Source: a virus. From it: a DNA stretch of 64,000 nt. This document shows positions 1-64,000 of the stretch, one piece after another (the first letter of the stretch is position 1; every line of letters begins with the position of its first letter). The position numbers were made by a program, and so were the translations under genes. Below the pieces are notes generated by a model. That model made no database searches. It was not told the DNA's origin and was given only the letters and a program-made list of their open reading frames with translations. The stretch spans positions 1 to 64,000 of IMG/VR virus record IMGVR_UViG_3300033146_000946. The stretch is one strand, 5' to 3'.

Positions 1-246
1 GATGTAATAGTAAAAGTAGAAGGTGGATTATTATCATTTACAGCTACAAGTACTTCTACAAATGGTGAATCAGCATCTTGGACACAAATATTATCAGGTA
101 TAACAAATGCTTATGTTGAAGGATATGTAGGATTTGGTGCAGCTGATACATGGGAATCATCTGTATATACATGGTATTTTCAAGAATTAAATGAATTAAC
201 ACCTCAACCTAGTAATCCTAGACCTAGGTTTTGGGTTATAAGTTAA
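1..246 (+). CDS. 3' end of a tail-fibre-like protein with a lectin-like C-terminal domain (partial)
   Basis: The frame is open from base 1 to a TAA at 244-246, so only the last 81 residues are visible. The readable end includes YVEGYVGFGAADTWESSVY followed by TWYFQEL. That resembles the closing strands of legume-lectin or concanavalin-type beta sandwiches, where a YVGFSA-like strand is followed by a W-F strand. A short Pro-rich tail ends the protein. It lies just upstream of another fibre-like gene and probably encodes a receptor- or glycan-binding virion protein. The lectin resemblance is a family-level impression from a short segment; the N-terminus and true size are outside the window. Confidence 0.7.
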   Translation, partial: DVIVKVEGGLLSFTATSTSTNGESASWTQILSGITNAYVEGYVGFGAADTWESSVYTWYFQELNELTPQPSNPRPRFWVIS

Positions 247-257
247 GGAGAATAAAA

Positions 258-728
258 ATGGATAATATAAAAACATTTCATTTACAAAGTAAATTAGGTG
301 TAACAGATGGATCAATTGTTAGTATAATTAATCCATATATAGATGGTGCTTTTCCATATTGGATATCAAATGGAACAGGTGCTAGATTAATTAAAATAAA
401 AGCAATGGCTGGTGAAGTCGTTGCAGGAATGGGTGGAGGTACTGTTGTTACAAAAATCTACAGAACTGATGCACATGCTATATCTGATAATCCTGACATA
501 TCAACTCATGGTTTATCATCAACTAAAATAACAGATACTTGGGAATATTTAACAGAAATAGATTATTCTGCTTCTAATACTGAAATGCAATATGGTGTAG
601 ATTTTAGAATGGTTAATATTAATATAGATAAGCCGTCATTTATAATAGGTGTTGTTGAATTAGTTGGTGATATAAAAATTGAAAATTTATTTATGTGGAT
701 TGAATATGTTGATAATCCATTAGAATAA
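258..728 (+). CDS. putative fibre/baseplate accessory protein with shared C-terminal beta domain
   Basis: The start is ATG 258, 7 bases after an AAGGAG site at 245-250; an upstream in-frame TTG at 231 lies inside the previous gene and lacks a ribosome site. The product is 156 residues, with no signal peptide. The segment from about residue 40 to the end reads like alternating beta strands and finishes with ENLFMWIEYVDNPLE. The protein encoded at 1541-2341 has the same pattern at its end (DIFLWVKYNDIEE), preceded in both by a LIKIKA/KIKITKLK strand and an (I/L)IGVVEL/LIGEVQ strand. The two genes therefore appear to share a C-terminal domain. The function is unknown; a structural role is inferred from the neighbouring fibre genes. 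Confidence 0.75.
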   Translation: MDNIKTFHLQSKLGVTDGSIVSIINPYIDGAFPYWISNGTGARLIKIKAMAGEVVAGMGGGTVVTKIYRTDAHAISDNPDISTHGLSSTKITDTWEYLTEIDYSASNTEMQYGVDFRMVNINIDKPSFIIGVVELVGDIKIENLFMWIEYVDNPLE

Positions 729-738
729 GGATAATATT

Positions 739-885
739 ATGACAGAATTATTAAAAGAATTAATTAAAAAAGTTGATTCTATTGAAAATAAATTAGATAA
801 TATTACTGAAAAAATAAGTAATATTGAATCTGATATTAATCGATTAAAAAAACGAATTGATTTTATAGAACAAGATATAAAATAA
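739..885 (+). CDS. small coiled-coil protein (48 aa)
   Basis: This short reading frame starts at ATG 739 after an AAGGATAA-like ribosome site and ends at TAA 883-885. It encodes 48 residues with heptad-like spacing of Ile/Leu and many Lys/Glu/Asn (LLKELIKKVDSIENKLDNI and so on), which predicts one continuous amphipathic helix or coiled coil. It fits exactly between two other genes (10 bases after one, 2 bases before the next), which supports it being real. No catalytic motif is visible. It could be a small oligomeric accessory or a partner of the membrane-anchored coiled-coil protein encoded next. Confidence 0.6.
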   Translation: MTELLKELIKKVDSIENKLDNITEKISNIESDINRLKKRIDFIEQDIK

Positions 886-887
886 TT

Positions 888-1406
888 ATGAAACATTTAA
901 TTTCTAAGTTTATCTTTGCTTTTGAATTATCTATTTTTATAACTAGTTGTGCTATTATTCTTAAAAATCCAATAGTAGTTCATAATGATAAAGCTAGTGG
1001 TGATATTTATTTTCATAAACAATGTGAAGAAACTAATACACGAGAACAAACATCTAGAAAACAAACTGCAGTTTCTGCTACTAAAAGATTAGGTGGATTA
1101 GATGCAATTCAAATTGTTAATGATGAATTAGAACAATATGATAAACAAAAAGATGCACAATTAAAAAAGGTTGAACAATCTTTAGATTCTGATAGTTCAC
1201 GTTTGGAATTTTTAAGAGTACAATTAATAGATGCTAAAAAACAGCGAACATTATATGAGACTATTTTTAAAGAATTACAAACAGATAGCACTGCTGCTAA
1301 ATTTCAAGTAGAACAAGCTAGAACTGATTGGCAAGATTCAGAAGATAAAGTTGTAAATTTAATTGCTGAAATTAGAGCATTAAAAGTTAAACTTGGAGTT
1401 AAATAA
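888..1406 (+). CDS. membrane- or lipid-anchored coiled-coil protein
   Basis: The product is 172 residues. The N-terminus has a basic start, a hydrophobic stretch (residues 8-27) and a lipobox-like ITSC with Cys at residue 21, so it may be a lipoprotein. The Glu at residue 13 inside the hydrophobic stretch is unusual, and a plain transmembrane anchor is equally possible. From about residue 70 to the end the protein is charged and helical with coiled-coil character. Anchor plus periplasmic coiled coil is the layout of spanin-type lysis proteins, and a single-span membrane protein follows directly. A lysis role is inference from architecture only. No strong ribosome site precedes ATG 888, so it may be translated by coupling with the gene before it. 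Confidence 0.65.
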   Translation: MKHLISKFIFAFELSIFITSCAIILKNPIVVHNDKASGDIYFHKQCEETNTREQTSRKQTAVSATKRLGGLDAIQIVNDELEQYDKQKDAQLKKVEQSLDSDSSRLEFLRVQLIDAKKQRTLYETIFKELQTDSTAAKFQVEQARTDWQDSEDKVVNLIAEIRALKVKLGVK

Positions 1407-1407
1407 T

Positions 1408-1551
1408 ATGAATAATTATAATAAAAATAAAGTAATAACTATAATAATATGGATAGTTTTTATATTATTATTAATACGTATGTGTCCTAGATTAGACTAT
1501 ACGACATATTTCATAAATTATGATAAAAAGGAGATAAAACATGATAGATAA
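1408..1551 (+). CDS. small single-span membrane protein (47 aa)
   Basis: The frame runs from ATG 1408, just after the TAA of the previous gene, to TAA 1549-1551, overlapping the first codons of the next gene. The product has a short polar N-terminus, one hydrophobic segment (residues 9-23, VITIIIWIVFILLLI) and a charged C-terminus. The Shine-Dalgarno of the next gene (AAGGAG) lies inside this frame. Size and topology would suit a small holin or spanin partner, but nothing in the sequence proves that. It could also be a chance frame, although its snug position argues against it. Confidence 0.5.
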   Translation: MNNYNKNKVITIIIWIVFILLLIRMCPRLDYTTYFINYDKKEIKHDR

Positions 1552-2341
1552 AAATGTTTTAAGTTTCGAAGATGGATTGAATATTAATATTGGTGAGGCA
1601 AGTTCATATAAAATTACTTATGGTGATTATTGTGAAGATTGCACTGAAACATTATTTGATTTACATTGGGATGAAGATAGTTGTTTAAATTATAAATTAG
1701 ATATTTATAGTGAAACTGAATTTAAATGTGATGTTACAATTGATGCTAATTTATCAGTCAATGAAAACACATTTCTATATGGTGATGTTGAAGTAGATGG
1801 TGATTCAATATTTAATGGTGATGTTACATTTAATGGTGATGTTAATGGTATTGAAGTATCATGTACTAGTAGTAATACAATTCTTTTATATAAAGATAAA
1901 AGCGTTCCAAATTATAGTATTTTAGGTGTAAATGGTTCGGATGCTTTACCAGATATGCCATATGTAGCTTCTAAAAAAATTAAAATAACTAAATTAAAAT
2001 TATTAATTGGTGAATCTAAAATAGAAGCAGATGATACTTTTAAAATAAATTTATATGAAACTGAATTAAATGGATTAGTTGGATATGATGCTAATACATC
2101 TAGCATAACATATATATCTAATATAAATCCTAATATAATTAATAAATTATATGAAATAGATTTAGATTGCGCAAATATGAATACTGATGCATATGGTAAT
2201 AGACGATATAGATATGTCACTTTAGATGTTGATATTGAAACAACATTTGTACCTGCTGCATTAATTGGTGAAGTACAAACATCAGTTAAAGGAATAGATG
2301 ATATATTCTTATGGGTTAAATATAATGATATAGAGGAATAA
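1541..2341 (+). CDS. fibre-like structural protein with NGDV repeats
   Basis: ATG 1541 follows a strong AAGGAG site. The product has 266 residues. Residues about 60-105 contain short repeats of the type (V/D)DGDSIFNGDVTFNGDVNG, typical of trimeric beta-prism or beta-helical fibre shafts. The last 120 residues match in pattern the C-terminal half of the protein encoded at 258-728 (KIKITKLKLLIGE ... LIGEVQ ... DDIFLWVKYND). Cysteines cluster in the N-terminal third (DYCEDCTETLFDLHWDEDSC). A tail-fibre or fibre-tip role is inferred from shaft-like repeats plus a shared terminal domain; no enzyme motif is seen. Confidence 0.7.
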   Translation: MIDKNVLSFEDGLNINIGEASSYKITYGDYCEDCTETLFDLHWDEDSCLNYKLDIYSETEFKCDVTIDANLSVNENTFLYGDVEVDGDSIFNGDVTFNGDVNGIEVSCTSSNTILLYKDKSVPNYSILGVNGSDALPDMPYVASKKIKITKLKLLIGESKIEADDTFKINLYETELNGLVGYDANTSSITYISNINPNIINKLYEIDLDCANMNTDAYGNRRYRYVTLDVDIETTFVPAALIGEVQTSVKGIDDIFLWVKYNDIEE

Positions 2342-2342
2342 T

Positions 2343-2900
2343 ATGGAATTATTTACTGAAATTTCTAATAAATGGGAATTAATATTAGCAGTTATATATA
2401 TTATTTATAATGAATATAAAAGATATAAAAATACAAATGATAATTTACTTAAAGATAAAATATTATTAATAGAACAATTAGCAAAAGAAAATCAAAAAGA
2501 TTTTGATGAAATTAAATTTAATTATTATAAAGAAATTGAACGATTTACTATTAATAAAATAAAACATTTTAATAATAATATTATTATTCAATATAACAAT
2601 TTAGATATAATTAAACTTTTAGCTATTGATGATTTATTAATTAGAACTGGATTAAAAATTCAAGATGAATTAATGAGTCATGTGTTAACAAATGGATATC
2701 ACGATTTAAATCATACTGAATTAGAAGATTATATTATATATATTTCTGATATAGTATTTGATATTTATCAACGTAAATTATTAGCTAATGATCTAGGAAT
2801 TTCAGTATTTGATTATATTGATAGAAATGAAATAATAGCATATGTTCGAGATATAATTCAAACTTCAATTAATATTAAAAATAGGTTGAATAATCTATAA
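2343..2900 (+). CDS. membrane-anchored helical protein of unknown function
   Basis: The start is ATG 2343, 1 base after the previous stop, so translation is probably coupled. The product has 185 residues. Residues 11-24 form a hydrophobic segment (WELILAVIYIIYNEY) that could be a membrane anchor, followed by a long charged helical region rich in Lys, Asn, Ile and Asp. No Cys clusters, catalytic motifs or known domain are recognised. The gene closes the first transcription unit: the next gene has its own promoter-like element and ribosome site. N-terminal anchor plus cytoplasmic or periplasmic helices would suit a lysis or superinfection role, but that is a guess. Confidence 0.65.
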   Translation: MELFTEISNKWELILAVIYIIYNEYKRYKNTNDNLLKDKILLIEQLAKENQKDFDEIKFNYYKEIERFTINKIKHFNNNIIIQYNNLDIIKLLAIDDLLIRTGLKIQDELMSHVLTNGYHDLNHTELEDYIIYISDIVFDIYQRKLLANDLGISVFDYIDRNEIIAYVRDIIQTSINIKNRLNNL

Positions 2901-2901
2901 A

Positions 2902-2910
2902 ATTATACTA
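2902..2910 (+). promoter_or_regulatory. near-copy of the ACTATACTA promoter-like element
   Basis: The site reads ATTATACTA followed by TATTATAAATAG, one mismatch from the 9-mer repeated across the window. It lies 47 bases before ATG 2949, the same spacing as the exact copies before 5711, 20395 and 34436. Promoter function is inferred. Confidence 0.45.
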
Positions 2911-2938
2911 TATTATAAATAGATCATATTATAATATA
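2909..2938. other. AT-only inverted repeat before a strong ribosome site
   Basis: TATATTATAA (2909-2918) and TTATAATATA (2929-2938) are perfect inverted 10-mers with a 10-base spacer, ending directly at the AGGAGG ribosome site of the 2949 gene. It could be an operator or a weak RNA hairpin that influences translation; in DNA this AT-rich it may also be chance. Confidence 0.4.
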
Positions 2939-2948
2939 GGAGGTTAAT

Positions 2949-3095
2949 ATGACATTAGATGAAGTAATTATTAAAGCTTATGACAGTACTGGTGATATCA
3001 TTCAAACTATTAAAGTTTTGAAAGAAGAAATAGTAAAATTAAGCGAAGAAAATTCTAAATTAAAAAAAGAATTAGAGGATAATCAAAATGATTAA
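2949..3095 (+). CDS. small coiled-coil protein (48 aa)
   Basis: ATG 2949 follows a strong AGGAGG site at 2938-2943 and the frame ends at TAA 3093-3095, overlapping the start of the next gene by 8 bases. The product is 48 residues: about 20 residues of mixed sequence and then a charged leucine/isoleucine heptad stretch (IKVLKEEIVKLSEENSKL). It is first in a unit of five or more small genes with coupled starts, ahead of a terminase-like ATPase. The good ribosome site, promoter-like element at fixed distance and coupling make it a convincing small gene. Function unknown. Confidence 0.65.
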   Translation: MTLDEVIIKAYDSTGDIIQTIKVLKEEIVKLSEENSKLKKELEDNQND

Positions 3096-3621
3096 TCTCA
3101 GAAAATTGATGACTCCAAAATTGGAGTCATCTTTTATTGATGTAGATCTTAAATATATGAGTAGTATTCAACTGAAAATGTTGAATTTTATAAAAAATAA
3201 TCCTAGAAGTATTATTACTGCTCCAAGACAAATTGGTAAAACTTTATTTTTAATTATGGCTGCAGCAGTTAGCAATAATAATGTTTGTATTATATCTTTA
3301 CATAATAATATTAATAAATTTATATTTGAAATGGCAAAAAAATGTTATTCTGATAATAATATAGAATTTACATTTAATACCAATGCTAAAATTATTATGA
3401 TAGATGATAAAAAAATAGTATTTAAATCTCGATATAATGATTTATCTAATTATGATAATTATGATATATATGTCGATGAATGTTATATGTTTCCAGATTT
3501 AGGAAAATTACCTATTAAAGATGCTGATACTTGTGTAATGGTTGGTACTCCTAATTCTAATAACTTTAATTATAATAACATAGGTTTATTTGCTGGATTA
3601 AATATCAATGGAGATTCATAA
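3088..3621 (+). CDS. short terminase-like ATPase domain protein
   Basis: The product has 177 residues and carries the ATPase signatures of large terminase subunits: a Q-motif-like LQ/LK helix near residue 29, Walker A APRQIGKT at residues 45-52, a Walker B DIYVDE with the acidic pair D130-E131, and a coupling-motif-like VMVGTPNSN at about 150-158. The protein stops there, so the RNase H-like nuclease domain of a full TerL is absent. The real TerL of this phage is encoded at 9657-11474. This could be an ATPase paralogue with a separate packaging, regulatory or defence role, or a decayed duplicate. The frame is intact, has an AGAGG site and is coupled to both neighbours, which argues for function. 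Confidence 0.7.
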   Translation: MINLRKLMTPKLESSFIDVDLKYMSSIQLKMLNFIKNNPRSIITAPRQIGKTLFLIMAAAVSNNNVCIISLHNNINKFIFEMAKKCYSDNNIEFTFNTNAKIIMIDDKKIVFKSRYNDLSNYDNYDIYVDECYMFPDLGKLPIKDADTCVMVGTPNSNNFNYNNIGLFAGLNINGDS

Positions 3622-3869
3622 TGAAAATATCTGAACTTGAATCAAAAATTAATTTACTAAAATTAGATGATGATGATGTTATATGGAATATAAGAATGCC
3701 AGATAAATCATGTGAGATTTGTGGTGGACATGGTATTAAAGCATGGGATGGTGAAGATTCAGTTTTATGTGAATGTTTATATTCAACTGATTCAACTAGA
3801 GAACTCATGCCATTTGTAATTCTTCGAGGATTGCATAATTTAAAAAGAAGGCAGGTATATGATGAGTAG
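3621..3869 (+). CDS. small zinc-ribbon-like protein
   Basis: The start ATG shares a base with the preceding TAA (overlap TAATG). The product is 82 residues. The centre carries CEICGGHGIKAWDG followed by LCECL, a CxxCxGxG ... CxC arrangement resembling DnaJ-type or rubredoxin-like zinc knuckles. Metal binding is likely; the rest is a charged helical N-terminus and a basic C-terminus. Small zinc proteins of this kind are common in phage accessory regions and may bind nucleic acid or host proteins. No specific function can be assigned. Confidence 0.7.
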   Translation: MKISELESKINLLKLDDDDVIWNIRMPDKSCEICGGHGIKAWDGEDSVLCECLYSTDSTRELMPFVILRGLHNLKRRQVYDE

Positions 3870-4056
3870 AATTGATTCAGCAGCTTTCGATGATATGTTA
3901 ACAGTTCAGGATATAACTAGAGTTAAATCTTCGGCTGATGTTATTAATAAAAATCGAGAGAATGCAAAAGAGCGTAATGCAGGAAAAAATTATGGTAAAA
4001 ATCAGAAAACTAGTACAGTTTTAACTGATAAAAAGAAATGTAAAAAAAAGAAATAA
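3859..4056 (+). CDS. small basic protein
   Basis: The start lies inside the end of the preceding gene (ATGATGAG); ATG 3859 is 7 bases from an AAGAAGG site, and ATG 3862 is an alternative. The product has 65 residues. The C-terminal half is extremely Lys/Asn-rich and ends KKKCKKKK, which suggests nucleic acid or membrane-surface binding. The N-terminal half is mixed and may fold. No family recognised. Coupling on both sides (stop at 4056, next ATG at 4059) supports expression. Confidence 0.6.
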   Translation: MMSRIDSAAFDDMLTVQDITRVKSSADVINKNRENAKERNAGKNYGKNQKTSTVLTDKKKCKKKK

Positions 4057-4058
4057 AC

Positions 4059-4340
4059 ATGAATGAATTTATATATCTAGCAAATTTTAAATTTAGTAAT
4101 CTAACTATTGATAAATTCTTAATTATCAAAATAACTAAATTTTTTATTAAAACAATAGATATAAATGGTCAAATTATTTATTTTTCTAATACATTAGAGG
4201 AGATAGCATTTACTGAGTTAAATGCTATCTTTAATTTATTAAATAAAATTAATAAAGAAATAGGATTACATCCAGAATATAAATCGTTTTTATTACATAA
4301 ACAAAGAATTATTGAAAAATATTATAAAAAACTTGATTAA
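4059..4340 (+). CDS. hypothetical protein (93 aa)
   Basis: The start is ATG 4059, 2 bases after the previous stop. The product alternates Phe/Ile/Leu with Lys/Asn and looks like a small alpha/beta protein ending in a basic helix (HKQRIIEKYYKKLD). There is no signal peptide and no metal or nucleotide motif. It is the last gene of the coupled small-gene unit 2949-4340; the following 50 bases are nearly pure A/T and precede dUTPase. Function unknown. Confidence 0.6.
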   Translation: MNEFIYLANFKFSNLTIDKFLIIKITKFFIKTIDINGQIIYFSNTLEEIAFTELNAIFNLLNKINKEIGLHPEYKSFLLHKQRIIEKYYKKLD

Positions 4341-4390
4341 TTATATATTATATATTATATTATAAGAGTCATTAGAAAAGGAGAATATTG

Positions 4391-5008
4391 ATGGCTGAAA
4401 CAAATACTATTAAAAAAGAAAACAAAATAACATTAAAAGTTGAAAAAATTTATGATAATGCACCTTTACCAACTAAACCTACAACTGAAACTGATGCTGG
4501 TTATGATATAGTAGCTCATAATGTAAAAAGAATATATGCACATTTTGGTTCTAATAGTGAAAGAATTTTAGAAGATGAAGACATGGAATATAAATTTGTT
4601 GAACCTGGTGTAATTGAACTTCAACAAGGTGAACGTGCTTTAATTGGTACTGGACTTAAAATGACAGTTGGACCTGGTTATGAAATACAAGTTAGACCAA
4701 GAAGTGGTCTTGCTCTCAAACAAGGATTAACAGTAGTAAATACTCCTGGAACTATCGATGAAGCATTTAGAAATGAAGTTGGTGTAATAATTATGAATAC
4801 TTCTCGAAAAGCACAAAGAATTAAATTAGGTGATAGAATTGCTCAAATTGTACCTAAAAAAGTTGAATTATTAGAAATTGAAGAAACTAAATTAAATGAT
4901 GATACAGATAGAGGTAAAGGTGGATTTGGACATAGTAATGATAAAGATTTTGTAGAACCTATAGATTTTGGAAATAAAAATAAATCTACACCTTTTAATT
5001 TTATGTAG
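4391..5008 (+). CDS. dut: dUTP diphosphatase (trimeric dUTPase)
   Basis: Hydrolyses dUTP to dUMP and diphosphate, keeping uracil out of phage DNA and supplying dUMP for dTTP. The start is ATG 4391, 7 bases after AAAAGGAG; a TTG just before it is not needed. The product is 205 residues. All five trimeric dUTPase motifs are readable: I TDAGYDI, II RPRSGLALK (with the catalytic-pocket Ser), III TVVNTPGTIDEAFRNEVGV (with the nucleophile-activating Asp), IV GDRIAQIVP, V RGKGGFGHS. It is longer than the usual 140-150 residues because of an N-terminal extension and an insertion between motifs I and II (around YAHFGSNSERILEDEDMEY), as in some phage enzymes. A hairpin terminator follows. Confidence 0.96.
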   Translation: MAETNTIKKENKITLKVEKIYDNAPLPTKPTTETDAGYDIVAHNVKRIYAHFGSNSERILEDEDMEYKFVEPGVIELQQGERALIGTGLKMTVGPGYEIQVRPRSGLALKQGLTVVNTPGTIDEAFRNEVGVIIMNTSRKAQRIKLGDRIAQIVPKKVELLEIEETKLNDDTDRGKGGFGHSNDKDFVEPIDFGNKNKSTPFNFM

Positions 5009-5012
5009 AATA

Positions 5013-5021
5013 ACTATACTA
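5013..5021 (+). promoter_or_regulatory. ACTATACTA element downstream of dUTPase
   Basis: Exact copy of the repeated 9-mer, beginning 5 bases after the dUTPase stop. A hairpin terminator starts 15 bases further on, so if this is a promoter most transcripts would be very short unless the hairpin is read through. Confidence 0.4.
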
Positions 5022-5035
5022 TATGTAGACTTACT

Positions 5036-5062
5036 AAAGGCAGAATTGTCTGCCTTTTTATT
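5036..5062 (+). terminator. rho-independent terminator after dUTPase
   Basis: AAAGGCAGA and TCTGCCTTT form a perfect 9-bp stem around the 4-base loop ATTG, followed by a T-rich run (TTTTTATTT counting the stem end). It lies between dUTPase and the gene starting at 5085. Confidence 0.85.
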
Positions 5063-5084
5063 TAAAAATTTATGGAGATGTATT

Positions 5085-5561
5085 ATGAAATTTACAATAG
5101 ATACAGATTTAACTAGCCAAGGTACAGCTATTTTAAAAGATGGTGTGAATATTGGTGAAGATAGAATGATTGCTTCAATATCATTTACAGCAGAAGGAAA
5201 AAATAAGAAGTATAATGAAGATTCTTATATTTATTTAAATATTACATCATTTGATTCAGATGGTAATGTTTATAGAGAAACTTTTGGTAAAAATAAAAAT
5301 ATACAAGATAATATCACACCTATTGGTGTTGAAGATTCAGCTAAATTAGATATGGCAGATTTTGAACAATTTATTGGTGTGAAAGTTGAAGATTCAGAAG
5401 AATCTAATACAGATGAGAAATCAGAATTAATTGATAATATTATTAAGATTTCAGCAGAAAAGAAAATCAAATGTGCTTCTAAAGAAATTCTTTCTAAAAG
5501 AAGTATAGATAGCTTGAAAGATAAGCTGGCCGATCTAGGTTTCACTTCCGATGAAGCCTAA
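5085..5561 (+). CDS. hypothetical protein, possible virion accessory (158 aa)
   Basis: The best start is ATG 5085, 7 bases after GGAG at 5074-5077. The frame is open further upstream, to 4968, but that would run through the dUTPase end and the terminator. The first 85 residues read as a beta-rich domain (MKFTIDTDLTSQGTAILKDG, then IASISFTAEG). The last 50 residues form a helical unit that resembles a small SAP/HeH-like helix-extension-helix (KKIKCASKEILSKRSIDSLK followed by DKLADLGF), a type often used for DNA or protein binding. This second reading is tentative. It is an isolated single-gene unit flanked by terminators on both sides. Confidence 0.65.
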   Translation: MKFTIDTDLTSQGTAILKDGVNIGEDRMIASISFTAEGKNKKYNEDSYIYLNITSFDSDGNVYRETFGKNKNIQDNITPIGVEDSAKLDMADFEQFIGVKVEDSEESNTDEKSELIDNIIKISAEKKIKCASKEILSKRSIDSLKDKLADLGFTSDEA

Positions 5562-5569
5562 ACATAACA

Positions 5570-5599
5570 TTATATAAAACAAACCCCAGTTTTATATAA
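5570..5599 (+). other. hairpin with C-rich loop
   Basis: TTATATAAAAC (5570-5580) and GTTTTATATAA (5589-5599) are perfect inverted repeats around the loop AAACCCCA. There is no T-tract, so it is not a classical terminator. It sits 8 bases after the stop of the 5085 gene and 25 bases before a true terminator. Possible RNA 3'-end stabiliser or protein-binding site. Confidence 0.5.
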
Positions 5600-5624
5600 A
5601 AGCATTTCCAATTACCTTTCTATC

Positions 5625-5662
5625 AGAAGAGTGTATCACTAGATATACTCTTCTTTTATTTT
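5625..5662 (+). terminator. rho-independent terminator
   Basis: AGAAGAGTGTATC (5625-5637) pairs with GATATACTCTTCT (5642-5654), with one G-T wobble, around the loop ACTA, followed by TTTATTTTAT. It closes the 5085 gene unit directly before the next promoter-like element. Confidence 0.85.
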
Positions 5663-5664
5663 AT

Positions 5665-5673
5665 ACTATACTA
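5665..5673 (+). promoter_or_regulatory. ACTATACTA promoter-like element upstream of 5711
   Basis: The wider site reads TATACTATACTATATTTGACA, lies straight after a terminator and 46 bases before ATG 5711. A small inverted repeat GACAT-gtaa-ATGTC follows at 5679-5692, inside the predicted leader. The inner TATACT resembles a -10 hexamer, with no -35 visible. Confidence 0.6.
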
Positions 5674-5710
5674 TATTTGACATGTAAATGTCTAATATAA
5701 GGAGATTAAT

Positions 5711-6007
5711 ATGAGATACTATTTAAGTGATACAACTGTTACTGTTACACCACCTAGTGGTTTATATATTGTTGTAGAAGACATTGATGGAACTGGTACT
5801 ATTGAAATACAAGATAGTTTAGGTACTACTTTAACAAGTAATCCTCTTCCACAAAAATATCCATATCCTGTAGATATTATAGCAACTGGACAAGTTGAAG
5901 TTTTAGTATCTTATGCAGGCGATAATTATAGTGAAAAAACATTCGAAAGCAATGGAAGTACTGGACATTATCCTGGTAAATGGGGTTCTGGTGTAGGAGC
6001 TAAATAA
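5711..6007 (+). CDS. small beta-rich protein, possible head-fibre or decoration component
   Basis: ATG 5711 follows an AAGGAG site and has its own promoter-like element. The product has 98 residues and is rich in Thr, Gly, Val and Pro (TVTVTPPSGLYIVVEDIDG and so on), reading as one small beta-sandwich with a Gly-rich C-terminus (PGKWGSGVGAK). No signal peptide or enzyme motif. Such proteins are often minor virion decorations, but this is inference from composition. It starts the long unit that runs into the packaging and head genes. Confidence 0.65.
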   Translation: MRYYLSDTTVTVTPPSGLYIVVEDIDGTGTIEIQDSLGTTLTSNPLPQKYPYPVDIIATGQVEVLVSYAGDNYSEKTFESNGSTGHYPGKWGSGVGAK

Positions 6008-6114
6008 TGTTTACAGGTAGAAGAAGATCTATTAATAAACGTAAACAAAATAATATTATTAAAAATAAAGCTATTATCAAAATTAAAGAAATTAAACGTA
6101 AAAAAAGTAGGTAA
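6007..6114 (+). CDS. very basic 35-residue peptide
   Basis: The ATG overlaps the previous stop by 1 base (TAATG) and the frame ends at TAA 6112-6114, 2 bases before the next ATG. The product begins MFTGRRRSINKRKQNN and is nearly half Lys/Arg. It has no hydrophobic segment. Exact fit between its neighbours supports translation. It might bind nucleic acid or serve as a small internal virion peptide; unproven. Confidence 0.5.
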   Translation: MFTGRRRSINKRKQNNIIKNKAIIKIKEIKRKKSR

Positions 6115-6116
6115 TT

Positions 6117-6521
6117 ATGGATAATGCTAAAATAATACGAGTTGAAACTGATCCAAATTATGGTACATTTGGTGTATTAACATTGAATGGTGAAGTTGCA
6201 TGTGTAACACTTGAACCATATTCTATGGATAATAGAAAGAACATATCCTGTATACCAACAGGACAATATATCTGTAAAAGATATCATTCTAAAAAACATC
6301 CTAATACATTTCAAGTTACTAATGTTGCTGGTAGAAGTAGTATTTTAATACATCCTGGTAATATTAAAAAACATACAAATGGTTGTATTTTATTAGGATC
6401 AGAATTTGGAATATTAGGAAATAAAAATGGTATATTAGAATCAAGTAAAGCCTTTGATAAATTTATGAAATTTTTTGAAGGAAAAGATGAATTTAGATTA
6501 ACAATTGTAGAGGAATTTTAA
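6117..6521 (+). CDS. DUF5675 family protein
   Basis: The product has 134 residues and matches the DUF5675 pattern I recall: GTFGVLTLNGEVACVTLEP, then N-ISCIPTGQY, then FQVTNVAGRSSILIHPGN, then NGCILLGSEFG. The conserved His in ILIHPGN and Cys in NGCILLG resemble the His/Cys pair of L,D-transpeptidase-like folds, which has led to suggestions of a cell-wall-related activity for the family; that is not established. It is common in phage genomes near lysis or structural genes. Here it is coupled to a small basic peptide upstream and a Cys-rich protein downstream. Family confidence is good, function uncertain. Confidence 0.8.
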   Translation: MDNAKIIRVETDPNYGTFGVLTLNGEVACVTLEPYSMDNRKNISCIPTGQYICKRYHSKKHPNTFQVTNVAGRSSILIHPGNIKKHTNGCILLGSEFGILGNKNGILESSKAFDKFMKFFEGKDEFRLTIVEEF

Positions 6522-6522
6522 A

Positions 6523-7185
6523 ATGTCAAAAGATACTAATTTGCGGAAAAAATTAAATGATAATCAAGAAATATCAATTATAGAAGAAGAACTAGGAGAT
6601 TTATCTCCTCTTCTTTCCATGTATCCAGAAGAAGCATTAGATAAACTAATTAAAAATAAAGATAAATTAACTAAAATATCTAAGATGTTTGAAAGTGGTG
6701 GAATTAATGCTGTTTCTACTTCTGTTATGTTAATGAGATGTAATCAATCTGATTGCCCATATCGATTATCATGTCCTTTATTAAAAGCAGGAATTGCACC
6801 TGAAGGTTATACTTGTCCTATTGAAAAAAAATTAAGTAGTGAATTAGAATTAACATTAATAAAAGATCTAGGAATAGATCCACAAGATACTGTAGAAATG
6901 GAATTATTATTTGATTTTATTGATGCTAAATTATTAGATATGAGAACATCTGGTATGTTAGCTAATACTTCTTTAGTACAAGAAATTACAAAAGAAGGTA
7001 GAGGTGGAGCTACAATGAGTCGTGATGTTGCACCAGAATTTACTATTAAAATGGATTTAAAATCTTTAAAATCTAAATTATTAAATGAATTCATGGCTAC
7101 TCGTTTATCTAAAAAAAGATATGGTATATCTGGAAGTTCTACTATGGAAGAAATAATTAGAAATGCAATGGAAGGTAACGTATAA
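6523..7185 (+). CDS. Cys-rich protein upstream of the packaging genes; possible terminase small subunit
   Basis: The product has 220 residues, starting at ATG 6523 after AGAGG. At about residues 67-95 it has a metal-site-like cluster: C-N-Q-S-D-C-P-Y-R-L-S-C-P-L, then YTCPIE, giving four cysteines. The N-terminal 60 residues are acidic and helical; the C-terminal part is basic and helical and could bind DNA or oligomerise. Its place a few genes before TerL, combined helical and DNA-binding-like character and zinc cluster make it a candidate small terminase, but I recognise no diagnostic motif. It could equally be a transcription factor. Confidence 0.6.
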   Translation: MSKDTNLRKKLNDNQEISIIEEELGDLSPLLSMYPEEALDKLIKNKDKLTKISKMFESGGINAVSTSVMLMRCNQSDCPYRLSCPLLKAGIAPEGYTCPIEKKLSSELELTLIKDLGIDPQDTVEMELLFDFIDAKLLDMRTSGMLANTSLVQEITKEGRGGATMSRDVAPEFTIKMDLKSLKSKLLNEFMATRLSKKRYGISGSSTMEEIIRNAMEGNV

Positions 7186-8078
7186 TGATTAATATAATGA
7201 ATTTTAATAACTCGGACGATGCTTTTAATTTAATTGATATGGAAAAAGATATTGCCGATAGAGCTAAAAATACTACATCAAAATTTTATGGTCCTGCTGT
7301 TCCAGATTCACATTCATTTAAAGTAAAATATAATTCGTTTTATAAATTCTATTATGTTGAACATAAAATTGAAGAAGAAAATAAAAATAGAACTGATCCA
7401 AAAAAGAAAAAAGTAAAAAAGAAAAAAAAGAATAAAAAGAAACAAGGTGATCCAATTGTTAAAATTCAAAAAGTTGAAGATGAAGTACATAAAAATAATA
7501 GACAAAATATTGCAGATACTAGACATACAAAAGCAACTGAAGAACAAAAAAAACGACATAAAAATTCTAAAAATAAAAATAGAAAAAGTGATAGTAAAAC
7601 TAAAAAAAATAGAGTTACTAAAACTAATTCAGTTATAAATAAAGTTGGTATTAAATTAGATGGTTTTAAAAAGTTTTTTACGGAAGATCCTAGATTAAAA
7701 CAATATGGATCAAAAGCTTTAAATTATATGAAAGCTAATAAATTAAAAGCTGGCGCTGCAGTTGTTGGATTAATATTTGCAGCAGGAATGTTTAAACGAC
7801 AAGATAAAAAACCACAATTAGTTTCTTTTAATCCATATCAATTTAGTGCTAGACAATCTGCCTATTTACCTGGTTCTTATAGAAGAGGTTTTAGTGAAAT
7901 AAAAGAATTAACAACTGATTTTGGATCTAGAGTACATTTAGATAAAACTATAACTAAAAAATTGATGACAGCAATTAATAGTACTAGAAATGGATTTAGA
8001 ACAAATACTAATGCTATAATAAATAGAAATATAGCATTGAGTGCACATAAAAATGCAATTAATCATATGAGGTATTAA
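7185..8078 (+). CDS. Lys-rich probable internal virion protein
   Basis: The ATG overlaps the preceding stop by one base. The product is 297 residues. Residues about 60-145 are extremely Lys/Asn-rich (KKKKVKKKKKNKKKQG), probably disordered and DNA- or membrane-binding. Residues about 187-202 form a small hydrophobic Gly/Ala segment (KAGAAVVGLIFAAGMF). The remainder is basic. The next two genes encode proteins with the same mix of basic residues and Gly/Ala hydrophobic segments, so the three may be a set of packaged or injected proteins. This is inference from composition; no domain is recognised. Confidence 0.65.
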   Translation: MINIMNFNNSDDAFNLIDMEKDIADRAKNTTSKFYGPAVPDSHSFKVKYNSFYKFYYVEHKIEEENKNRTDPKKKKVKKKKKNKKKQGDPIVKIQKVEDEVHKNNRQNIADTRHTKATEEQKKRHKNSKNKNRKSDSKTKKNRVTKTNSVINKVGIKLDGFKKFFTEDPRLKQYGSKALNYMKANKLKAGAAVVGLIFAAGMFKRQDKKPQLVSFNPYQFSARQSAYLPGSYRRGFSEIKELTTDFGSRVHLDKTITKKLMTAINSTRNGFRTNTNAIINRNIALSAHKNAINHMRY

Positions 8079-8080
8079 TT

Positions 8081-8527
8081 ATGTTAAAAAAAGTAATTGG
8101 AGCATTTAAAGCAGCAAAAGCTATGAATGGTAGACAGTTAACTTCTGTTACTAGAAATATGATGCAAAAAGCTGCTTCAAACTTTAAAACAAATGCTAAA
8201 ATAGAATATATGCTAAGACGTGAAAAAACCGTTTCTAGAAATTTACAGCATAAATATATGCCAGGAAGTAATCCATCTATATTACGAAATAGAGGAATAC
8301 AAATGGGTGCAGCTGTTGTCGGTGCAGCTGGTATGACATCTATTGCTGTAATGAATGGTGCAATGACTGCTGCTGGTAATAATATGATGACTAGATATAT
8401 GAATGATAATAGATATAGTTCTAAATTACTTCAACATAGAGTAGGTGGAGCAGCTGGCAATTCATCTCTTAATATTGGTAATCATGTTGGATTAAGTTTA
8501 GCATTAAGCAAAAGTAGACATGGATAA
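8081..8527 (+). CDS. basic Gly/Ala-rich probable internal virion protein
   Basis: The product has 148 residues, starting 3 bases after the previous stop. The first 70 residues are basic and helical (KKVIGAFKAAKAMNGRQL). Residues about 70-100 contain a Gly/Ala/Met hydrophobic segment (MGAAVVGAAGMTSIAVMNGA) and the C-terminus is Asn/Ser/Gly-rich, ending SKSRHG. High positive charge plus a short hydrophobic segment resembles membrane-active ejection proteins. No enzyme motif is seen. Function inferred only from composition and neighbours. Confidence 0.6.
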   Translation: MLKKVIGAFKAAKAMNGRQLTSVTRNMMQKAASNFKTNAKIEYMLRREKTVSRNLQHKYMPGSNPSILRNRGIQMGAAVVGAAGMTSIAVMNGAMTAAGNNMMTRYMNDNRYSSKLLQHRVGGAAGNSSLNIGNHVGLSLALSKSRHG

Positions 8528-8534
8528 ATAAATT

Positions 8535-9644
8535 ATGTATGAACAGCAAAATCAATATATGGAGGATAAACTATCTGTTTTAGATATAGGTAAAACTGTA
8601 TTTTCTGCATATGTTAATCCTTTTACTCAAGCTTCATTTGATCCTAATTTCTGGAGTCCATCAACGTATGGTGGTATAAGAGTTAGAAGTGGTATTCTAG
8701 ATCCAAATAATAAAGTTAATAAATTTGGTAGATGGGCAGTTAATGGAATATCGAAACTAGCAACAGGACATTCATTAGAAGATAGATTTAGAGCTAAAAG
8801 ATGGAAAAATACTATAAGACCTAAAGGTTCTACTACATTTAAAACATCATATGGACCTTCTGGAACTTATATGGGATTGAACTCATTAGAAGCTAATATA
8901 TCTAGAATGTCTGGAGGATTTTTACATTATACTGATGGATATCTTGGTGTTAGAATGGGAAAATTATTTGATTTTTCTGGTGCTAGAGAATCTAAATTTG
9001 TACAAAGAATGAATACAATTATAAAAGGTAGATCAAATTTAAATGATATACCTAATATGATAAATAATGTTGGTAGTGAACCAATAATGAAATATAAACG
9101 AAAGAATATTGGACCAGCTAAAAATAATCCATTAGTACCAGAATTACGTTCTAAATATAAACAAATTTATAATACTTTAAGAGAATCTGGATTTGAATCT
9201 CTTATTGATGAAAATATTACTGATTCAAAAGGTTTATTAAAACATTTAACTTCAAAAAGCACTAAAGCACATGTAAAAATAAAGGTAGCTGCAGCTAGAA
9301 TTGGAAAAAGTGCATATTATGCTGGAAGATTTGCAGGAAAAGTTGCGGTAAAAGGTGCATTATTAGCTGGTAAAGCTTATTCGGTTTATGGTATAGCTAG
9401 TTTGATGTATCAAGGTATTAAATTAGTAGCTAATCCTTTAGCTCAAATGGGTGTAAATGCTGTAGATCAAATGTATGATAAAGTATCATCTTTAGCTAGA
9501 CCTGAAATGGGTGGTCAATTAAGTTATGATTATTTAAGTCAAGGTGCTGCTACTGAAAGACAAAGAGCAATTCAAGCTATATCTAAATCTAGAATAAATG
9601 GAAGAAGTATGATGGGTAATGAAGCTCAATATATGCATGCGTAA
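8535..9644 (+). CDS. probable virion-associated protein with Gly/Ala membrane-like segment
   Basis: The product has 369 residues. The N-terminal half is aromatic and basic; the region around residues 250-300 has a long Ala/Gly/Lys amphipathic stretch (AGRFAGKVAVKGALLAGKAY) followed by a hydrophobic patch. The C-terminal tail reads RQRAIQAISKSRINGRSMMG and then NEAQYMHA, which looks like a defined terminal motif, possibly a virion-targeting signal. It directly precedes TerL. The same style of segment is found in the 2093-residue giant protein, so it may belong to the same virion compartment. No enzymatic motif recognised. Confidence 0.65.
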   Translation: MYEQQNQYMEDKLSVLDIGKTVFSAYVNPFTQASFDPNFWSPSTYGGIRVRSGILDPNNKVNKFGRWAVNGISKLATGHSLEDRFRAKRWKNTIRPKGSTTFKTSYGPSGTYMGLNSLEANISRMSGGFLHYTDGYLGVRMGKLFDFSGARESKFVQRMNTIIKGRSNLNDIPNMINNVGSEPIMKYKRKNIGPAKNNPLVPELRSKYKQIYNTLRESGFESLIDENITDSKGLLKHLTSKSTKAHVKIKVAAARIGKSAYYAGRFAGKVAVKGALLAGKAYSVYGIASLMYQGIKLVANPLAQMGVNAVDQMYDKVSSLARPEMGGQLSYDYLSQGAATERQRAIQAISKSRINGRSMMGNEAQYMHA

Positions 9645-9656
9645 TAAGGAGATTTA

Positions 9657-11474
9657 ATGGCATTAAATAAAGAATATCAAGAATGGTTTGTTAAAACACT
9701 TAATAATCCTGCTGATTGGGCAGAAGCATTTTTACGTAATCCTGATGATCCACAAAGACCATTAGAATTACGATCTTATCAACGAGAAGTATTAGAACAT
9801 ACAAAAGATGAACAACAAATGGTTTTACGTTATGGTAGGCGTATGGGAAAAACTGTTGTACTTTGTGCTGATTCTTTATGGTGGACTACAGCACAACCGT
9901 TAGCAACAATGTATAATAACAAAGGAACAAAACAAATACCTTTTACAGTACTTGTTATGACACCTATGGATTCTCAAATTAAAATGATATTTGATACATT
10001 TTTATCTTTAATAGCAGATTCACCATTTTTAAAAGATATGATTACATCTGTTAAAAGAAGTGATGTTAATGAAATTCATTTCAAAAATGGTTCTGTTATT
10101 AAAGGTATGACACTAGGTATATCATCGGCTAATAAAGGAACTTCTGTTCGTGGGCAGTCAGCTGACTTATTATTATTAGATGAAGCAGATTATATACCGC
10201 GTGATATTATGGAACAAGCAGTTCTTCCTATCGCTTCTACCAAACTAAATACTAAAATTAGAGCATGTTCTACTCCTTCTGGTAAACGTGAAATATTTTA
10301 CGAATGGTCTACTAAAGGAAAAGAAATTGGATGGTGGGCTAGACATTATCCATCTTGGCATCCAGATAATCCTTCTTGGTTATCTATTGATGATGCTAAG
10401 AAAAAAGGTATTCCAATTACTGATTCTACTGAATTTAAATATAGATCATATACTTCTGAAGAAGCTTATCTTAGAGAATATGGTGCTGAATTTGGTGAAG
10501 AATTACAAGGTGTATATAAACATAAATATATTAATATGTCTTTAATTAATTATTTTTCAGAATATAATAATCATGATGTAGATATCTTTGATCCAGGATT
10601 TGAACAAACTCCTGGTAATAAATATTTAATTGGTGTTGATTGGAATACATATAAAAATGGTGGACAAGTTGTAATGATTGAATATTGCGCTCAACCTACA
10701 TTTATAGAATATTATGATCATATAAAAAATGAAGATGTTAAAATAGATTGTACTGGAAAAATAAGATTATTTTATCGTAAAGGTGTTAAATCAAAAGATG
10801 CTACTCAAAGGGAAACTAGAAAAGAAATTATAAGATTAATGACACAATATAAAATAGATTTTGTTTATGTTGATTATGGTGCTGGTGATACTAATGTAGA
10901 AGAATTAACTTTATATGGTAAGAAACATCCAGAACTTGGTATGGCTAGAAAATTACATGTTGTAGATTCAGGTGCATCATCTGAACATTATGATCCAGTA
11001 TTACAAAAGAAAGTTAAAAAAAGAAATAAAGGTTTAATGATAAACCAATCCGTTTTATCTATTGAGGAAGGTCGAATGATACTTCCAAAAGAAGAAGATT
11101 CAGCTCATAGATTAGTAAATCAAATGAGAGGATATATTATAAAAAGTGTAACTGCTCGTGGTGACTTTACTTATGATGGAGAAGATCACGTTTTAGATGC
11201 ATTTCATTTAGCCGTTTATGGTTTCTATCATCAATTTGGATTATTATTAAAATCATCATATGAAACTAGAATTAAATTCATGAGAAATCCTAGATTAGAT
11301 AATTTTGATGGTAGAGATGCAGCTTCTCCAAATTCTACTATACTAAATAACAATAACACGAATATACGAGACCCTGAAGCACCACCAAAATATAATATGC
11401 CTAAAATGGCTGGTGGTAGAAAAGGTTCTAGAAGTTCCAAAATTTTTGGAAGTGGATTTAGGAGACAACTATAA
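9657..11474 (+). CDS. terL: terminase large subunit (packaging ATPase/nuclease)
   Basis: Motor that pumps DNA into the prohead and cuts the concatemer. The product has 605 residues, starting at ATG 9657 after AAGGAG. N-terminal ATPase: LRSYQREVLEHTK Q-motif (about 38-50), Walker A GRRMGKT at 60-66, Walker B LLLLDEAD at 171-178 with D175-E176, and coupling motif ACSTPSGKRE (about 205). C-terminal RNase H-fold nuclease: first acidic strand YLIGVDWNTYK (about 325), second FVYVDYGAGD (about 405) and third acidic site DHVLDAFHLAVYG (about 510). A Gly/Ser/Arg-rich tail follows. Length and motif order are those of a complete myoviral TerL. It is directly coupled to the unknown gene starting at 11475. 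Confidence 0.95.
   Translation: MALNKEYQEWFVKTLNNPADWAEAFLRNPDDPQRPLELRSYQREVLEHTKDEQQMVLRYGRRMGKTVVLCADSLWWTTAQPLATMYNNKGTKQIPFTVLVMTPMDSQIKMIFDTFLSLIADSPFLKDMITSVKRSDVNEIHFKNGSVIKGMTLGISSANKGTSVRGQSADLLLLDEADYIPRDIMEQAVLPIASTKLNTKIRACSTPSGKREIFYEWSTKGKEIGWWARHYPSWHPDNPSWLSIDDAKKKGIPITDSTEFKYRSYTSEEAYLREYGAEFGEELQGVYKHKYINMSLINYFSEYNNHDVDIFDPGFEQTPGNKYLIGVDWNTYKNGGQVVMIEYCAQPTFIEYYDHIKNEDVKIDCTGKIRLFYRKGVKSKDATQRETRKEIIRLMTQYKIDFVYVDYGAGDTNVEELTLYGKKHPELGMARKLHVVDSGASSEHYDPVLQKKVKKRNKGLMINQSVLSIEEGRMILPKEEDSAHRLVNQMRGYIIKSVTARGDFTYDGEDHVLDAFHLAVYGFYHQFGLLLKSSYETRIKFMRNPRLDNFDGRDAASPNSTILNNNNTNIRDPEAPPKYNMPKMAGGRKGSRSSKIFGSGFRRQL
11337..11345 (+). promoter_or_regulatory. ACTATACTA copy near the end of TerL
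   Basis: Exact 9-mer inside the last tenth of the TerL gene, 138 bases before ATG 11475. It could provide an internal promoter for the following genes; at a single coding location chance cannot be excluded. Confidence 0.3.
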
Positions 11475-12806
11475 ATGAATTTAGATGATTATACAAATCA
11501 GGAAATATCAATTGATCAATTAAATGAATTATTAATTGAAGGTAGATTAAAATTTAATACTAAAGATGTCGGTAATCCATCAGCTGTATCTCATACTGAA
11601 AGTAAATCTGGAAATTGTCAGTCTCCAGATAATAGAGAATCTGATAATGATAAGAAAAATAAACAGATTCAAAATATGATTGATAATGTTAAAGATAATG
11701 AGGAACTAGTTAATACATTAGAAGATTTTTTAAATAAAATGTTAGCAGATATGAATATAACACCTAAAAGTAAAAAAATAGCAGATGCAGCTAAATTATT
11801 AAATGGTAATGGTGATACTAATATAACAAAAGATACATTTGATACAGCTGAAACTATTATAGAAAATGCCGATATTTTAAGTAAAGGTTATATTCCACAA
11901 TTAGCACCATTACTAGGTGATATTAGATTAGAAAGCAATCCATATGATTGTAGCGGTATTTCTAGAAGTATTATGGATGGATTTACTTTTGCTCAATTAA
12001 AAAATAGTGATACAGATGATAATTCTGATATTGTAGATCCAGATGATGTTGATTATGATACAGAACAAAATGTAACAGAAATAGAAGAAAATTTTGCTGA
12101 AGAAATGAAAACATTAATGGCTTATCTTATTAATAAATTATTTTGGAATATAATATGGGGTAGAATGTGGACATCTATTTTTGATCTAATTGAAAAAATG
12201 ATAGCAAAACCAATTGATACTCCTATAATTATTATTAGAGGTTTATTATTTAGAATACCTAAATTAACTCGAGAAAACTATTATAAATATGGTCCTATTC
12301 ATAAAGCATTAAATAAATTCAAAATGGTTATGTTATGTAAAATACCAAAACGAATTTGGACTGATTATAAACCAGAAGATGATATTATTATATATTGGCG
12401 TGGAAGTTTAGTTCCATTAAATACATTATGTTCAAAAGACTTTATAAGTGGTTTTGATGAATGTATAAATAAACCCATTCCTACACCAGAAGAACGAGAA
12501 CAACAAGCTCAAGATGAATATGTTGAACCGTCTTCAGATCCTAACGCTAAACCAGAAGGTGATTCATATGATGCTGATGATTTAGAAGATGATGGTAATG
12601 GAATAGCAGGAGCTGTGGATGATGCTGAAGGAATGCCAGATAATATGGATATATGTGATATCATTGATGGAATGGGTAAAGCTTATGATGAACAAGCAAA
12701 AAATAATAAAAAGAAACCTAGAATGACTCCTGAATGTCTAGATGCTGCACATACTGTTATGAAAGCAGTATACAATGATTCTAAATATAATAATAAACGA
12801 GGTTAA
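11475..12806 (+). CDS. unknown acidic protein between TerL and portal
   Basis: The product has 443 residues and its ATG follows the TerL stop immediately. The N-terminal 200 residues are Asp/Asn-rich and probably partly disordered. Residues about 210-310 carry hydrophobic helices (AYLINKLFWNIIWGRMW, IIIIRGLLFRI) and a Trp-containing segment (YWRGSLVPLN). The last 130 residues are very acidic. There is no known motif. The next-but-one gene has a similar mix of hydrophobic helices and acidic, low-complexity tail, so both may be head-vertex or membrane-interacting virion proteins. Function not recognised. Confidence 0.65.
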   Translation: MNLDDYTNQEISIDQLNELLIEGRLKFNTKDVGNPSAVSHTESKSGNCQSPDNRESDNDKKNKQIQNMIDNVKDNEELVNTLEDFLNKMLADMNITPKSKKIADAAKLLNGNGDTNITKDTFDTAETIIENADILSKGYIPQLAPLLGDIRLESNPYDCSGISRSIMDGFTFAQLKNSDTDDNSDIVDPDDVDYDTEQNVTEIEENFAEEMKTLMAYLINKLFWNIIWGRMWTSIFDLIEKMIAKPIDTPIIIIRGLLFRIPKLTRENYYKYGPIHKALNKFKMVMLCKIPKRIWTDYKPEDDIIIYWRGSLVPLNTLCSKDFISGFDECINKPIPTPEEREQQAQDEYVEPSSDPNAKPEGDSYDADDLEDDGNGIAGAVDDAEGMPDNMDICDIIDGMGKAYDEQAKNNKKKPRMTPECLDAAHTVMKAVYNDSKYNNKRG

Positions 12807-12808
12807 TT

Positions 12809-13168
12809 ATGGCACAAGAAAATACTGATAGTAATTATGTTCCAGAAGCAATATTCTTTAATCGAACTATTCGTGATATGCGAAAACATGTAGAATATGA
12901 AAAATTTCTTTGTAGAATGATGGTTGATAATGATGATACTAGAAAATTTAAAGAAAATACAGATAATCATCCTGATAGTATTCATAAATTTATATATAAT
13001 AATGAATTAGTTGAAGCACACACTATGAGAGGAAAATATGAAGCGATAGGAAAATCAGCTTATATTCCTACACCAAAACAAGATGATGAAGATGAACAAG
13101 ATACAACTACTACAGAAGAAAATACATATTCTGTTGATAATGATAATATAGTTTTAAAAGGAAAATAA
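12809..13168 (+). CDS. hypothetical acidic protein (119 aa)
   Basis: The start is ATG 12809, 2 bases after the preceding stop. The first 75 residues look folded (NRTIRDMRKHVEYEKFLCRM); the last 35 are Asp/Glu/Thr/Asn-rich and probably disordered (QDDEDEQDTTTTEEN). It sits between two larger unknown proteins in the head module with coupled starts. The layout suggests a small assembly factor or adaptor for its neighbours. No known family. Confidence 0.6.
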   Translation: MAQENTDSNYVPEAIFFNRTIRDMRKHVEYEKFLCRMMVDNDDTRKFKENTDNHPDSIHKFIYNNELVEAHTMRGKYEAIGKSAYIPTPKQDDEDEQDTTTTEENTYSVDNDNIVLKGK

Positions 13169-14449
13169 ATGGCTACTGTTGAAGATGATAAAGCTAACGA
13201 TTTAGAATGGCTAGAAAATGTTGATAGTTATATTCAGAAATTAGGAAATATTAGTTTAAAAAGTGCTGAAGATTTAACATCTTTTACTAAAGAATCAAAT
13301 GCTGATTTATTAGGTTTTCTAGATAGAATAACTAATGATATAGATAGACCTATTTTTAAATCATTAGCTAAAGATATGATTGGAGTATTTGGTTCATTTT
13401 ATATTGACGATGAAGCATTATGTTGTTTGGTAAAAAATATAATGAGACAAATGGATATATCTACTAAATTAAATGACTATTTAAATGAAATTACTAAAAT
13501 AGAATTTGATGGTATGTATGTTAATGATGATAATTTTGAATTAGTTTTTGCTGAAACTAAATTTGGTAAAGCAGTTAATGGTACTATTGCTATTATTGAT
13601 GTAGTATTAGTATTTTTAGAAATGGATATATCTGATTTTATGCTTCCTATTTTAGATTTTATGCGAGAATTATCAGAAGCTATTATTGGTTTTATGTGTT
13701 TAGCATTTCAAGAAATAATTTTTACTGTAAGAGATAGTGCTATTGATTGGATTATTGGACAAATTGATGCATTATCTACTGATGAAAGTTGGATGGAATG
13801 TTTACCTTATATGGATTTCATATCAGTATTAAAAAAATATATTAGTGATTATGGATTAGTAGATAAATTATTATCTCTTATTGAAGGATTTTTAGCTAAT
13901 GCTTATAATAAATTTAAAGGAGCATTAGATGCAGAACTTCCTAAAAATGTTAAACTTATTAAATTATTAAGATTAATTAGAAAAATATTAGTATCATTAA
14001 AAGATGCAGTTATTAATTGGGAATTTTGTTCATTTATAAATGATTCTGGCGATGGTAATGAAAATGGTGATAATAATGATGATAATTCAGATTCACCTTC
14101 TACTAATTATTTAAATAGAATTCTTAATAAAAAAGATAAAGGTATTAATAATTATAGTTTTATGTTTACTGATGATAATACTATACTAAATAATAGTAAC
14201 AATACCAGCAATGGTGATGATAGCGGAAATAATGGAAGTGGTAATCTTTTTAATCAAGAATTAAAAGCATTTTTACAAAATTACATGGGATTTTCAGCTG
14301 ATAGAGCTGATGCAGTAGTTAACAATAATAATGGTCTAAATACAGGTGATAATGATGGAAATAAATCTGGAGCCTGTGGAACAGTATTAAAAGATAGTGA
14401 TCTATCTAGTATTTTAGATAAAATTATATCTACACATAGGAATGGATAA
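13169..14449 (+). CDS. unknown helical protein with low-complexity Asn/Asp/Gly tail
   Basis: The product has 426 residues and starts directly after the previous stop. Residues about 1-280 are helical with several strongly hydrophobic stretches (AIIDVVLVFLEMD, FMLPILDFMRELSEAIIGFM), suggesting membrane contact or a helical bundle. From about 290 the protein turns into an Asn/Asp/Gly/Ser low-complexity region, ending with a short ordered element. It precedes portal, overlapping it by one base (TAATG). Position suggests a head or portal-associated role, but no portal-adaptor or core-protein motif is recognised. Confidence 0.65.
   Translation: MATVEDDKANDLEWLENVDSYIQKLGNISLKSAEDLTSFTKESNADLLGFLDRITNDIDRPIFKSLAKDMIGVFGSFYIDDEALCCLVKNIMRQMDISTKLNDYLNEITKIEFDGMYVNDDNFELVFAETKFGKAVNGTIAIIDVVLVFLEMDISDFMLPILDFMRELSEAIIGFMCLAFQEIIFTVRDSAIDWIIGQIDALSTDESWMECLPYMDFISVLKKYISDYGLVDKLLSLIEGFLANAYNKFKGALDAELPKNVKLIKLLRLIRKILVSLKDAVINWEFCSFINDSGDGNENGDNNDDNSDSPSTNYLNRILNKKDKGINNYSFMFTDDNTILNNSNNTSNGDDSGNNGSGNLFNQELKAFLQNYMGFSADRADAVVNNNNGLNTGDNDGNKSGACGTVLKDSDLSSILDKIISTHRNG
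14180..14188 (+). promoter_or_regulatory. ACTATACTA copy upstream of portal
   Basis: Exact 9-mer in the low-complexity part of the preceding gene, 269 bases before the portal start. Possible internal promoter, weak on its own. Confidence 0.3.
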
Positions 14450-16326
14450 TGAATATTTTAGATTTATTTAGAATTTCTTCACCAATAGAAGATTATGAAA
14501 TTGATTATAATGGTAACGTTATTAATACTGATGCAACTATTAAAGATCCATCTTTAAAATTTACTAAACCAAAATATATTAAAAGATTTCAAACACAAAA
14601 TAAAATATTACGAAATATAGTATTTGTTGATTCAGAATATGATCTATCTACTGTTGCTAATGCTGTTCAATTGGACGGATTATTAAATAGATCTGTTAAT
14701 ATCTTTGTCGAACAAATTATTAAAAATGGTTATGAAGTAGTTATACCAAATCAAAAATTATATCAACATGTATCTAATAGATTAAAAGAAATTGAATTAT
14801 TTACAAATATTAAAAATACAGAACTAACAACATTAATAGCAAGACAATTGGTGACATATGGAAATGCATATGTAATTAAAGTTAGAAAAACTAATGTCTC
14901 AAAATATGGAAAAAAATATAAATTATATAATAGAACAGTTCAACCAATTGTTGGATTATTTATGGCAGATGCTACAACGATGAAAATTGGTTTAGATGTA
15001 AATAATAAAATTAAATATTATAAACAAATGATTAATGGTGTAGAAAAAATATTTAATGTTGATGATGTTATACATTTAACTTATAATAAAATACCAGGAT
15101 TATTAACAGGACGTACTCCTATAATATCTGTATTAGATGATGTTAGAGCATTAAGAAAATTAGAAGAAGAAGCAGAAATTTTAGGCTTTCAGTATGCCGT
15201 ACCACTTTATCTTTATAAAGTAGGAACTGATCAACATCCAGCAGCTCCTGGTGAAGTTGATGCTGTGGCTATGGAAATTAATACTATGAATACTTATGGT
15301 ATTATGACTGTACCACATACGCATACAATTGAAACTGTAACTAATAATAATGATCCAATTGATATAATGAAATATATTGAACATTTTAAAAAGAGAATAT
15401 ATAGTGGAATAGGTTTATCGGCAGCTGTTATGGGTGAAACTGATACATCTAATAGAAATACATCTGAAGCAGCTTATCTTTCAATGCAAGCTATTACTAA
15501 ATCATATCAACAAATAATTAAAGAAAAATTAGAAATGGAATTATTAAAAGAATTAGTAATGGATGCAGGATATGATCCTTCTAGATTTCAATTCGAATTA
15601 AAATTTAAAGAAATTGATTTAGAAGCAACTATTAAAAAAGAAACTCATGTATTACAAAAATATCAAGGTAATTTAATTACCTTGACAGAAGCTAGAATGG
15701 AATTAGAAATGGAAACTAAAATCGATTATAATGATCTATATCTTAATAAAATTCAAATTCCACTTGCTCAAGCTGAAGCTGAATCTCAAATTCCAGTTGT
15801 TGAAAAACAAGGTGATGTTAAAATTAAAGTTGAACAAGCTCTTAGTAAATTAATACCTTCAGGTTCTAGTAAATCATCTAGTACTAATACTACACCAAAA
15901 AAGACAACTACTAAAAAAAGTAAAACTGCTGCATCTGAAAAATCTACAACTACAAAATCGCAACCAACTAATCAATATGGTAAACAATTAAGTAGACCTA
16001 CTTTTAAAAGAGATTTTGAAAATAATATAGAATATGCTAAACAATTATCTAATTCATTATTAAATAATGATAATTATAAATCACCTGTAAATAGATCAAC
16101 ATTCTTAAATAAATTAAAATTAAATATCAAAGATACTATACTACAATTGGATATTGATTTAAATGATATAGAATATATTATGAAAATATTTGAAATTAGA
16201 ATAACTGACAGATTAAATAGATTATCTAATGTAGATTCTGATGAAAAATTTGATTTTATTATACAATCTATTTATGATGAGATTAATAATATAAGTCAAG
16301 TAGTGGAGATTAATGATGAAGAATAA
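14449..16326 (+). CDS. portal protein
   Basis: Forms the dodecameric channel at the head vertex that TerL docks on and to which the tail joins. The product has 625 residues. Portal hallmarks: FVEQIIKNGYEVVIPN (wing start, about 88), LARQLVTYGNAYVIKVR (about 140-155), VQPIVGLFMADATTMKIGLD, the crown/stem region with IHLTYNKIPGLLTGRTPI, ALRKLEEEAEILGFQYAVPLY, and IYSGIGLSAAVMGETDTSNR with the typical helix after it. A Ser/Thr/Lys-rich linker at about 468-510 separates the portal fold from a helical C-terminal segment not found in minimal portals. It overlaps the protease gene by 14 bases. High confidence from motif order and neighbours. Confidence 0.93.
   Translation: MNILDLFRISSPIEDYEIDYNGNVINTDATIKDPSLKFTKPKYIKRFQTQNKILRNIVFVDSEYDLSTVANAVQLDGLLNRSVNIFVEQIIKNGYEVVIPNQKLYQHVSNRLKEIELFTNIKNTELTTLIARQLVTYGNAYVIKVRKTNVSKYGKKYKLYNRTVQPIVGLFMADATTMKIGLDVNNKIKYYKQMINGVEKIFNVDDVIHLTYNKIPGLLTGRTPIISVLDDVRALRKLEEEAEILGFQYAVPLYLYKVGTDQHPAAPGEVDAVAMEINTMNTYGIMTVPHTHTIETVTNNNDPIDIMKYIEHFKKRIYSGIGLSAAVMGETDTSNRNTSEAAYLSMQAITKSYQQIIKEKLEMELLKELVMDAGYDPSRFQFELKFKEIDLEATIKKETHVLQKYQGNLITLTEARMELEMETKIDYNDLYLNKIQIPLAQAEAESQIPVVEKQGDVKIKVEQALSKLIPSGSSKSSSTNTTPKKTTTKKSKTAASEKSTTTKSQPTNQYGKQLSRPTFKRDFENNIEYAKQLSNSLLNNDNYKSPVNRSTFLNKLKLNIKDTILQLDIDLNDIEYIMKIFEIRITDRLNRLSNVDSDEKFDFIIQSIYDEINNISQVVEINDEE
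16135..16143 (+). promoter_or_regulatory. ACTATACTA copy upstream of the protease/scaffold gene
   Basis: Reads GATACTATACTACAATT inside the 3' part of the portal gene, 178 bases before the protease gene start. Extended match to the intergenic copies (GATACTATACTA) makes it a better candidate than the other coding copies. Confidence 0.35.
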
Positions 16327-17860
16327 AAAAAATATTGATGAATTGGTTGAAAAATTAGATTTTATCGATGTATATATTAATGCTACACATCTAAATTATG
16401 TAAATGGAAATAATCTCTATTATAATTTAGATGCTGTTAAAAATGGTGGTGGTGAATCTTGGTTAAAACCATATCCTAAACCTCAATTATTACATCATGA
16501 TAAAACTAAAGATGCTGTTGGTAGAATTGTAGATTATTCTATTAAAGATAAAGCTTTAATTGATGGTGAACCAAAAGATTATGTACAATTAAAATCTAGA
16601 ATTACTGATAAAGATGCTATTAGTAAAGTATTAAAAGGTATTTATTATACTTGTAGTGTTGGAAGTTCTAGTACTGAAATACGATGTTCTGTTTGTGATC
16701 AAGTATTAACACGTGATGGACTATGTGAACATGAAAAAGGTTCTATGGTTGATGGACAAAAAGTTTATTGGATCATTGATGAAATTACATATAAAGAAAA
16801 CTCATTCGTAAACAATCCTGCGGATTCTTATTCCAGAATAGTATCGATCGATATCGGTGATGGACCAATGGAGTACGAAAAATTCCTTAAAGATAAGGAA
16901 CAAATTATAAAACAATTTATTATGGAGGATGATATGAAAACATCTAATACCGATGCTAAATTAAGCACGGAGTCTAGAAAAAAACTCCCTGATTCAGCAT
17001 TCTGTGGTCCTGGTAGAAGCTTTCCAGCTAATGATAAAGCTCATGTTACTGCAGGATTACGACTATTAAATAAATCTAAATTTTCACAATCAACTAAAGA
17101 TAAGATTAAAGCTTGTCTTTATAGAAAAGGTAAACGATATAATATTGGACCTAGTGAAGATGAATTAAAAGAAGATGCTGATTTTTTAGTATATAGAATG
17201 GATGATGATTTTACTGAGGATGAAATTAAAGTTGTCGAAGATTTCTTTAAAGAAAATCCTACTAGCTTAGACGATGAAGTTAAAGCTATAACAGAAGAAT
17301 CATCAGATAATGAAGAAGATAATTCAGATTCAGAAGAAATATCATATGATATTGATGATTTTGAAACTATTAAAAAAGGTAAAAAAGATGAAATAATCGC
17401 TTTTGCTGATTTTATTATAACAAAATTTAATGAACTTTCTGATTCAGAGACTATACTAAAAGATGAAATAAATGAATTAAAAGATAAAATTTCTGAACAA
17501 GATACTATACTAATTAGTAAAGAAGATGAAATTAATAAACTATTAGATTCTAATGCAGATCTAACAGTTAAATACAAACGCTCTTTGATTGATAGTATTC
17601 TAGATTTCAAAAAAATTATTGAAAATCGTGATGAAGAATATGAAAAATATAAATCAAGAAAAATTGATAGTTTGTTAGATACATTAGAAGATTGTAGGAA
17701 TGAACATATAAATGACATTCCTAAAGTTGAAGATGAAACATTAACAGATTCAACTGAATCAGATAATAATACTAGCGAGAATACACTTGAAGATGATGAT
17801 AGTCATGAAGAAAGTAAAATTGATCGCTTTTTTAAACATAATATTATAACGGAGGATTAA
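16313..17860 (+). CDS. prohead protease with C-terminal scaffold-like coiled coil
   Basis: Probably cleaves head proteins during maturation and also acts as scaffold. The product has 515 residues; ATG 16313 or 16316 follow TGGAG. Candidate catalytic residues are His61/His62 in QLLHHDKTKDAVGRI and Ser115 in YYTCSVGSSS, the usual H ... S order of phage prohead proteases. A zinc knuckle C125-x2-C128-x9-C138-x-H140 sits within the protease domain, as in several large-phage homologues. Residues about 225-275 hold an LPDSAFCGPGRSFPANDKAH module often linked to phage maturation proteases. Residues about 375-450 are acidic coiled coil, as expected of a scaffold/delta domain. Position between portal and capsid proteins supports this. 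Confidence 0.82.
   Translation: MMKNKKNIDELVEKLDFIDVYINATHLNYVNGNNLYYNLDAVKNGGGESWLKPYPKPQLLHHDKTKDAVGRIVDYSIKDKALIDGEPKDYVQLKSRITDKDAISKVLKGIYYTCSVGSSSTEIRCSVCDQVLTRDGLCEHEKGSMVDGQKVYWIIDEITYKENSFVNNPADSYSRIVSIDIGDGPMEYEKFLKDKEQIIKQFIMEDDMKTSNTDAKLSTESRKKLPDSAFCGPGRSFPANDKAHVTAGLRLLNKSKFSQSTKDKIKACLYRKGKRYNIGPSEDELKEDADFLVYRMDDDFTEDEIKVVEDFFKENPTSLDDEVKAITEESSDNEEDNSDSEEISYDIDDFETIKKGKKDEIIAFADFIITKFNELSDSETILKDEINELKDKISEQDTILISKEDEINKLLDSNADLTVKYKRSLIDSILDFKKIIENRDEEYEKYKSRKIDSLLDTLEDCRNEHINDIPKVEDETLTDSTESDNNTSENTLEDDDSHEESKIDRFFKHNIITED
17504..17512 (+). promoter_or_regulatory. ACTATACTA copies upstream of the capsid genes
   Basis: Exact 9-mer in GATACTATACTAATTAG, with a second exact copy 54 bases earlier at 17450-17458, both in the scaffold-coding part and 350-410 bases before the decoration gene. 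A pair so close together is the only such case in the window. Promoter function is inferred. Confidence 0.35.
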
Positions 17861-17861
17861 A

Positions 17862-18965
17862 ATGGCTATTCCTAATTTCGGGCTCGATTTTACAGCTCAA
17901 AATACTCATAAAGTGCCAACAAGAAATCGCCCTGATAAATATGCAGAATCTCCTCTTGCACAAAGAGCTAGATTCGAAGTATCAGAAGGTATACGTCCAG
18001 CAGAATATTTTGCAGCTTATAAATATTTACCAGTACAACAAAAGGATATTACAACTGAAGATTTCGTTGTTATTCCTAAAGGTCGTATTTTAGGTGGACT
18101 CTCAGTATACGATATTGATCCAGAAGGTGGTATTAAAGGACCTCTTGATAGTGGTATTCTTTATGGTTTCGAAGATCAAGTTGGTGGTGGTACTGGCTCA
18201 TATTCACAAGATATGTCGTATTTCGGATATGACGAATATATTTCAACTTTACTAGTGCCTGCAAATGGTGGAGCAGTAAGTGAACTTTATTATACTGCAT
18301 TAGATGTTGAAGCTGGAACATATAAAGCTGATGGTACTTATGCTACTGTTGGTGATTCAGTTACAATTCCAGAAAACAGACCTATTGGTGTTGCTTTCCA
18401 TGATTGGTATCAAGATATTCGTGGTAAATATTTGAACTATAGAATGTGGCCAGATGGTGGACATGTACTTACAGATTGGTATATTGAAGTACCATATGTA
18501 GTAATGCAAGGTTCAGGTGTTGCTTTTAGAGCAACTCAAAATGATCCAACTCTTAGATCAGAATTTGAATCAGTAGCTAAAGTATTCAGCTATCTTTCTA
18601 TTAATACTAATGAAATAGATGCTGGTGCACCAATTGGAATGTATGTTAAATCAGACCTTATTGGTAACTATATGCCACAAGCTGGTGGTGCAGTTGATAC
18701 TCAAAAAACAGATCAAACTGTTGGTAAAATTTTAGCATTGGATACTAGATTTCCTAAATCTGGTCTTGAAGATGTTCAAACATATCCTGGTTCAAGAATG
18801 CCTGGTACTCAGACTGCTGGTCTACCAAGCTTCTTATTTGAATTCGTTGTTGCCTGTGAAAATTCAGTAGCTGGTGGACAAAATGATGTTACCATTGAAG
18901 ATGTTTTAGGACTTGTTCAAAGTGGTAAATACGGTGTAGCTAGAATACAGTTACTTGTATCTTAA
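17862..18965 (+). CDS. probable capsid decoration/head protein
   Basis: The product has 367 residues, starting at ATG 17862 after a GGAGG site. It is rich in Gly, Tyr and Pro with an even beta-type pattern (IRPAEYFAAYKYLPVQQKD, then EDFVVIPKGRILGGLSVYD; PRPIGVAF-like and WYIEVPYVVMQGSGVAFRAT segments) and lacks low-complexity regions. It precedes the major capsid gene by 16 bases, the usual position of decoration or stabilising proteins in large phages. Its codon choice is richer in GGT, CTT, CGT and GTT than the surrounding AT-rich genes, a trait shared with the capsid gene and consistent with high expression. No enzyme motif. Exact family not recognised. Confidence 0.7.
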   Translation: MAIPNFGLDFTAQNTHKVPTRNRPDKYAESPLAQRARFEVSEGIRPAEYFAAYKYLPVQQKDITTEDFVVIPKGRILGGLSVYDIDPEGGIKGPLDSGILYGFEDQVGGGTGSYSQDMSYFGYDEYISTLLVPANGGAVSELYYTALDVEAGTYKADGTYATVGDSVTIPENRPIGVAFHDWYQDIRGKYLNYRMWPDGGHVLTDWYIEVPYVVMQGSGVAFRATQNDPTLRSEFESVAKVFSYLSINTNEIDAGAPIGMYVKSDLIGNYMPQAGGAVDTQKTDQTVGKILALDTRFPKSGLEDVQTYPGSRMPGTQTAGLPSFLFEFVVACENSVAGGQNDVTIEDVLGLVQSGKYGVARIQLLVS

Positions 18966-18981
18966 TTAAGGAGAAATGACA

Positions 18982-20286
18982 ATGTATATAAAAGACGAAG
19001 TCGCTCTTAGAGACTTTAAAAAGCAAGAAGACCGTGTTCTATTTGATAACGTTTATCATGCGTTTACAAATCGTGGTCTTATGTCAGATTCAGAAGGTAA
19101 TACTGAGTTCTTTGAACTTAAAGATTTAATTACTACACAAGATTTGACAAGATTTATTCCGCAAACAGTTGAAACTGTTGTTCGTGAAGCATTAGAACCT
19201 AATCTTTTTATTGTGGATAAATTATTTCAAGAAATCCAAATTCCTCGTGGATCTAGAATTCAAATCGGTGCACTTGGTGCAATGGAAGCTGGACGTGTTG
19301 GACAAGGTGGAGAATATCCAGAAAGATATGTAGATCTAGATGGTGGTGATATGGTAGCAATTACAACTGATAAACATGGTTTGAAAATTTCTTTAACTGA
19401 AGAAGTTCTCGATGAAAACCTTTTTGATGTTGTAGGTATTTGGCTCCGTGCTGCTGGACGTGCTCTTGCTCGTCATAAAGAAAGATCTGCTGCTAAACTA
19501 ATTAATGAAATGGGTTATGATGTATTTGATAATACTAATCCAACTAATTCATATATTGGTACAACAACTGGTCGTGATATTACTGGTGCAGCTAATGGTT
19601 CAATGACAGTTAATGATGTATTTGAAATGTATTCATATCTTATGCATCGTGGATTTAATCCTGATACTCTTATGATGCATCCTCTCGCATGGAAAACTTT
19701 CATGACTGATACTGAAATGCGTGAAGTTGTTCTTGAAGGTGCTACTGTAACATCTTATAGAAATCCAACTGGTTCATATGCTGAAGGTTGGGGAACTGGT
19801 CATAATGGTCTTGGTCTTAGAACTACTGCTACTGGTAATAGACAAACTTCTGGTAATAGCACTAAAGGACCTGATGCTTGGGTACAAACACTCAATCCAC
19901 TTGGAGCTACATTTAATATAGCACCTAGATATCTTCCAGCTCCACTTGAAGTACTTGTTACTCAATATGTTCCATTTGCTTATGGAACTAGAGGTGGTAG
20001 TGGTGTTCCTAATGAAACTACTAAAGGTTCTACTTCTAGTATTATTATGGTAGATTCAAATGCTTGTGGACTTATTGGACAATCTATGCCAGTTACTATG
20101 GATAGATGGACTGATCCTGAGCGTGATATTGAAAACATTAAACTTAAAGAAATGTGGGGACTTGCTTTACTTGAACAAGGTAAAGGAATCGCTATTGCTA
20201 GAAATATTTCTAGTGATAGAAACTACAACTTTGATAATGTCAATAGTAGAGAACTTACTGAGATCAATAGAGATACTGCGATTTAA
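18982..20286 (+). CDS. major capsid protein (HK97 fold)
   Basis: Main shell protein. I choose ATG 18982, 8 bases after AAGGAG (18968-18973), over ATG 18976, which would leave only 2 bases. The product has 434 residues. HK97-fold features: an N-terminal helical arm, DLTRFIPQTVETVVREALEP, the E-loop/spine region IQIPRGSRIQIGALGAMEAG, then GEYPERYVDLDGGDMVAITTD, LKISLTEEVLDENLFDVVG, the P-domain helix RALARHKERSAAKLINEMG, and TLMMHPLAWKTFMTD in the A-domain. The C-terminus SSIIMVDSNACGLIGQSMPV fits a closing strand. Codon bias indicates strong expression, and a strong terminator follows directly. Confidence 0.93.
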   Translation: MYIKDEVALRDFKKQEDRVLFDNVYHAFTNRGLMSDSEGNTEFFELKDLITTQDLTRFIPQTVETVVREALEPNLFIVDKLFQEIQIPRGSRIQIGALGAMEAGRVGQGGEYPERYVDLDGGDMVAITTDKHGLKISLTEEVLDENLFDVVGIWLRAAGRALARHKERSAAKLINEMGYDVFDNTNPTNSYIGTTTGRDITGAANGSMTVNDVFEMYSYLMHRGFNPDTLMMHPLAWKTFMTDTEMREVVLEGATVTSYRNPTGSYAEGWGTGHNGLGLRTTATGNRQTSGNSTKGPDAWVQTLNPLGATFNIAPRYLPAPLEVLVTQYVPFAYGTRGGSGVPNETTKGSTSSIIMVDSNACGLIGQSMPVTMDRWTDPERDIENIKLKEMWGLALLEQGKGIAIARNISSDRNYNFDNVNSRELTEINRDTAI

Positions 20287-20313
20287 TTAATAATTTAATT
20301 AATATATAAAAAG

Positions 20314-20339
20314 AAGGAGGCTTTATGCCTCCTTTTTTT
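20314..20339 (+). terminator. strong rho-independent terminator after the capsid gene
   Basis: AAGGAGGC (20314-20321) pairs with GCCTCCTT (20327-20334) around a short TTTAT loop, followed by a run of T (20333-20339). It is the most GC-rich stem in the neighbourhood and isolates the capsid gene from the neck genes. Confidence 0.92.
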
Positions 20340-20347
20340 GTTTATAT

Positions 20348-20356
20348 ACTATACTA
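20348..20356 (+). promoter_or_regulatory. ACTATACTA promoter-like element upstream of the neck genes
   Basis: TATATACTATACTATATTTGAA directly follows the capsid terminator, 47 bases before ATG 20395. The leader (ACCAT, ATTATC, AGGAGGT) is also similar to that before 34436. Best-placed copy of the element. Confidence 0.65.
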
Positions 20357-20394
20357 TATTTGAACCATATATTAATTATCGATAGGAGGTGTAT

Positions 20395-21177
20395 ATGGCT
20401 AATACTAAAAGTACTAAACAAAATACAACAAATAATACTACAAAAACTGTAGTGAATACAACAAAAAAACAAGAATTTAAATTACCAAAATATTTAAAAT
20501 TAGCACGTGGTGCTATGTGGTTTGATACCATTGGTGATAATTGTTCAAATGTAATGTTATATAATGTACCTATTAAATTTGTAGGTAGAGGATATATTTC
20601 TGATGAAGAACATGAACAAAGTTTACAAGATGGATATACTCCACAAAAAGAAATAGCTCGTGATATGTATAATAATGAAAGTTCAGAAGCTGGTAAATAT
20701 GGTATTGCTGAAATTGATGAAGATAAAAAAAGTTATTTTAAAGTATCTGATATTCCAGAAAATAAAAGAGCTAATATTATTAAAGCATTTAACCATGGTA
20801 TTTTAGTTGAATTTGATCCTGATAACATAGTTCCAGAAAAAGTAATTGAAAAAAATAAAAAGAACTTTACTTATAGAAAAGGTTCTAATAATGGAACCGA
20901 TGGTGATCTAGTTTTTGTAGGAAAAAATAAAAAAATGTATGATAAATTACAGAATAGTAAACATGATGAACTTATTAAATTTATTAAAAATTCATCTTTT
21001 TCTGCTAGAACTAATTTAATGGATTTATATGATTATGAACTTCAAGGATATAATAGATTAAGCAGACCAAGAGCTTCAGTTCTAGATGCAATCAAAGAAA
21101 AGTTGAATGATCTAGGACCAGGTATTTCACCAATTACTGTTGAAAAAGGTGATGAAGAATATCAAACCAAGGAATAA
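20395..21177 (+). CDS. neck-region protein of unknown function
   Basis: The start is ATG 20395, 7 bases after TAGGAGGT; the in-frame GTG at 20389 lies in that ribosome site. The product has 260 residues. After a Thr/Asn/Lys-rich N-terminus (about 28 residues) it looks globular (KLPKYLKLARGAMWFDTIGD, then VPIKFVGRGYISDEE). The middle is Lys-rich; residues about 185-240 are helical and basic (SSFSARTNLMDLYDYELQGY). It opens the head-tail joining block and has its own promoter-like element. It may be a head-completion protein; no family motif is recognised, so this is positional inference only. Confidence 0.65.
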   Translation: MANTKSTKQNTTNNTTKTVVNTTKKQEFKLPKYLKLARGAMWFDTIGDNCSNVMLYNVPIKFVGRGYISDEEHEQSLQDGYTPQKEIARDMYNNESSEAGKYGIAEIDEDKKSYFKVSDIPENKRANIIKAFNHGILVEFDPDNIVPEKVIEKNKKNFTYRKGSNNGTDGDLVFVGKNKKMYDKLQNSKHDELIKFIKNSSFSARTNLMDLYDYELQGYNRLSRPRASVLDAIKEKLNDLGPGISPITVEKGDEEYQTKE

Positions 21178-21180
21178 ACT

Positions 21181-21897
21181 ATGTACGAATTATTAGTTTC
21201 AGGACATTATCCAAATATTAATGAGAAAAATGTTCCTAGAAATGCAACTATTAAAGTTATTTTATCAGATACAATAGATGTAAATTCTATTAAAGATACT
21301 AATCTAACTGTAGTAGATTATGTTTATAATCCAGTTGAAGGAATAGTCACATTTGATTATTCTGATAAAGGTACTACCGATAGTAATGCAAATATATTGA
21401 CATTTACTCCTAAAACGTATCTTGATCCTGAAACTAATTATTTCGTATATGTTAATAAATATCCAGATAGTGTTAAATCAATTAATGATAATTTTATTCA
21501 AGATACTTATAAATTTACTTTTACAACTGGTATTCAAACAATAGAAGATTCAAATCCAACATTTGAAGAATTATTAAGAATAGATTTAGAAGCAGCTATT
21601 GCTAGAGAAGATTGGTGCGAAGCTGCTCGAATATCTTCTTTATTAGATAAAGAACAAAATTCATGTCCTATTGTGCCATCTGGAATTAATCCAATTGATC
21701 CAATTGATCCTATTAATCCAATTGATCCAGAACCTGAATATCTTATATTATCTGATACATTTCCTAAAAATAATGCATCAGATGTTCCTCTAGAAAAATT
21801 ACGCTTCATTAAATTATCATTTAATGATGAAATGCCTGACGATGGTGTTGATTATAATAGCTTTATAACTGTTATGAATAAACATGTTTTGGAGTAA
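21181..21897 (+). CDS. Ig-like (Big_5/SbsA-type) virion protein
   Basis: The product has 238 residues. Residues about 5-115 follow the bacterial Ig-like SbsA pattern: HYPNINEKNVPRNATIKVIL, then SDTIDVNSIKDTNL, ILTFTPKTYLDPETNYFVYV and YKFTFTTG. After a short helical segment (ELLRIDLEAAIAREDWCEAA) and an Ile-Asp-Pro repeat linker (about 168-184), a second copy of the fold begins (SDTFPKNNASDVPLEKLRFI, KLSFNDEMP) but breaks off after about 45 residues. The next gene starts 3 bases later and may continue the assembly. Ig-like domains of this type decorate phage heads and necks and bind cell-surface carbohydrate weakly. The half second domain is odd and could mean truncation. Confidence 0.75.
   Translation: MYELLVSGHYPNINEKNVPRNATIKVILSDTIDVNSIKDTNLTVVDYVYNPVEGIVTFDYSDKGTTDSNANILTFTPKTYLDPETNYFVYVNKYPDSVKSINDNFIQDTYKFTFTTGIQTIEDSNPTFEELLRIDLEAAIAREDWCEAARISSLLDKEQNSCPIVPSGINPIDPIDPINPIDPEPEYLILSDTFPKNNASDVPLEKLRFIKLSFNDEMPDDGVDYNSFITVMNKHVLE
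21690..21729 (+). repeat. short tandem repeat encoding an Ile-Asp-Pro linker
   Basis: Nine-base units related to CCAATTGAT, with one CCTATTAAT variant, encode the alternating NPIDPIDPINPIDPEP linker of the Ig-like protein. Such slippage-prone repeats can vary in copy number between relatives. Confidence 0.7.
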
Positions 21898-21900
21898 ATA

Positions 21901-23058
21901 ATGTCTGGAAATTTAACCTTTTATAAAACACCAAATGAATCTTATGAATTAGTATTTGATTATACTAAATTATTAGGTTATGGTGAAACTATTAAATCTT
22001 GTGTTGTATATGTTAATAATACAGAAATTGTTGGTACATATGATGAACGATATGACCAATATTTAAATAATGCTGGTAATTTTGATACAGTATTTACATA
22101 TGATCCATATATTTATGATAATGATACTATTCTAATTAAAACTAGTAGCGGTGTTTTAAATGAAAAATATAATATAACTGTCTCTGGTATAACTAATAGA
22201 AGAAGATTTCTCGGAAAATCAATTGATGTATTTATTGATGAATATGCTTATCCTGAAGTATTCAATGAATTTGAATATAGATATCTTGTAGATTATAATG
22301 ATATTTATATATTACCTGCTATTTATGAAAATCATCCTGGATTTATATATAATACTGAATTTGTTATAATGATAAATCATATGATTTCTAGTGTTACTCC
22401 ATTATTTATGGAAAAAGATACGTCATTTACGTTTACTTCTAAATATTGTCCAATGTTTACAAGTGCTGCTCAAATAATTTTATTATTAGGACCTGAAGCT
22501 GAAAAATTTACAGAAGATACTATTAATAGATATATTTATAAAACATCTAAAGAAGCTATAGATTTATTAAATATAAGTGGACCTTGTGGTGGAACTCCTA
22601 GATTTCCATATGATTATTATGGATGTACTCCTGACCTAGTACCATATAATCTTAGAAAATATGTTGAATGTAAAACAGCTTACGATTTATTAAATTTAAT
22701 AGATAGATTAAGATTAATTGGTGGTTCAGAAGGTGGACAAACTAAAACACTTGGTGATATGACTATTAAATATGATGGTAGTGGTGGTAATGGTGGTTCA
22801 CAATGTCCTACATGTGGTCCTAAAAAAGATCTTTATGATTGTTATACTGGTTTACAAAATATACTTAGTAATGGTGCTAATGCTTGCGGTGTAGGTGGAG
22901 GTATCAATAATGCTGTACGTGGTAAATATGATGTTAGTAAAGGTTATGCGCATCCTACAAGAGATTTAAAACATAATAGAATTATTAAACCTTCTCCAAA
23001 TTCAAATGGTCCATGGTATGGTAATGGTAATACTAGATATCCTTCTAGGAGATTATAA
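21901..23058 (+). CDS. neck or head-tail joining protein (385 aa)
   Basis: The start is ATG 21901, 3 bases after the previous stop. The first 100 residues are beta-rich (FDYTKLLGYGETIKSCVVYV); the middle (about 120-215) is helical and aromatic. There are two Cys/Gly clusters, CGGTPRFPYDYYGCTPD at about 229 and CPTCGPKKDLYDCYTGL at about 302, giving six cysteines that could bind metal. The C-terminus is basic and Asn/Pro/Gly-rich. The gene overlaps the next by one base. Position between capsid and sheath genes suggests a joining role. Not recognised by family. Confidence 0.65.
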   Translation: MSGNLTFYKTPNESYELVFDYTKLLGYGETIKSCVVYVNNTEIVGTYDERYDQYLNNAGNFDTVFTYDPYIYDNDTILIKTSSGVLNEKYNITVSGITNRRRFLGKSIDVFIDEYAYPEVFNEFEYRYLVDYNDIYILPAIYENHPGFIYNTEFVIMINHMISSVTPLFMEKDTSFTFTSKYCPMFTSAAQIILLLGPEAEKFTEDTINRYIYKTSKEAIDLLNISGPCGGTPRFPYDYYGCTPDLVPYNLRKYVECKTAYDLLNLIDRLRLIGGSEGGQTKTLGDMTIKYDGSGGNGGSQCPTCGPKKDLYDCYTGLQNILSNGANACGVGGGINNAVRGKYDVSKGYAHPTRDLKHNRIIKPSPNSNGPWYGNGNTRYPSRRL

Positions 23059-23606
23059 TGAATTTTTTTAAAGATACTACAGTTAATACCGATTCCGAAA
23101 TACAAAATTCTTTCTATCCTGGATTAAATTCACAAGCTGATGGTATTGATTTAAGAATTGAAATGAATAGAATTTTATATGGTACTCCTTTTAAAAAACC
23201 TTTAGGTGAATGGGTTATAATTAGAGTATTTGATGCAAATATTAAATCTAAATATTTTAATGAATATTCTAAAGAAGGAGTTATGGGTCCAAATCATCCT
23301 TTTATTGATTATCTTGTTAGAGCTAGAAGAGCACCTTCAAGATTAACTAGAAGTAGTTTAGATACTGAAAAATCTGTAGAATTAGCTAATAATAAATTTT
23401 CATTTTATTTAGAATGGTTTATTCCTGTCGCTGATGGTGATCAAATTTTTGAGTTAGATTGGCCTGATCATAGTATTAAACCTACTGACGATGAAATCGT
23501 ATTATTAAAAAAATACGATATAGATAGAGTACATCCATATAGATTAGAAAATGGAAATATACAATATCTACAAGCAGTTTGTGTTTTAAATCATATAACA
23601 TATTAA
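23058..23606 (+). CDS. probable head-tail connector
   Basis: The product has 182 residues; its ATG overlaps the previous stop (TAATG). The sequence is compact and mixed alpha/beta (RMNRILYG-like start, PLGEWVIIRVFDANIKSKY, RARRAPSRLTRSSLDTEKS, FSFYLEWFIPVADGDQIFEL). Strand-rich, about 180-residue proteins at this site, followed by a 300-residue protein and then sheath, are typical of myoviral neck proteins. Family not identified, so the role is positional inference. Confidence 0.6.
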   Translation: MNFFKDTTVNTDSEIQNSFYPGLNSQADGIDLRIEMNRILYGTPFKKPLGEWVIIRVFDANIKSKYFNEYSKEGVMGPNHPFIDYLVRARRAPSRLTRSSLDTEKSVELANNKFSFYLEWFIPVADGDQIFELDWPDHSIKPTDDEIVLLKKYDIDRVHPYRLENGNIQYLQAVCVLNHITY

Positions 23607-23616
23607 GGATTAAATT

Positions 23617-24561
23617 ATGATATTAGATAAAACATTTTATAAAAATATAGGATTAAATCCTGGAGTAGCTTCTGATTTATCTTTTGTTATACTTGATACT
23701 TCTACTAATCAAATAATACATGATAATAGTATTAAACATAGTACAAGTGTTGGTAGTGCTCAAAGTATATTAGAAATGCATATGCTAATGACTCGATCAT
23801 TAGCATTAATTAATCCTAATTTAATATTTTCACCTGATTTTCCTGATTATCTATTATCTGAAGATGATCCAAAATATATGGAAACATTACCAACTTTAAA
23901 AATGGAACAATATAAACATATGCCACATTTTCGTTGGGATTTATATCAAAGAAATTTTGATGTATATGATACTACTACATTAGTACCTGCACCACATATA
24001 ACATGGGGTATAGTTAGACAAGAACCAGGTACTGTTTCTGGTTCACCTTTTCGTGGTACACAAGAAATTAAGCCAAGAGAACGTGAATTAATTATTATGT
24101 TTGATAAAGATTATAAAAATATTTTAAAATCAAATAGTGATAATAATTTTATAGAAACTAATGATAAATTATTTAAATATATAAAAGTAACTGGACAATT
24201 TATGGATAACTTAGTTCAATATAATATTTGGGCTCAAAGTAATTGGGAAGTTGAAGAATTAACTGATTGGTTTCAACGAAGATATATGCTACCATATACT
24301 GGTATGTTTCGTGAAGCTGGTATTAATAACTTATATTTCGATAGACGAGTTAGAGATGATACATTGATGGCAATGAAAAATAAATATCATCTCAGATCTA
24401 TACTATACTATATAAGAACTGAACATATCTATAATGATACTATAATGCCGATTAAAAGAATTGATGTTGATTTAGATGTAATTGCATCTGCATCAGAATA
24501 TACTATGAACCAAAAATTAGGTGATTATTATGATAACATTCTTAAACGTTGGCATTCTTAA
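23617..24561 (+). CDS. probable neck/tail-terminator protein
   Basis: The product has 314 residues, starting at ATG 23617 after an AGGAT-type site. It is a globular, aromatic-rich sequence (HMPHFRWDLYQRNFDVYD, TWGIVRQEPGTVSGSPFRG, RYMLPYTGMFREAGINNLYF) without low complexity. It directly precedes the sheath gene, the common position of tail-completion or sheath-terminator proteins (T4 gp3/gp15-like role). No diagnostic motif is recognised. The coding sequence for RSILYYI near its end contains an exact ACTATACTA element 181 bases before the sheath start. Confidence 0.6.
   Translation: MILDKTFYKNIGLNPGVASDLSFVILDTSTNQIIHDNSIKHSTSVGSAQSILEMHMLMTRSLALINPNLIFSPDFPDYLLSEDDPKYMETLPTLKMEQYKHMPHFRWDLYQRNFDVYDTTTLVPAPHITWGIVRQEPGTVSGSPFRGTQEIKPRERELIIMFDKDYKNILKSNSDNNFIETNDKLFKYIKVTGQFMDNLVQYNIWAQSNWEVEELTDWFQRRYMLPYTGMFREAGINNLYFDRRVRDDTLMAMKNKYHLRSILYYIRTEHIYNDTIMPIKRIDVDLDVIASASEYTMNQKLGDYYDNILKRWHS
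24402..24410 (+). promoter_or_regulatory. ACTATACTA copy upstream of the sheath gene
   Basis: CTATACTATACTATATAAGAA lies in the last sixth of the preceding gene, 181 bases before the sheath ATG. The wider sequence matches the intergenic copies at 5665 and 20348 over TATACTATACTATAT, which makes it a good candidate for an internal sheath promoter. Confidence 0.45.
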
Positions 24562-24582
24562 AATAAAAATAGGAGAAAAATA

Positions 24583-27459
24583 ATGGCTAGAGAATATGCG
24601 ATTCCAAGCTCTTCTACGATCTTACAAGATTACGGATTAACTGTTAAAACTCCACCAACAGCTCGTAATAGAAGAGTCGTGATAATAGGAACAGCCGAAG
24701 ATGGTCCACTATATGAACCAATAGCTATCGATCAACCTCAAGATTCAGAATTAGTCTGGGGTAGACAGCTAATGGGTGATTTAGTACGTGGAATTTTCGA
24801 ATGTTGGAATTCTCAAAATTCCAATCAAAATGTCGTTGGTGTAAGAATTGGTAAAGCTGAAACATCAATTTTAGAAATTCCTGAAATACATTCAGATGGC
24901 GTTGATGAAGAAGATAGTGATGAAAATATCGTATCGTTACGATTGAAAGGTAGAAATCCTGGTCCTATTTATGATCAGATTACAATTCAATATGATTCAA
25001 GTATGAATCATGCTGGTGATATTTCTATCTATAATCCTAAAACTGGAGCGTACTCTTACTTTTCAGTTGATAGAACTAATCCTTATAATACATCTGTTGA
25101 TGTACATAATATTTCTGAATTAGTTACTGCTATTAATAATGATAGAAATTTGGCATATACAGTCGTTGCTGAATATGACGAATTAGTAACTGATTATGAA
25201 TTAGTAATTAGTGGATTAACACCTGGTGTTATTCAATCTGCTGATTCTGTTAGATTAAATCTATCTCAGATTCTAGCTGAATCTGGAGTAATAGCATCAG
25301 GTAATGATGCCTTTCTTGTTACTGATCCTGATCTACCTTATGATATTAATGGAATAGATTATGCTAAAAATTTAACAGTTGCAAATAATCTAATTAATTT
25401 AGAATCGGTAACTGGTATTGGTATTTCTGAATGGACTAAACAAGAATTTAAAGGTATTGTTACTAAACTAGAACATACTCCATTAGATGGTAAAAATAAT
25501 TCTAGATGGGATTCTATTCAAGCATTAAAAGACTATGATGGAGATTCTAAATATATTACAAGTCCTGGTCCTTCTGGACAAGTAATTTCAGAATATTTGT
25601 ATAATGTAGAATTTGCATTAATTAATGAAATTCCTACTGATTTTAAAGGTCTAGATGAACAAAATGTTTTTACATTTGATATTGATATTCCTTTAGATGA
25701 TACTGAAAATCCAGGTATGGTACTTAATGATAGTGTAGCATTTAAATATATATCTATTAATCATCCTGAGTATAATGATTATCAAGGTACTGGTGATTAT
25801 GAAGATGCTAGATGTATTGGTGTTGAAACTAAAAAAGTAGATGGTAAAGATGAAAGACCTTATGGTGCAGTTCGTGTATTTGTTTCTAATAAAATAGATA
25901 ATACTGCTCAATGGACAGAAGTTCCATATCATTCTCAATCTGGTGTATATATTTCTGAATTTATAGAAGATAATAATGAAGGTAATAAACTTCAATTTGC
26001 TATCGGACCTGCTGCGTCTGGTTGTTATGATATTAATAATTCACATATAACATTTGATACTGGTATACCTGATACTGATCCTATTAAATGGTCTAATTTA
26101 ACTCAGTTAATTGATAAAGACGGTTTTATTCAAGATGGTGTATATATTCGAGTAACTGGTAATACTGTTAAAGGCTTTTTAACAGAAGTAGATACTTTAT
26201 CTCAACTTGAAGCATCTATGCAAACTGCTAGAAAACCAACATATTACTTCTTGCGTGGTGATGAACTTGTATTAAATGCTGCACCTAATTTTCCAATGAT
26301 TATTAATTATGGAATAAAAATTAATTATGAAATAGGAACTACTGTTGCTATTACTGATTATTTTAATGGTGAACTTACATTCTTAGATAGAGAAAATCTT
26401 CCAGGTCCTGGAGGTGGTAGAATTGAAGATGATAAAATAACACATATCAGATTAAATTATAAATATATGCCTAATTTTCCAGCAATAACATCTAAAGCTA
26501 AATCTTTACATGGTGGTAAAACTGGAGCTAAACTTTCTGTTAAAGAAAGAGAAGAAGAACTAATTAAAGCATATGATTATCTTCGTAATTTTGAAGCTGA
26601 TATCTGGGTTCCTATGGGTGCTTATATTGATGCTATTAAAGAAGATTATAATGAAAATACTGGTTTATTAGAAAAACAGATGAATTCATTTTCTGCTGGT
26701 ATTGAAGATTTCTTAGTTGAACAATCTATTAATCAATATCAACCTCATGCTATACTTGGTGTTACACAAGTAGAAGGTGAAACATTAGGTGATAAAGATG
26801 AATGGGTTAAAAATTTAACTGAATATGATATTGATGATCCACTTCGTGGTGCTAATTCAATGGCTGCTATACAAAGTAAATATATTTCAGTTGCTGCTTT
26901 CGAACCTATCTTTATGAATACAGGTAGAGGTGCTCCTTATGCTGCTAATGGTCAAGCTGCTTATGCTGGACTTATTGCATCATTACCTTATGACATATCT
27001 CCAACTAATAAACCTATTACTGGTATAACTGCTACTAGATTTAATCTAGCTATTCCTCAATTAGAAGCTCTAAATAATTTTAGATATGTTACTATGAAGA
27101 ATACTAATACTAGAAATCCTGTAATAGTTAATGATATTACTGCAGCTCCTTATGGATCCGATTATGTAAATTGGTCTATATTTAGTATTACTAAAGAAGC
27201 TGCTGATAGAATTAAACGCGTAGCAGATAGTTATATCGGAAGACCAAATAGTATGGAAGTTCGTAATGCATTAGATCAAGATATTTCTAATGTGTTGAAA
27301 AATATGAGTGGTATTCAAGCATTTAATTTCAACTTGTCAAGTACAATTGACCAACAGATTTTAGGTGTTATTGAAATTGATTTAGTTATAGTTCCAGTCT
27401 TCACTATTAAGAAGATTAGAACAACTATTAAACTTAGAAAGAACGTTGCTCTAGGTTAA
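24583..27459 (+). CDS. contractile tail sheath protein
   Basis: Forms the contracting outer tube of the tail. The product has 958 residues, starting at ATG 24583 after AGGAGA. N-terminus REYAIPSSSTILQDYGLTVK with RRVVIIGTAEDGPLYEPIAI is the usual sheath start that places the protein in the tail. The conserved C-terminal sheath domain is readable from about residue 700: INQYQPHAILGVTQVEGET, FMNTGRGAPYAANGQAAYAG, then ITGITATRFNLAIPQLEALN, VIVNDITAAPYGSDYVNWSI and the closing IEIDLVIVPVFTIKKIRTTI. It is much longer than T4 gp18 (659), so the middle probably holds extra surface domains. A hairpin follows the gene, and tube genes come next. Confidence 0.93.
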   Translation: MAREYAIPSSSTILQDYGLTVKTPPTARNRRVVIIGTAEDGPLYEPIAIDQPQDSELVWGRQLMGDLVRGIFECWNSQNSNQNVVGVRIGKAETSILEIPEIHSDGVDEEDSDENIVSLRLKGRNPGPIYDQITIQYDSSMNHAGDISIYNPKTGAYSYFSVDRTNPYNTSVDVHNISELVTAINNDRNLAYTVVAEYDELVTDYELVISGLTPGVIQSADSVRLNLSQILAESGVIASGNDAFLVTDPDLPYDINGIDYAKNLTVANNLINLESVTGIGISEWTKQEFKGIVTKLEHTPLDGKNNSRWDSIQALKDYDGDSKYITSPGPSGQVISEYLYNVEFALINEIPTDFKGLDEQNVFTFDIDIPLDDTENPGMVLNDSVAFKYISINHPEYNDYQGTGDYEDARCIGVETKKVDGKDERPYGAVRVFVSNKIDNTAQWTEVPYHSQSGVYISEFIEDNNEGNKLQFAIGPAASGCYDINNSHITFDTGIPDTDPIKWSNLTQLIDKDGFIQDGVYIRVTGNTVKGFLTEVDTLSQLEASMQTARKPTYYFLRGDELVLNAAPNFPMIINYGIKINYEIGTTVAITDYFNGELTFLDRENLPGPGGGRIEDDKITHIRLNYKYMPNFPAITSKAKSLHGGKTGAKLSVKEREEELIKAYDYLRNFEADIWVPMGAYIDAIKEDYNENTGLLEKQMNSFSAGIEDFLVEQSINQYQPHAILGVTQVEGETLGDKDEWVKNLTEYDIDDPLRGANSMAAIQSKYISVAAFEPIFMNTGRGAPYAANGQAAYAGLIASLPYDISPTNKPITGITATRFNLAIPQLEALNNFRYVTMKNTNTRNPVIVNDITAAPYGSDYVNWSIFSITKEAADRIKRVADSYIGRPNSMEVRNALDQDISNVLKNMSGIQAFNFNLSSTIDQQILGVIEIDLVIVPVFTIKKIRTTIKLRKNVALG

Positions 27460-27469
27460 AATAAATAAT

Positions 27470-27496
27470 TTATCAGGATCTTTATGATCCTGATAA
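27470..27496 (+). other. hairpin between sheath and tube genes
   Basis: TTATCAGGATC (27470-27480) and GATCCTGATAA (27486-27496) form a perfect 11-bp stem with the loop TTTAT. Only CTT follows, so termination would be weak. It may be a partial terminator, an RNase-resistant 3' end or a processing site that lets sheath and tube mRNA levels differ. Confidence 0.7.
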
Positions 27497-27519
27497 TCTT
27501 AAACGTGAGGTGAGTTATT

Positions 27520-28197
27520 ATGAGTAATTTTTCAAATACTTTAACACAAACCTATAATGCGCATGCTGGTACTGATATAATAGCCACACTTAACGGGGTT
27601 GTTCTAGGTAATCTTAATGGTATATCTTTCTCAACTACTCGTGAAAAAGCACCAGTTTATACATTAGGTAATGTTGATGCTGTAGCTTTTGGACGTGGTA
27701 AACGTGGTCATGCTGGATCTATGATTTTTACTAATTTTGATAGACACGCATTATTTGATATACAAAAAGAATTAGAAGGTACTGATCATGAATTAATGTA
27801 TTATAGAAAAGGTACAGATATTCCTGCTGGTGGTAGATCCGTTTTATTAGGTAATGATAATCAGATCGAAGAACTAACAGAAATTGGACGTTCTTGGAAA
27901 GTTCCAGCTAACTATTCTGACCAGATTCCACCTTTTACTATTACATTGACTGGTCAAAATGAATATGGTAGTATTTCAGTAATGGCTTTACTTGGTGTAG
28001 AGTTCATTAATGAAGGTTCAGGTATTTCTATCGATGATATTGTTACTGAAACACAAATGACTTTTGTGGCTCGTGCAATTCAAACATGGAGACCTCTATT
28101 AAAAGGTGATCTTCGAGCTTTTGATCCAAAAGTTATTGGACCTGAAAGTCCATTAGCTGCAGTTAGATCTGCTTGGGCTGCTCAAGATGCTAGATAA
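27520..28197 (+). CDS. tail tube protein 1
   Basis: Probable main inner-tube subunit. The product has 225 residues; ATG 27520 follows a GAGGTGAG site. The tube-fold core is GTDIIATLNGVVLGNLNGIS, FSTTREKAPVYTLGNVDAVA, FGRGKRGHAGSMIFTNFDRH, then IPPFTITLTGQNEYGSISVM, LLGVEFINEGSGISIDDIVT and TQMTFVARAI. The same blocks recur in the next two proteins, so this is the first of three paralogues. It is the smallest and lacks extensions, as expected for the repeating tube subunit, and its codons resemble those of the capsid gene. A hairpin terminator follows. Confidence 0.87.
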   Translation: MSNFSNTLTQTYNAHAGTDIIATLNGVVLGNLNGISFSTTREKAPVYTLGNVDAVAFGRGKRGHAGSMIFTNFDRHALFDIQKELEGTDHELMYYRKGTDIPAGGRSVLLGNDNQIEELTEIGRSWKVPANYSDQIPPFTITLTGQNEYGSISVMALLGVEFINEGSGISIDDIVTETQMTFVARAIQTWRPLLKGDLRAFDPKVIGPESPLAAVRSAWAAQDAR

Positions 28198-28217
28198 TTA
28201 TAATATGGTTTGTTATT

Positions 28218-28250
28218 GGTATGAGAGCGAATGCTCTCATACCATATTTA
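28218..28250 (+). terminator. hairpin terminator after tube protein 1
   Basis: GGTATGAGAGC (28218-28228) and GCTCTCATACC (28233-28243) form a perfect 11-bp stem with the loop GAAT, followed by ATATTTAAAA. The T-tract is weak, so termination may be partial, giving more tube 1 than tube 2. Confidence 0.75.
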
Positions 28251-28268
28251 AAATATAGGTTATAAAAT

Positions 28269-29294
28269 ATGGCTTACAATGATTATTTGAAAAAAAATAC
28301 TAAACAGGCATTAAAAAATATTACTGAAGGTATTGAACGAGAAGGTGTAAGTTATCTTACTGGTTCTGTTAAAGATACCTCTTGGGATAAAAATGAACCT
28401 GATATTAATTTAGCATATAGTTCAGCTGAATCTTCTTATAGTGGTACTGATATTACTGCTGTTATTATTTATAATGAATGGATGGTTATATTAGGAAATG
28501 TAGAAACTATATCTTATTCATTACATCGTGATAAAATGCCAGTTAGAACATTAGGTCGAACATATGCAAAAGATTATGTTAGAGGTCAAAGAACGATTGC
28601 TGGTAGTTTGATTTTTGTTCAATTTGATGAAGCCCCACTTTATAAGTTATATGAATTTTTTAATAAGAAATTAGAAAATCAACATAGATTTAGTTCACCA
28701 GTTGCTGATGAAATTCCACCTTTCGATTTAATGTTAGTATTTAATAATGAATATGGTTACGGTTCAGTTATTAAAATGTATGGTGTTGAAATAGTTGATG
28801 AAGGTGGAACCTTTTCTATTAATGATATATACTCAGAAAATGTAATGCAATTTATTGCTAAAGATATAGATCCTATGGTATCTAATGGAAAAGATGATTC
28901 ATTTAAACGATTACTATTTGAAAAAATGACACAAGGTAAAGTTATTGATGAACATTATGCTTCACTGTTGGAATATAGAAAACGGATAGCTCGCGATTTA
29001 GCATTTTATGAAGGACAAATATCAAGTACGGCTAAGATTGCTAAAAAACGAGATCATAAAACAGATTGGAAACATGGACATAAAAGAAATGATAGAGCTA
29101 AAGAACATAATAATGATATTAAACAAGCTAAAAGTAAATATGAATTATTAACTAATAAAATAGAAAGTTTAATAGACGAATTAGCACGAATTGATAATGC
29201 TATTATGAAATATGAACAAACTAAAATGACTTGGGATATGAATGCTGCTGTAAGTGCAGATTATACTTCAAGTTCTGTATTTACAGATAAATAA
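28269..29294 (+). CDS. tail tube protein paralogue 2 with helical C-terminal extension
   Basis: The product has 341 residues. Residues about 55-210 repeat the tube fold of the preceding protein: GTDITAVIIYNEWMVILGNV, ISYSLHRDKMPVRTLGRTYA, VRGQRTIAGSLIFVQFDEAP, IPPFDLMLVFNNEYGYGSVI, YGVEIVDEGGTFSINDIYSE and VMQFIAKDI. A 130-residue helical, basic, coiled-coil-like extension follows (EYRKRIARDLAFYEGQISST onwards). Such extended tube paralogues often sit at the tube tip or baseplate junction (compare T4 gp54/gp48-type roles). No clear ribosome site is visible, which would agree with lower expression than tube 1. Confidence 0.8.
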   Translation: MAYNDYLKKNTKQALKNITEGIEREGVSYLTGSVKDTSWDKNEPDINLAYSSAESSYSGTDITAVIIYNEWMVILGNVETISYSLHRDKMPVRTLGRTYAKDYVRGQRTIAGSLIFVQFDEAPLYKLYEFFNKKLENQHRFSSPVADEIPPFDLMLVFNNEYGYGSVIKMYGVEIVDEGGTFSINDIYSENVMQFIAKDIDPMVSNGKDDSFKRLLFEKMTQGKVIDEHYASLLEYRKRIARDLAFYEGQISSTAKIAKKRDHKTDWKHGHKRNDRAKEHNNDIKQAKSKYELLTNKIESLIDELARIDNAIMKYEQTKMTWDMNAAVSADYTSSSVFTDK

Positions 29295-29306
29295 GGAATA
29301 TTAATA

Positions 29307-32300
29307 ATGAGTAAAACCAAAGATAATGTAACATATAGAGGTCGTAATGGAAAAACCAAAGTTGGATTAGATTCAGAAAGAGCTAAATTACATTATGATA
29401 TAAGACATCCTTATACTAATTCAGCTGTTGATAAATTAAAAAAAGAAATACATAATGCTCTTGATCATCAATTCTCTGTGCAAAGTCGTGGTCAATTAGC
29501 TTCTCCTCATAAATTCGATTCTAGATATAACTATGAAACTTATAAATATGATTACTATTCTGGTTCTCAAGCTAAAGTATTTTTAGGTGATATTTGGGTC
29601 GATGATATCGTTACTATTCAATATAATATTAGACAATCAAAAGAACCTATATATGGTTACGCTTCTCAAAATTATGATGCTGTTGCTGCTGGACAAATTA
29701 TCGGTCAAGGTAGTATGGTTATTGCTTTTAAAGAAGTAGGATATCTTAATGTAATTAAAGCTTATTTAGATGAACAAGCTGCAGGTGTTAAATTAGCTAT
29801 TGCTAATATTAAAAATAGATCAGCAGGTGGTGATAGTGATGTTTATTCTACTTCAGATTATTCGGCTCGTGTTACTGGATCTTTTAATCCTGGATTAATA
29901 AGACAAAGTGAAAATATAGAAACAGTATTGGATAAATTAAAAAATGCTGACTTAAAAGTTGAAACTTCAGATTCTTATGTTAAAGCAGAATATGGTGTTA
30001 AAGGTTCAACTGCTGATAAAGATATCGTTGCAGCTAAAAGAATAGTAACTTCTAATGATCAAAGAAAAAATTTAAATAATAATGTAGATTTTAATAGTGG
30101 ACATGGTAATAAAATAAAAGATTTTGAAGACGCTTCTGAAGTTCTTGAAGATGTTATATGGGGTGATAATAATGGTAAACCTTTTGGTTTAGATCAAAAA
30201 AAAGATGGATTATTAAGAGCTGATGAATTCGATTATGTAAAATCTAAAACAGGTGAGTTTAATGGTATTAAATCTGCTCGTGGTAATAATTATGAAGATG
30301 TAATGAATATATTAATTACTTTCGGAGATATGTCAGATAAACGTGCTGAACATACTCTATATCTTTTAAATGATATTCATTTTACTAGTCAAAATGTTAT
30401 TGTTAGTCCTACTGGTGAACCAATAGGAGAAGTATATGAATTCTTTTTTAGAGATATAAATAAAACAATTAATACTTCTTCTATTAATATAAATAAAATT
30501 AAATTTAATGTTGGAGTAGAAGAAGGTTTTTATTTAAGTCAATTAGAAGATGTTTATAATGCTATTAATAATAAACAATCAACTGTAACTATAAAACTTT
30601 TAACTTATTATGATGGTAAAAAATGGAATAAATTAGATGTATCATTTGATCCAATGTTAGAACCATTAGGCATGCCACCTCTAACTATTGATCCAAAACT
30701 CGGAAAAGATAAGTCATTAAATAATTATGTACAACAAGCAATATCTGATTATTTAAGTTTTTCTAGTGATATAGATAAGTCATTAAATTATGAAAAATTA
30801 TCTTTAACTGCTGAAATTTTAGGAATTAATGGTGTGGCTGAAGATGGTGCTATGGATGTAACTGGATTAGATTTAACTAAAACTAATGGTATTAATATGA
30901 TAGCTGAACGACAAGGTGAAATGGGTTTTAATTTTATAATAGTTTCTCCTGGTTCTAATCCTAGTTTAATCTTAGATATAATTAAACGTGAAGATTTCTT
31001 TACACCATCTGCTCCTGTATTAGAAAAATCGACTGAAGGAAAAGCTAAAACTAAACAATCTGAAGGAAAAGTTCATATTGGAAATATGGAAGGTGGATTA
31101 GGTGAAACAACTAGAACTGAACCAGATAAAGTGCAAATAACTAGAGATGATTCTAATCCAGGTACTGATGAAGAAGGTAAACCATTAACTGCAAAAGAAA
31201 TATTTGAAACTAATGGTGAAGATGCTACTTATTTAGATCAAAAACCAAATGAATTATTAGTTGCTTCTGTGATAGATGGTGATACATCAAATGTAATAGA
31301 AGATTTACATTATGATCCATTATTTAATTCATTCACATATACAACAGTTGATGATACTGGAGCTAAAAGTGTTAATTTTGTTGATGTTAATAAATTAGAT
31401 ATAGATACTATGGATACATTAATAACTAATGCTGTTGATGGTGACTTTGATCTTAGTGTTGCTGAATTAGAAGAAGTATTAACTCAATCTGAAGAAGAAT
31501 ATGAACAATTAAAAGAATATAATAAACAACATAAAAAAGTTAATGAGTTAATAGATGAAACTGATCCTGTTATAAAAGAAGAAGTATTTGATGATCCAAT
31601 ATTTGCAAATTCAACATACGAAGTAAAAGAAGCAGCTGCTGCTGCAGTTGAAGAGTATGAAACAGGTAATATTTCATATAGAGAATTACGACATAAATTA
31701 AATAAAATTGGTCGAGTTGATAGGTCCCAAGGTCGAGCAGATGATAAAATAGTACATGAATCATATAAAGATCTTAGATCTACTATAAGACATGCAGAAT
31801 TAACAAGACAACAAGAAAAAGATGCAATAGATGCTCTTAAATCTGTTACTAATACTAAATATCTTAATAAAGATGAAAAATTATCACAACATAAAGATTT
31901 ATATAAATTTGTAATGGATGATTCACAAGAAAATGAATATAATAAATCTATTGATGAAAATGTTAAAAAAACATATAAATATATTAAGAAAGTTATTAGA
32001 CATTCTGAATTAACCGATTTTCAAGAATCACAAATGAAAAACTTTTTGAATATTGTAGAAGATAGTACATTAATAACTAATATTCAAAAAGCAAATACTC
32101 TTGGTATACTTTATGATAAGATTATAAGTACTTCAAATAAAAATGAATATAACAATCAAATTAAAGAAAATTTATCTGATTCAAATGAGTATTTATATAA
32201 TCTTATAGAAAAATCTGATGTTCCTGATAATGAAAAACAAAATGTTATAGCTGCCATAAAATCTATAAATGATACATTATATTTATCTAATGAAGAGAAA

Positions 32301-34382
32301 CTTGGTAAACATATTGATTTATATAATTTTATAATGGAAGATATAAATGATGCAGAATATAATAAAAATATAGATGAACATGTAGATGAAACTTATAAAT
32401 ATGTTAAAAAAATAATTAGAAAAGCTAATTTAAATGATAATGATAAAGACTATTTAAAAGAATCATTAAAAGATATTCATAATACCTCTAATTTAAATAA
32501 TATAACTAAAGCTTATATTATGGGTAACTTATATGATGAGACTATGGATATTTCCCAGAATAATGATTATAATGATCAATTAGAAGAAAATTTAGATAAA
32601 TCGACTAAATATATTAATAAATTTATTAAGAAAAATAATTTAACATTTACACAACAATTAGCTGGATTAAATACATTAGATATTATTAATTCAGATACAT
32701 ATTTAAGTATTGAAGAAAAATTAAATCAACATGGAGTTATATATGATAATCTTTATAATATTGTATCCGAAAATTATTATTCTCAAGGATTATCAGCTAA
32801 TTTAAAAGAATCTACTGAATTTATGACAGAATTTATTAATGATCAAGAATTAAAATTTGATCAATATGATCAAGCATTAGATACATTAAAATCAGTTAAT
32901 TCAACTGAATATTTAACTGATGAAGAAAAATTAGTTCAACATGGTTATTTATATAAATATGTTAGTCAAGAAAATATAGAATATTTAACTGATGAAAGTG
33001 AAAATGAAGATACATATCCAATTGAAATTAAATCTACATTAAAAGATTCTAAAATTGATAATAAGGAAATAGTACAAGATATTATTCGAGAACAAAATGA
33101 TACTGTTCATAATAATATAATTGATAATTCACAAGAACGATTAGAACATTATAAAACTAATATAAATGAATCTTTATCTGATGATGTTAGAGATAAGAAA
33201 ATTATAGAATCAATTAATCAAGATATGAAAACATTAGAAAATACTAGAGATATTTCAACTCCTAATAACGATCTTAATAATCCTATTAAATCTGAAGTTA
33301 GTTCAAAATTAGAAGAAATTAAAACTATTGATTCTAATGCAGCAAATTATCCTTCTGAAGCAACTACTGTAAATTCAACTGAAAGTACAGCATTTAATAA
33401 AACAGAAAAACAAGCATTTGAAAATGCTAATAAAGCTGTAAAACAAAAACAACAATTAATAGAACATGCTGATAAAATAGTAAATGACATAAATGATATA
33501 ACAAATGATAAACCTAAATCTAGAAATAAATCTAATCCTTATGAAATTAATGATTTAGATGAATTAGAAATTGCAACAAAAGCAATTGATGAAAATTCAG
33601 CATATAAATTAAATACAACAGCTGAATATAAAACAGAAGAAAAAAATGCTTCTAATCTTAAAATAATTGATTATGTTGATATGGCAAATGGTGTTGACTC
33701 TGATTCTGGTAGACCTAATACTGAAAATGGTGCAGGTGCTAGTTCAGGTGGTGTTGGTGGTGTAAAACATGATAATACATATAAACATGATAAAACTTTT
33801 AGAGAATTTACAAATGTAGCTCCTACTTCATTTAAGAAAAGTGGAGTATTTTCCAAATATGCTGAAGTAGAATTAGATACAAATGCTAAAAAAGGTGAAA
33901 AATATATTGCAAAAGTAGAAGATAGTGCCGCTCTCAGAATAGCAGTAAAAGCACAAGATGTAAAATATAACTTTGGTGGTAAAGATTTAGAAAATAATAC
34001 TATAGATTGTTCAGGATTTGCTGTATATGTAAATAATCAATTAGCTATGGATCATGGTAAGGAAAGACGACCAATTCTTAAATCACATAATACTAGTGCT
34101 CAAGATTTATATAATTATTCAATAGAAACAAATAAACCTCAACCAGGAGATATGGCATTTTTATATAGTTCTAAACGTGGTAAAATTGGACATGTAGTTG
34201 TTTATATGGGTACAACTAAAGATGGTAAAGCTGTTGTTATGGATGCTAGAGGTGGTGGTAAACATAAAGTTTATACTCAGATATTAGAAGATATGCCTTC
34301 TTGGAGTAAACATTTATCAGGATGGAGAACATTAAAAGGACAAGTTAATAATACTAATATAGATCCAAAAGATTTATTATAA
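29307..34382 (+). CDS. giant tube-fold fusion with 70-residue repeats and NlpC/P60 peptidase
   Basis: Product 1691 residues. Residues about 85-155 carry the first half of the tube fold (QAKVFLGDIWVDDIVTIQYN, QSKEPIYGYASQNYDAVAAG, QIIGQGSMVIAFKEVGYLNV); the second half (VMNILITFGDM ... TLYLLNDIHFTSQ ... EVYEFFFRDI) follows only after an insertion, at about 332-390. Residues about 820-1240 are six helical repeats of exactly 70 residues. Residues about 1555-1680 form an NlpC/P60 cysteine peptidase: C1568 in NTIDCSGFAVYV, H1629 in GKIGHVVVYMG, and D1646 where a third polar residue is expected. It is probably a baseplate-proximal tube paralogue that carries a peptidoglycan-cutting domain for entry. 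The repeats may be a flexible arm. Confidence 0.85.
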   Translation: MSKTKDNVTYRGRNGKTKVGLDSERAKLHYDIRHPYTNSAVDKLKKEIHNALDHQFSVQSRGQLASPHKFDSRYNYETYKYDYYSGSQAKVFLGDIWVDDIVTIQYNIRQSKEPIYGYASQNYDAVAAGQIIGQGSMVIAFKEVGYLNVIKAYLDEQAAGVKLAIANIKNRSAGGDSDVYSTSDYSARVTGSFNPGLIRQSENIETVLDKLKNADLKVETSDSYVKAEYGVKGSTADKDIVAAKRIVTSNDQRKNLNNNVDFNSGHGNKIKDFEDASEVLEDVIWGDNNGKPFGLDQKKDGLLRADEFDYVKSKTGEFNGIKSARGNNYEDVMNILITFGDMSDKRAEHTLYLLNDIHFTSQNVIVSPTGEPIGEVYEFFFRDINKTINTSSININKIKFNVGVEEGFYLSQLEDVYNAINNKQSTVTIKLLTYYDGKKWNKLDVSFDPMLEPLGMPPLTIDPKLGKDKSLNNYVQQAISDYLSFSSDIDKSLNYEKLSLTAEILGINGVAEDGAMDVTGLDLTKTNGINMIAERQGEMGFNFIIVSPGSNPSLILDIIKREDFFTPSAPVLEKSTEGKAKTKQSEGKVHIGNMEGGLGETTRTEPDKVQITRDDSNPGTDEEGKPLTAKEIFETNGEDATYLDQKPNELLVASVIDGDTSNVIEDLHYDPLFNSFTYTTVDDTGAKSVNFVDVNKLDIDTMDTLITNAVDGDFDLSVAELEEVLTQSEEEYEQLKEYNKQHKKVNELIDETDPVIKEEVFDDPIFANSTYEVKEAAAAAVEEYETGNISYRELRHKLNKIGRVDRSQGRADDKIVHESYKDLRSTIRHAELTRQQEKDAIDALKSVTNTKYLNKDEKLSQHKDLYKFVMDDSQENEYNKSIDENVKKTYKYIKKVIRHSELTDFQESQMKNFLNIVEDSTLITNIQKANTLGILYDKIISTSNKNEYNNQIKENLSDSNEYLYNLIEKSDVPDNEKQNVIAAIKSINDTLYLSNEEKLGKHIDLYNFIMEDINDAEYNKNIDEHVDETYKYVKKIIRKANLNDNDKDYLKESLKDIHNTSNLNNITKAYIMGNLYDETMDISQNNDYNDQLEENLDKSTKYINKFIKKNNLTFTQQLAGLNTLDIINSDTYLSIEEKLNQHGVIYDNLYNIVSENYYSQGLSANLKESTEFMTEFINDQELKFDQYDQALDTLKSVNSTEYLTDEEKLVQHGYLYKYVSQENIEYLTDESENEDTYPIEIKSTLKDSKIDNKEIVQDIIREQNDTVHNNIIDNSQERLEHYKTNINESLSDDVRDKKIIESINQDMKTLENTRDISTPNNDLNNPIKSEVSSKLEEIKTIDSNAANYPSEATTVNSTESTAFNKTEKQAFENANKAVKQKQQLIEHADKIVNDINDITNDKPKSRNKSNPYEINDLDELEIATKAIDENSAYKLNTTAEYKTEEKNASNLKIIDYVDMANGVDSDSGRPNTENGAGASSGGVGGVKHDNTYKHDKTFREFTNVAPTSFKKSGVFSKYAEVELDTNAKKGEKYIAKVEDSAALRIAVKAQDVKYNFGGKDLENNTIDCSGFAVYVNNQLAMDHGKERRPILKSHNTSAQDLYNYSIETNKPQPGDMAFLYSSKRGKIGHVVVYMGTTKDGKAVVMDARGGGKHKVYTQILEDMPSWSKHLSGWRTLKGQVNNTNIDPKDLL
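31764..33023 (+). repeat. six in-frame repeats of exactly 210 bases (70 residues)
   Basis: Equivalent positions (the Y/N/T before the YIKKxI-type helix) fall at 31764, 31974, 32184, 32394, 32604 and 32814, all exactly 210 bases apart. Units 1 and 3 resemble each other (YLxxxEKLxxHxDLYxF, EYNKxIDExV), as do 2 and 4 (ITK/IQK-A-xxxGxLYD, YNxQxxENL), so a 140-residue AB unit appears to have been duplicated. Confidence 0.85.
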
Positions 34383-34387
34383 AAAAT

Positions 34388-34396
34388 ACTATACTA
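34388..34396 (+). promoter_or_regulatory. ACTATACTA promoter-like element upstream of 34436
   Basis: AAATACTATACTACATACAAACC begins right after the stop of the giant tube fusion, 48 bases before ATG 34436. Its leader shares ACCAT, ATTATC and TAGGAGGT with the one before 20395. Confidence 0.6.
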
Positions 34397-34435
34397 CATA
34401 CAAACCATAAATTATCAATAATAGGAGGTATAATT

Positions 34436-34738
34436 ATGGCAGTAACAAAAGAACAAATTGAAAAATGGAAAGCGGAGTTTGGTAAAATTTATAAGATAAC
34501 TCCTGTGTCAGATCTAGAAATAATCTATAAACCTTTATCTAGGAATGATTATATGGATATTATGTCAAAACAAATTGAAGGTTTGATTGAAGATCCTGAA
34601 ATTGAAACTGTTAAATTATGTATCTTAAATGATATAGATGAAAATGATCTTTATTCACGAGGTGGTATTGCTACTGTTGTGTATGAAGATATTATGAAAC
34701 GTTCTGGATTTACAATTGTAGAATCAGAAGAACTATAA
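34436..34738 (+). CDS. putative tail assembly chaperone 1
   Basis: The product has 100 residues; ATG 34436 follows TAGGAGGT. It is acidic and mixed alpha/beta, with ITPVSDLEIIYKPLSRNDYM near the N-terminus, a pattern (a predicted strand, then RPL-x-R-x-E/D-Y) usual in tail assembly chaperones that precede tape-measure genes. The second putative chaperone at 34969 has the parallel segment KEVIYRTLNITEINVINNIS. Many tailed phages make two such products by frameshift; here they are separate genes with a terminator between. Assignment rests on position, size and this weak pattern. Confidence 0.6.
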   Translation: MAVTKEQIEKWKAEFGKIYKITPVSDLEIIYKPLSRNDYMDIMSKQIEGLIEDPEIETVKLCILNDIDENDLYSRGGIATVVYEDIMKRSGFTIVESEEL

Positions 34739-34765
34739 TATTTATTTAATATTTTAACATATATT

Positions 34766-34796
34766 AAGGGAGAGTCTTTACTCTCCCTTTCTTTAT
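34766..34796 (+). terminator. rho-independent terminator between the two chaperone genes
   Basis: AAGGGAGAG (34766-34774) pairs with CTCTCCCTT (34781-34789) around TCTTTA, followed by TCTTTAT. Perfect 9-bp, GC-rich stem. It separates chaperone 1 from the giant-protein operon. Confidence 0.88.
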
Positions 34797-34845
34797 AAAC
34801 TATCATTTATTAAGAACTAATCTATTATATCTTTATATATATATT

Positions 34846-34875
34846 ATATAATCGCTGGCGCTCAGTTGGTTATAT
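34846..34875 (+). other. GC-loop hairpin in the 34739-34968 gap
   Basis: ATATAATC (34846-34853) pairs with GGTTATAT (34868-34875, one G-T pair); inside, GCTG pairs with CAGT (one G-T pair) around the loop GCGCT, leaving a single unpaired T. The loop and inner stem are the most GC-rich non-terminator bases in the gap. The string GCTCAGTTGGT resembles a tRNA D-arm, but no tRNA can be folded here. Possible structured RNA or hairpin recognition site. Confidence 0.5.
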
Positions 34876-34890
34876 CCAAAAAATAATTAA

Positions 34891-34907
34891 TGACAATACT
34901 ATTGTCA
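34891..34907. promoter_or_regulatory. perfect 17-base dyad, candidate operator
   Basis: TGACAATA-C-TATTGTCA is a perfect palindrome about a central C. Its size suits a dimeric repressor or activator site. It lies 62 bases before the start of chaperone 2, upstream of the palindromic promoter-like element. Confidence 0.5.
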
Positions 34908-34927
34908 AGAAAAATTTTAAAAAACTT

Positions 34928-34941
34928 TATAGTATACTATA
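34928..34941 (+). promoter_or_regulatory. palindromic promoter-like element before the giant-protein operon
   Basis: TATAGTATACTATA is a perfect 14-base palindrome and contains AGTATACTA, one mismatch from the repeated 9-mer. ATG 34969 lies 38 bases after the 9-mer start, with an AAGGAG site between. Confidence 0.5.
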
Positions 34942-34968
34942 TATAGTAAATTAGTATAAGGAGTTTAC

Positions 34969-35505
34969 ATGAATTTAACAAGACAAACCAAGTTATATAA
35001 ATCTACTTTTGATGATAAAGAAGTAATATATCGAACTTTAAATATAACTGAAATCAATGTTATTAATAATATATCTAATACTTATTATAAATATGATGTA
35101 GCATATGATCTAGCAGTAATTAATAAAGATGATGAAATCAATTATTTAATTAAACAACAAATTGGAAAAGATATTATTGAATCTTCAGCTTTATCTTTAT
35201 CTGACGATATGATATTATCTTTAACTGTTGATGGATTTAGAGAATCAGTTAAAAATGATTTTACTTTAACTCTAATTCCACAAATAATGAATGTATTAAA
35301 TGTTAATTTAGAATATCTACTATCTTTAACAATTGATGATTTAATTGAATTAACTGCTTTATGTGAAATTATGACTAATAAAAAAATATTTAAAGATATA
35401 GATATGCCAAAAGAAGATGTTGCAATTAAAAATGATAATCCACAATTTTTTCCAGAAGATGGAAAATCATTACAAGATAAAATGAAAGAACTAGAAGGTT
35501 TTTAA
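34969..35505 (+). CDS. putative tail assembly chaperone 2
   Basis: The product has 178 residues; ATG 34969 follows TAAGGAG. The N-terminal segment KEVIYRTLNITEINVINNIS is like the IIYKPLSRNDYM region of the preceding protein; the rest is a helical domain (LSDDMILSLTVDGFRESVKN, MNVLNVNLEYLLSLTIDDLI) ending in an acidic tail (DKMKELEGF). It sits directly before the first giant protein, overlapping it by one base, the normal place of the second tail chaperone. It is separated from chaperone 1 by 230 bases of noncoding DNA with a terminator, so programmed frameshifting cannot join them. Confidence 0.6.
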   Translation: MNLTRQTKLYKSTFDDKEVIYRTLNITEINVINNISNTYYKYDVAYDLAVINKDDEINYLIKQQIGKDIIESSALSLSDDMILSLTVDGFRESVKNDFTLTLIPQIMNVLNVNLEYLLSLTIDDLIELTALCEIMTNKKIFKDIDMPKEDVAIKNDNPQFFPEDGKSLQDKMKELEGF

Positions 35506-38500
35506 TGTCACACTATGATCCTTATCAGGATAATAACGATAGCTATTATAATCCGCAAAGTAATGTTAATAATAAAGAAAGTGTAGTTCATTCAATAGGC
35601 AGTGCTATTGGAGAAACTGCTAAATCTTTAGTTGGTCAATTAATTGTTCATACTGTTGTTAAATCTGTTGGAAAATTAGCAGGTCGAGGAATCGCAAATG
35701 CTCAACGTTCAAGAGCTACAATGAGATTAAAGCAGAAGAATTTATCATCTTCTCAAAGATCAATGTATCAACGATTATCAAAAGCGGAAACATTTACAGA
35801 TGTATTATCAGCTAGAAGTAAAACATTCGATAGGGTTAGAACTAACGCATGGCGACAAAAGTCAAAAAATATTTTAGAAAAACGTGAAAATGTTTATAAT
35901 AGATTAAAAACTAGAAATCCAATTGGAGCGGAAGCATATAAAGTTAAATCTGCTTTTAAAAATTCTGATACATTTATGGCTGTAGCTATGCATAATGTAG
36001 GTGAATCTATATTAGAAGGATCCATTATAGGATACGCTTACGATGCAGCTACTGGTCAATTAGGACATATGGGTGTAAGAGACGATCTATCTACTTGGAA
36101 TTTACCAGGACATGCTGTAAACTACGCTAAATATATGGTAAAAAATGCTGTTAACTTTGGAGTAATGGGAAATCTTGGTAATATTAAAAGATTTGGCCAA
36201 GCTGGTGCCGCAAATGTTGGTAAAAATTTCTTGAAACATAATAAAGGTTTTGAAGATGCAGTATTAGGATTTGCATCTAAAGTATCTAATGTTAGATATA
36301 AAGGTGCTATGAAACATGGTAGTGATACTGATTATAAAGCACAAGCATTTCAACATGAAATAAATGATAGTTTATTAAAGAAAGTAAAAGATAATGTTGG
36401 CGCAGCACTATCTACTTATACCGATACTATTGCTCCTATGATGCATGAATCATTACATAAACCATTTCAACGCAAACCTACAAAAACACCACAACCAACT
36501 GCTACTCAAAGTGCTGTCAAATTTCAAGATAAAGTTAAACATGGATTGGATCAAGTAAAAAATAGTTTTGAACATAAACGTAATGAGCGAGCAAATAGAT
36601 TATCAAAAGATGTAGATAAAGGTGGATTTGCTATTGCTGATGTTTTATCAGATATGGGTGCAAGATCTAATAATCAATCTGTATTAACTCAACATGGTAA
36701 TTCTAAACAAGCTATAGATGAAATGTTAATGAACCAAAAATCTAGTAGAGGATTTTTAGCTCAAATGTTTGGATTACAACAAACATCTTTAAAAGATACT
36801 TTAACAAAAGATAAAATAGCTGATATAGCTCATGGTATATCTAAATTTACTGATACAAAAGAAGAAATGTTAATTAGACAACTTGGTAATGTTAAAGTTG
36901 GAAATACATTTTTTAAAAAAGGTAAATTTAATGTAGATATGAATTATATGAATCCTCTAAATGTAGTAAAAAGAGGAATGGCTAATATACTTCAATCTAA
37001 TGCTAAAATGTTATATAAATTACCAATGGTTGGAAAATCATTATCATTGGGTGCTATTACTATGTCTGATACTATTCTTGGTACAGAATATAACGCTTTT
37101 TCTTTTAATAATACTGGTACTGGATTTGGATTTGTAGTAGGAACTAAAGGTGGTCCTAAACAAATAGATGATTTATTACGTGAACCTGGTATTTTAAAAC
37201 AAGGATCTAATACTAGTGGCGTTAATGTACATATGGTTAATGATAAATTATATGCTATAGATGGTGCAACTATTACTAAATTAGATTCATATAATGTAGC
37301 AATTAAAGAAACGAGTCCTGCATCTAAATCATTAAGTGAAATGAAAAAGCATGATATGGAAGAATATTTATATCAGAATGCTAAAAACACAGTACCAACA
37401 TCAAAAAGCGAAGCTATAGCAGCTTATGCTAATAATATTAAAAAACAACGAGATGGTTTAGGGTTTTTTGGAAAATTATCAGCTGCTGTATCATGGGATA
37501 AATTAAGTTCTAGTAATGCTATGCAAGGTTTAAAAGAAATCTTTAATATGAAGATTATGCCTAATGGACAAGTACATAGTGTAAAACAACAATTATATGA
37601 CCAAATGGTTGGATCATTTTATGGTAAAGATCCTATATTTAATAAACAAGAAATGATGTCTGTTGGTCGAACAATGTTAGAATCTACTGAACATCATTTA
37701 GCTAATGTTATAAATAGACCACATGTAATAAAACAATTAGCAGAACGTTCAAGTGGATTTATGAATAAAAATAATCTTGGATGGATGTGGGATGATACTG
37801 AATTTGTTCAATTATTACGAGAAGGACGAGCACCTAATGGTGTTATTGATAAAGATTTTTATAAAACATTTTTATCTGATGATGAATCTAAAGCATTATA
37901 TCATACAGTAATACAAAATCCTCGTCGAGCTAAAAAACATATAACACGAGATAGAGTTGGAGCTAGACCAGATTTAGATGCACTTACACAATTACGTACT
38001 AAATTTGCTATGAATGGTTTAGGTAAAGTCGAAGGTGTTGATAGAATGTTAAGTGGTGCAGATTTCTTACATAGACAAGGATTAATAAGTCATTCAGAAG
38101 CAACTGCTATGAAACTTCATGGTAAATTAAATACTATGTTTGCAAAATCTAAAACCTATTTTGGTGAATTAGATCCTGAAATAGTGGATTTAACAGAAAT
38201 GCAAAAATTGTTTAAAGGTAAAAAAGATGGTGTAATAATAAAACAAAATGAATTATTAGATTATGTTATGCAAGATGAAATGCGTAAACCATCTTTAGTT
38301 TATTCAAAAGCAAGATTAGCAGATACGTTATATAGAAATCCAGATGCACCTATGTTTGGATTAGCTCGCGATACAACTCAAGCGATAGGTATATCCTATA
38401 AAAGTGATTCTGATAAGAATATGGCTATGGGTTTAAAAGTATTAAATGTAGGAGCAAATAGAGTATCACATCTAGTATCTGATACATTTAATGCTGTTGG

Positions 38501-41500
38501 TATTGGTGGATTTGAATATGATAATTTCAGATATGGTACTGGTATGTCTGGTTCATTTAAATATCTTGCTAATACAGCTGGTAAAGTAGCAGCAGCAGCT
38601 TTTGCATATAAAGCTATTGATGCTGCAGTTGCATCAGCTCCAGTATTTGATCAAACTGGATTACAAGATGGTATAACAGGATTTTTAGCTGATAATGTAG
38701 CAACTACACATTTAATAGCATCTAAAGCATTAAATTTTACAGGTGTTGCAGGAGCAGGAAGGTATCTTGAAGGGTTAATGCCAGGATTTACATCATCTGC
38801 ACCAGGAGCATTGATTGGTGGTGCTCTTAGAATGGCTGGTGGACCAGGAGCTATGATTGGTGGTGCAATACATGGTGCTATTTGGAATCGAATGTTATCA
38901 GCATATATGCCAGATTTTACTAAAACATATGAACAATTACAAAAAGAATATTCAGGTGAAGAAGAAGTAGCTATTGTAGAAGGTAAAGGATGGTTATTAG
39001 GTACTACACCATTCCAAGGTAATAAAATAGTTGGTTATAAACCAAATTGGTATGTTGAAGCAAAATCAAGATGGAAAGCATCAGATACATTATATGGTTC
39101 TGAATTTAGAAAATTAATACATGAACCATTACCTGGAATAGGTGCTAATATTGGTGATATAATAGATCCATATTATATGGAACGAAAACATTTCTTCGAT
39201 AGGCCATATCCTGTTACTGGAGGATTTTTAGATGAAGTTCCAGTATTTGGTCCATTAATAGATGCTACGTTAGGAAAAATATTTAAACCTAAAAAATTAA
39301 TGCATCAGAAATTTTTAAATGGTGATTCATCAATTGAACATTCTGAAGTTACAGCTATGCCAGTTATACCAATGTCAGAACAATCAGTACATATGCGTAG
39401 TGCTTCACCAATGAAAACAACTAGTCGACATATTAGATCTAATTTTATGGGAGCATGGGTTTATCCAGGTGATCATGCTTCATCAGCACAAATGATAGCT
39501 GATGATTATATGGCAGGATTTGAAAATATGATGGGTTTAGTTGGTTTTGCTGGTGGTGTTGGTAGAACTAATTTAGTAGAACATGAACGTGTAGTTCCAA
39601 CATTAGAAACTGCTGGTAGAATGGCATCTATGACTAGAAGTTATAATGATATGGCATTGGGAGGAATAGGTACTTTATCTGAAGCAATGAGACGTTTTGT
39701 AGGTAAACCAGACCATAGAAAAGTCGGTGTTAATCCAATTCCAAATATGCTTCCAAACTTTCTACCAGGTAGATTTTTAACTGGTGATCCATATGAAAAA
39801 ATAATGAAAGGTGAATTAAGATTACCTGGTACTGCTTATGAAAGAACACATGATATTAATTATGCTATGCCAGGTCGTGCTTCAATGTTCGGTGGTAATT
39901 TAAAAGATATCGTTGCATATTTTACTGGACATAAATCACCATTATTAAAAGAAGAACATGATATATTGGAATATGGTACACATGCTCACGAAGCTATTCA
40001 AAATTGGCTTAAAGCTGAAAATATATTAATATCTGCTGAAAATTTAGTATATGATACAAGAAATAATGTGTCTGGTCATATTGATGGTGTAATTCGAGAT
40101 GGTACAGGTGGTGGTGGTAGAAGAGCTCTTGAAATAAAAACTATATCAGCTAAAGGTTTAAAGAAATTATCAGGACCAAAAAATCAACACGTTGGACAGT
40201 TAAATTTTTATCTTCATGAAATGAAGATGAAAAAAGGTACAATATTATATGTTAATAGAGATAATCCAGCTGAGTTTAAAGTATATGAAATTAATTATAA
40301 TCGAGATAGATATACAAAAGATTTACAAAAAATACATCAAGCTAGAAAAATAGCGTCTGGTATGATAGCACAATCTAAAACGGGTATATCTAAAGGTTTT
40401 AGTTATTCTTGGACAGATAGATTAAATATATTAGCTGACGTTGCGCCAGCATCAAAAGAATTCAAAGAAGCAAAGTGGATAGTTGAACAACAGATAAAAA
40501 ATGGAATGATGGATGAACGTGGAATGAACAAATATAGAAAAGCGTTAAAACATCGACAAGCTACTTTGAGAACTTATGAATTATATCCTACTAGATTTAG
40601 AGGACAAATATTATCACCTGATGCTGAATATAATAGACAAAATGAAAATTATAATATAAAAGCAGGAGCAGAATATAGTTTACCAGAAAGAATAGTTGGA
40701 GCAGTTTGGGAAGAATTTTTAAATACAAATACATTTTTAACTAATAAGTTTTTTGCATTTAAAGATCCATTAGAACATTATTCAGAATATCAAGTATACG
40801 GAAAAGAATATACACCATGGACTGATCCTTATGGTTCATTTGTAAAACCAAGAATAGATAGAGTATTAGGATCAACTGATCCTTTTAAAGGAGCAATAGC
40901 AGGTTCTATTGATGGAGCATATTTATTTGGTGGTAGTCCAATGGCAGCAGTTGGAGCATTTGTAGGTGCTGCTGTTGGTGGTGTTAATGGAATCATGAAA
41001 AGACAACAAAGATGGCTACCTGGAAATATTAAAACTGAAAGACAAATTAATGATTATTTTGATACGTTAGAATATTATAAAAATGAAAGAATGGCAACTT
41101 TGAGTTATGGTATGGAATATGATAGATATAAAAATGCAGCTAATGCTACATTCCATAGTTTAATACAAAATGAAAGTACGGATTATACTAATATATATAG
41201 ATCAGCTTATACGTCAGAAAAACCATATCTATCTGCCTGGTTAAATGAAACTAATCCTGAACGACAAGAAGAAATTTTAAAAATTGTTCCTGAACGATTA
41301 GGAAATGTGTTAGTTAGTCATTGGCAAAAAGAAGGATCAAAAGTTAATACTGAAGATCATATTGATAAAATGTCAGCAGGTTTATTACAAAAACATAATC
41401 CAGAATATGATATGAGAATGTTAGATCCAATGTTACGAACAGAAGATATTAAATTAAAAGCTATTAATAATGCTGGATTAAATGCTCATGATTTTGGATT

Positions 41501-41786
41501 AGGTTGGGCTCCACAATTATTAAGAGCACAAGATGCGATGGATAGAATGCCAGATCCAAATATTAATCAAATTAATTTTAATGAAAATAATGCAGATATG
41601 ATGGATCCAGGTACAGTAAAAGGAGCAATAATGAATATGTTACATTCGATGGGATTAAAAGGTAGAGTTACAGTATTTATAAATAATCATGTAGATGGTG
41701 GATCAAATAAAGCAACTATAACATTACAGCATAATAGAGTGCAAGAAATTCGTGATGCTGTTGATTTTAGAGAGAGGTATATGTAA
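35505..41786 (+). CDS. giant tape-measure-like protein with embedded PD-(D/E)XK nuclease
   Basis: The product has 2093 residues. Position straight after the chaperones, an amphipathic N-terminus (residues 25-60) and Gly/Ala-rich membrane-like segments at about 1098-1130 (GALIGGALRMAGGPGAMIGG) and 1795-1830 suggest a tape-measure or ejected protein. At about 1480-1600 lies a RecB/Cas4-like nuclease signature: H1493/H1495 in YGTHAHEAIQNWL, D1527 in SGHIDGVIRD, E1543-x-K1545 in ALEIKTI and Q1565xxxY1569 in QLNFYLHEM. The order and the 16-residue D to ExK spacing fit the family. The rest has no recognised domain. The enzyme could act on host or phage DNA during entry, or on packaged DNA. The next giant gene overlaps by one base. 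Confidence 0.75.
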   Translation: MSHYDPYQDNNDSYYNPQSNVNNKESVVHSIGSAIGETAKSLVGQLIVHTVVKSVGKLAGRGIANAQRSRATMRLKQKNLSSSQRSMYQRLSKAETFTDVLSARSKTFDRVRTNAWRQKSKNILEKRENVYNRLKTRNPIGAEAYKVKSAFKNSDTFMAVAMHNVGESILEGSIIGYAYDAATGQLGHMGVRDDLSTWNLPGHAVNYAKYMVKNAVNFGVMGNLGNIKRFGQAGAANVGKNFLKHNKGFEDAVLGFASKVSNVRYKGAMKHGSDTDYKAQAFQHEINDSLLKKVKDNVGAALSTYTDTIAPMMHESLHKPFQRKPTKTPQPTATQSAVKFQDKVKHGLDQVKNSFEHKRNERANRLSKDVDKGGFAIADVLSDMGARSNNQSVLTQHGNSKQAIDEMLMNQKSSRGFLAQMFGLQQTSLKDTLTKDKIADIAHGISKFTDTKEEMLIRQLGNVKVGNTFFKKGKFNVDMNYMNPLNVVKRGMANILQSNAKMLYKLPMVGKSLSLGAITMSDTILGTEYNAFSFNNTGTGFGFVVGTKGGPKQIDDLLREPGILKQGSNTSGVNVHMVNDKLYAIDGATITKLDSYNVAIKETSPASKSLSEMKKHDMEEYLYQNAKNTVPTSKSEAIAAYANNIKKQRDGLGFFGKLSAAVSWDKLSSSNAMQGLKEIFNMKIMPNGQVHSVKQQLYDQMVGSFYGKDPIFNKQEMMSVGRTMLESTEHHLANVINRPHVIKQLAERSSGFMNKNNLGWMWDDTEFVQLLREGRAPNGVIDKDFYKTFLSDDESKALYHTVIQNPRRAKKHITRDRVGARPDLDALTQLRTKFAMNGLGKVEGVDRMLSGADFLHRQGLISHSEATAMKLHGKLNTMFAKSKTYFGELDPEIVDLTEMQKLFKGKKDGVIIKQNELLDYVMQDEMRKPSLVYSKARLADTLYRNPDAPMFGLARDTTQAIGISYKSDSDKNMAMGLKVLNVGANRVSHLVSDTFNAVGIGGFEYDNFRYGTGMSGSFKYLANTAGKVAAAAFAYKAIDAAVASAPVFDQTGLQDGITGFLADNVATTHLIASKALNFTGVAGAGRYLEGLMPGFTSSAPGALIGGALRMAGGPGAMIGGAIHGAIWNRMLSAYMPDFTKTYEQLQKEYSGEEEVAIVEGKGWLLGTTPFQGNKIVGYKPNWYVEAKSRWKASDTLYGSEFRKLIHEPLPGIGANIGDIIDPYYMERKHFFDRPYPVTGGFLDEVPVFGPLIDATLGKIFKPKKLMHQKFLNGDSSIEHSEVTAMPVIPMSEQSVHMRSASPMKTTSRHIRSNFMGAWVYPGDHASSAQMIADDYMAGFENMMGLVGFAGGVGRTNLVEHERVVPTLETAGRMASMTRSYNDMALGGIGTLSEAMRRFVGKPDHRKVGVNPIPNMLPNFLPGRFLTGDPYEKIMKGELRLPGTAYERTHDINYAMPGRASMFGGNLKDIVAYFTGHKSPLLKEEHDILEYGTHAHEAIQNWLKAENILISAENLVYDTRNNVSGHIDGVIRDGTGGGGRRALEIKTISAKGLKKLSGPKNQHVGQLNFYLHEMKMKKGTILYVNRDNPAEFKVYEINYNRDRYTKDLQKIHQARKIASGMIAQSKTGISKGFSYSWTDRLNILADVAPASKEFKEAKWIVEQQIKNGMMDERGMNKYRKALKHRQATLRTYELYPTRFRGQILSPDAEYNRQNENYNIKAGAEYSLPERIVGAVWEEFLNTNTFLTNKFFAFKDPLEHYSEYQVYGKEYTPWTDPYGSFVKPRIDRVLGSTDPFKGAIAGSIDGAYLFGGSPMAAVGAFVGAAVGGVNGIMKRQQRWLPGNIKTERQINDYFDTLEYYKNERMATLSYGMEYDRYKNAANATFHSLIQNESTDYTNIYRSAYTSEKPYLSAWLNETNPERQEEILKIVPERLGNVLVSHWQKEGSKVNTEDHIDKMSAGLLQKHNPEYDMRMLDPMLRTEDIKLKAINNAGLNAHDFGLGWAPQLLRAQDAMDRMPDPNINQINFNENNADMMDPGTVKGAIMNMLHSMGLKGRVTVFINNHVDGGSNKATITLQHNRVQEIRDAVDFRERYM

Positions 41787-44700
41787 TGCCAATAACTGAA
41801 ATTTTAGGTGAAGAAATTGAAAATGATAATGATAGAGTAAACTGGTTTGGTAGAGTAATGGTTGGTGGTATGTCTGTTTTAGGACTTGTTGCTATTGCTA
41901 ATAAGATTGGTGGTCCTACAGGTAAAGCTATAAAATTATCAGTTGGTGATCAATTAGAAGAAGAAGTAATAGATGCTGTTAATAAATATGGAAGACAAGC
42001 TGATAAATTAAAATCACCAAGTAGTTTAAAACATAAATTACCAATTAATGGAAAATTAGAAGTAGTTGGAAAATTACCATCAGAACAAGCAATTTCTAAA
42101 TTTGAACGTGTAGTAAATTCTCAAGATAAAATAAACAAAATGATGGAGACACCAACATCATTATATAATAAAATACATGAACTTGAGCGTTCTATTTCTA
42201 CTGTTATTAATGGTGTTGAAAATGGTGATCCTATGATGAAACAGATTAACGCATTACATGGAATAGTTTCAGCTAAAGTTAGGACAAAAGATGCTAAATC
42301 TGATGCTAATAATTATTTATTAATGGCAACCAAAATAAATGCAATGAGAGATTATAGTACTACTGATGTTAAAGGTGAATTAGCACAATATTTAGATGAA
42401 GATATCTGGTATGATAATTTCTTAACTGAAATGAAACCATCTGATATGATTAAATGGAATCAAAATAATGAAACTTTAATAAAAAGTGATACATCATATG
42501 CTAAAAAATATTATAAACAATTACAAAATTTAGAAAAAGAAATTTTAGCTAATAAAATTGCTAGTTCTGCTAATAGTAATAAAGCATTAGAGCTAACACA
42601 TAATAAATTATATGTAAAAGATGCTTTTATGCCTGTTGGTGATTTATTAAATGATGCAGCAGGTTATGTAATAAATGTTACTAATAAATCTATCGAATTA
42701 TTTTCATCTGATTTTAGTAATAATAAAATGAGTGTTGGAGAAATAAAACAAGTAATCGATAAATCTATATCTAAAAACGTTGGATTAAAATCACAATACG
42801 GATCAGAATTAAGTGATATAGCTCATTTATTAGATCAATTTAAAACTATGAGTAATGGTAAAATTACTAATGTTAAAATGACTTATAAAACCACAGAACA
42901 AAGAGGTGTTGAAAAAGCATATGTTGTAATTAATATAGATAGAAAATATGGAAATAATAATACTAGATCATTTTCTATGAATATACCATTAGTTGATAAA
43001 TTTAATATTGTACCAGATATAACTAATACATCACATTTTGGATATGGTGTTGCAGGTATAATAGAATCATTACCAGGAACAAATAAACCAGCTACAGCAA
43101 TAGATATATCTACTTATTATATGAGAACTGTTAAAGATATGTTAACTCAATCTATAATGAGTGAGGTATTATTTACTGATGAAGAATCATTTAATGATGT
43201 ACAAAAAAAATTAAGAAGACCATTATTAGCAATTCAAGATCAATTAAGTGCATTAAATGGTGAAGCTAGAGATATTTTTGCTACAGGAATGTATATACCA
43301 AAAACGCATTTAGATTTAATTGCTGATAAAACAGGTAGTAAAAAAAGACAATTAGCTGATGGTGCTAAAACAATAATAAATATGTTTAATGATAGTAAAA
43401 GAAATACTAATAATGATGTATCTATTGTTTTAGACTTAGAAACAATTCAATTATTAGGAAATGGTTCAGGAAGATATATGTCTGTAAGAAATACTACTTC
43501 AATTTGGTCTGTAGGTTTTTCTATTTTTAAAGGTAATGAATTAATAGATGGTGATCAGATTTCTTCTATGCATGCTTTAAAAGAGCATGATTTATTACGA
43601 GCATATGAAGTTGATAAAGTTGATAAAGGATATATAGCTAGGATGATTGATGAAAATCCTAATATCCGTAAATTTGCTAGATTTGCACAGAAAACAGTTG
43701 GCGGTTCAACTGGTGATGATTCAGTAAGTTTAGCTATAGCATTAAAAAAACATATAGAAATGGTACTAGATGAATCAAACGGATCATTATCTAAAGTAAC
43801 AACAATGCCAGGTATGGGAAATTTTTCAAGTTCAGTTGAATTTGCTCAATCTTTTGTTAAAATGTTGAAAGCTAAAATACGAGATTTACAAGATACTTTA
43901 CAACCAGGAGCAAAGATCACACTTGAAACTGCAAATGGTACTGATTTCGATATAAGATTATTAGAAACATTAACTGGTGATATGGGTTCTATAAGAGATA
44001 TGGTTGAATTTAAAGATATAACTAATGTAAGTAGAACTATGAAATTTGGTAAAAAAGGTATGTTAGGTGATCAGTTAATGCATATCGTTAACCAGTTAGC
44101 ATGGGATCAAGGATATGATAAAGAACATTTTAATGTAGAAGCTAATCCATTAGAAGCATTAAAACAATTACAAAAGAATGGATTAATGAAAACTAATAAA
44201 AATGGTGGTGATATATTAAAATTTGTTGGCGGTAAAATAAAAGGTAATATGGGTTTACATAATTCAGCATTATTAGATACTGTAATGACAAAAGCTGCAG
44301 TTATATTAGCTGAGAATGTAATTGCTAAAGATACTAGTCATGTAGATAAAGCATATGAAATTTTAAATTTATTAGAAAAATATCAAAGAAAAGATTATGA
44401 AGCAACTATTGCTGATTATATGGAATCATCTTTAGGAGTAATAAATGGTAAACAAGTAACTAAATCTGGTATTAGTATGCAACATCGTGTTGATAATTAT
44501 TATACACATTTTAACGTAGCTGATGTTATGCCATTATTAGCAAATAATCCAGTATCTAAACAAGCAAATCAATATTTAAGACATGGTTGGTTTCAAAAAA
44601 ATGTTAAAGCTGCATATTGGCGATATGGAAAAATGATTACATCTCCAATAGAAGAAGTAGCTACAGATTTAGCATATAGAACTACAGGATTTGATAAAAA

Positions 44701-47700
44701 TAGATTTGCTAATAAAGTTATATTAAATACAGCATATACAATTGGTGGATATGGTATGCAATCTGGATATAGTGCTATACCTAAATTTATAGATGATGAA
44801 TTTGATCAAATGTTATATAATCAAAAACGAGTTCAATTTAATTTTGCTGATACTGATTTTCCAGATGCATCTATGTCTAATACTATTAGAGAAGTATATG
44901 ATAAAGCTATGGTTAGAGCTCGTAAAATGATGAGTGATAAAGGATTAGGTCCAGTTAAAAGTAAGCATAAAATATCCAAAAGTGTATTAGAAGAAGCATT
45001 TAGAATAGAATTAGGAAATATACAAAATAAAGAATCTTTGATATTAGATCCAGAAAACCCAATACATCAAAATATTATGTTTGGTGATGGTAAATTAAAT
45101 ATTAAACAAAATACTCCAGGAAAATTAGTAGGTATTGAATTAGGTGGTGATATTAATAATGATAAACCAGCTTCAATGTTATTATTATTTGATTATAAAT
45201 CTTCTTTAAATTTACAGATAGATCATTTACCAGATAATAAATCAGTTGTTACTAAATTACAACATGTAGATCAAGAAGTACTTAGAACTATGGGTAGAAA
45301 ATATACACATGGATTAATTGAATCACAAGTAGATATGCGTACAATAGAAAAAGGATATACTGGAGAATTACAAAGAAAAGCATTATTAAAAATAATAGGA
45401 CATGTTAATAAAATAGGTCATATTGGGTCATCAGATGCATCTAAGAGAGTATGGACTGATTCAGAAAAATTTGCATCTGATAAAATAATGAAAAAAGTAA
45501 TATCATTGTTTAAAGAAAAAGCTGCAACAGATGGTATGCATGTTGGATCTATTGATGAAGAAAATGGTTTTAAATCATTTATATTTGGTGCATTAAAACC
45601 AGGAACAGTAGATGTTAAAGAACAAATGAATATGTTATCTACTATTAAAATGTCGGATATTATGGATATATTTGGTGAAGCAGGTGGTGATCTCATACAT
45701 GATTATAAAAGTTTAAAAGAATATTATGGTTTATTTAGTAATGATGGTATAATTGAAACTGCTCATAATATCGATTCAAAATTAGTAGCTAAAGGCTTTT
45801 CAGAAAAAGGTACAAAAGAAGGAGATTTATTAGAACAAATGTTAAATATGGATGATACTATAAAAGAAAATAAAGCATTAATAAATCCATTTCAAGCAGC
45901 TGCTAATAAATATAATAGAAAGCATGGTGATAGTGCATTACAAAAAAAATTACAAGGATACATTGATGCTAATGATTTACAATCTGCTGATAATTTAATT
46001 AAGAAATTAAAAATTGGAAAATTATTTCAAGCAGTAGGTGATATGAGTGCAGTTAATAGAAATATTATGGCTGGTAAAACTGGAGATGAAAGGTTTGATA
46101 AATTAATGGGTATTGTTGTTCCTACTATTCATCACTTTAGTGATTCTCAATCTATGAAACAAAAACAAGTTAATAAAACTATTAAATTTCGAGCTAATTA
46201 TTTTGATACAATTTTTCATGAAAATTATTTACCAGAAAGAGTAAAACAAGTATTAGCATCAAGTCAAGGTTGGAAAGCTGACAAAGCAGGTTTAGATTTA
46301 GTTAAAACATCTCGTGCAGTTATAGACATGTTTAAAAATAATAATCTTAGTAAATTAATGACTAATTATAGTTTAAATCAACAACAAATGTTAGATATCA
46401 TTGGTAATCCACTAACTAATAAACAAATAGATAGAGCATTAGAAAGATTAAGTTTAGCTGATGGTAAAAGTTCAAAGAGAAAAGCTGCTATAATTAGTGA
46501 AGTAATAGATAGTATTAAAAAAACAGGAACAACTATATCATTAGAAGAAGAAGAAGAAATAAGATCTAGAAGTATTAATTATTTTAAAGATAAATTGATT
46601 GCAACTAAAAACAGACCTTCTTCTTTATCAGCTACCGAAGCATTACATGTAATATCTTTAAGTGAAGATCAAAATGCTAAAGTAGTTGGTTTAAAATTTT
46701 ATGAATATAAAGAACTTGATAAAGATACAGGAAAATTAGTATCTAAAGTTATATCAAAAGAAACTAGAGCTAAATTAATTAAAAAAGGTATTAGTAAAGA
46801 TCAATTCAAATCATGGGGTGGACAAATTAGATTTGATTTAGAAGATATGATATCTAGATTGAATGAAAAAGAATCTGATCCATTTAATCTACGTCAATTT
46901 ATTGATCATTTTTCACATCTTAAAAATACACCTGGTCGTGCTGATAATAGAATCTTTAATGTCAAAGAAGTTAATGGTAGAAAAATAATTGAAATGAACG
47001 CATTAGTTATGCCAATGTTTAGTGATATTAGAAATGTATTCAATCAAATTGGTGATGTTGAAGGTTATGGTGTTGCTACAAAAGAATTTAAATTAATGCA
47101 AGAAGTCGCTAATGGTTTAAAAGATTATGCTAATTCCTTTATTGATGGTAAAGGTAATAATTCTATGAATAATAGAACTGGTGACGACTTAGCTTTTAAC
47201 TATTTCCAAATGTTAGGTGGAATTATGAATTTTGGAAAAGATTCACAATTATTTGATGCTGTTAAAAAATTCCATTTAGTAGGTAGTAGACATACATATG
47301 GTGTAAGTGATCAACATGTATTATTAGCACAATATACCTTAAAAGGAATAGATGGTAAAAGTACTGGTTCAAAACAAAGAATGTTAGATTTTTTCAAAAA
47401 AAATAATATGGATGCTTCACAACAAAGTGCATTTATGGATCAGATAAGAAGTGTAGCTTTATCTGATGGACATACAGCATTAGTAAATGCTGAAGATTTT
47501 TTTGGTGATAATATAAAAGTAAATACAGGTAATGGTAAAAGTATGACTTTTGGTCAAATGTTATCTGATGCAAAAGCTAATGATAAACATTTATATAATG
47601 AATTATTAAAAATTCAAAATGGTAGAGCAACTATGCCAGGTTTCACTGGTAGATATCCTATCCCATCAGCTGGAGAACTTGGATTATCTATGGTTAATAT

Positions 47701-49291
47701 TTTAGGTCTTAGTAGAGAAGTGATGGATTTTTTAGGTATGAGTACTGATATGACATATTTTAATTCTGTTATAGCTGAAGCTCGTAAAGCTGATACTGAT
47801 GGTGATGAAACTGAGTTAATGCAATTAGGATATAGAACAATCGAACATTTAAATGAAATGAGAGCAGCAACAAAAGAATCACATGCTAGAACTGTAGGTA
47901 GTCATGGACTTCAATATCTTATTAATGAATATAATAGAAGTGGTGCATTAATAGGTAAGGAAATGAAAGGTGGTGTAGAATATTATAAAGTTGGTAAATT
48001 AGCACCTAATGGTTCAATGATTGAAGAATTAGTTACAAAAGATGAATATTTTAATAAATTTGATTCAGGTATATCTAAAAATTTTAAAAAAATTCTTAGT
48101 CAAGACTGGATAGAAGGAACTAATATACATAATATAGCAAATGGTGTAGAACGTCATTTAGCAACAGGTGAAATTGGTACAGCTGCTCAATCATTAATTG
48201 GTTTAATTTCTAATACGATGAGTGAAAGAGTAAAAGATTTACATCGTTTAAATAAAATACTTCCTGATAATGTTCCAACTGATATAAACTTTTTGGATTC
48301 AATTCAATCAATAAAATTTGGTATGGCTAATATGCATCAAACTGCAATTGCTATGGGTAAACATAATACGTTTGAAAAAGCAATAAATTTAGCACATGCT
48401 ATTGGTTTCTGGGAATCAAAAGTTAATAATAAACAAGCTTCACGAGAACAAGTTCAAGCAGCTGAAAAAGCATGGATGCATAATTTTTATGATGATTGGG
48501 ATACAAAAAAATTAAATCCATATTGGGAAAAAAATGACGAAACAAGAGCATTTGTTCAAAAACAACAAGACTTATTTAATACTTTTAAAACTGCTATGCC
48601 ATTTATAGATCAAGTTTATAAAAAAGATCCACAAATAGGAAGATACTTAAAAAATGAAAGCGATTTATCTAGTGGTAAAATGGGAACAGATATTACTGCT
48701 GCATTATGGAATGAATCTATGGATCATGGTATTTATGATGATGCTATATCTCATATTAATTCATCAACTCGAGAAGCAACAGCAGAATTAATTCAACATG
48801 TAATAGATAAACAAAGTGGTGATTTTAAATATGATAATGGACCTACAAAACGAAGTAAAGCTTTTAATCATTTTTATACTAATAATAATATACATGTTAA
48901 AAATGCAATGATGCATGGTGGTAAATTTGCAGCTTTTGGTATGTTAGCAGTTGCAGCATTAAATATGTTTAAACCTATGGCTGGTACTGGAATTGATGCA
49001 CCAGGTGTACATAATAATTTTACTGCTAGTGAATTACAATTAGATAGAAGAATAGCTATAGATCAAGTTGATGCATCTTTTAGTAAAGAAGCATTTGCTT
49101 ATATGAATGATCAAGATTCAACTGCTAGAGAAAAAAAATCATTATATGGTGCTACACAATTAGCAATATATGATAATTTAATTAGACCAGAACCTACTCA
49201 TAAACAATTTAGAAGTAATCTTAATATACAACAGATAAATAGAATGACTTATATTGGTCCATTTGGTAATTCTAATTTTGATAGTAGGTAA
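41786..49291 (+). CDS. giant virion protein with DnaQ-like exonuclease and RNA-polymerase-like DxDGD signatures
   Basis: The product has 2501 residues. Region 545-835 matches DnaQ-like DEDDh 3'-5' exonucleases: ExoI D550-L-E552 in SIVLDLETIQLL with SIWSVGFSIFKG after it, ExoII D722 in TANGTDFDIRLLETL, ExoIII H825/D831 in LHNSALLDTV. The H-D spacing is 6 rather than 5 and the gaps between motifs are larger than usual. At about 1955-2010, GRYPIPSAGELG is followed by ADTDGDETEL with D2003, D2005 and D2007, the RxP ... DxDGD layout of the catalytic double-psi barrel in cellular-type and crAss-like virion RNA polymerases. A Gly/Ala-rich hydrophobic segment lies near residues 2380-2400. It is probably packaged and injected. 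Both enzyme calls rest on short motifs. Confidence 0.65.
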   Translation: MPITEILGEEIENDNDRVNWFGRVMVGGMSVLGLVAIANKIGGPTGKAIKLSVGDQLEEEVIDAVNKYGRQADKLKSPSSLKHKLPINGKLEVVGKLPSEQAISKFERVVNSQDKINKMMETPTSLYNKIHELERSISTVINGVENGDPMMKQINALHGIVSAKVRTKDAKSDANNYLLMATKINAMRDYSTTDVKGELAQYLDEDIWYDNFLTEMKPSDMIKWNQNNETLIKSDTSYAKKYYKQLQNLEKEILANKIASSANSNKALELTHNKLYVKDAFMPVGDLLNDAAGYVINVTNKSIELFSSDFSNNKMSVGEIKQVIDKSISKNVGLKSQYGSELSDIAHLLDQFKTMSNGKITNVKMTYKTTEQRGVEKAYVVINIDRKYGNNNTRSFSMNIPLVDKFNIVPDITNTSHFGYGVAGIIESLPGTNKPATAIDISTYYMRTVKDMLTQSIMSEVLFTDEESFNDVQKKLRRPLLAIQDQLSALNGEARDIFATGMYIPKTHLDLIADKTGSKKRQLADGAKTIINMFNDSKRNTNNDVSIVLDLETIQLLGNGSGRYMSVRNTTSIWSVGFSIFKGNELIDGDQISSMHALKEHDLLRAYEVDKVDKGYIARMIDENPNIRKFARFAQKTVGGSTGDDSVSLAIALKKHIEMVLDESNGSLSKVTTMPGMGNFSSSVEFAQSFVKMLKAKIRDLQDTLQPGAKITLETANGTDFDIRLLETLTGDMGSIRDMVEFKDITNVSRTMKFGKKGMLGDQLMHIVNQLAWDQGYDKEHFNVEANPLEALKQLQKNGLMKTNKNGGDILKFVGGKIKGNMGLHNSALLDTVMTKAAVILAENVIAKDTSHVDKAYEILNLLEKYQRKDYEATIADYMESSLGVINGKQVTKSGISMQHRVDNYYTHFNVADVMPLLANNPVSKQANQYLRHGWFQKNVKAAYWRYGKMITSPIEEVATDLAYRTTGFDKNRFANKVILNTAYTIGGYGMQSGYSAIPKFIDDEFDQMLYNQKRVQFNFADTDFPDASMSNTIREVYDKAMVRARKMMSDKGLGPVKSKHKISKSVLEEAFRIELGNIQNKESLILDPENPIHQNIMFGDGKLNIKQNTPGKLVGIELGGDINNDKPASMLLLFDYKSSLNLQIDHLPDNKSVVTKLQHVDQEVLRTMGRKYTHGLIESQVDMRTIEKGYTGELQRKALLKIIGHVNKIGHIGSSDASKRVWTDSEKFASDKIMKKVISLFKEKAATDGMHVGSIDEENGFKSFIFGALKPGTVDVKEQMNMLSTIKMSDIMDIFGEAGGDLIHDYKSLKEYYGLFSNDGIIETAHNIDSKLVAKGFSEKGTKEGDLLEQMLNMDDTIKENKALINPFQAAANKYNRKHGDSALQKKLQGYIDANDLQSADNLIKKLKIGKLFQAVGDMSAVNRNIMAGKTGDERFDKLMGIVVPTIHHFSDSQSMKQKQVNKTIKFRANYFDTIFHENYLPERVKQVLASSQGWKADKAGLDLVKTSRAVIDMFKNNNLSKLMTNYSLNQQQMLDIIGNPLTNKQIDRALERLSLADGKSSKRKAAIISEVIDSIKKTGTTISLEEEEEIRSRSINYFKDKLIATKNRPSSLSATEALHVISLSEDQNAKVVGLKFYEYKELDKDTGKLVSKVISKETRAKLIKKGISKDQFKSWGGQIRFDLEDMISRLNEKESDPFNLRQFIDHFSHLKNTPGRADNRIFNVKEVNGRKIIEMNALVMPMFSDIRNVFNQIGDVEGYGVATKEFKLMQEVANGLKDYANSFIDGKGNNSMNNRTGDDLAFNYFQMLGGIMNFGKDSQLFDAVKKFHLVGSRHTYGVSDQHVLLAQYTLKGIDGKSTGSKQRMLDFFKKNNMDASQQSAFMDQIRSVALSDGHTALVNAEDFFGDNIKVNTGNGKSMTFGQMLSDAKANDKHLYNELLKIQNGRATMPGFTGRYPIPSAGELGLSMVNILGLSREVMDFLGMSTDMTYFNSVIAEARKADTDGDETELMQLGYRTIEHLNEMRAATKESHARTVGSHGLQYLINEYNRSGALIGKEMKGGVEYYKVGKLAPNGSMIEELVTKDEYFNKFDSGISKNFKKILSQDWIEGTNIHNIANGVERHLATGEIGTAAQSLIGLISNTMSERVKDLHRLNKILPDNVPTDINFLDSIQSIKFGMANMHQTAIAMGKHNTFEKAINLAHAIGFWESKVNNKQASREQVQAAEKAWMHNFYDDWDTKKLNPYWEKNDETRAFVQKQQDLFNTFKTAMPFIDQVYKKDPQIGRYLKNESDLSSGKMGTDITAALWNESMDHGIYDDAISHINSSTREATAELIQHVIDKQSGDFKYDNGPTKRSKAFNHFYTNNNIHVKNAMMHGGKFAAFGMLAVAALNMFKPMAGTGIDAPGVHNNFTASELQLDRRIAIDQVDASFSKEAFAYMNDQDSTAREKKSLYGATQLAIYDNLIRPEPTHKQFRSNLNIQQINRMTYIGPFGNSNFDSR

Positions 49292-49303
49292 TATATTAAA
49301 GAT

Positions 49304-49312
49304 ACTATACTA
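49304..49312 (+). promoter_or_regulatory. ACTATACTA promoter-like element upstream of 49333
   Basis: GATACTATACTATATTCAAAAAGG lies in the 41-base gap after the 2501-residue gene, 29 bases before ATG 49333. It could drive the baseplate operon separately from the giant proteins. Confidence 0.55.
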
Positions 49313-49332
49313 TATTCAAAAAGGACTATAAT

Positions 49333-49506
49333 ATGAGTATAATAGAAACTAATATCGTAGTAGATATAAATGACCCAAATGTAACACCACAAATAATAGC
49401 TCAATTAGAATCAATATTATCAAGTATAAATGGTAAACCCGTGGAAGTTAATGTAATAAATATGGATGATCCCATATCTATGAGTCCATTAAATTATAAA
49501 GTATAA
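49333..49506 (+). CDS. small protein between two giant genes (57 aa)
   Basis: ATG 49333 follows AAAAAGGAC-type sequence and the frame ends at TAA 49504-49506. The product has 57 residues: a short strand (IETNIVVDIND), a helix (PQIIAQLESILSSIN), a strand (VEVNVINMDD) and a short tail, a neat beta-alpha-beta layout. A promoter-like element is directly upstream and the next gene starts 12 bases later. Coding appearance and fit are good. Function unknown; possibly a baseplate assembly factor. Confidence 0.6.
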   Translation: MSIIETNIVVDINDPNVTPQIIAQLESILSSINGKPVEVNVINMDDPISMSPLNYKV

Positions 49507-49517
49507 AGGTAAAATAT

Positions 49518-52500
49518 ATGGCATATATAAACGCTAAAAATGTAGAACGAGTATATCATCCAAGTCAATTAACAACATTATTATATAGTATGATTGATAC
49601 CCTTAAAACAGATATTAAATCTAGTTTTAAGATTCCAGGTACCGTATCTACTCGTCATAAATATGATACCGTTTTATCATATGGTAAATATACATCATCC
49701 TTAGAAAAAGTAAAATATAAAGTATCATTTTTACCAGGACATTTAAATTTAAATACATCTAAAGTATCATTTTTACCAGGACATTTAAATTTAAATACAT
49801 CTAAAGCACACACATACGCTTTAGATGTTATCAGTAAATTATATACTGACACATTTAAATTAAAAGTAAGTGATTTCGTATATCAAAATAATCCAGATGT
49901 TGGAACTTTATTAGAATCAAAAGGACGTGGTTTACAACCAGGAGATATTTTATTAGCTAGAGCTTATAGTTCTACTAATAATTCAGAATATATAGATTAT
50001 TTAACAATAGTAATAGAAGCAAATGATGGAAATTTAGTTACTTTTCCAGAATTATATAAAAATAATGCTGATTTATTTAATATTAAATTTATTAGACAAT
50101 ATACTATTACAAAACCAAGTAAAGAATTAGCTACATTAGCTGGAAATACAGGTCATTTATTTTATCAATATAAAAATACATCTAAATTATCCGCTGAAAT
50201 TATTAAATCTACTAGATTAAATGTTGATGGTTATTTACAAATTGGTGATTTAAAATTCTTAGTAGCACCACAACAATTATCTTTTAGTACACAAAATGGT
50301 TATCAATATTTTCCTACTATAAGAACCAATGGTAATCCGAATATTCCAACTGCTCAAGAAGCAAAACAAGTTAATATAACTTTAATATTTCCAAATGTTG
50401 ATTCAATTAATAATCAATTATTACCATTATTTGCTATGTTTAAACGAACACCATTTGTTAATGTTTATAATAAAGATATAAGTATGTTTTTTAGTGAATT
50501 AAAAGATGAAGAGGATTTTGTATCTTTTGCATTAGAAGATTTATATATACAAACAATTAAAGGATTTCCAAATACTCTACAAGCTAATATTACAATATTA
50601 CCATTTCAAAAAGAATCTTTTGGTTCTGCTTTTAAAGCTTTAAAAACATTTGATGATGTAAAATATAAACAAGTTGTTGAAGATTTTAGAACAAGTAGAA
50701 TAGATAATATAGTTGAAAATATTCAAAATAGATTAAATGATAATAAAGAAATTTATGCAACTAATATTTTTAGAAAAGTAAAAGGACCATATTCAAAATA
50801 TGGTTTTAGATTAACTAGTGATTTCACATTAAGTGAACCATTTAGAGCATATTATCAAGGCCTATTAGCATATCGAACTGTAGTAGAAGATGAATTAGGA
50901 AATATTGTTAAGAAATCTAATAGAGAACCTATATATATTGAAGCATTTAGACCAAAAAAAGCAGCCAATCTAATACATAAATATGTAGCTGAACATAATC
51001 AAAATAGACCTATTGTAATGAATTATAGTTATATTGATGAATCAGTTCGAGAATTTAGAAAAAAGATGAATGATCAACAACAAGAAGCTAGACGTAAAGT
51101 AGCTAAACAAACTAGAAGTGCTAGAGAAATGTTTGAAGCAATTGGTGACACATCATTTAATGAATCTTTAAATACAGTAATTCATACTAGACAAGATTTT
51201 TTTGATTCTATATTAGCTACTTATCAATTTTCATCTTTTGATAATTTCTTTTCAAGAGTATTAGTACAATATGGAGTTGAAGTTCATTCTGATAATGATA
51301 TTGAAAAGATATCTGGTTATCTGGATTTATTATTTAAATATTTAAAATTTGGAGTAAAAGTTGATAATGTATCTTGGAATGATTTAGAAGGTGGATTTAA
51401 TTTAGTATTTGGAAATGCTTTTAAATTAGTTAAAAGTAAATATTCATTTAAAGGTGAAGCTAGGGATCAAATAGATTTATTAACAGGATTTACTTTAATT
51501 GATACTAAAACTAATAAAGAAGTATCTACTAAAGAATTTACAAATAATTTATTAACAAAAATTCAAAAATTATATGTTAATATTAAAGATGAAAAAACTA
51601 AATCTGTTATTGCTGCATTTTGGGATAGTATATTTAATACTATTTCTAGTGGTGGAGATGTCGTAGATTTAAATACCTTTATGTTTAAAAATTTAGATGG
51701 AATATTAAGATCAAGTATTACAATAGATAATGTTAATGATATAATAGAAGGTTGGTCTATTTCATATTCTAATAAACTTATACCAATGCAATTATTAGGA
51801 TTTAAATATCCATTTTATCAACATATTGGATCAAATAATATTAATGTTCAATTATCTATTACTTCTTTACAAAATGGACGTAAAGTTGGATTAAAAGATG
51901 AATTTTCAATATTAAATGATAGATTACAACGAACAGCTAAAATAATATTAATGAATATGCCAGAATTATTAAAATTGTATAATTATACAGTATCATTAGA
52001 CACAGTACCACTTGGTAATATTTTTTCTATTTTTGGTTTAAAACAATTAGTATTTAATAATTCTAATGTTAGTAATATTCCAGGTAAACCAAACGCTTGG
52101 GCTATTACTGTTAATTTTACTCAAGATTTATTAACAATACGAGAATATCAATCAATTGATCAAGTGCCTAATACTTTTGGATTTGCTCCTGAAATTGCAA
52201 ATAAATTAATACGATCTAGAATTATAACTGAAGATAATGATCCTAGTGGTTATGCAAAAGGTGATGTTGTAGTTTATGATTTACAATTAAAAAAGACCCT
52301 GAAAGATAGTGATATAGATTCTGTAGATCCTTCTAAATTTGATCAATCGATTTTATCAGTTCTAATGCCAAAAGAAGATTATACAAAATCAGCTGTATCA
52401 GCTGCTGTAGAAGCACAAGATAAAATTGATAAAAAACGATTAGGACCTATTCAACATGGAGATGAAACAACATATATATCAGAAATAAATAATTTATTTA

Positions 52501-55500
52501 TATACTACTTTGCCTTATTAAAACAAAAAACATTAGCTAAAAAAAATGATATAGATTTATTTAAAGATGATGTAATAAAAGTAACACAAAGTGATGGTAC
52601 TGTTGTAGAACAAAAATTTAATTTTAAAAGTAATGATCAAATTTTAGAAGCATTTGAATTAGTTCCTAATAAAATTGAATCAAAAAAATTAAAAAAAGTT
52701 TTTGATAATAGTGATTTTTTTAGAGATTCATATAAAGGTCTATTAGTTGAAATAGATACATTATATGAGACCAGTGCTGGTATAATGTTAAAAGCATATG
52801 AAGATATTGAAGTAGATCCTCATATTTTTATTGCTGAAGCAATGATGTCTGTTGGTTTTTTTGGGGTAGTAGGTGCTGCATTATTAGGATCATTAGCAGT
52901 TATGACTGGTGGTGTAGCTTTATTAGCTGGTGGTATGGTTATAGGAATGGTTGGTATTACATTAGATCAAAATAAAAAAGAATCAATAAAAGCTACTATT
53001 AGAAAACACCATTCTTTATTAAAAAATATTTTAGATAATATAACATCAAAATATATTAGAGATATATCTAGAATAATTTTACGAGATCCACCAATAATTA
53101 AAGCTTTATATAGTGAAGAATTATATACTGATGTTATGACTATAATCAGAACTGCAGGTATAAATTGTTATAAAGATTTTGATATTAGATTAGATTCATT
53201 AAATGTTTTAAATGGTGAAACATTACAATTTAGTCCAGAATTTTATCTATTTAATAAATATGATCTTAATACTAAAAAAGATGAATTTATTAAAGATCAA
53301 TTGAAAAATAAAATATCTGCAGCTGAAATACAAAGTAATATGATTTTGAAAGAAACAACCGAAGTATTAGATATGTTAAGAAATATTAATGATGAAGTAT
53401 TTAAAGATGATGCTACATTTTTTACTCAAATTAAAACTGATTTAAATTATATAAAAAATAATTCTACATCAAGTGATCCTAATAGTTATGAAATGGATTA
53501 TGATGAATTATTTAAAAAAATAAAAAATGTTTATGGTAAAATTATAGAAGAATATTCAGGTGTATCTAAATATAAAATGATTAATGGTAAAAAAGTTGTA
53601 ACGTCAACTACTAATGGTATTGATATAGATTTATTAAAATTTAATTTGTTAAATACCGCTCGAATGAAACGAGCAATTGAATTAAAATTAATACAAAATA
53701 CTATTAATGATTCATTAAATGCAGATAATCCAGATGATAAGACAACAGATAAATCTAATAAGAAAAATACTTTAGACGCTTTAACTGAAATGGGTATAGC
53801 ATTAGAATCTATGGATAAATATAAAAATTATATTAAAAAATATTTTGAACAATATGTATCTACTGTTGAAATACAATGGAATCCAGATTTATATAAAGGT
53901 GAACTACAAAGTGAATCTTTTAAAACTGCAAAAGAATTAAAAAAAGAAAAAGAAAAAAGAATAAAAGAAGATAAAGAAAAATTATATAATCCAGATGCTA
54001 AACATGGCTCTATTACTAATTTTGAAATTAGTATTTATACTAGATTATATCAATTATATCTTTTAGATTCAGCAATTAAAGATGCAGTTGCTAATGAAAA
54101 AATACCATCTGATAAATATGATTTGTCAGATATTCCAGAATTACAATTACTCAAATGGTATGGTTTTAGATCAGCAGAACAATCAGTTAAAGATATAGAA
54201 TTCCTAGAAAAACTATATCATAGTGATCTTTCACAACAAGCAAAAGGTATGAGAAAATTATTTCCTACTCAAAAAATTTATTTAGTTGAAGAAGATAGAC
54301 ATACATTTAAAAATTTAGATGATTATTATTCTTATGATGCTATTCAATCGATTGATATAGTTTCTAATAAATATTCTGCTGGTAAAACTGCTGTATTGAG
54401 ATTAGGAAATATATATAATAATATAACTGATAAAATAAGTTTGATGACAGAGCGATTAACAATAGAAGAACGTAGTCAATTAAATACAGATAATGTGTTT
54501 ATGGGAACGTTAGATGTTAAACCTGGTACTAAAATTATTATTAAACAAGGTTACGATGCTAATGATAAATTTTTACCTGTTGTATTTATTGGTAAAATAG
54601 TAGATATGAGACCAGGTCCTGTAACAGAAATTATAGCACAAAGTTATGGTACACAATTAAATCATTATATTGAAAAATTAAATTTTGGATTTAAATCTTC
54701 AGCAAATGAACATGGGGATGTAGCTATAACTTTATTAGATCAAATGTTTGGATCTGATGGTCTAGGTAAGATAGATCCTATGAATATAAGAAGAAATTAT
54801 TTTACAGGAAAAAATTTATCAAAAATGAGAGAAAATTCATTTTCTAAGTTTTTAATATCTAATATTTTATCAAGAGTAAATATAGGATTATTTGCAAATG
54901 ATAATCCTCGCGATGATAATATCTTTTTACCAATGAGAATATTAGATTCTATTATGGATCATGTAACATTTGACTGGAGAATATATCAACAAACTATATG
55001 GCAAGCATTACAAGAATTAGCTCTATATCATAAAAATACTTTTCCAATGGTAAAATTATATAATTATGATGGTTTATCTAATTTAGATGAAATACGTGAA
55101 ACTGTTATTATAGGTAATAAAGCTGGATATTATAAATATACTGATGCATTTGGTTTGAGTTCTATAAATTATGCTGCTATTAAAAATGCTCTTGAAGAAT
55201 GGAATGATATTAAAGATGATGTTGTAGATGTATTAAAAACTATTACAAATTTTAGAGCAGTTAATGATACATTAGTAAAATTTTATGCTCATATAGCATT
55301 TCCAATGACTAATTATAAAGGTTCAAAAGTTAAATTTAAAACATTAGTTGATTCTAATTATATTAAAACATTTGATGTACCTGGTGATAATAAAAATGAT
55401 CCACAACATGTTGGAATAGAACATACAACTAAATCTAAAAAATTATCAAAAATATTAAATAATAAATATTTAATATTAATGTTAGTTAAAAAATATTTTG

Positions 55501-57197
55501 TTAAAAGTTTAAATACTTCAGCACAAGGATCATTTCAAAAATTAATGGCTGATTTATTTAATGAAAAAACTAATGGTTTAATAGATAGCAATATTCTTAA
55601 AGGTTTAAAATTTTTAATGCAAGTATATATGATAGAAAAATCTTATTCTAATGCTAATATTATTGGTGTATATACTAGAACTATACGTGGTAAATACAAT
55701 CTTGAATCATATAAAGTTTATGATAAACCATTTTTATTATTTTTACATGCTTTATCTTTATTAGTATCTGAAGGTAATAAGGTTCAAAAAGATGATCCAA
55801 AACGATTTGAATTTTTATCTGAAGAATTAAAAATAGAAGATTATATGGATTTAAGAGAATTAATATTAGATAATACTGACGAAAGTTTAACAACTAATTT
55901 ACAATATAAACCTATTCAAACACATCATTTTATTACTGATAATAATGATATATTATCTAATAATATAACTATCAATCAGAATTTTAATAATGCTGTTAAA
56001 TTATATTATACTCGAGAACCTGTTTATTCATTAGATAATATTAGTAATGAAGATGATATTATTCCAATGGTAGTTAAAGCATTTGGTGATACTAAAGATG
56101 GTGATACTAGAGTACTTGAATCATTTCAAAAAAATATTGATCCAAATTATTATGAAATTTCAAATGATTTATTAGATATATTTGGAAATTGGAATGGTGT
56201 TACTAAAATTAATACAGACGATAATTCTTTAACTGCATTTAATACTTCTAATTACGATTTTAATAATCCAAAATGGAGTAAATTACCAGCATTTTATAAA
56301 GTAGCAATAGGTTTATTACAACGTGAAATAGAACAAATGTATCGTGGAACATTACAAATAGTAGGTTATCCTTATATTGAACCTTTTGATATTATACATT
56401 TAGAAGATAATATGAATAATATGATAGGTACTATTGAAGTAGAAGAAGTTATTCACACATTTAATCCACAACAAGGTTTTATAACTACTATTACTCCTAA
56501 TTTAATAACATATGATAGAGATCCTATTCGAATGGCTGAATTAAATATGATGAAAGATGTATTAAGTATGGGAGATGATTTTAGATCTTACGCTCAAAAA
56601 CAATCTGTTTTTAATTTAGTAAAAGATGTTGTAGCTACAGGATTTTTTGCGGCTCAAACTTCAGCAGGTATAGCAACTGCTGAAACTGGAATAGGATTAG
56701 CATGGGCAGGTACATTTGGTTTACTAACTCTTAGTAGTGCAAAAGCAACATTTACCGATATAAAAAATTTAGTAGTTGGTAATAGAAATAAATATACATC
56801 ATTTTTATATGATCATTTTGCTAATCTTTTTGGAAGAGATTGTATCAATTTTACAGCATTAACCTATCATGGTGTACCATTTATGGGTGGCTTTGGTAAT
56901 ATAGATTATACAAATATAAATACTATTATTAACCATCAATCGGTAGAAGGTAATTTTACTAGAAGAATGGCAAATGCAACAGATACGCAATATCTTTGGA
57001 TGGCTTCTGGTGGAGATTTAAATAATATAAGTAAATTTACAGCGTTTGTAATGGGTGAAGGTGCTAATGGTTCTAATCATTGGTATGTTAGAGGTGCAGC
57101 TTGGTGGATGAAAGGTGTATTTATACTTAATGATTGGAGTACTGATGGTAAAATGAAGTGGTCACTTGGTGATTGGGTAGAACATCAAGCTAAATAA
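49518..57197 (+). CDS. giant baseplate hub protein
   Basis: The product has 2559 residues. Residues about 230-370 (GYLQIGDLKFLVAPQQLSFS ... VNITLIFPNVDSI) look like a baseplate domain with strand-rich layout. A hydrophobic, probably membrane-active segment lies at about 1105-1150 (FFGVVGAALLGSLAVMTGG). From about 1587 a hub (gp27 / late-control-D-like) region is recognisable: IDIVSNKYSAGKTAVLRLGN, VKPGTKIIIKQGYDANDKFL, VVFIGKIVDMRPGPVTEIIA and QSYGTQLNHYIEKL; it closes at about 2276 with GYPYIEPFDIIHLEDNMNNM. The C-terminal 130 residues are aromatic and Asn/Trp-rich. The protein therefore fuses a hub with large extra domains. An exact 42-base duplication lies near the 5' end. Spike, wedge and J genes follow. 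Confidence 0.78.
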   Translation: MAYINAKNVERVYHPSQLTTLLYSMIDTLKTDIKSSFKIPGTVSTRHKYDTVLSYGKYTSSLEKVKYKVSFLPGHLNLNTSKVSFLPGHLNLNTSKAHTYALDVISKLYTDTFKLKVSDFVYQNNPDVGTLLESKGRGLQPGDILLARAYSSTNNSEYIDYLTIVIEANDGNLVTFPELYKNNADLFNIKFIRQYTITKPSKELATLAGNTGHLFYQYKNTSKLSAEIIKSTRLNVDGYLQIGDLKFLVAPQQLSFSTQNGYQYFPTIRTNGNPNIPTAQEAKQVNITLIFPNVDSINNQLLPLFAMFKRTPFVNVYNKDISMFFSELKDEEDFVSFALEDLYIQTIKGFPNTLQANITILPFQKESFGSAFKALKTFDDVKYKQVVEDFRTSRIDNIVENIQNRLNDNKEIYATNIFRKVKGPYSKYGFRLTSDFTLSEPFRAYYQGLLAYRTVVEDELGNIVKKSNREPIYIEAFRPKKAANLIHKYVAEHNQNRPIVMNYSYIDESVREFRKKMNDQQQEARRKVAKQTRSAREMFEAIGDTSFNESLNTVIHTRQDFFDSILATYQFSSFDNFFSRVLVQYGVEVHSDNDIEKISGYLDLLFKYLKFGVKVDNVSWNDLEGGFNLVFGNAFKLVKSKYSFKGEARDQIDLLTGFTLIDTKTNKEVSTKEFTNNLLTKIQKLYVNIKDEKTKSVIAAFWDSIFNTISSGGDVVDLNTFMFKNLDGILRSSITIDNVNDIIEGWSISYSNKLIPMQLLGFKYPFYQHIGSNNINVQLSITSLQNGRKVGLKDEFSILNDRLQRTAKIILMNMPELLKLYNYTVSLDTVPLGNIFSIFGLKQLVFNNSNVSNIPGKPNAWAITVNFTQDLLTIREYQSIDQVPNTFGFAPEIANKLIRSRIITEDNDPSGYAKGDVVVYDLQLKKTLKDSDIDSVDPSKFDQSILSVLMPKEDYTKSAVSAAVEAQDKIDKKRLGPIQHGDETTYISEINNLFIYYFALLKQKTLAKKNDIDLFKDDVIKVTQSDGTVVEQKFNFKSNDQILEAFELVPNKIESKKLKKVFDNSDFFRDSYKGLLVEIDTLYETSAGIMLKAYEDIEVDPHIFIAEAMMSVGFFGVVGAALLGSLAVMTGGVALLAGGMVIGMVGITLDQNKKESIKATIRKHHSLLKNILDNITSKYIRDISRIILRDPPIIKALYSEELYTDVMTIIRTAGINCYKDFDIRLDSLNVLNGETLQFSPEFYLFNKYDLNTKKDEFIKDQLKNKISAAEIQSNMILKETTEVLDMLRNINDEVFKDDATFFTQIKTDLNYIKNNSTSSDPNSYEMDYDELFKKIKNVYGKIIEEYSGVSKYKMINGKKVVTSTTNGIDIDLLKFNLLNTARMKRAIELKLIQNTINDSLNADNPDDKTTDKSNKKNTLDALTEMGIALESMDKYKNYIKKYFEQYVSTVEIQWNPDLYKGELQSESFKTAKELKKEKEKRIKEDKEKLYNPDAKHGSITNFEISIYTRLYQLYLLDSAIKDAVANEKIPSDKYDLSDIPELQLLKWYGFRSAEQSVKDIEFLEKLYHSDLSQQAKGMRKLFPTQKIYLVEEDRHTFKNLDDYYSYDAIQSIDIVSNKYSAGKTAVLRLGNIYNNITDKISLMTERLTIEERSQLNTDNVFMGTLDVKPGTKIIIKQGYDANDKFLPVVFIGKIVDMRPGPVTEIIAQSYGTQLNHYIEKLNFGFKSSANEHGDVAITLLDQMFGSDGLGKIDPMNIRRNYFTGKNLSKMRENSFSKFLISNILSRVNIGLFANDNPRDDNIFLPMRILDSIMDHVTFDWRIYQQTIWQALQELALYHKNTFPMVKLYNYDGLSNLDEIRETVIIGNKAGYYKYTDAFGLSSINYAAIKNALEEWNDIKDDVVDVLKTITNFRAVNDTLVKFYAHIAFPMTNYKGSKVKFKTLVDSNYIKTFDVPGDNKNDPQHVGIEHTTKSKKLSKILNNKYLILMLVKKYFVKSLNTSAQGSFQKLMADLFNEKTNGLIDSNILKGLKFLMQVYMIEKSYSNANIIGVYTRTIRGKYNLESYKVYDKPFLLFLHALSLLVSEGNKVQKDDPKRFEFLSEELKIEDYMDLRELILDNTDESLTTNLQYKPIQTHHFITDNNDILSNNITINQNFNNAVKLYYTREPVYSLDNISNEDDIIPMVVKAFGDTKDGDTRVLESFQKNIDPNYYEISNDLLDIFGNWNGVTKINTDDNSLTAFNTSNYDFNNPKWSKLPAFYKVAIGLLQREIEQMYRGTLQIVGYPYIEPFDIIHLEDNMNNMIGTIEVEEVIHTFNPQQGFITTITPNLITYDRDPIRMAELNMMKDVLSMGDDFRSYAQKQSVFNLVKDVVATGFFAAQTSAGIATAETGIGLAWAGTFGLLTLSSAKATFTDIKNLVVGNRNKYTSFLYDHFANLFGRDCINFTALTYHGVPFMGGFGNIDYTNINTIINHQSVEGNFTRRMANATDTQYLWMASGGDLNNISKFTAFVMGEGANGSNHWYVRGAAWWMKGVFILNDWSTDGKMKWSLGDWVEHQAK
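49719..49802 (+). repeat. perfect 42-base tandem duplication
   Basis: The unit AAAGTATCATTTTTACCAGG... (42 bases) is present twice without mismatch (49719-49760 and 49761-49802), adding the in-frame 14-residue unit KVSFLPGHLNLNTS twice. No synonymous differences have built up, so the event is recent, or the copy is an assembly artefact. Confidence 0.95.
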
Positions 57198-57211
57198 ATA
57201 GGAGAATTTAA

Positions 57212-58030
57212 ATGGAATATAAAGATACAAATAGAAGTACAAAAATGATAATAGCAGAAATTGCTGATGAAAATTATTTTAATAATTTTCAGAATATTAT
57301 TAGAATTAAAATAAAAGAAACACATGGAACTAATCCAATATATAAATATTATGATTTTCCATTATTATATAATGGAGAATATCCTAATCCTATATTGCAT
57401 AAAGTTTTAATATTCACATATGATACTATTTTAGATAAAATGTCAGAAGGTATGTTACAAAGTGATGAATTATTAAAATATCCTCCTGGATATAGAAATG
57501 AAGATGGATTATTATCTAATATTTCTAATGGATATTGTGTATTACTTAATCAACGTATAAAAAATAATGTAACTGCTACAGCTATAGGTGATGCTGATGG
57601 TTTTAATTCAGATGCTAAATTGGCATCTAATAAAGATGAAATACGTTATTCATTTTCACCTTCATTAAATTATGACTATACTACTACTGAGAACGAATAT
57701 AATGGAAATAAAAATTATGATAATATTGGAATATTTATAACAGATAATAGTGTTAAAATAAAATCAAGAGGTGGAGAGATAGTAGTTGGACCTGATGGAA
57801 TATCGTTAAGAGGACAAAAATCAGAAACACATCAAATTGATTTAGCTGGTTTAATAATGAAAAATCCATTAGCACAAATATTTCCAGAAACATTATTAAC
57901 TTTTCCATTATCTATAAAGAATATTCCTAATTTAAATCAATATATAGAAATTGGAAATTCGGTAAAACGAATAGCTGCTTATGCACAAGCTGCAGGAAAA
58001 GTTGTTACTATTATAAAAAACGTGGTGTAA
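57212..58030 (+). CDS. baseplate spike-like protein
   Basis: The product has 272 residues; ATG 57212 follows TAGGAG. The last third has the short beta-strand pattern of central spikes and membrane-piercing needles: NIGIFITDNSVKIKSRGGEI, then VVGPDGISLRG, followed by a hydrophobic C-terminal segment. The N-terminal part (IIRIKIKETHGTNPIYKYYD, YPNPILHKVLIFTYD) resembles an OB-fold or adaptor joining to the hub. It follows the hub gene and precedes the gp25-like wedge, the standard position of the spike gene. No metal-binding His-x-His tip is seen. Confidence 0.7.
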   Translation: MEYKDTNRSTKMIIAEIADENYFNNFQNIIRIKIKETHGTNPIYKYYDFPLLYNGEYPNPILHKVLIFTYDTILDKMSEGMLQSDELLKYPPGYRNEDGLLSNISNGYCVLLNQRIKNNVTATAIGDADGFNSDAKLASNKDEIRYSFSPSLNYDYTTTENEYNGNKNYDNIGIFITDNSVKIKSRGGEIVVGPDGISLRGQKSETHQIDLAGLIMKNPLAQIFPETLLTFPLSIKNIPNLNQYIEIGNSVKRIAAYAQAAGKVVTIIKNVV

Positions 58031-58032
58031 TT

Positions 58033-58536
58033 ATGTATACAGATATATTATTTTCGTATGATACAGATATAGATTTTGCAAATGAAGATATCATGATAGT
58101 ATCTGATATCGAAATGATTAAACGACAAATCTTTAAATTATTAATAACAGATAAAAATGATTGGAAATTTGAACCAAATACTGGTGCTACTCCTAATAGA
58201 TTTATAGGTGAACAAAATACGAGAGAAACTGCACAATTATTAAAACAATATATGGAAACAAATATTAATAATCTTATGCATTATGGTTTTGTTGATATAA
58301 AAATAATACCACTTAATTATGAAAGTGTTAAGATATATATAGATGTTTATTTAGATGATATGTCAAAAGCGACTATGCCATTCACATTAGATTTTGTTAA
58401 TGGATTAATATATACTCAATTTGATAATATGGTTGATACCTTAGTGTCAAATAAAAATATAAAAATAAATAGCGTCGATGATATACCTACTCCAAATATA
58501 TATAAAGATAGACTAAGGTTACAATCTTTAAGATAA
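58033..58536 (+). CDS. gp25-like baseplate wedge protein
   Basis: Triggers and seeds sheath assembly at the baseplate (T4 gp25 / P2 gpW family). The product has 167 residues. It shows the family layout: an N-terminal strand-turn (ILFSYDTDIDFANEDIMIVS), a helix (DIEMIKRQIFKLLITDKND), the W-x-F-x-P motif (WKFEPNTGATPNRFIGEQN), another helix (RETAQLLKQYMETNINN) and a final strand pair (VDIKIIPLNYESVKIYIDVY). The EPR-like core is replaced by EPN. Slightly longer than gp25 (132). The start is 3 bases after the preceding stop. Confidence 0.87.
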   Translation: MYTDILFSYDTDIDFANEDIMIVSDIEMIKRQIFKLLITDKNDWKFEPNTGATPNRFIGEQNTRETAQLLKQYMETNINNLMHYGFVDIKIIPLNYESVKIYIDVYLDDMSKATMPFTLDFVNGLIYTQFDNMVDTLVSNKNIKINSVDDIPTPNIYKDRLRLQSLR

Positions 58537-58553
58537 AATAAAAGGATAATTAT

Positions 58554-59816
58554 ATGCCAATAAGAAGATCATATTCTGATATAAAAAGTGATGCTAAAAC
58601 CAGAATACAATATAATACACCAATTAATGAGTTTGGACCTACAAGTATAACTGGTGCATTTATAGATATTATTGCATCTGAAATGGATTCTATATATTCA
58701 GAAATAGAATATTTACATAGATCAATTGATCCTACTAGAAATTTTGGTAGAGAATTAGATAATTTAGGTTATATGTTAGGAGTAGATAGAAAATCTGGAA
58801 ATATCGCTATTGATGAAAGTCAAACTAATTTCTATTTTTATATTGATAAAAAAACTAATATAACATCTCCTAAAATTTTAATTGAAGCATTATATCCTAG
58901 TAATACTCATTCTAATATTATAGAACGATTATTTAAAGAAGGATATATAAATAAAATAATAGATCCAGACGAAATAATTATACCTAAAGGTGTTATTATT
59001 TCAAATAATAGTGGAACAATAAATTATATAACATTAGAAGAAACTAGATTAACTGGAAATAATAATGCATATTGTGGAGTAGCAGCACTATCGGAAGGTT
59101 CATCATCTAATGTAGAATCTAATGTATTAATTAAACACACATTAAATAATATTGGTATTTTAAATATTATTTCTAAATATATTTTATGTACTAATACTTT
59201 TCCTATTCAAACAGGAGGAGATAGTGATAGTGATGCAAATTATAAATATAGAATATCATTACAACCTCAAATTAGAAATGTTAATGAACAAACTATTAGA
59301 TCAGTGTGTTTAGATACTCCAGGAGTTAGAAATATTTATTTTACTAGAAGTTTATATGGGTATGGTACTATAGGAGTAATTTTAGAAGGAACTAGTCCAT
59401 TAATATCAGAAGGTTTAATTAATATAGTAACAAATAGATTAGAAGCTTTATCTGGTAATGATGCAGTATTTGTATCTGCACCAGAATATAAAGGTATCGA
59501 ATTATCTATATCTATCATACCAGAAATTGGAATAGATGGTAATAATTTAAATGATTTAGTTAGAGATAATATTATAACTTATATAAATAATATAAATATA
59601 GGTGGAACTATTATTTGGAATGATATAATTAAAACTATTATGGATGTTGATGGTGTTAAAGATTTTATGGTTGAATATTTTAAAATAGGTGAATATAATC
59701 CATATAAAAAATTGAATACTAAACCTATTGTGCTTAGAACTATCAACCAAAGAGCGTATGAAACTGAAAAATTTTATACAGATAAAGGTTTAATTAAAGT
59801 TTGTTCTGTTAGATAA
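58554..59816 (+). CDS. Baseplate_J-like wedge protein (T4 gp6 / P2 gpJ family)
   Basis: The product has 420 residues; ATG 58554 follows AAAGGA. Readable J-family blocks: GAFIDIIASEMDSIYSEIEY, then LHRSIDPTRNFGRELDNLGY, a beta domain in the middle, GGDSDSDANYKYRISLQPQI, TIRSVCLDTPGVRNIYFTRS and IGVILEGTSPLISEGLINIV. The DSDANYKYRI motif corresponds to the ETDEEYR-type segment that is typical of the family. Length is in the family range. Order W-like, J-like matches myoviral baseplate operons. Confidence 0.88.
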   Translation: MPIRRSYSDIKSDAKTRIQYNTPINEFGPTSITGAFIDIIASEMDSIYSEIEYLHRSIDPTRNFGRELDNLGYMLGVDRKSGNIAIDESQTNFYFYIDKKTNITSPKILIEALYPSNTHSNIIERLFKEGYINKIIDPDEIIIPKGVIISNNSGTINYITLEETRLTGNNNAYCGVAALSEGSSSNVESNVLIKHTLNNIGILNIISKYILCTNTFPIQTGGDSDSDANYKYRISLQPQIRNVNEQTIRSVCLDTPGVRNIYFTRSLYGYGTIGVILEGTSPLISEGLINIVTNRLEALSGNDAVFVSAPEYKGIELSISIIPEIGIDGNNLNDLVRDNIITYINNINIGGTIIWNDIIKTIMDVDGVKDFMVEYFKIGEYNPYKKLNTKPIVLRTINQRAYETEKFYTDKGLIKVCSVR

Positions 59817-59827
59817 AAGGTTAATTT

Positions 59828-61936
59828 ATGAAAAAAGTATATAATGCAAATTCTACATATAGATTAATGAGTAAAGTTTTACCAAATGATTTTAAAATGG
59901 TAAAAGATGATAAATCAAAAGGTTATCAATATATTAATTCATTATATGGTATTGAAATAGATGATACGAAAGACTATCTTGATCAAGCTAAACATTATCT
60001 ATCATTTGAAAATTTTGATTATGGATTAGATTTTAACTATAGTATGATTGAAATACCATCTATTATTCATTCTGGATATATATATGGTGATACATTACCA
60101 ATAAAATTAACTAATGAAAAAGAATTTACATTAGGTAAACCTACTAGATTTGTTTATAATGAAAATGGTGATATCGATTTAGAATATCACTTATCTGGAT
60201 CTGGTATATTAGGTTTAGAATATATGAGAAAAGATAGAGAAGGTAATGGTGTATTATATATTAATTCTAATTTAAATAGTGAACAAGCTATAATATCTGG
60301 ATTATATCAATCATATATTTTGCCTATGTCTGATTTATTAGAACCAGATCATATAAAAATATCTGGATTTAATGCTGGTGTACATGATCAAAATTATGAA
60401 ATTAATGATTCATATGAAATAATTGAACCTCTTACTTATACAGTATTAAAACGAAAATATCCTTTTACTAAATATATATATTTACCAAAAGATGGAATAG
60501 ATGATAATCCAGCTAAACGTTATCTTGTAGATTATTATAAACCAGAAAAATATTATTGGGATGAATATAATATGACATATAAACCTTCTGTACCTACTGA
60601 AGCAACTTATATAGAAAATGGTGAAAAATTATATCATAAAGTAGCTTTAAATAATCCTAGTGGTTCTGGTGTATATGATACAGAATATCTAGAATTAGAA
60701 CATATACCAATTAGTGGAACTTTAAAAGTTTATGATTTAGAAAATGTCGATGATAAAGGACACGCTATTGAAATTACTCAAAATGGTACATTGTTATATA
60801 AATATGAAAAACCAGATAAAACATATGTTTATATAGGTTATAATCAAGAAATACCATATGAAGAAGGATTAGGTGAAGTTATTACTGCTCAACCTTATAT
60901 GGAAACTAGTTGGGACTATGTAAGAGAAGGTGATGGCTTAAAAGATTTTATATGGACTGAAGATCCATCCACACCTATTACTAATAAAATTAAAATAAAA
61001 AATGGAATATCTAAGTATATTGTTGAATATAAATATGTTGTTGATAATGAACAATATTGTATTTCAACTATGAATAGTAATAGATATATTAAATATAATG
61101 ATCTAGATTATATGTATAGTGCTAAAGATAATTATGATAATTTAATACAATTAGATGCTCAATTATCTATTGAAAAAGAAACTAGACGTGCATTAACTTT
61201 TAATGGTATGGATGTTAGACCTGGTACTAAAATTGATGAAATTCAATTAATAAGTACATTATATAATACGTATGATACAAATAAAACAACATCAGTTAAT
61301 TTAGATGATTTTGGTATACCTGGTAAAGTTAAAATAGCATTACCAAATATAGAAGATAATTATCAATATAGTTTCAAACATGATTTCAATAATATTGAAT
61401 TTAATCCAATTAATGGTATAATTAATACTACTTTTATTGGAAATATTTTAGGAGAGAAAATTAAATTTGATAATTTAGGATTATATTCATATAAATATTT
61501 TCCTTTTTATACTGGGGATTTAACTGAAAAACGAATTTTTAGAACTAGATTTAAATTAAATAGTAAATATGATTCTAATTTTGATATAATAAAATCTACT
61601 ACTTCTGATTATAGTTGGAAAATTTCTGGAAATAATGGATATATAATTATATCTGATGTAATATCTGAATATAGATCTAATTATCAATTATTAACTAATG
61701 ATATTATTGATTTAATAATAATAGCAAATGGTGATTATAATGATTCTATTAAACAATCTAGATTTGAAATTTATATAAGTATTAATGATTCATTCTTTAA
61801 AAAATTTGAACTTTATGAAAATGAATATAATACGTTTGAAGATTTTAATTCAATTAAAACAGAGATATTTACTAATATTAATGTTGATTTAGATTTTATA
61901 TATCTATACGATGAAGGTAATTTAATATGGATGTAG
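59828..61936 (+). CDS. baseplate/tail protein following J, with possible LamG-like C-terminal domain
   Basis: The product has 702 residues. The N-terminal 90 residues (NANSTYRLMSKVLPNDFKMV, YQYINSLYGIEIDDTKDYLD) look like an adaptor that attaches to the baseplate, as in gpI- or gp7-type positions. The large beta-rich middle has Tyr/Asp-rich strands. The last 200 residues (RIFRTRFKLNSKYDSNFDII, YSWKISGNNGYIIISDVI, IIDLIIIANGD) resemble a concanavalin/LamG sandwich that could bind glycans. It ends with TAG and overlaps the following tailspike by 10 bases. Assignment is by position and fold impression. Confidence 0.65.
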   Translation: MKKVYNANSTYRLMSKVLPNDFKMVKDDKSKGYQYINSLYGIEIDDTKDYLDQAKHYLSFENFDYGLDFNYSMIEIPSIIHSGYIYGDTLPIKLTNEKEFTLGKPTRFVYNENGDIDLEYHLSGSGILGLEYMRKDREGNGVLYINSNLNSEQAIISGLYQSYILPMSDLLEPDHIKISGFNAGVHDQNYEINDSYEIIEPLTYTVLKRKYPFTKYIYLPKDGIDDNPAKRYLVDYYKPEKYYWDEYNMTYKPSVPTEATYIENGEKLYHKVALNNPSGSGVYDTEYLELEHIPISGTLKVYDLENVDDKGHAIEITQNGTLLYKYEKPDKTYVYIGYNQEIPYEEGLGEVITAQPYMETSWDYVREGDGLKDFIWTEDPSTPITNKIKIKNGISKYIVEYKYVVDNEQYCISTMNSNRYIKYNDLDYMYSAKDNYDNLIQLDAQLSIEKETRRALTFNGMDVRPGTKIDEIQLISTLYNTYDTNKTTSVNLDDFGIPGKVKIALPNIEDNYQYSFKHDFNNIEFNPINGIINTTFIGNILGEKIKFDNLGLYSYKYFPFYTGDLTEKRIFRTRFKLNSKYDSNFDIIKSTTSDYSWKISGNNGYIIISDVISEYRSNYQLLTNDIIDLIIIANGDYNDSIKQSRFEIYISINDSFFKKFELYENEYNTFEDFNSIKTEIFTNINVDLDFIYLYDEGNLIWM

Positions 61937-63903
61937 TATATTGTAGTAAAAATGCCACAGGTAATAACGATGGTAGTTCATGGGAAAACGCATTTATATC
62001 TTTACAAGACGCATTAGAATATTGTAATTCTGATAATGATGTACAGTTTTTACATATTGAAAATAATAAATATGAAAATATTAATATAACTATTAATAAT
62101 TCTTATAATATATATGGTGAATATTATATAGAAAAAAATTATAATTCTGTTATTATTGACGCATCGGATATTACTATTTTATCAAAAATGCAAATTAATA
62201 ATTGTGATTTTTATAATAGTACAATTAATACTAATTATAATTTAATTATTAAATATTTTGTTATTAATAATTGTACATTAACTTTAACTAATATTTGTAA
62301 TTTAATTAATGGAGAAGTAATTACATCTAATTTTAATATATCTAATGGAACTAGTACATTTGACACGATTAATATATATAATACTAATAAAAATATTATA
62401 TTAAATGATGTTAATTTTAATATTACTAAATCTAATATAATTAGTAATACTACAACTATAACTAGTGATAATTCGTTTATTACTATAAATGAGTCTTTAA
62501 TAAATGGAAATAAAGCATTAGATATTATAAATAATAATAGATTATTATTAGCAAATAGTACTATTAATAATGGTATTAATTTATTAGGTGATAATAATTA
62601 TTTAGATATATCAACAAGTCTTATTTTATATTCATATGATAATTCATATAATTATACATTATATTCTAGAAATTCTACATATTATAATACTACATTTAAT
62701 ATAAATGTAAATAATAATATTATATTAACTTCATATCCAAGTTTTGTAGATGAAATTAGAAATGATTATAGAGTATTTTTTGGAGTTGGTATAAATTTAG
62801 ATAAATACGAATTAACTAATGATAATGAATTATTAGAACATAATTATAAAGCTCAATCATTAACAACGTATAATATAAATATTTCTGAATACTCATATAA
62901 TATAAATGATGTTTTTACATTAACTGATTATAAAAAAGAAATTATGTTTGCAAATGATTTTAATCATTTGAATATAAGTACGTTAGAATATCAAATATCA
63001 TTTTATAAAAAACATATAATGAATGATGTAATTACTGAATCAGCATTTCCTTATAATGAAATAAATGATTCATCTGATCCTAATATTTGGCCTTATGAAT
63101 GGACATATGAGAGAATTTATAATGGTAAAACAGAAATGTTATCTAGAATTATTCCTAAATCTATAATTGATATAACAGATATTATTAATAGCGTATTTTT
63201 TATGAATCCAAAAACAGTAACAATTGATAATCTTAGAGTTTACGCATTTAAAGAAAAAATAATACATGGTATAACTTACGATTATAATAATAGTTCTGAT
63301 ACAAGAAAAATAATTTGGAAATTAACTAATGATGAAGTATTAATTAAAATGGACTTATATCAAGGTTCTATTATTAATACATATAATCTATTATCTAAAA
63401 TAATTCCTGAAAAAAAATATATAATACCAATATCTGGTGTTATTCCATATACTAAATATCAAGATGGTTATAAATATTCATTGGAATCAAATCCAAATAC
63501 TATTATAAATGGTGTAGATGAAAATTATAATTTTGAATGGTTACCTACTGATAGAATTTATAAGTACGATTTATATGGAATTCTTATATATAAAAATAAT
63601 TTATATATATCTGGTAATAGAATATCTGATAATACTCCTGTTATTCTTATATATGATACAAAAGGTGTATATTTAGATTATACTACTATTGAACCATATA
63701 TTATTGAATTAAATATTCCTAATTTATATCCAACAGATTTAACCGTTTTAGAAGATGGTTCATTTCTTATAGCAAATAAGATAAATAAAAAACTTTATAA
63801 CTTTGTTTTACAATATGATTATGGTATGATTGTATCAAGTGATATAAAAAATACCAAAATATTATTAAGAGAACAATATAATGATGTTCAATTAACACAG
63901 TAG
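61927..63903 (+). CDS. right-handed beta-helix tailspike-like protein
   Basis: The product has 658 residues. The N-terminus has the typical entry of parallel beta-helix proteins: DVVYCSKNATGNNDGSSWEN, then AFISLQDALEYCNSDNDVQF. It continues with Asn/Ile/Thr-rich rungs of about 20-25 residues up to about residue 270 (for example IIKYFVINNCTLTLTNICN). The C-terminal third has beta-propeller-like elements (PTDLTVLEDGSFLIANKINK). No catalytic Glu/Asp pair can be identified by eye, so either binding or depolymerase activity is possible. ATG 61927 lies inside the end of the preceding gene and the stop is TAG. Confidence 0.75.
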   Translation: MDVVYCSKNATGNNDGSSWENAFISLQDALEYCNSDNDVQFLHIENNKYENINITINNSYNIYGEYYIEKNYNSVIIDASDITILSKMQINNCDFYNSTINTNYNLIIKYFVINNCTLTLTNICNLINGEVITSNFNISNGTSTFDTINIYNTNKNIILNDVNFNITKSNIISNTTTITSDNSFITINESLINGNKALDIINNNRLLLANSTINNGINLLGDNNYLDISTSLILYSYDNSYNYTLYSRNSTYYNTTFNINVNNNIILTSYPSFVDEIRNDYRVFFGVGINLDKYELTNDNELLEHNYKAQSLTTYNINISEYSYNINDVFTLTDYKKEIMFANDFNHLNISTLEYQISFYKKHIMNDVITESAFPYNEINDSSDPNIWPYEWTYERIYNGKTEMLSRIIPKSIIDITDIINSVFFMNPKTVTIDNLRVYAFKEKIIHGITYDYNNSSDTRKIIWKLTNDEVLIKMDLYQGSIINTYNLLSKIIPEKKYIIPISGVIPYTKYQDGYKYSLESNPNTIINGVDENYNFEWLPTDRIYKYDLYGILIYKNNLYISGNRISDNTPVILIYDTKGVYLDYTTIEPYIIELNIPNLYPTDLTVLEDGSFLIANKINKKLYNFVLQYDYGMIVSSDIKNTKILLREQYNDVQLTQ

Positions 63904-63912
63904 GAGATTATA

Positions 63913-64000
63913 ATGGCTGTATTAAAATATCCAGAAGGAACACCTTCAACAGGATTCGATGATTCCATAAACCAATCTACATTTAGTCCTGCTAATATTA
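63913..64000 (+). CDS. start of a further tail gene (partial)
   Basis: ATG 63913 follows TAGGAG and the frame stays open to the window end (29 residues, beginning MAVLKYPEGTPSTGFDDSIN). This short Pro/Thr/Ser-rich start is like the attachment end of a tail fibre. Product and length lie outside the window. Confidence 0.6.
   Translation, partial: MAVLKYPEGTPSTGFDDSINQSTFSPANI

Follow-up and report, generated by a model that had tools for sequence, protein, structure and literature searches.

We propose, with a probability of roughly 70%, that the second of two overlapping giant genes in this phage, P0002 (2501 aa), encodes a single-chain, two-barrel RNA polymerase (RNAP) placed behind a DEDD exonuclease, and that the first, P0001 (2093 aa), encodes its co-translated partner in the tail lumen or pore; both proteins would be delivered through the tail, with P0002 transcribing early. 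The window, by which we mean the whole stretch of DNA analysed, is 64,000 nt long and covers positions 1-64000 of a virus record 147,061 bp in length. Its GC content is 21-32%, and the plus strand holds nearly all of its genes, including every feature for which window coordinates are given here.

Terminase, portal and major capsid genes, recognised in a PHROG search, surround the giant pair. A tail sheath protein (24583-27459; E = 1.9e-45) and a baseplate wedge match near the pair (E = 1.3e-30) were also found, and the tail is therefore contractile. Ahead of P0001 are a 100-aa ORF (34436-34738; compare ME3 gp033), with a weak PHROG match to unknown families, and a 178-aa ORF (34969-35505; compare ME3 gp034) that shares one base with P0001; these two ORFs are assigned as tail chaperones from their position only. 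Behind P0002 is P0003 (49518-57197; 2559 aa), a giant hub protein homologous to ME3 gp037, which is annotated as similar to the hub of phage 0305phi8-36. Among 50,697 phage records, P0001 and P0003 match only those of ME3 (Acinetobacter), MTATph1 (Moorella) and KLEB27-3 (Bacillus), in the same order, and the annotation of ME3 is itself based on homology to Bacillus phage 0305phi8-36. Homology to a gp145-type protein and to the hub, with gene order kept, places the phage in the 0305phi8-36/ME3 myovirus lineage. Eighty further contigs of this lineage, carrying the conserved P0001 block, were retrieved; scans of genome contigs gave no locus in the first scan and five in the second.

The initial annotation had described two giant ORFs sharing one base, and this arrangement is confirmed: P0001 (35505-41786) overlaps its neighbours by one base at both ends, and its stop codon meets the start of P0002 (41786-49291) in a TAATG joint at 41784-41788. 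A purine-rich sequence, GAGAGAGG, lies directly upstream of the P0002 start. The one-base overlap makes it likely that translation of the two genes is coupled, as had been suggested. In phage 0305phi8-36, a two-gene tail chaperone (orfs 143/144) is followed by orf145, by orf146, which was assigned as the tape measure mainly by its length, and by orf147, an overgrown T4 gp27-like hub (PMC2147016). The same order of split chaperones, gp145-type protein, slot protein and giant hub is seen in gp145/gp146/gp147 of 0305phi8-36, in gp035/gp036/gp037 of ME3, where the pair has the same one-base overlap, and here: P0001 is homologous to ME3 gp035 and corresponds by synteny to 0305phi8-36 gp145, making it a candidate tape measure or pore protein, and P0002 stands in the position of gp146. 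As a unit, the pair lies between the tail chaperones and the hub and baseplate genes, and synteny with ME3 and with orf145/orf146 supports its assignment to the tape-measure slot, as the earlier reading of the DNA had it. That reading had also proposed a search for relatives in which both giants occur together; 78 loci have a large ORF behind their P0001 homologue, and at 37 of them the overlap is exactly one base (some loci are near-identical contigs). A separate, clear tape-measure gene would have spoken against this placement; none was seen among the other ORFs in the 147-kb record, although P0004 (1691 aa), encoded upstream, stays an alternative candidate for that function.

Iterated profile searches define a core of P0001 that is conserved in about 80 loci, with a variable N-terminal half. 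The core is in two parts, residues ~1030-1460 (38592-39884) and 1632-2090 (40398-41774), between which a Cas4-like PD-(D/E)XK nuclease is inserted at residues 1483-1618 (39951-40358; PHROG E = 1.5e-17). Its catalytic set is intact (H1495, D1527, E1543-x-K1545 and Q1565), two of the five members of the nuclease family match PDDEXK_1, and the family as a whole matches the Cas4-like structure 4ic1 (E = 2.7e-4). The insert is present in relatives with a P0002-type protein and in L024 and L030, is N-terminal instead in L060, and is missing in most relatives. By this distribution the nuclease is an exchangeable insertion, and because most relatives lack it, the combination of nuclease and polymerase is not a conserved theme. 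The conserved theme is an exonuclease-polymerase giant adjoining the P0001 core.

The pair had been credited with three nucleic-acid enzyme signatures, the polymerase signature being in the 2501-aa protein, and both statements hold: in addition to the P0001 nuclease, P0002 carries a DEDD exonuclease and a DxDGD motif. Five homologues of P0002 from other contigs align over its full length with 16.5-29% identity, and the resulting six-sequence family agrees at no more than 79 of the 2501 columns. These invariant columns include D550, E552, D722, H825 and D831 of a DnaQ-like exonuclease at residues ~546-835 (43421-44290), which has the DxE, the second D after N and the H(x4-5)D expected of a DEDD enzyme; RNase_H_2 matches two of the six members (best E = 1.7e-4). 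They also include R1956, P1958, D2003, D2005 and D2007 of an RNAP beta'-type barrel motif at residues ~1940-2020 (47603-47845), in which R1956-x-P1958 precedes D2003-x-D2005-G-D2007 and DxDxD is thus combined with an upstream RxP. In a protein of this size the full DxDGD is expected 0.06 times by chance, and a bare DxDxD about 0.9 times. Behind the active site, an IGxxxN ... Q ... K motif (residues 2138-2192; 48197-48361) is invariant in the P0002 family and has a counterpart, at similar spacing, in a second family of slot proteins. No phage relative was found by tblastn with P0002, and P0002 itself gave no direct match to RNAP or exonuclease families among Pfam and PDB profiles. Similarly, PDB profile searches found nothing with the P0002 exonuclease profile alone and no relevant match with whole-length alignments of either the P0002 family or the second family; matches came from sub-domain alignments only. 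Profile comparison did not find a first barrel in P0002, nor was a second, beta-type barrel located, and an AlphaFold2 model of residues 1300-2440 from five sequences reached a pLDDT of only 37. We discount two further matches as probable coincidences: one of P0002 to DNA_ligase_A_N (E = 0.2), and one of a 222-aa ORF at 86294-86962 of the record to RNA_pol_Rpb1_2 (E = 0.011), the latter ending before the DxDGD part.

The second slot family comprises KLEB27-3 gp34, which is the equivalent of P0002, proteins from Oceanobacillus profundus (L101), Paenibacillus TCA20 (L099) and an Acholeplasmataceae MAG (L097), and those of contigs L029, L049, L103 and L104. In its members, a DEDD exonuclease close to the N-terminus is followed by K1319 and K/R1326 (L101 numbering), a RYPxxH-like stretch and then ADxDGD; the two basic residues are spaced as the lysines of a beta barrel are, and mark a candidate second barrel. 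RNA_pol_Rpb1_2 matches three of six members (best E = 1.7e-4), and RNAP largest subunits from plants, phage AR9, phiKZ and a large DNA virus are among the best, albeit weak, PDB profile matches (E = 0.07-1.1). For the exonuclease, RNase_H_2 scores above the Pfam cut-off and PolB exonucleases match with E = 4.8e-4. A whole-length profile-profile comparison of the P0002 family with this family recovers both enzyme regions collinearly, the polymerase region with the best score (E = 3.8e-5) and the exonuclease with the next (E = 0.0022), and after the active site both families keep G-x3-N and a Q ... K pair. The overall quality of a model built for L101 residues 1050-2150 is low (pLDDT 51). In this model, residues 535-685, which immediately precede the second barrel, match the N-terminal part of beta'/RPB1 (best Z = 8.8), and RNAP largest subunits, that of phage AR9 among them, fill the top 20 rows; since a Z near 8 can be background for difficult models, we regard this fold match as supporting, not decisive. 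The model also suggests a clamp-like part. Foldseek matches of the L101 model were not significant, and non-significant tape-measure-like matches of the weak model in a fold search of a viral library were taken as long-helix noise.

Singleton slot proteins often contain DxDxD, and in several of them R/HxP precedes it; examples are ME3 gp036, where the motif reads DHDQD, and those of L009, L011, L028 and L060. The slot proteins of MTATph1 and L080 carry DEDD motifs. Directly after the MTATph1 slot gene there is an istA/istB-like insertion, which appears to interrupt the gene. The largest slot family (A11), with about 45 loci, has an invariant GGFDLDDK, and profile comparisons gave no RNAP or other meaningful match for it. 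On the Oceanobacillus element and on L103, the contig that encodes the slot RNAP also encodes a YonO-like RNAP elsewhere, an arrangement consistent with a division between virion and non-virion enzymes; no match to a YonO-like RNAP was found in the 147,061-bp record, which may be incomplete.

How P0002 is read depends on whether its motifs mark real enzymes and on whether those enzymes travel in the virion. It is very improbable that P0002 is just a large, divergent tail protein, devoid of enzyme domains, in which DxDGD and DxE arose by chance: P0002 taken alone has no library match and a bare DxDxD would be expected about once, but the full motif is far rarer, its residues are invariant and accompanied by the upstream RxP, and the family aligns collinearly with one that itself matches RNAP and DEDD families. 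P0002 might instead be a tape measure in which polymerase-like and exonuclease-like segments are inactive and kept for structural reasons. Its gp146-like position and the altered motifs of several slot families, such as GGFDLDDK, would fit, yet the catalytic residues belong to the small set of positions that the P0002 and Oceanobacillus families have kept while nearly all others diverged, and we regard such a structural relic as improbable.

If the enzymes are real, P0002 could still be an ordinary two-barrel transcriptase that acts outside the virion and sits in the tail operon by chance. There is a precedent in orf99 of 0305phi8-36, a separate RNAP encoded in the non-structural arm (PMC2147016). 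We nevertheless think this unlikely given that P0002 has the chaperone-slot ORFs before it and the hub behind it and overlaps the P0001 gene, that the equivalent gene of 0305phi8-36 was assigned as a virion tape measure, and that KLEB27-3 gp34 was deposited as a 'structural protein'; moreover, because two phages with a slot RNAP have a separate YonO-like RNAP as well, the slot enzyme is left with a different role. Alternatively, the pair might serve mainly as cargo for host takeover or counter-defence, its nucleases degrading host or competitor nucleic acid and the polymerase being secondary. Exchangeability of the PD-(D/E)XK insert is what would be expected of accessory cargo. We consider this reading, too, to have little probability, since the polymerase site is common to distant slot families and the nuclease is not, and since exonuclease and polymerase recur together.

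We therefore favour a virion RNAP in the tape-measure slot. Because the genes occupy a tape-measure position like that of 0305phi8-36, both giants are probably built into the tail, and because the slot giants contain nuclease, exonuclease and RNAP signatures, this phage and the many relatives with such a pair probably inject their own transcription enzyme with the DNA; the slot RNAP is probably a virion RNAP ejected at infection. P0001 and P0002 would be made together, placed in the tail or the head-tail channel, and enter the cell before the DNA or together with it. The P0002 polymerase would then transcribe the first phage genes during genome entry, while the nucleases of the pair may process host or incoming nucleic acid and the exonuclease may trim transcripts or template ends. 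P0001 would act as the tail-lumen or pore protein and, in this subgroup, also as the carrier of the PD-(D/E)XK nuclease. Much more tentatively, ejection of a giant RNAP from the tape-measure slot might be general in 0305phi8-36-like contractile phages, including those with the GGFDLDDK family, with the DEDD exonuclease aiding the polymerase by trimming or proofreading transcripts or templates; the two would belong to a transcription-processing complex, delivered by the tail, that has no counterpart among the virion RNAPs described.

The closest known arrangement is gp96 of the Thermus siphophage P23-45, a fusion of the tape measure with a virion RNAP, which transcribes pre-early genes and has been proposed to act at the pore during DNA entry (PMC10770324). 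DxDGD and the tape-measure slot are common to both systems, and so, on our reading, is a single-chain, two-barrel RNAP; the second P23-45 RNAP, gp64, is comparable to the YonO-like RNAP of some relatives here. However, gp96 is one 5002-aa chain with an N-terminal RNAP that has no clamp, whereas in the contractile phage studied here the RNAP site (residues 1956-2007) follows a DEDD exonuclease and falls within the final quarter of the 2501-aa P0002, a chain separate from P0001. In crAss-like phages, the virion RNAP (phi14:2 gp66; phi-crAss001 gp47/49/50) is a giant two-barrel enzyme, and its ejection has been proposed to occur partly unfolded (PMC10172136, PMC10770324). Those phages are podoviruses; as proposed here for P0002, they have giant proteins holding a two-barrel RNAP, which in crAss-like phages is carried in the virion. 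We detected no sequence relation between our giants and the crAss-like RNAP. To our knowledge, the crAss-like enzymes have neither a fused DEDD exonuclease nor a PD-(D/E)XK partner. AR9 and phiKZ package a two-barrel RNAP in contractile-tailed virions (PMC7598289, PMC7824862), and AR9 beta' is among the matches reported above, but their enzymes consist of several separate subunits encoded outside the tape-measure slot, as opposed to the single chain with an exonuclease proposed here.

The initial annotation had called the combination undescribed in a contractile phage. This part of the claim stands, in that we found no literature report that the lineage carries an RNAP in this slot, although the supplementary survey of PMC10770324 could include some of these proteins; the novelty is narrowed by the tape-measure-fused virion RNAP of a siphophage. 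The RNAPs listed in PMC7824862 are those of phiKZ-like jumbo phages only, plus YonO-like enzymes in 0305phi8-36 and c-st, and gp146 of 0305phi8-36, which we compared by its description, has been described as a tape measure only, the reported RNAP being the orf99 product, from the other arm. One siphophage group has been reported to have a virion RNAP in its tape-measure slot. If our reading is correct, the same association exists in a distant contractile lineage, with a fused exonuclease and a nuclease-bearing partner, which would suggest that passage through the tail, formation of a pore and the first transcription became coupled on more than one occasion, or that their coupling is ancient and widely distributed. 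KLEB27-3, ME3 and the phage-like elements of the Oceanobacillus and Paenibacillus strains offer cultured systems in which the exit of large enzymes through a contractile tail could be studied.

Hydrophobic segments do not separate the two giants as had been supposed. Membrane-like segments had been attributed to the 2093-aa protein, and a division into a 2093-aa channel and a 2501-aa cargo had been raised, but the most hydrophobic stretch of both giants is residues 20-38 of P0002 (41843-41899; hydropathy 1.65). Because P0002 has the stronger hydrophobic segments, near both of its ends, a clean split between channel and cargo is unsupported. The C-terminal segment (residues 2376-2394; 48911-48967) recurs in slot proteins of other families, and in a profile comparison this region of the P0002 family matches the second family with E = 0.002.

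The window encodes a 1691 aa protein between the tube and the chaperones (P0004; positions 29307-34382), with an NlpC/P60 domain at its C-terminus (E = 5.5e-8) and repeats of ~70 residues at ~890-1170; this protein is an alternative candidate for the tape-measure or baseplate-lysin role. Two similar-looking tube-like proteins are encoded by adjacent genes at 27520-28197 and 28269-29294. For the first of them, the PHROG match (E = 7.7e-40) carries the label major head protein, which is probably wrong, since its gene comes after the sheath.

Two contigs with a candidate two-barrel RNA polymerase encoded in the slot after the P0001 homologue (L103 and L101, the latter from Oceanobacillus profundus) also carry YonO-like (PF05183) RNAP genes with open frames of ~1180 aa (L111 and L112, respectively). 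In the window's own record, a 222 aa ORF adjoining the primase-helicase (L107; record positions 86294-86962) weakly matches RNA_pol_Rpb1_2 (E = 0.011), probably by chance.

The largest family of slot proteins (L012-L084), which occupies the P0002 position, has an invariant GGFDLDDK followed by RQP, and matches nothing in Pfam or PDB. Its gene is in two pieces at many loci, with the break near the GGFDLDDK/RQP site. In L066 and L073 (~5000-19000), the P0001 and slot genes are both broken into several ORFs, and the sequence between the pieces possibly represents introns or homing elements. The slot gene of MTATph1, a sequenced Moorella phage, appears to be interrupted by an istA/istB-like insertion (L002 27386-29640).

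The 3771 aa P0001 homologue of L008 (6698-18013) contains four insertions, each of ~360-450 aa, that have intein-like (Cys) starts and LAGLIDADG-like stretches, with HNS/HNT at the ends of three; by these sequence features, up to four inteins may reside in a single tail protein. The L007 homologue has one such insertion, as compared to four in L008.

Follow-up and report, generated by a model that had tools for sequence, protein, structure and literature searches.

The window is a 64,000-nucleotide stretch of DNA from the start of a virus record of 147,061 bases. Family searches of the window identified terminase, portal, capsid, sheath and baseplate genes, and we therefore take the phage to be contractile-tailed. 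Its portal is similar to those of Moorella phage MTATph1, Bacillus phage KLEB27-3 and Acinetobacter phage ME3, and the annotation of ME3 links the structural genes of that phage to Bacillus phage 0305phi8-36. Judged by its sequence, the window virus is a contractile-tailed member of the 0305phi8-36 lineage.

An initial annotation had pointed to an R-x-P ... DxDGD signature in a 2501-residue tail-module protein, and such a protein, here P0001, is indeed encoded on the plus strand (Table 1). The stretch GRYPIPSAGELG begins at residue 1955 (window position 47648) and DTDGD at residue 2003 (47792), so that the motif lies where it had been placed, with an Arg-to-Asp spacing of 47 residues (R1956 to D2003) in place of the 48 first counted. 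Among the four giant tail proteins DxDGD occurs only once, in P0001. The ATG of the P0001 gene and the stop codon of the giant gene before it, that of P0003, overlap, and the P0001 gene sits between P0003, which is related to upstream genes elsewhere in the lineage, and the hub gene. P0003 contains a Cas4/RecB-like PD-(D/E)XK nuclease (window 39951-40352; PHROG 1706, E 1.5e-17). Since alignments across the lineage skip residues about 1465-1633, the nuclease appears to have been inserted in this group.

The P0001 gene had also been described as lying where a tape measure protein is expected. In 0305phi8-36 the protein called tape measure is gp146, named mainly by correlation with tail length (PMC2147016). 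Because the annotation of ME3 makes gp035 and gp037 homologues of two 0305phi8-36 proteins that flank one intervening protein, we infer that P0001 occupies the position of gp146. The description calls for one refinement: in most relatives a P0003-like giant precedes the gene.

Table 1. Features of the tail module and of P0001 (window coordinates)
Feature	Position	Strand	Basis or remark
Contractile tail sheath (context)	24583..27459	+	PHROG 16991 tail sheath, E 1.9e-45
P0003, preceding giant tail protein, 2093 aa	35505..41786	+	Relatives precede the polymerase-like gene in the lineage
P0001, tail-module protein, 2501 aa, proposed DEDDh exonuclease-two-barrel RNA polymerase	41786..49291	+	
Putative DEDDh 3'-5' exonuclease domain (D550-x-E552; N717GTDFD722; H825...D831)	43424..44278	+	Motifs conserved with P0006
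Putative catalytic (beta'-like) double-psi barrel, residues about 1890-2030	47453..47875	+	Family matches of homologues; boundaries inferred
R-x-P, R1956-Y1957-P1958	47651..47659	+	R and P invariant in alignments A6, A8 and A9
Metal-binding signature, K2001-A-D2003-T-D2005-G-D2007	47786..47806	+	K, A, D, D, G, D invariant in A6
Downstream motif III, I2138-G-L-I-S-N2143	48197..48214	+	G2139 and N2143 invariant in A6
Downstream motif IV, I2188-A-M-G-K-H2193	48347..48364	+	Q2185, I2188 and K2192 invariant in A6
P0002, giant protein encoded next, at the position of the baseplate hub gene	49518..57197	+	Order as in ME3 and KLEB27-3

Conservation of the Signature in Relatives Found without It

Searches of Pfam, PHROG, phage records and viral contigs with P0001 were unproductive, with no RNA polymerase family match or other relevant hit for P0001 itself in the first three, and relatives were reached instead via the portal protein. 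In seven other members of the lineage we examined the gene just upstream of the baseplate-hub gene, without using the motif. R-x-P together with D-x-D-x-D is kept in six of the seven, Moorella MTATph1 being the exception. P0006 (G004), which is 30% identical to P0001 over the full length, reads RFP...KADTDGD and keeps the R, the P and the three Asp residues. KLEB27-3 gp034, annotated "structural protein," reads RYP...KADYDGD, and the counterpart on a contig of Oceanobacillus profundus reads RYP...KADSDGD. Sequence comparison relates the last two to one another (E 1e-20), and no similarity was detectable between gp034 and P0001; blastp between P0001 and the KLEB/Oceanobacillus groups gave at best E 0.17-0.20, and the tie between them is one of position, architecture and motifs. 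In the ME3-type group (ME3 gp036 and the counterparts in G010 and G011) the signature takes the form REP[AS]QG...D[HGF]DQD, that is, D-x-D-Q-D. A scan of the window and 16 loci for R.P.{28,58}D.D.D returned P0001, the counterparts in KLEB27-3, ME3, G010 and G011, and one more match. A candidate relative, L049, was rejected as spurious.

At the MTATph1 locus, a pattern scan found no polymerase signature in the counterpart. The gene at the P0001 position is shorter there (L010:30512-36025) and is directly followed by a transposase gene. A stretch of MTATph1 CDS0027 (1309 aa) resembles the exonuclease part of gp034 (E 7e-8).

We regard the conservation in these counterparts, which include proteins with no significant overall similarity to P0001, as the decisive check on the motif. 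Loss of the three Asp residues among homologues had been named beforehand as the outcome that would refute the polymerase proposal; they are kept across the lineage, and the proposal withstood this comparison.

Homologue Profiles and Family Matches

Alignment-based scans added L063-L069 and L076 to the set (L070 is the Oceanobacillus contig again). Because KAD[YS]DGD was among the search patterns, the motif is present in these sequences partly by construction and is not independent evidence; their worth lies in the profiles built from them. In the seven-sequence alignment A6, the R, the P and KADxDGD make up 8 of the 16 invariant columns, and five further invariant columns fall in the two downstream motifs, III and IV. 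The DxDGD motif lies at 79-81% of protein length in the nine DxDGD homologues, and the offset from R-x-P to the triad is 38-47 residues in such homologues. In P0006 the downstream motifs read IGLVTN and IKMGKH, and in other homologues IG..[SD]N and IS[SA]K[HK], the first of which was missed by a simple pattern in KLEB27-3. When the 300 residues past the triad were shuffled, the pair recurred by chance in 0.46% of cases, a figure that applies to a pattern chosen after the fact.

The reading of the motif as that of an RNA polymerase gained support from these homologues, which match RNA polymerase families over the motif stretch. Residues 1931-2029 of L064 match PHROG 2987, "RNA polymerase beta subunit" (E 1.9e-6), a family matched by two of the seven A6 members (best E 8.6e-7), and L064 and L063 match Pfam PF00623 (RNA_pol_Rpb1_2) with E-values of 0.006 and 0.009, below the curated cut-off. 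The top chains found with the A6 profile in the PDB were those of African swine fever virus RPB1, a non-significant match (E 0.45) in which the alignment falls exactly on R-x-P...DxDGD (ADFDGD in the viral subunit). The ME3-type profile had no match in the PDB or PHROGs. HHalign comparisons of shallow-alignment profiles with Cellulophaga phage phi14:2 gp66, Thermus phage P23-45 gp96 and a non-virion polymerase were uninformative, with no significant match; in one such run the best local alignment fell on the motif.

The N-terminal half of the proposal, a putative DEDDh exonuclease, is likewise carried by homologues. D550LE and N717GTDFD are present in P0001, and the H825-D831 segment exceeds the usual HxxxxD by one residue; the Oceanobacillus protein has HSATHD as its third exonuclease motif. 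The region of P0001 itself had no family hit. For L068, a homologue, the score with Pfam RNase_T is 26.9 bits, which exceeds the cut-off of 24 bits, and there are matches to PHROG exonuclease families as well.

Structure Models

An AlphaFold model of P0001 residues 1310-2501, built from seven sequences, was uninterpretable (pLDDT 34.5). A weak model of L068 (six sequences, pLDDT 52.7) surrounds R-x-P and the triad with strands, a helix and further strands, the order expected of a catalytic barrel when set against the strand order of the known one. Foldseek returned only noise from the PDB for this model, with no polymerase match. Against BFVD the best match was an 802-residue piece of an ME3 protein (E 2e-4, probability 0.99), which from its length and phage would be the C-terminal half of the 1603-aa gp036, and the third was LEF-9, a baculovirus polymerase subunit (E 7e-3, probability 0.33). 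Neither the alignments nor the models allowed us to place a "first" barrel, the beta-like one that carries two basic catalytic residues.

Comparison with Known Phage Polymerases

Thermus phage P23-45 gp96 is a virion RNA polymerase fused to a tape measure, identified as a two-barrel enzyme by structure and activity, in a phage that additionally has a separate non-virion polymerase (PMC10770324). By analogy it offers a precedent for a tail-delivered polymerase: like P0001, gp96 is a giant tail protein in which R-x-P (within FRNP) is followed by DFDGD. However, P23-45 is a non-contractile siphovirus, and its polymerase is N-terminal in a tape measure of 5002 aa, with DFDGD at residue 779, whereas the motif of P0001 lies at about 80% of the length; for gp96 no exonuclease is noted, and shallow-alignment profiles gave no significant sequence match to the P0001 group. 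In the crAss-like phage phi14:2, gp66 is a single-chain two-barrel polymerase within a large virion protein. It has RIP with DFDID 39 residues on, and its downstream GVGITAN and VDNAK resemble the motifs of P0001. In contrast, phi14:2 is a podovirus of Bacteroidota with a different genome neighbourhood, and gp66 is without a significant sequence match in shallow-alignment profiles.

A further point of comparison comes from within the lineage itself. 0305phi8-36 gp99 is a separate phage polymerase of the RdRP/YonO-like kind (PMC2147016, PMC7824862). The separate polymerase of the Oceanobacillus phage, taken as being of the gp99 type, carries RNP, DNDGD, IGLATN and IDAAKHG one after the other, the last two in the same order as in P0001. 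The gp99 type shares the lineage but, unlike P0001, is encoded by a separate gene outside the tail module. In the records searched, a separate gene of this type was found by similarity in G016, G017 and G018 only, with none in G000, a record that may be incomplete. Separate polymerase-like genes with DNDGD or DFDGD were also seen outside the tail module at L058:13942-17490 (-), in G016 and G017, and at L041:7895-11503; those of L058, G016 and G017 are homologues, and the L041 gene is without a similarity match. Proteomics of BpSp (PMC4870245) was set aside as evidence: the RNA polymerase beta subunit annotated there, at 58.7 kDa, is far smaller than P0001.

Discussion

We propose, with good though not full confidence, that P0001 is a virion RNA polymerase associated with the tail, that it belongs to the two-barrel superfamily and that it has an N-terminal DEDDh exonuclease. 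Residues around 1890-2200 would form the catalytic part of a single-chain enzyme, folded as a double-psi barrel and presumably paired with a second barrel elsewhere in the chain, in which the catalytic Mg2+ ions would be bound by D2003, D2005 and D2007, and R-x-P would be found on the barrel strand before these, as it is in beta'/Rpb1. Encoded between a P0003-like giant and the hub, the protein is probably assembled in the tail, from where it would enter the cell along with the phage DNA and begin transcription of the phage's first genes, either ahead of the host polymerase or in its place.

The motif in isolation is suggestive and not proof, because R-x-P plus DxDGD arises by chance in 0.22% of 20,000 shuffles of P0001 and in 0.7% of trials when all plus-strand ORFs of the window are shuffled. 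These frequencies are what could be said for a motif that arose by chance in a rapidly evolving tape measure protein, a reading to which we give almost no credence, given that the same signature stands in positional counterparts found without the motif and that homologues match RNA polymerase families. It is also very unlikely that the acidic motif forms an EF-hand or thrombospondin type 3 loop for binding calcium, or belongs to a D-x-D-x enzyme such as a HAD phosphatase, despite the superficial similarity of D-x-D-G-D to these. Positions 6, 8 and 12 of an EF-hand loop have to be Gly, hydrophobic and Glu, respectively, where P0001 has E, E and L and its homologues fail too, and a HAD enzyme needs T or V after DxDG and a hydrophobic strand before it, whereas an Asp is invariant after DxDG here. 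Both readings were rejected on these motif grounds; neither explains R-x-P, and P0001 has no Pfam hit of such a kind. A sub-threshold WEF-hand hit in L064 (E 0.07) is located after the motif.

An account closer to our own is that the domain derives from a two-barrel RNA polymerase but now has a structural or other role, as a tape measure or in DNA binding, and makes no RNA. It would fit a protein at the position of gp146, whose name comes mainly from the tail-length correlation, that is itself without a family-level match, and it would fit Moorella, which appears to lack the domain. However, the R, the P and the three Asp residues persist at 30% identity and even between groups whose similarity is undetectable. 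Such retention is hard to account for if the domain is not catalytic, and we consider a purely non-catalytic domain unlikely.

Tail-associated two-barrel polymerases were known before from the siphovirus P23-45, and related virion enzymes from crAss-like podoviruses. For the 0305phi8-36 lineage we found no description of a tail polymerase in the main texts of the literature searched. That the signature is common to most of the related phages suggests that phages of this old lineage package an RNA polymerase of their own and bring it into the host. We lean slightly toward the broader view that a single-chain exonuclease-RNA polymerase is packaged in the tail throughout the 0305phi8-36 lineage, whose hosts span several groups of bacteria, that gp146 is such a virion polymerase, and that some members run a two-polymerase transcription programme in which the other enzyme is a separate, non-virion one. 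If P0001 is what we propose, it would represent a deeply divergent, exonuclease-fused polymerase family in contractile-tailed phages that widens the range of the superfamily, and it would hint at how phages of this lineage begin transcription; the cultured phages ME3 and KLEB27-3 would become direct test systems.

Other Features of the Window

An TATACTATACTATA-like repeated element occurs at window positions 5662, 20345, 24399, 34388, 34933 and 49304, mostly in intergenic DNA and often about 40-50 bases ahead of genes of the structural region. The search for phage-specific promoters yielded no link between this element and the polymerase-like protein; it is possibly a phage-specific promoter. 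By eye, the C-terminal end of P0004 (window 29307-34382) resembles an NlpC/P60-type peptidase, with DCSGFAVYVNNQL...GHVVVYMG. Residues about 69-97 of P0002 (gene 49518-57197) form a perfect tandem repeat in which a unit of about 15 residues, KVSFLPGHLNLNTSK, occurs twice.
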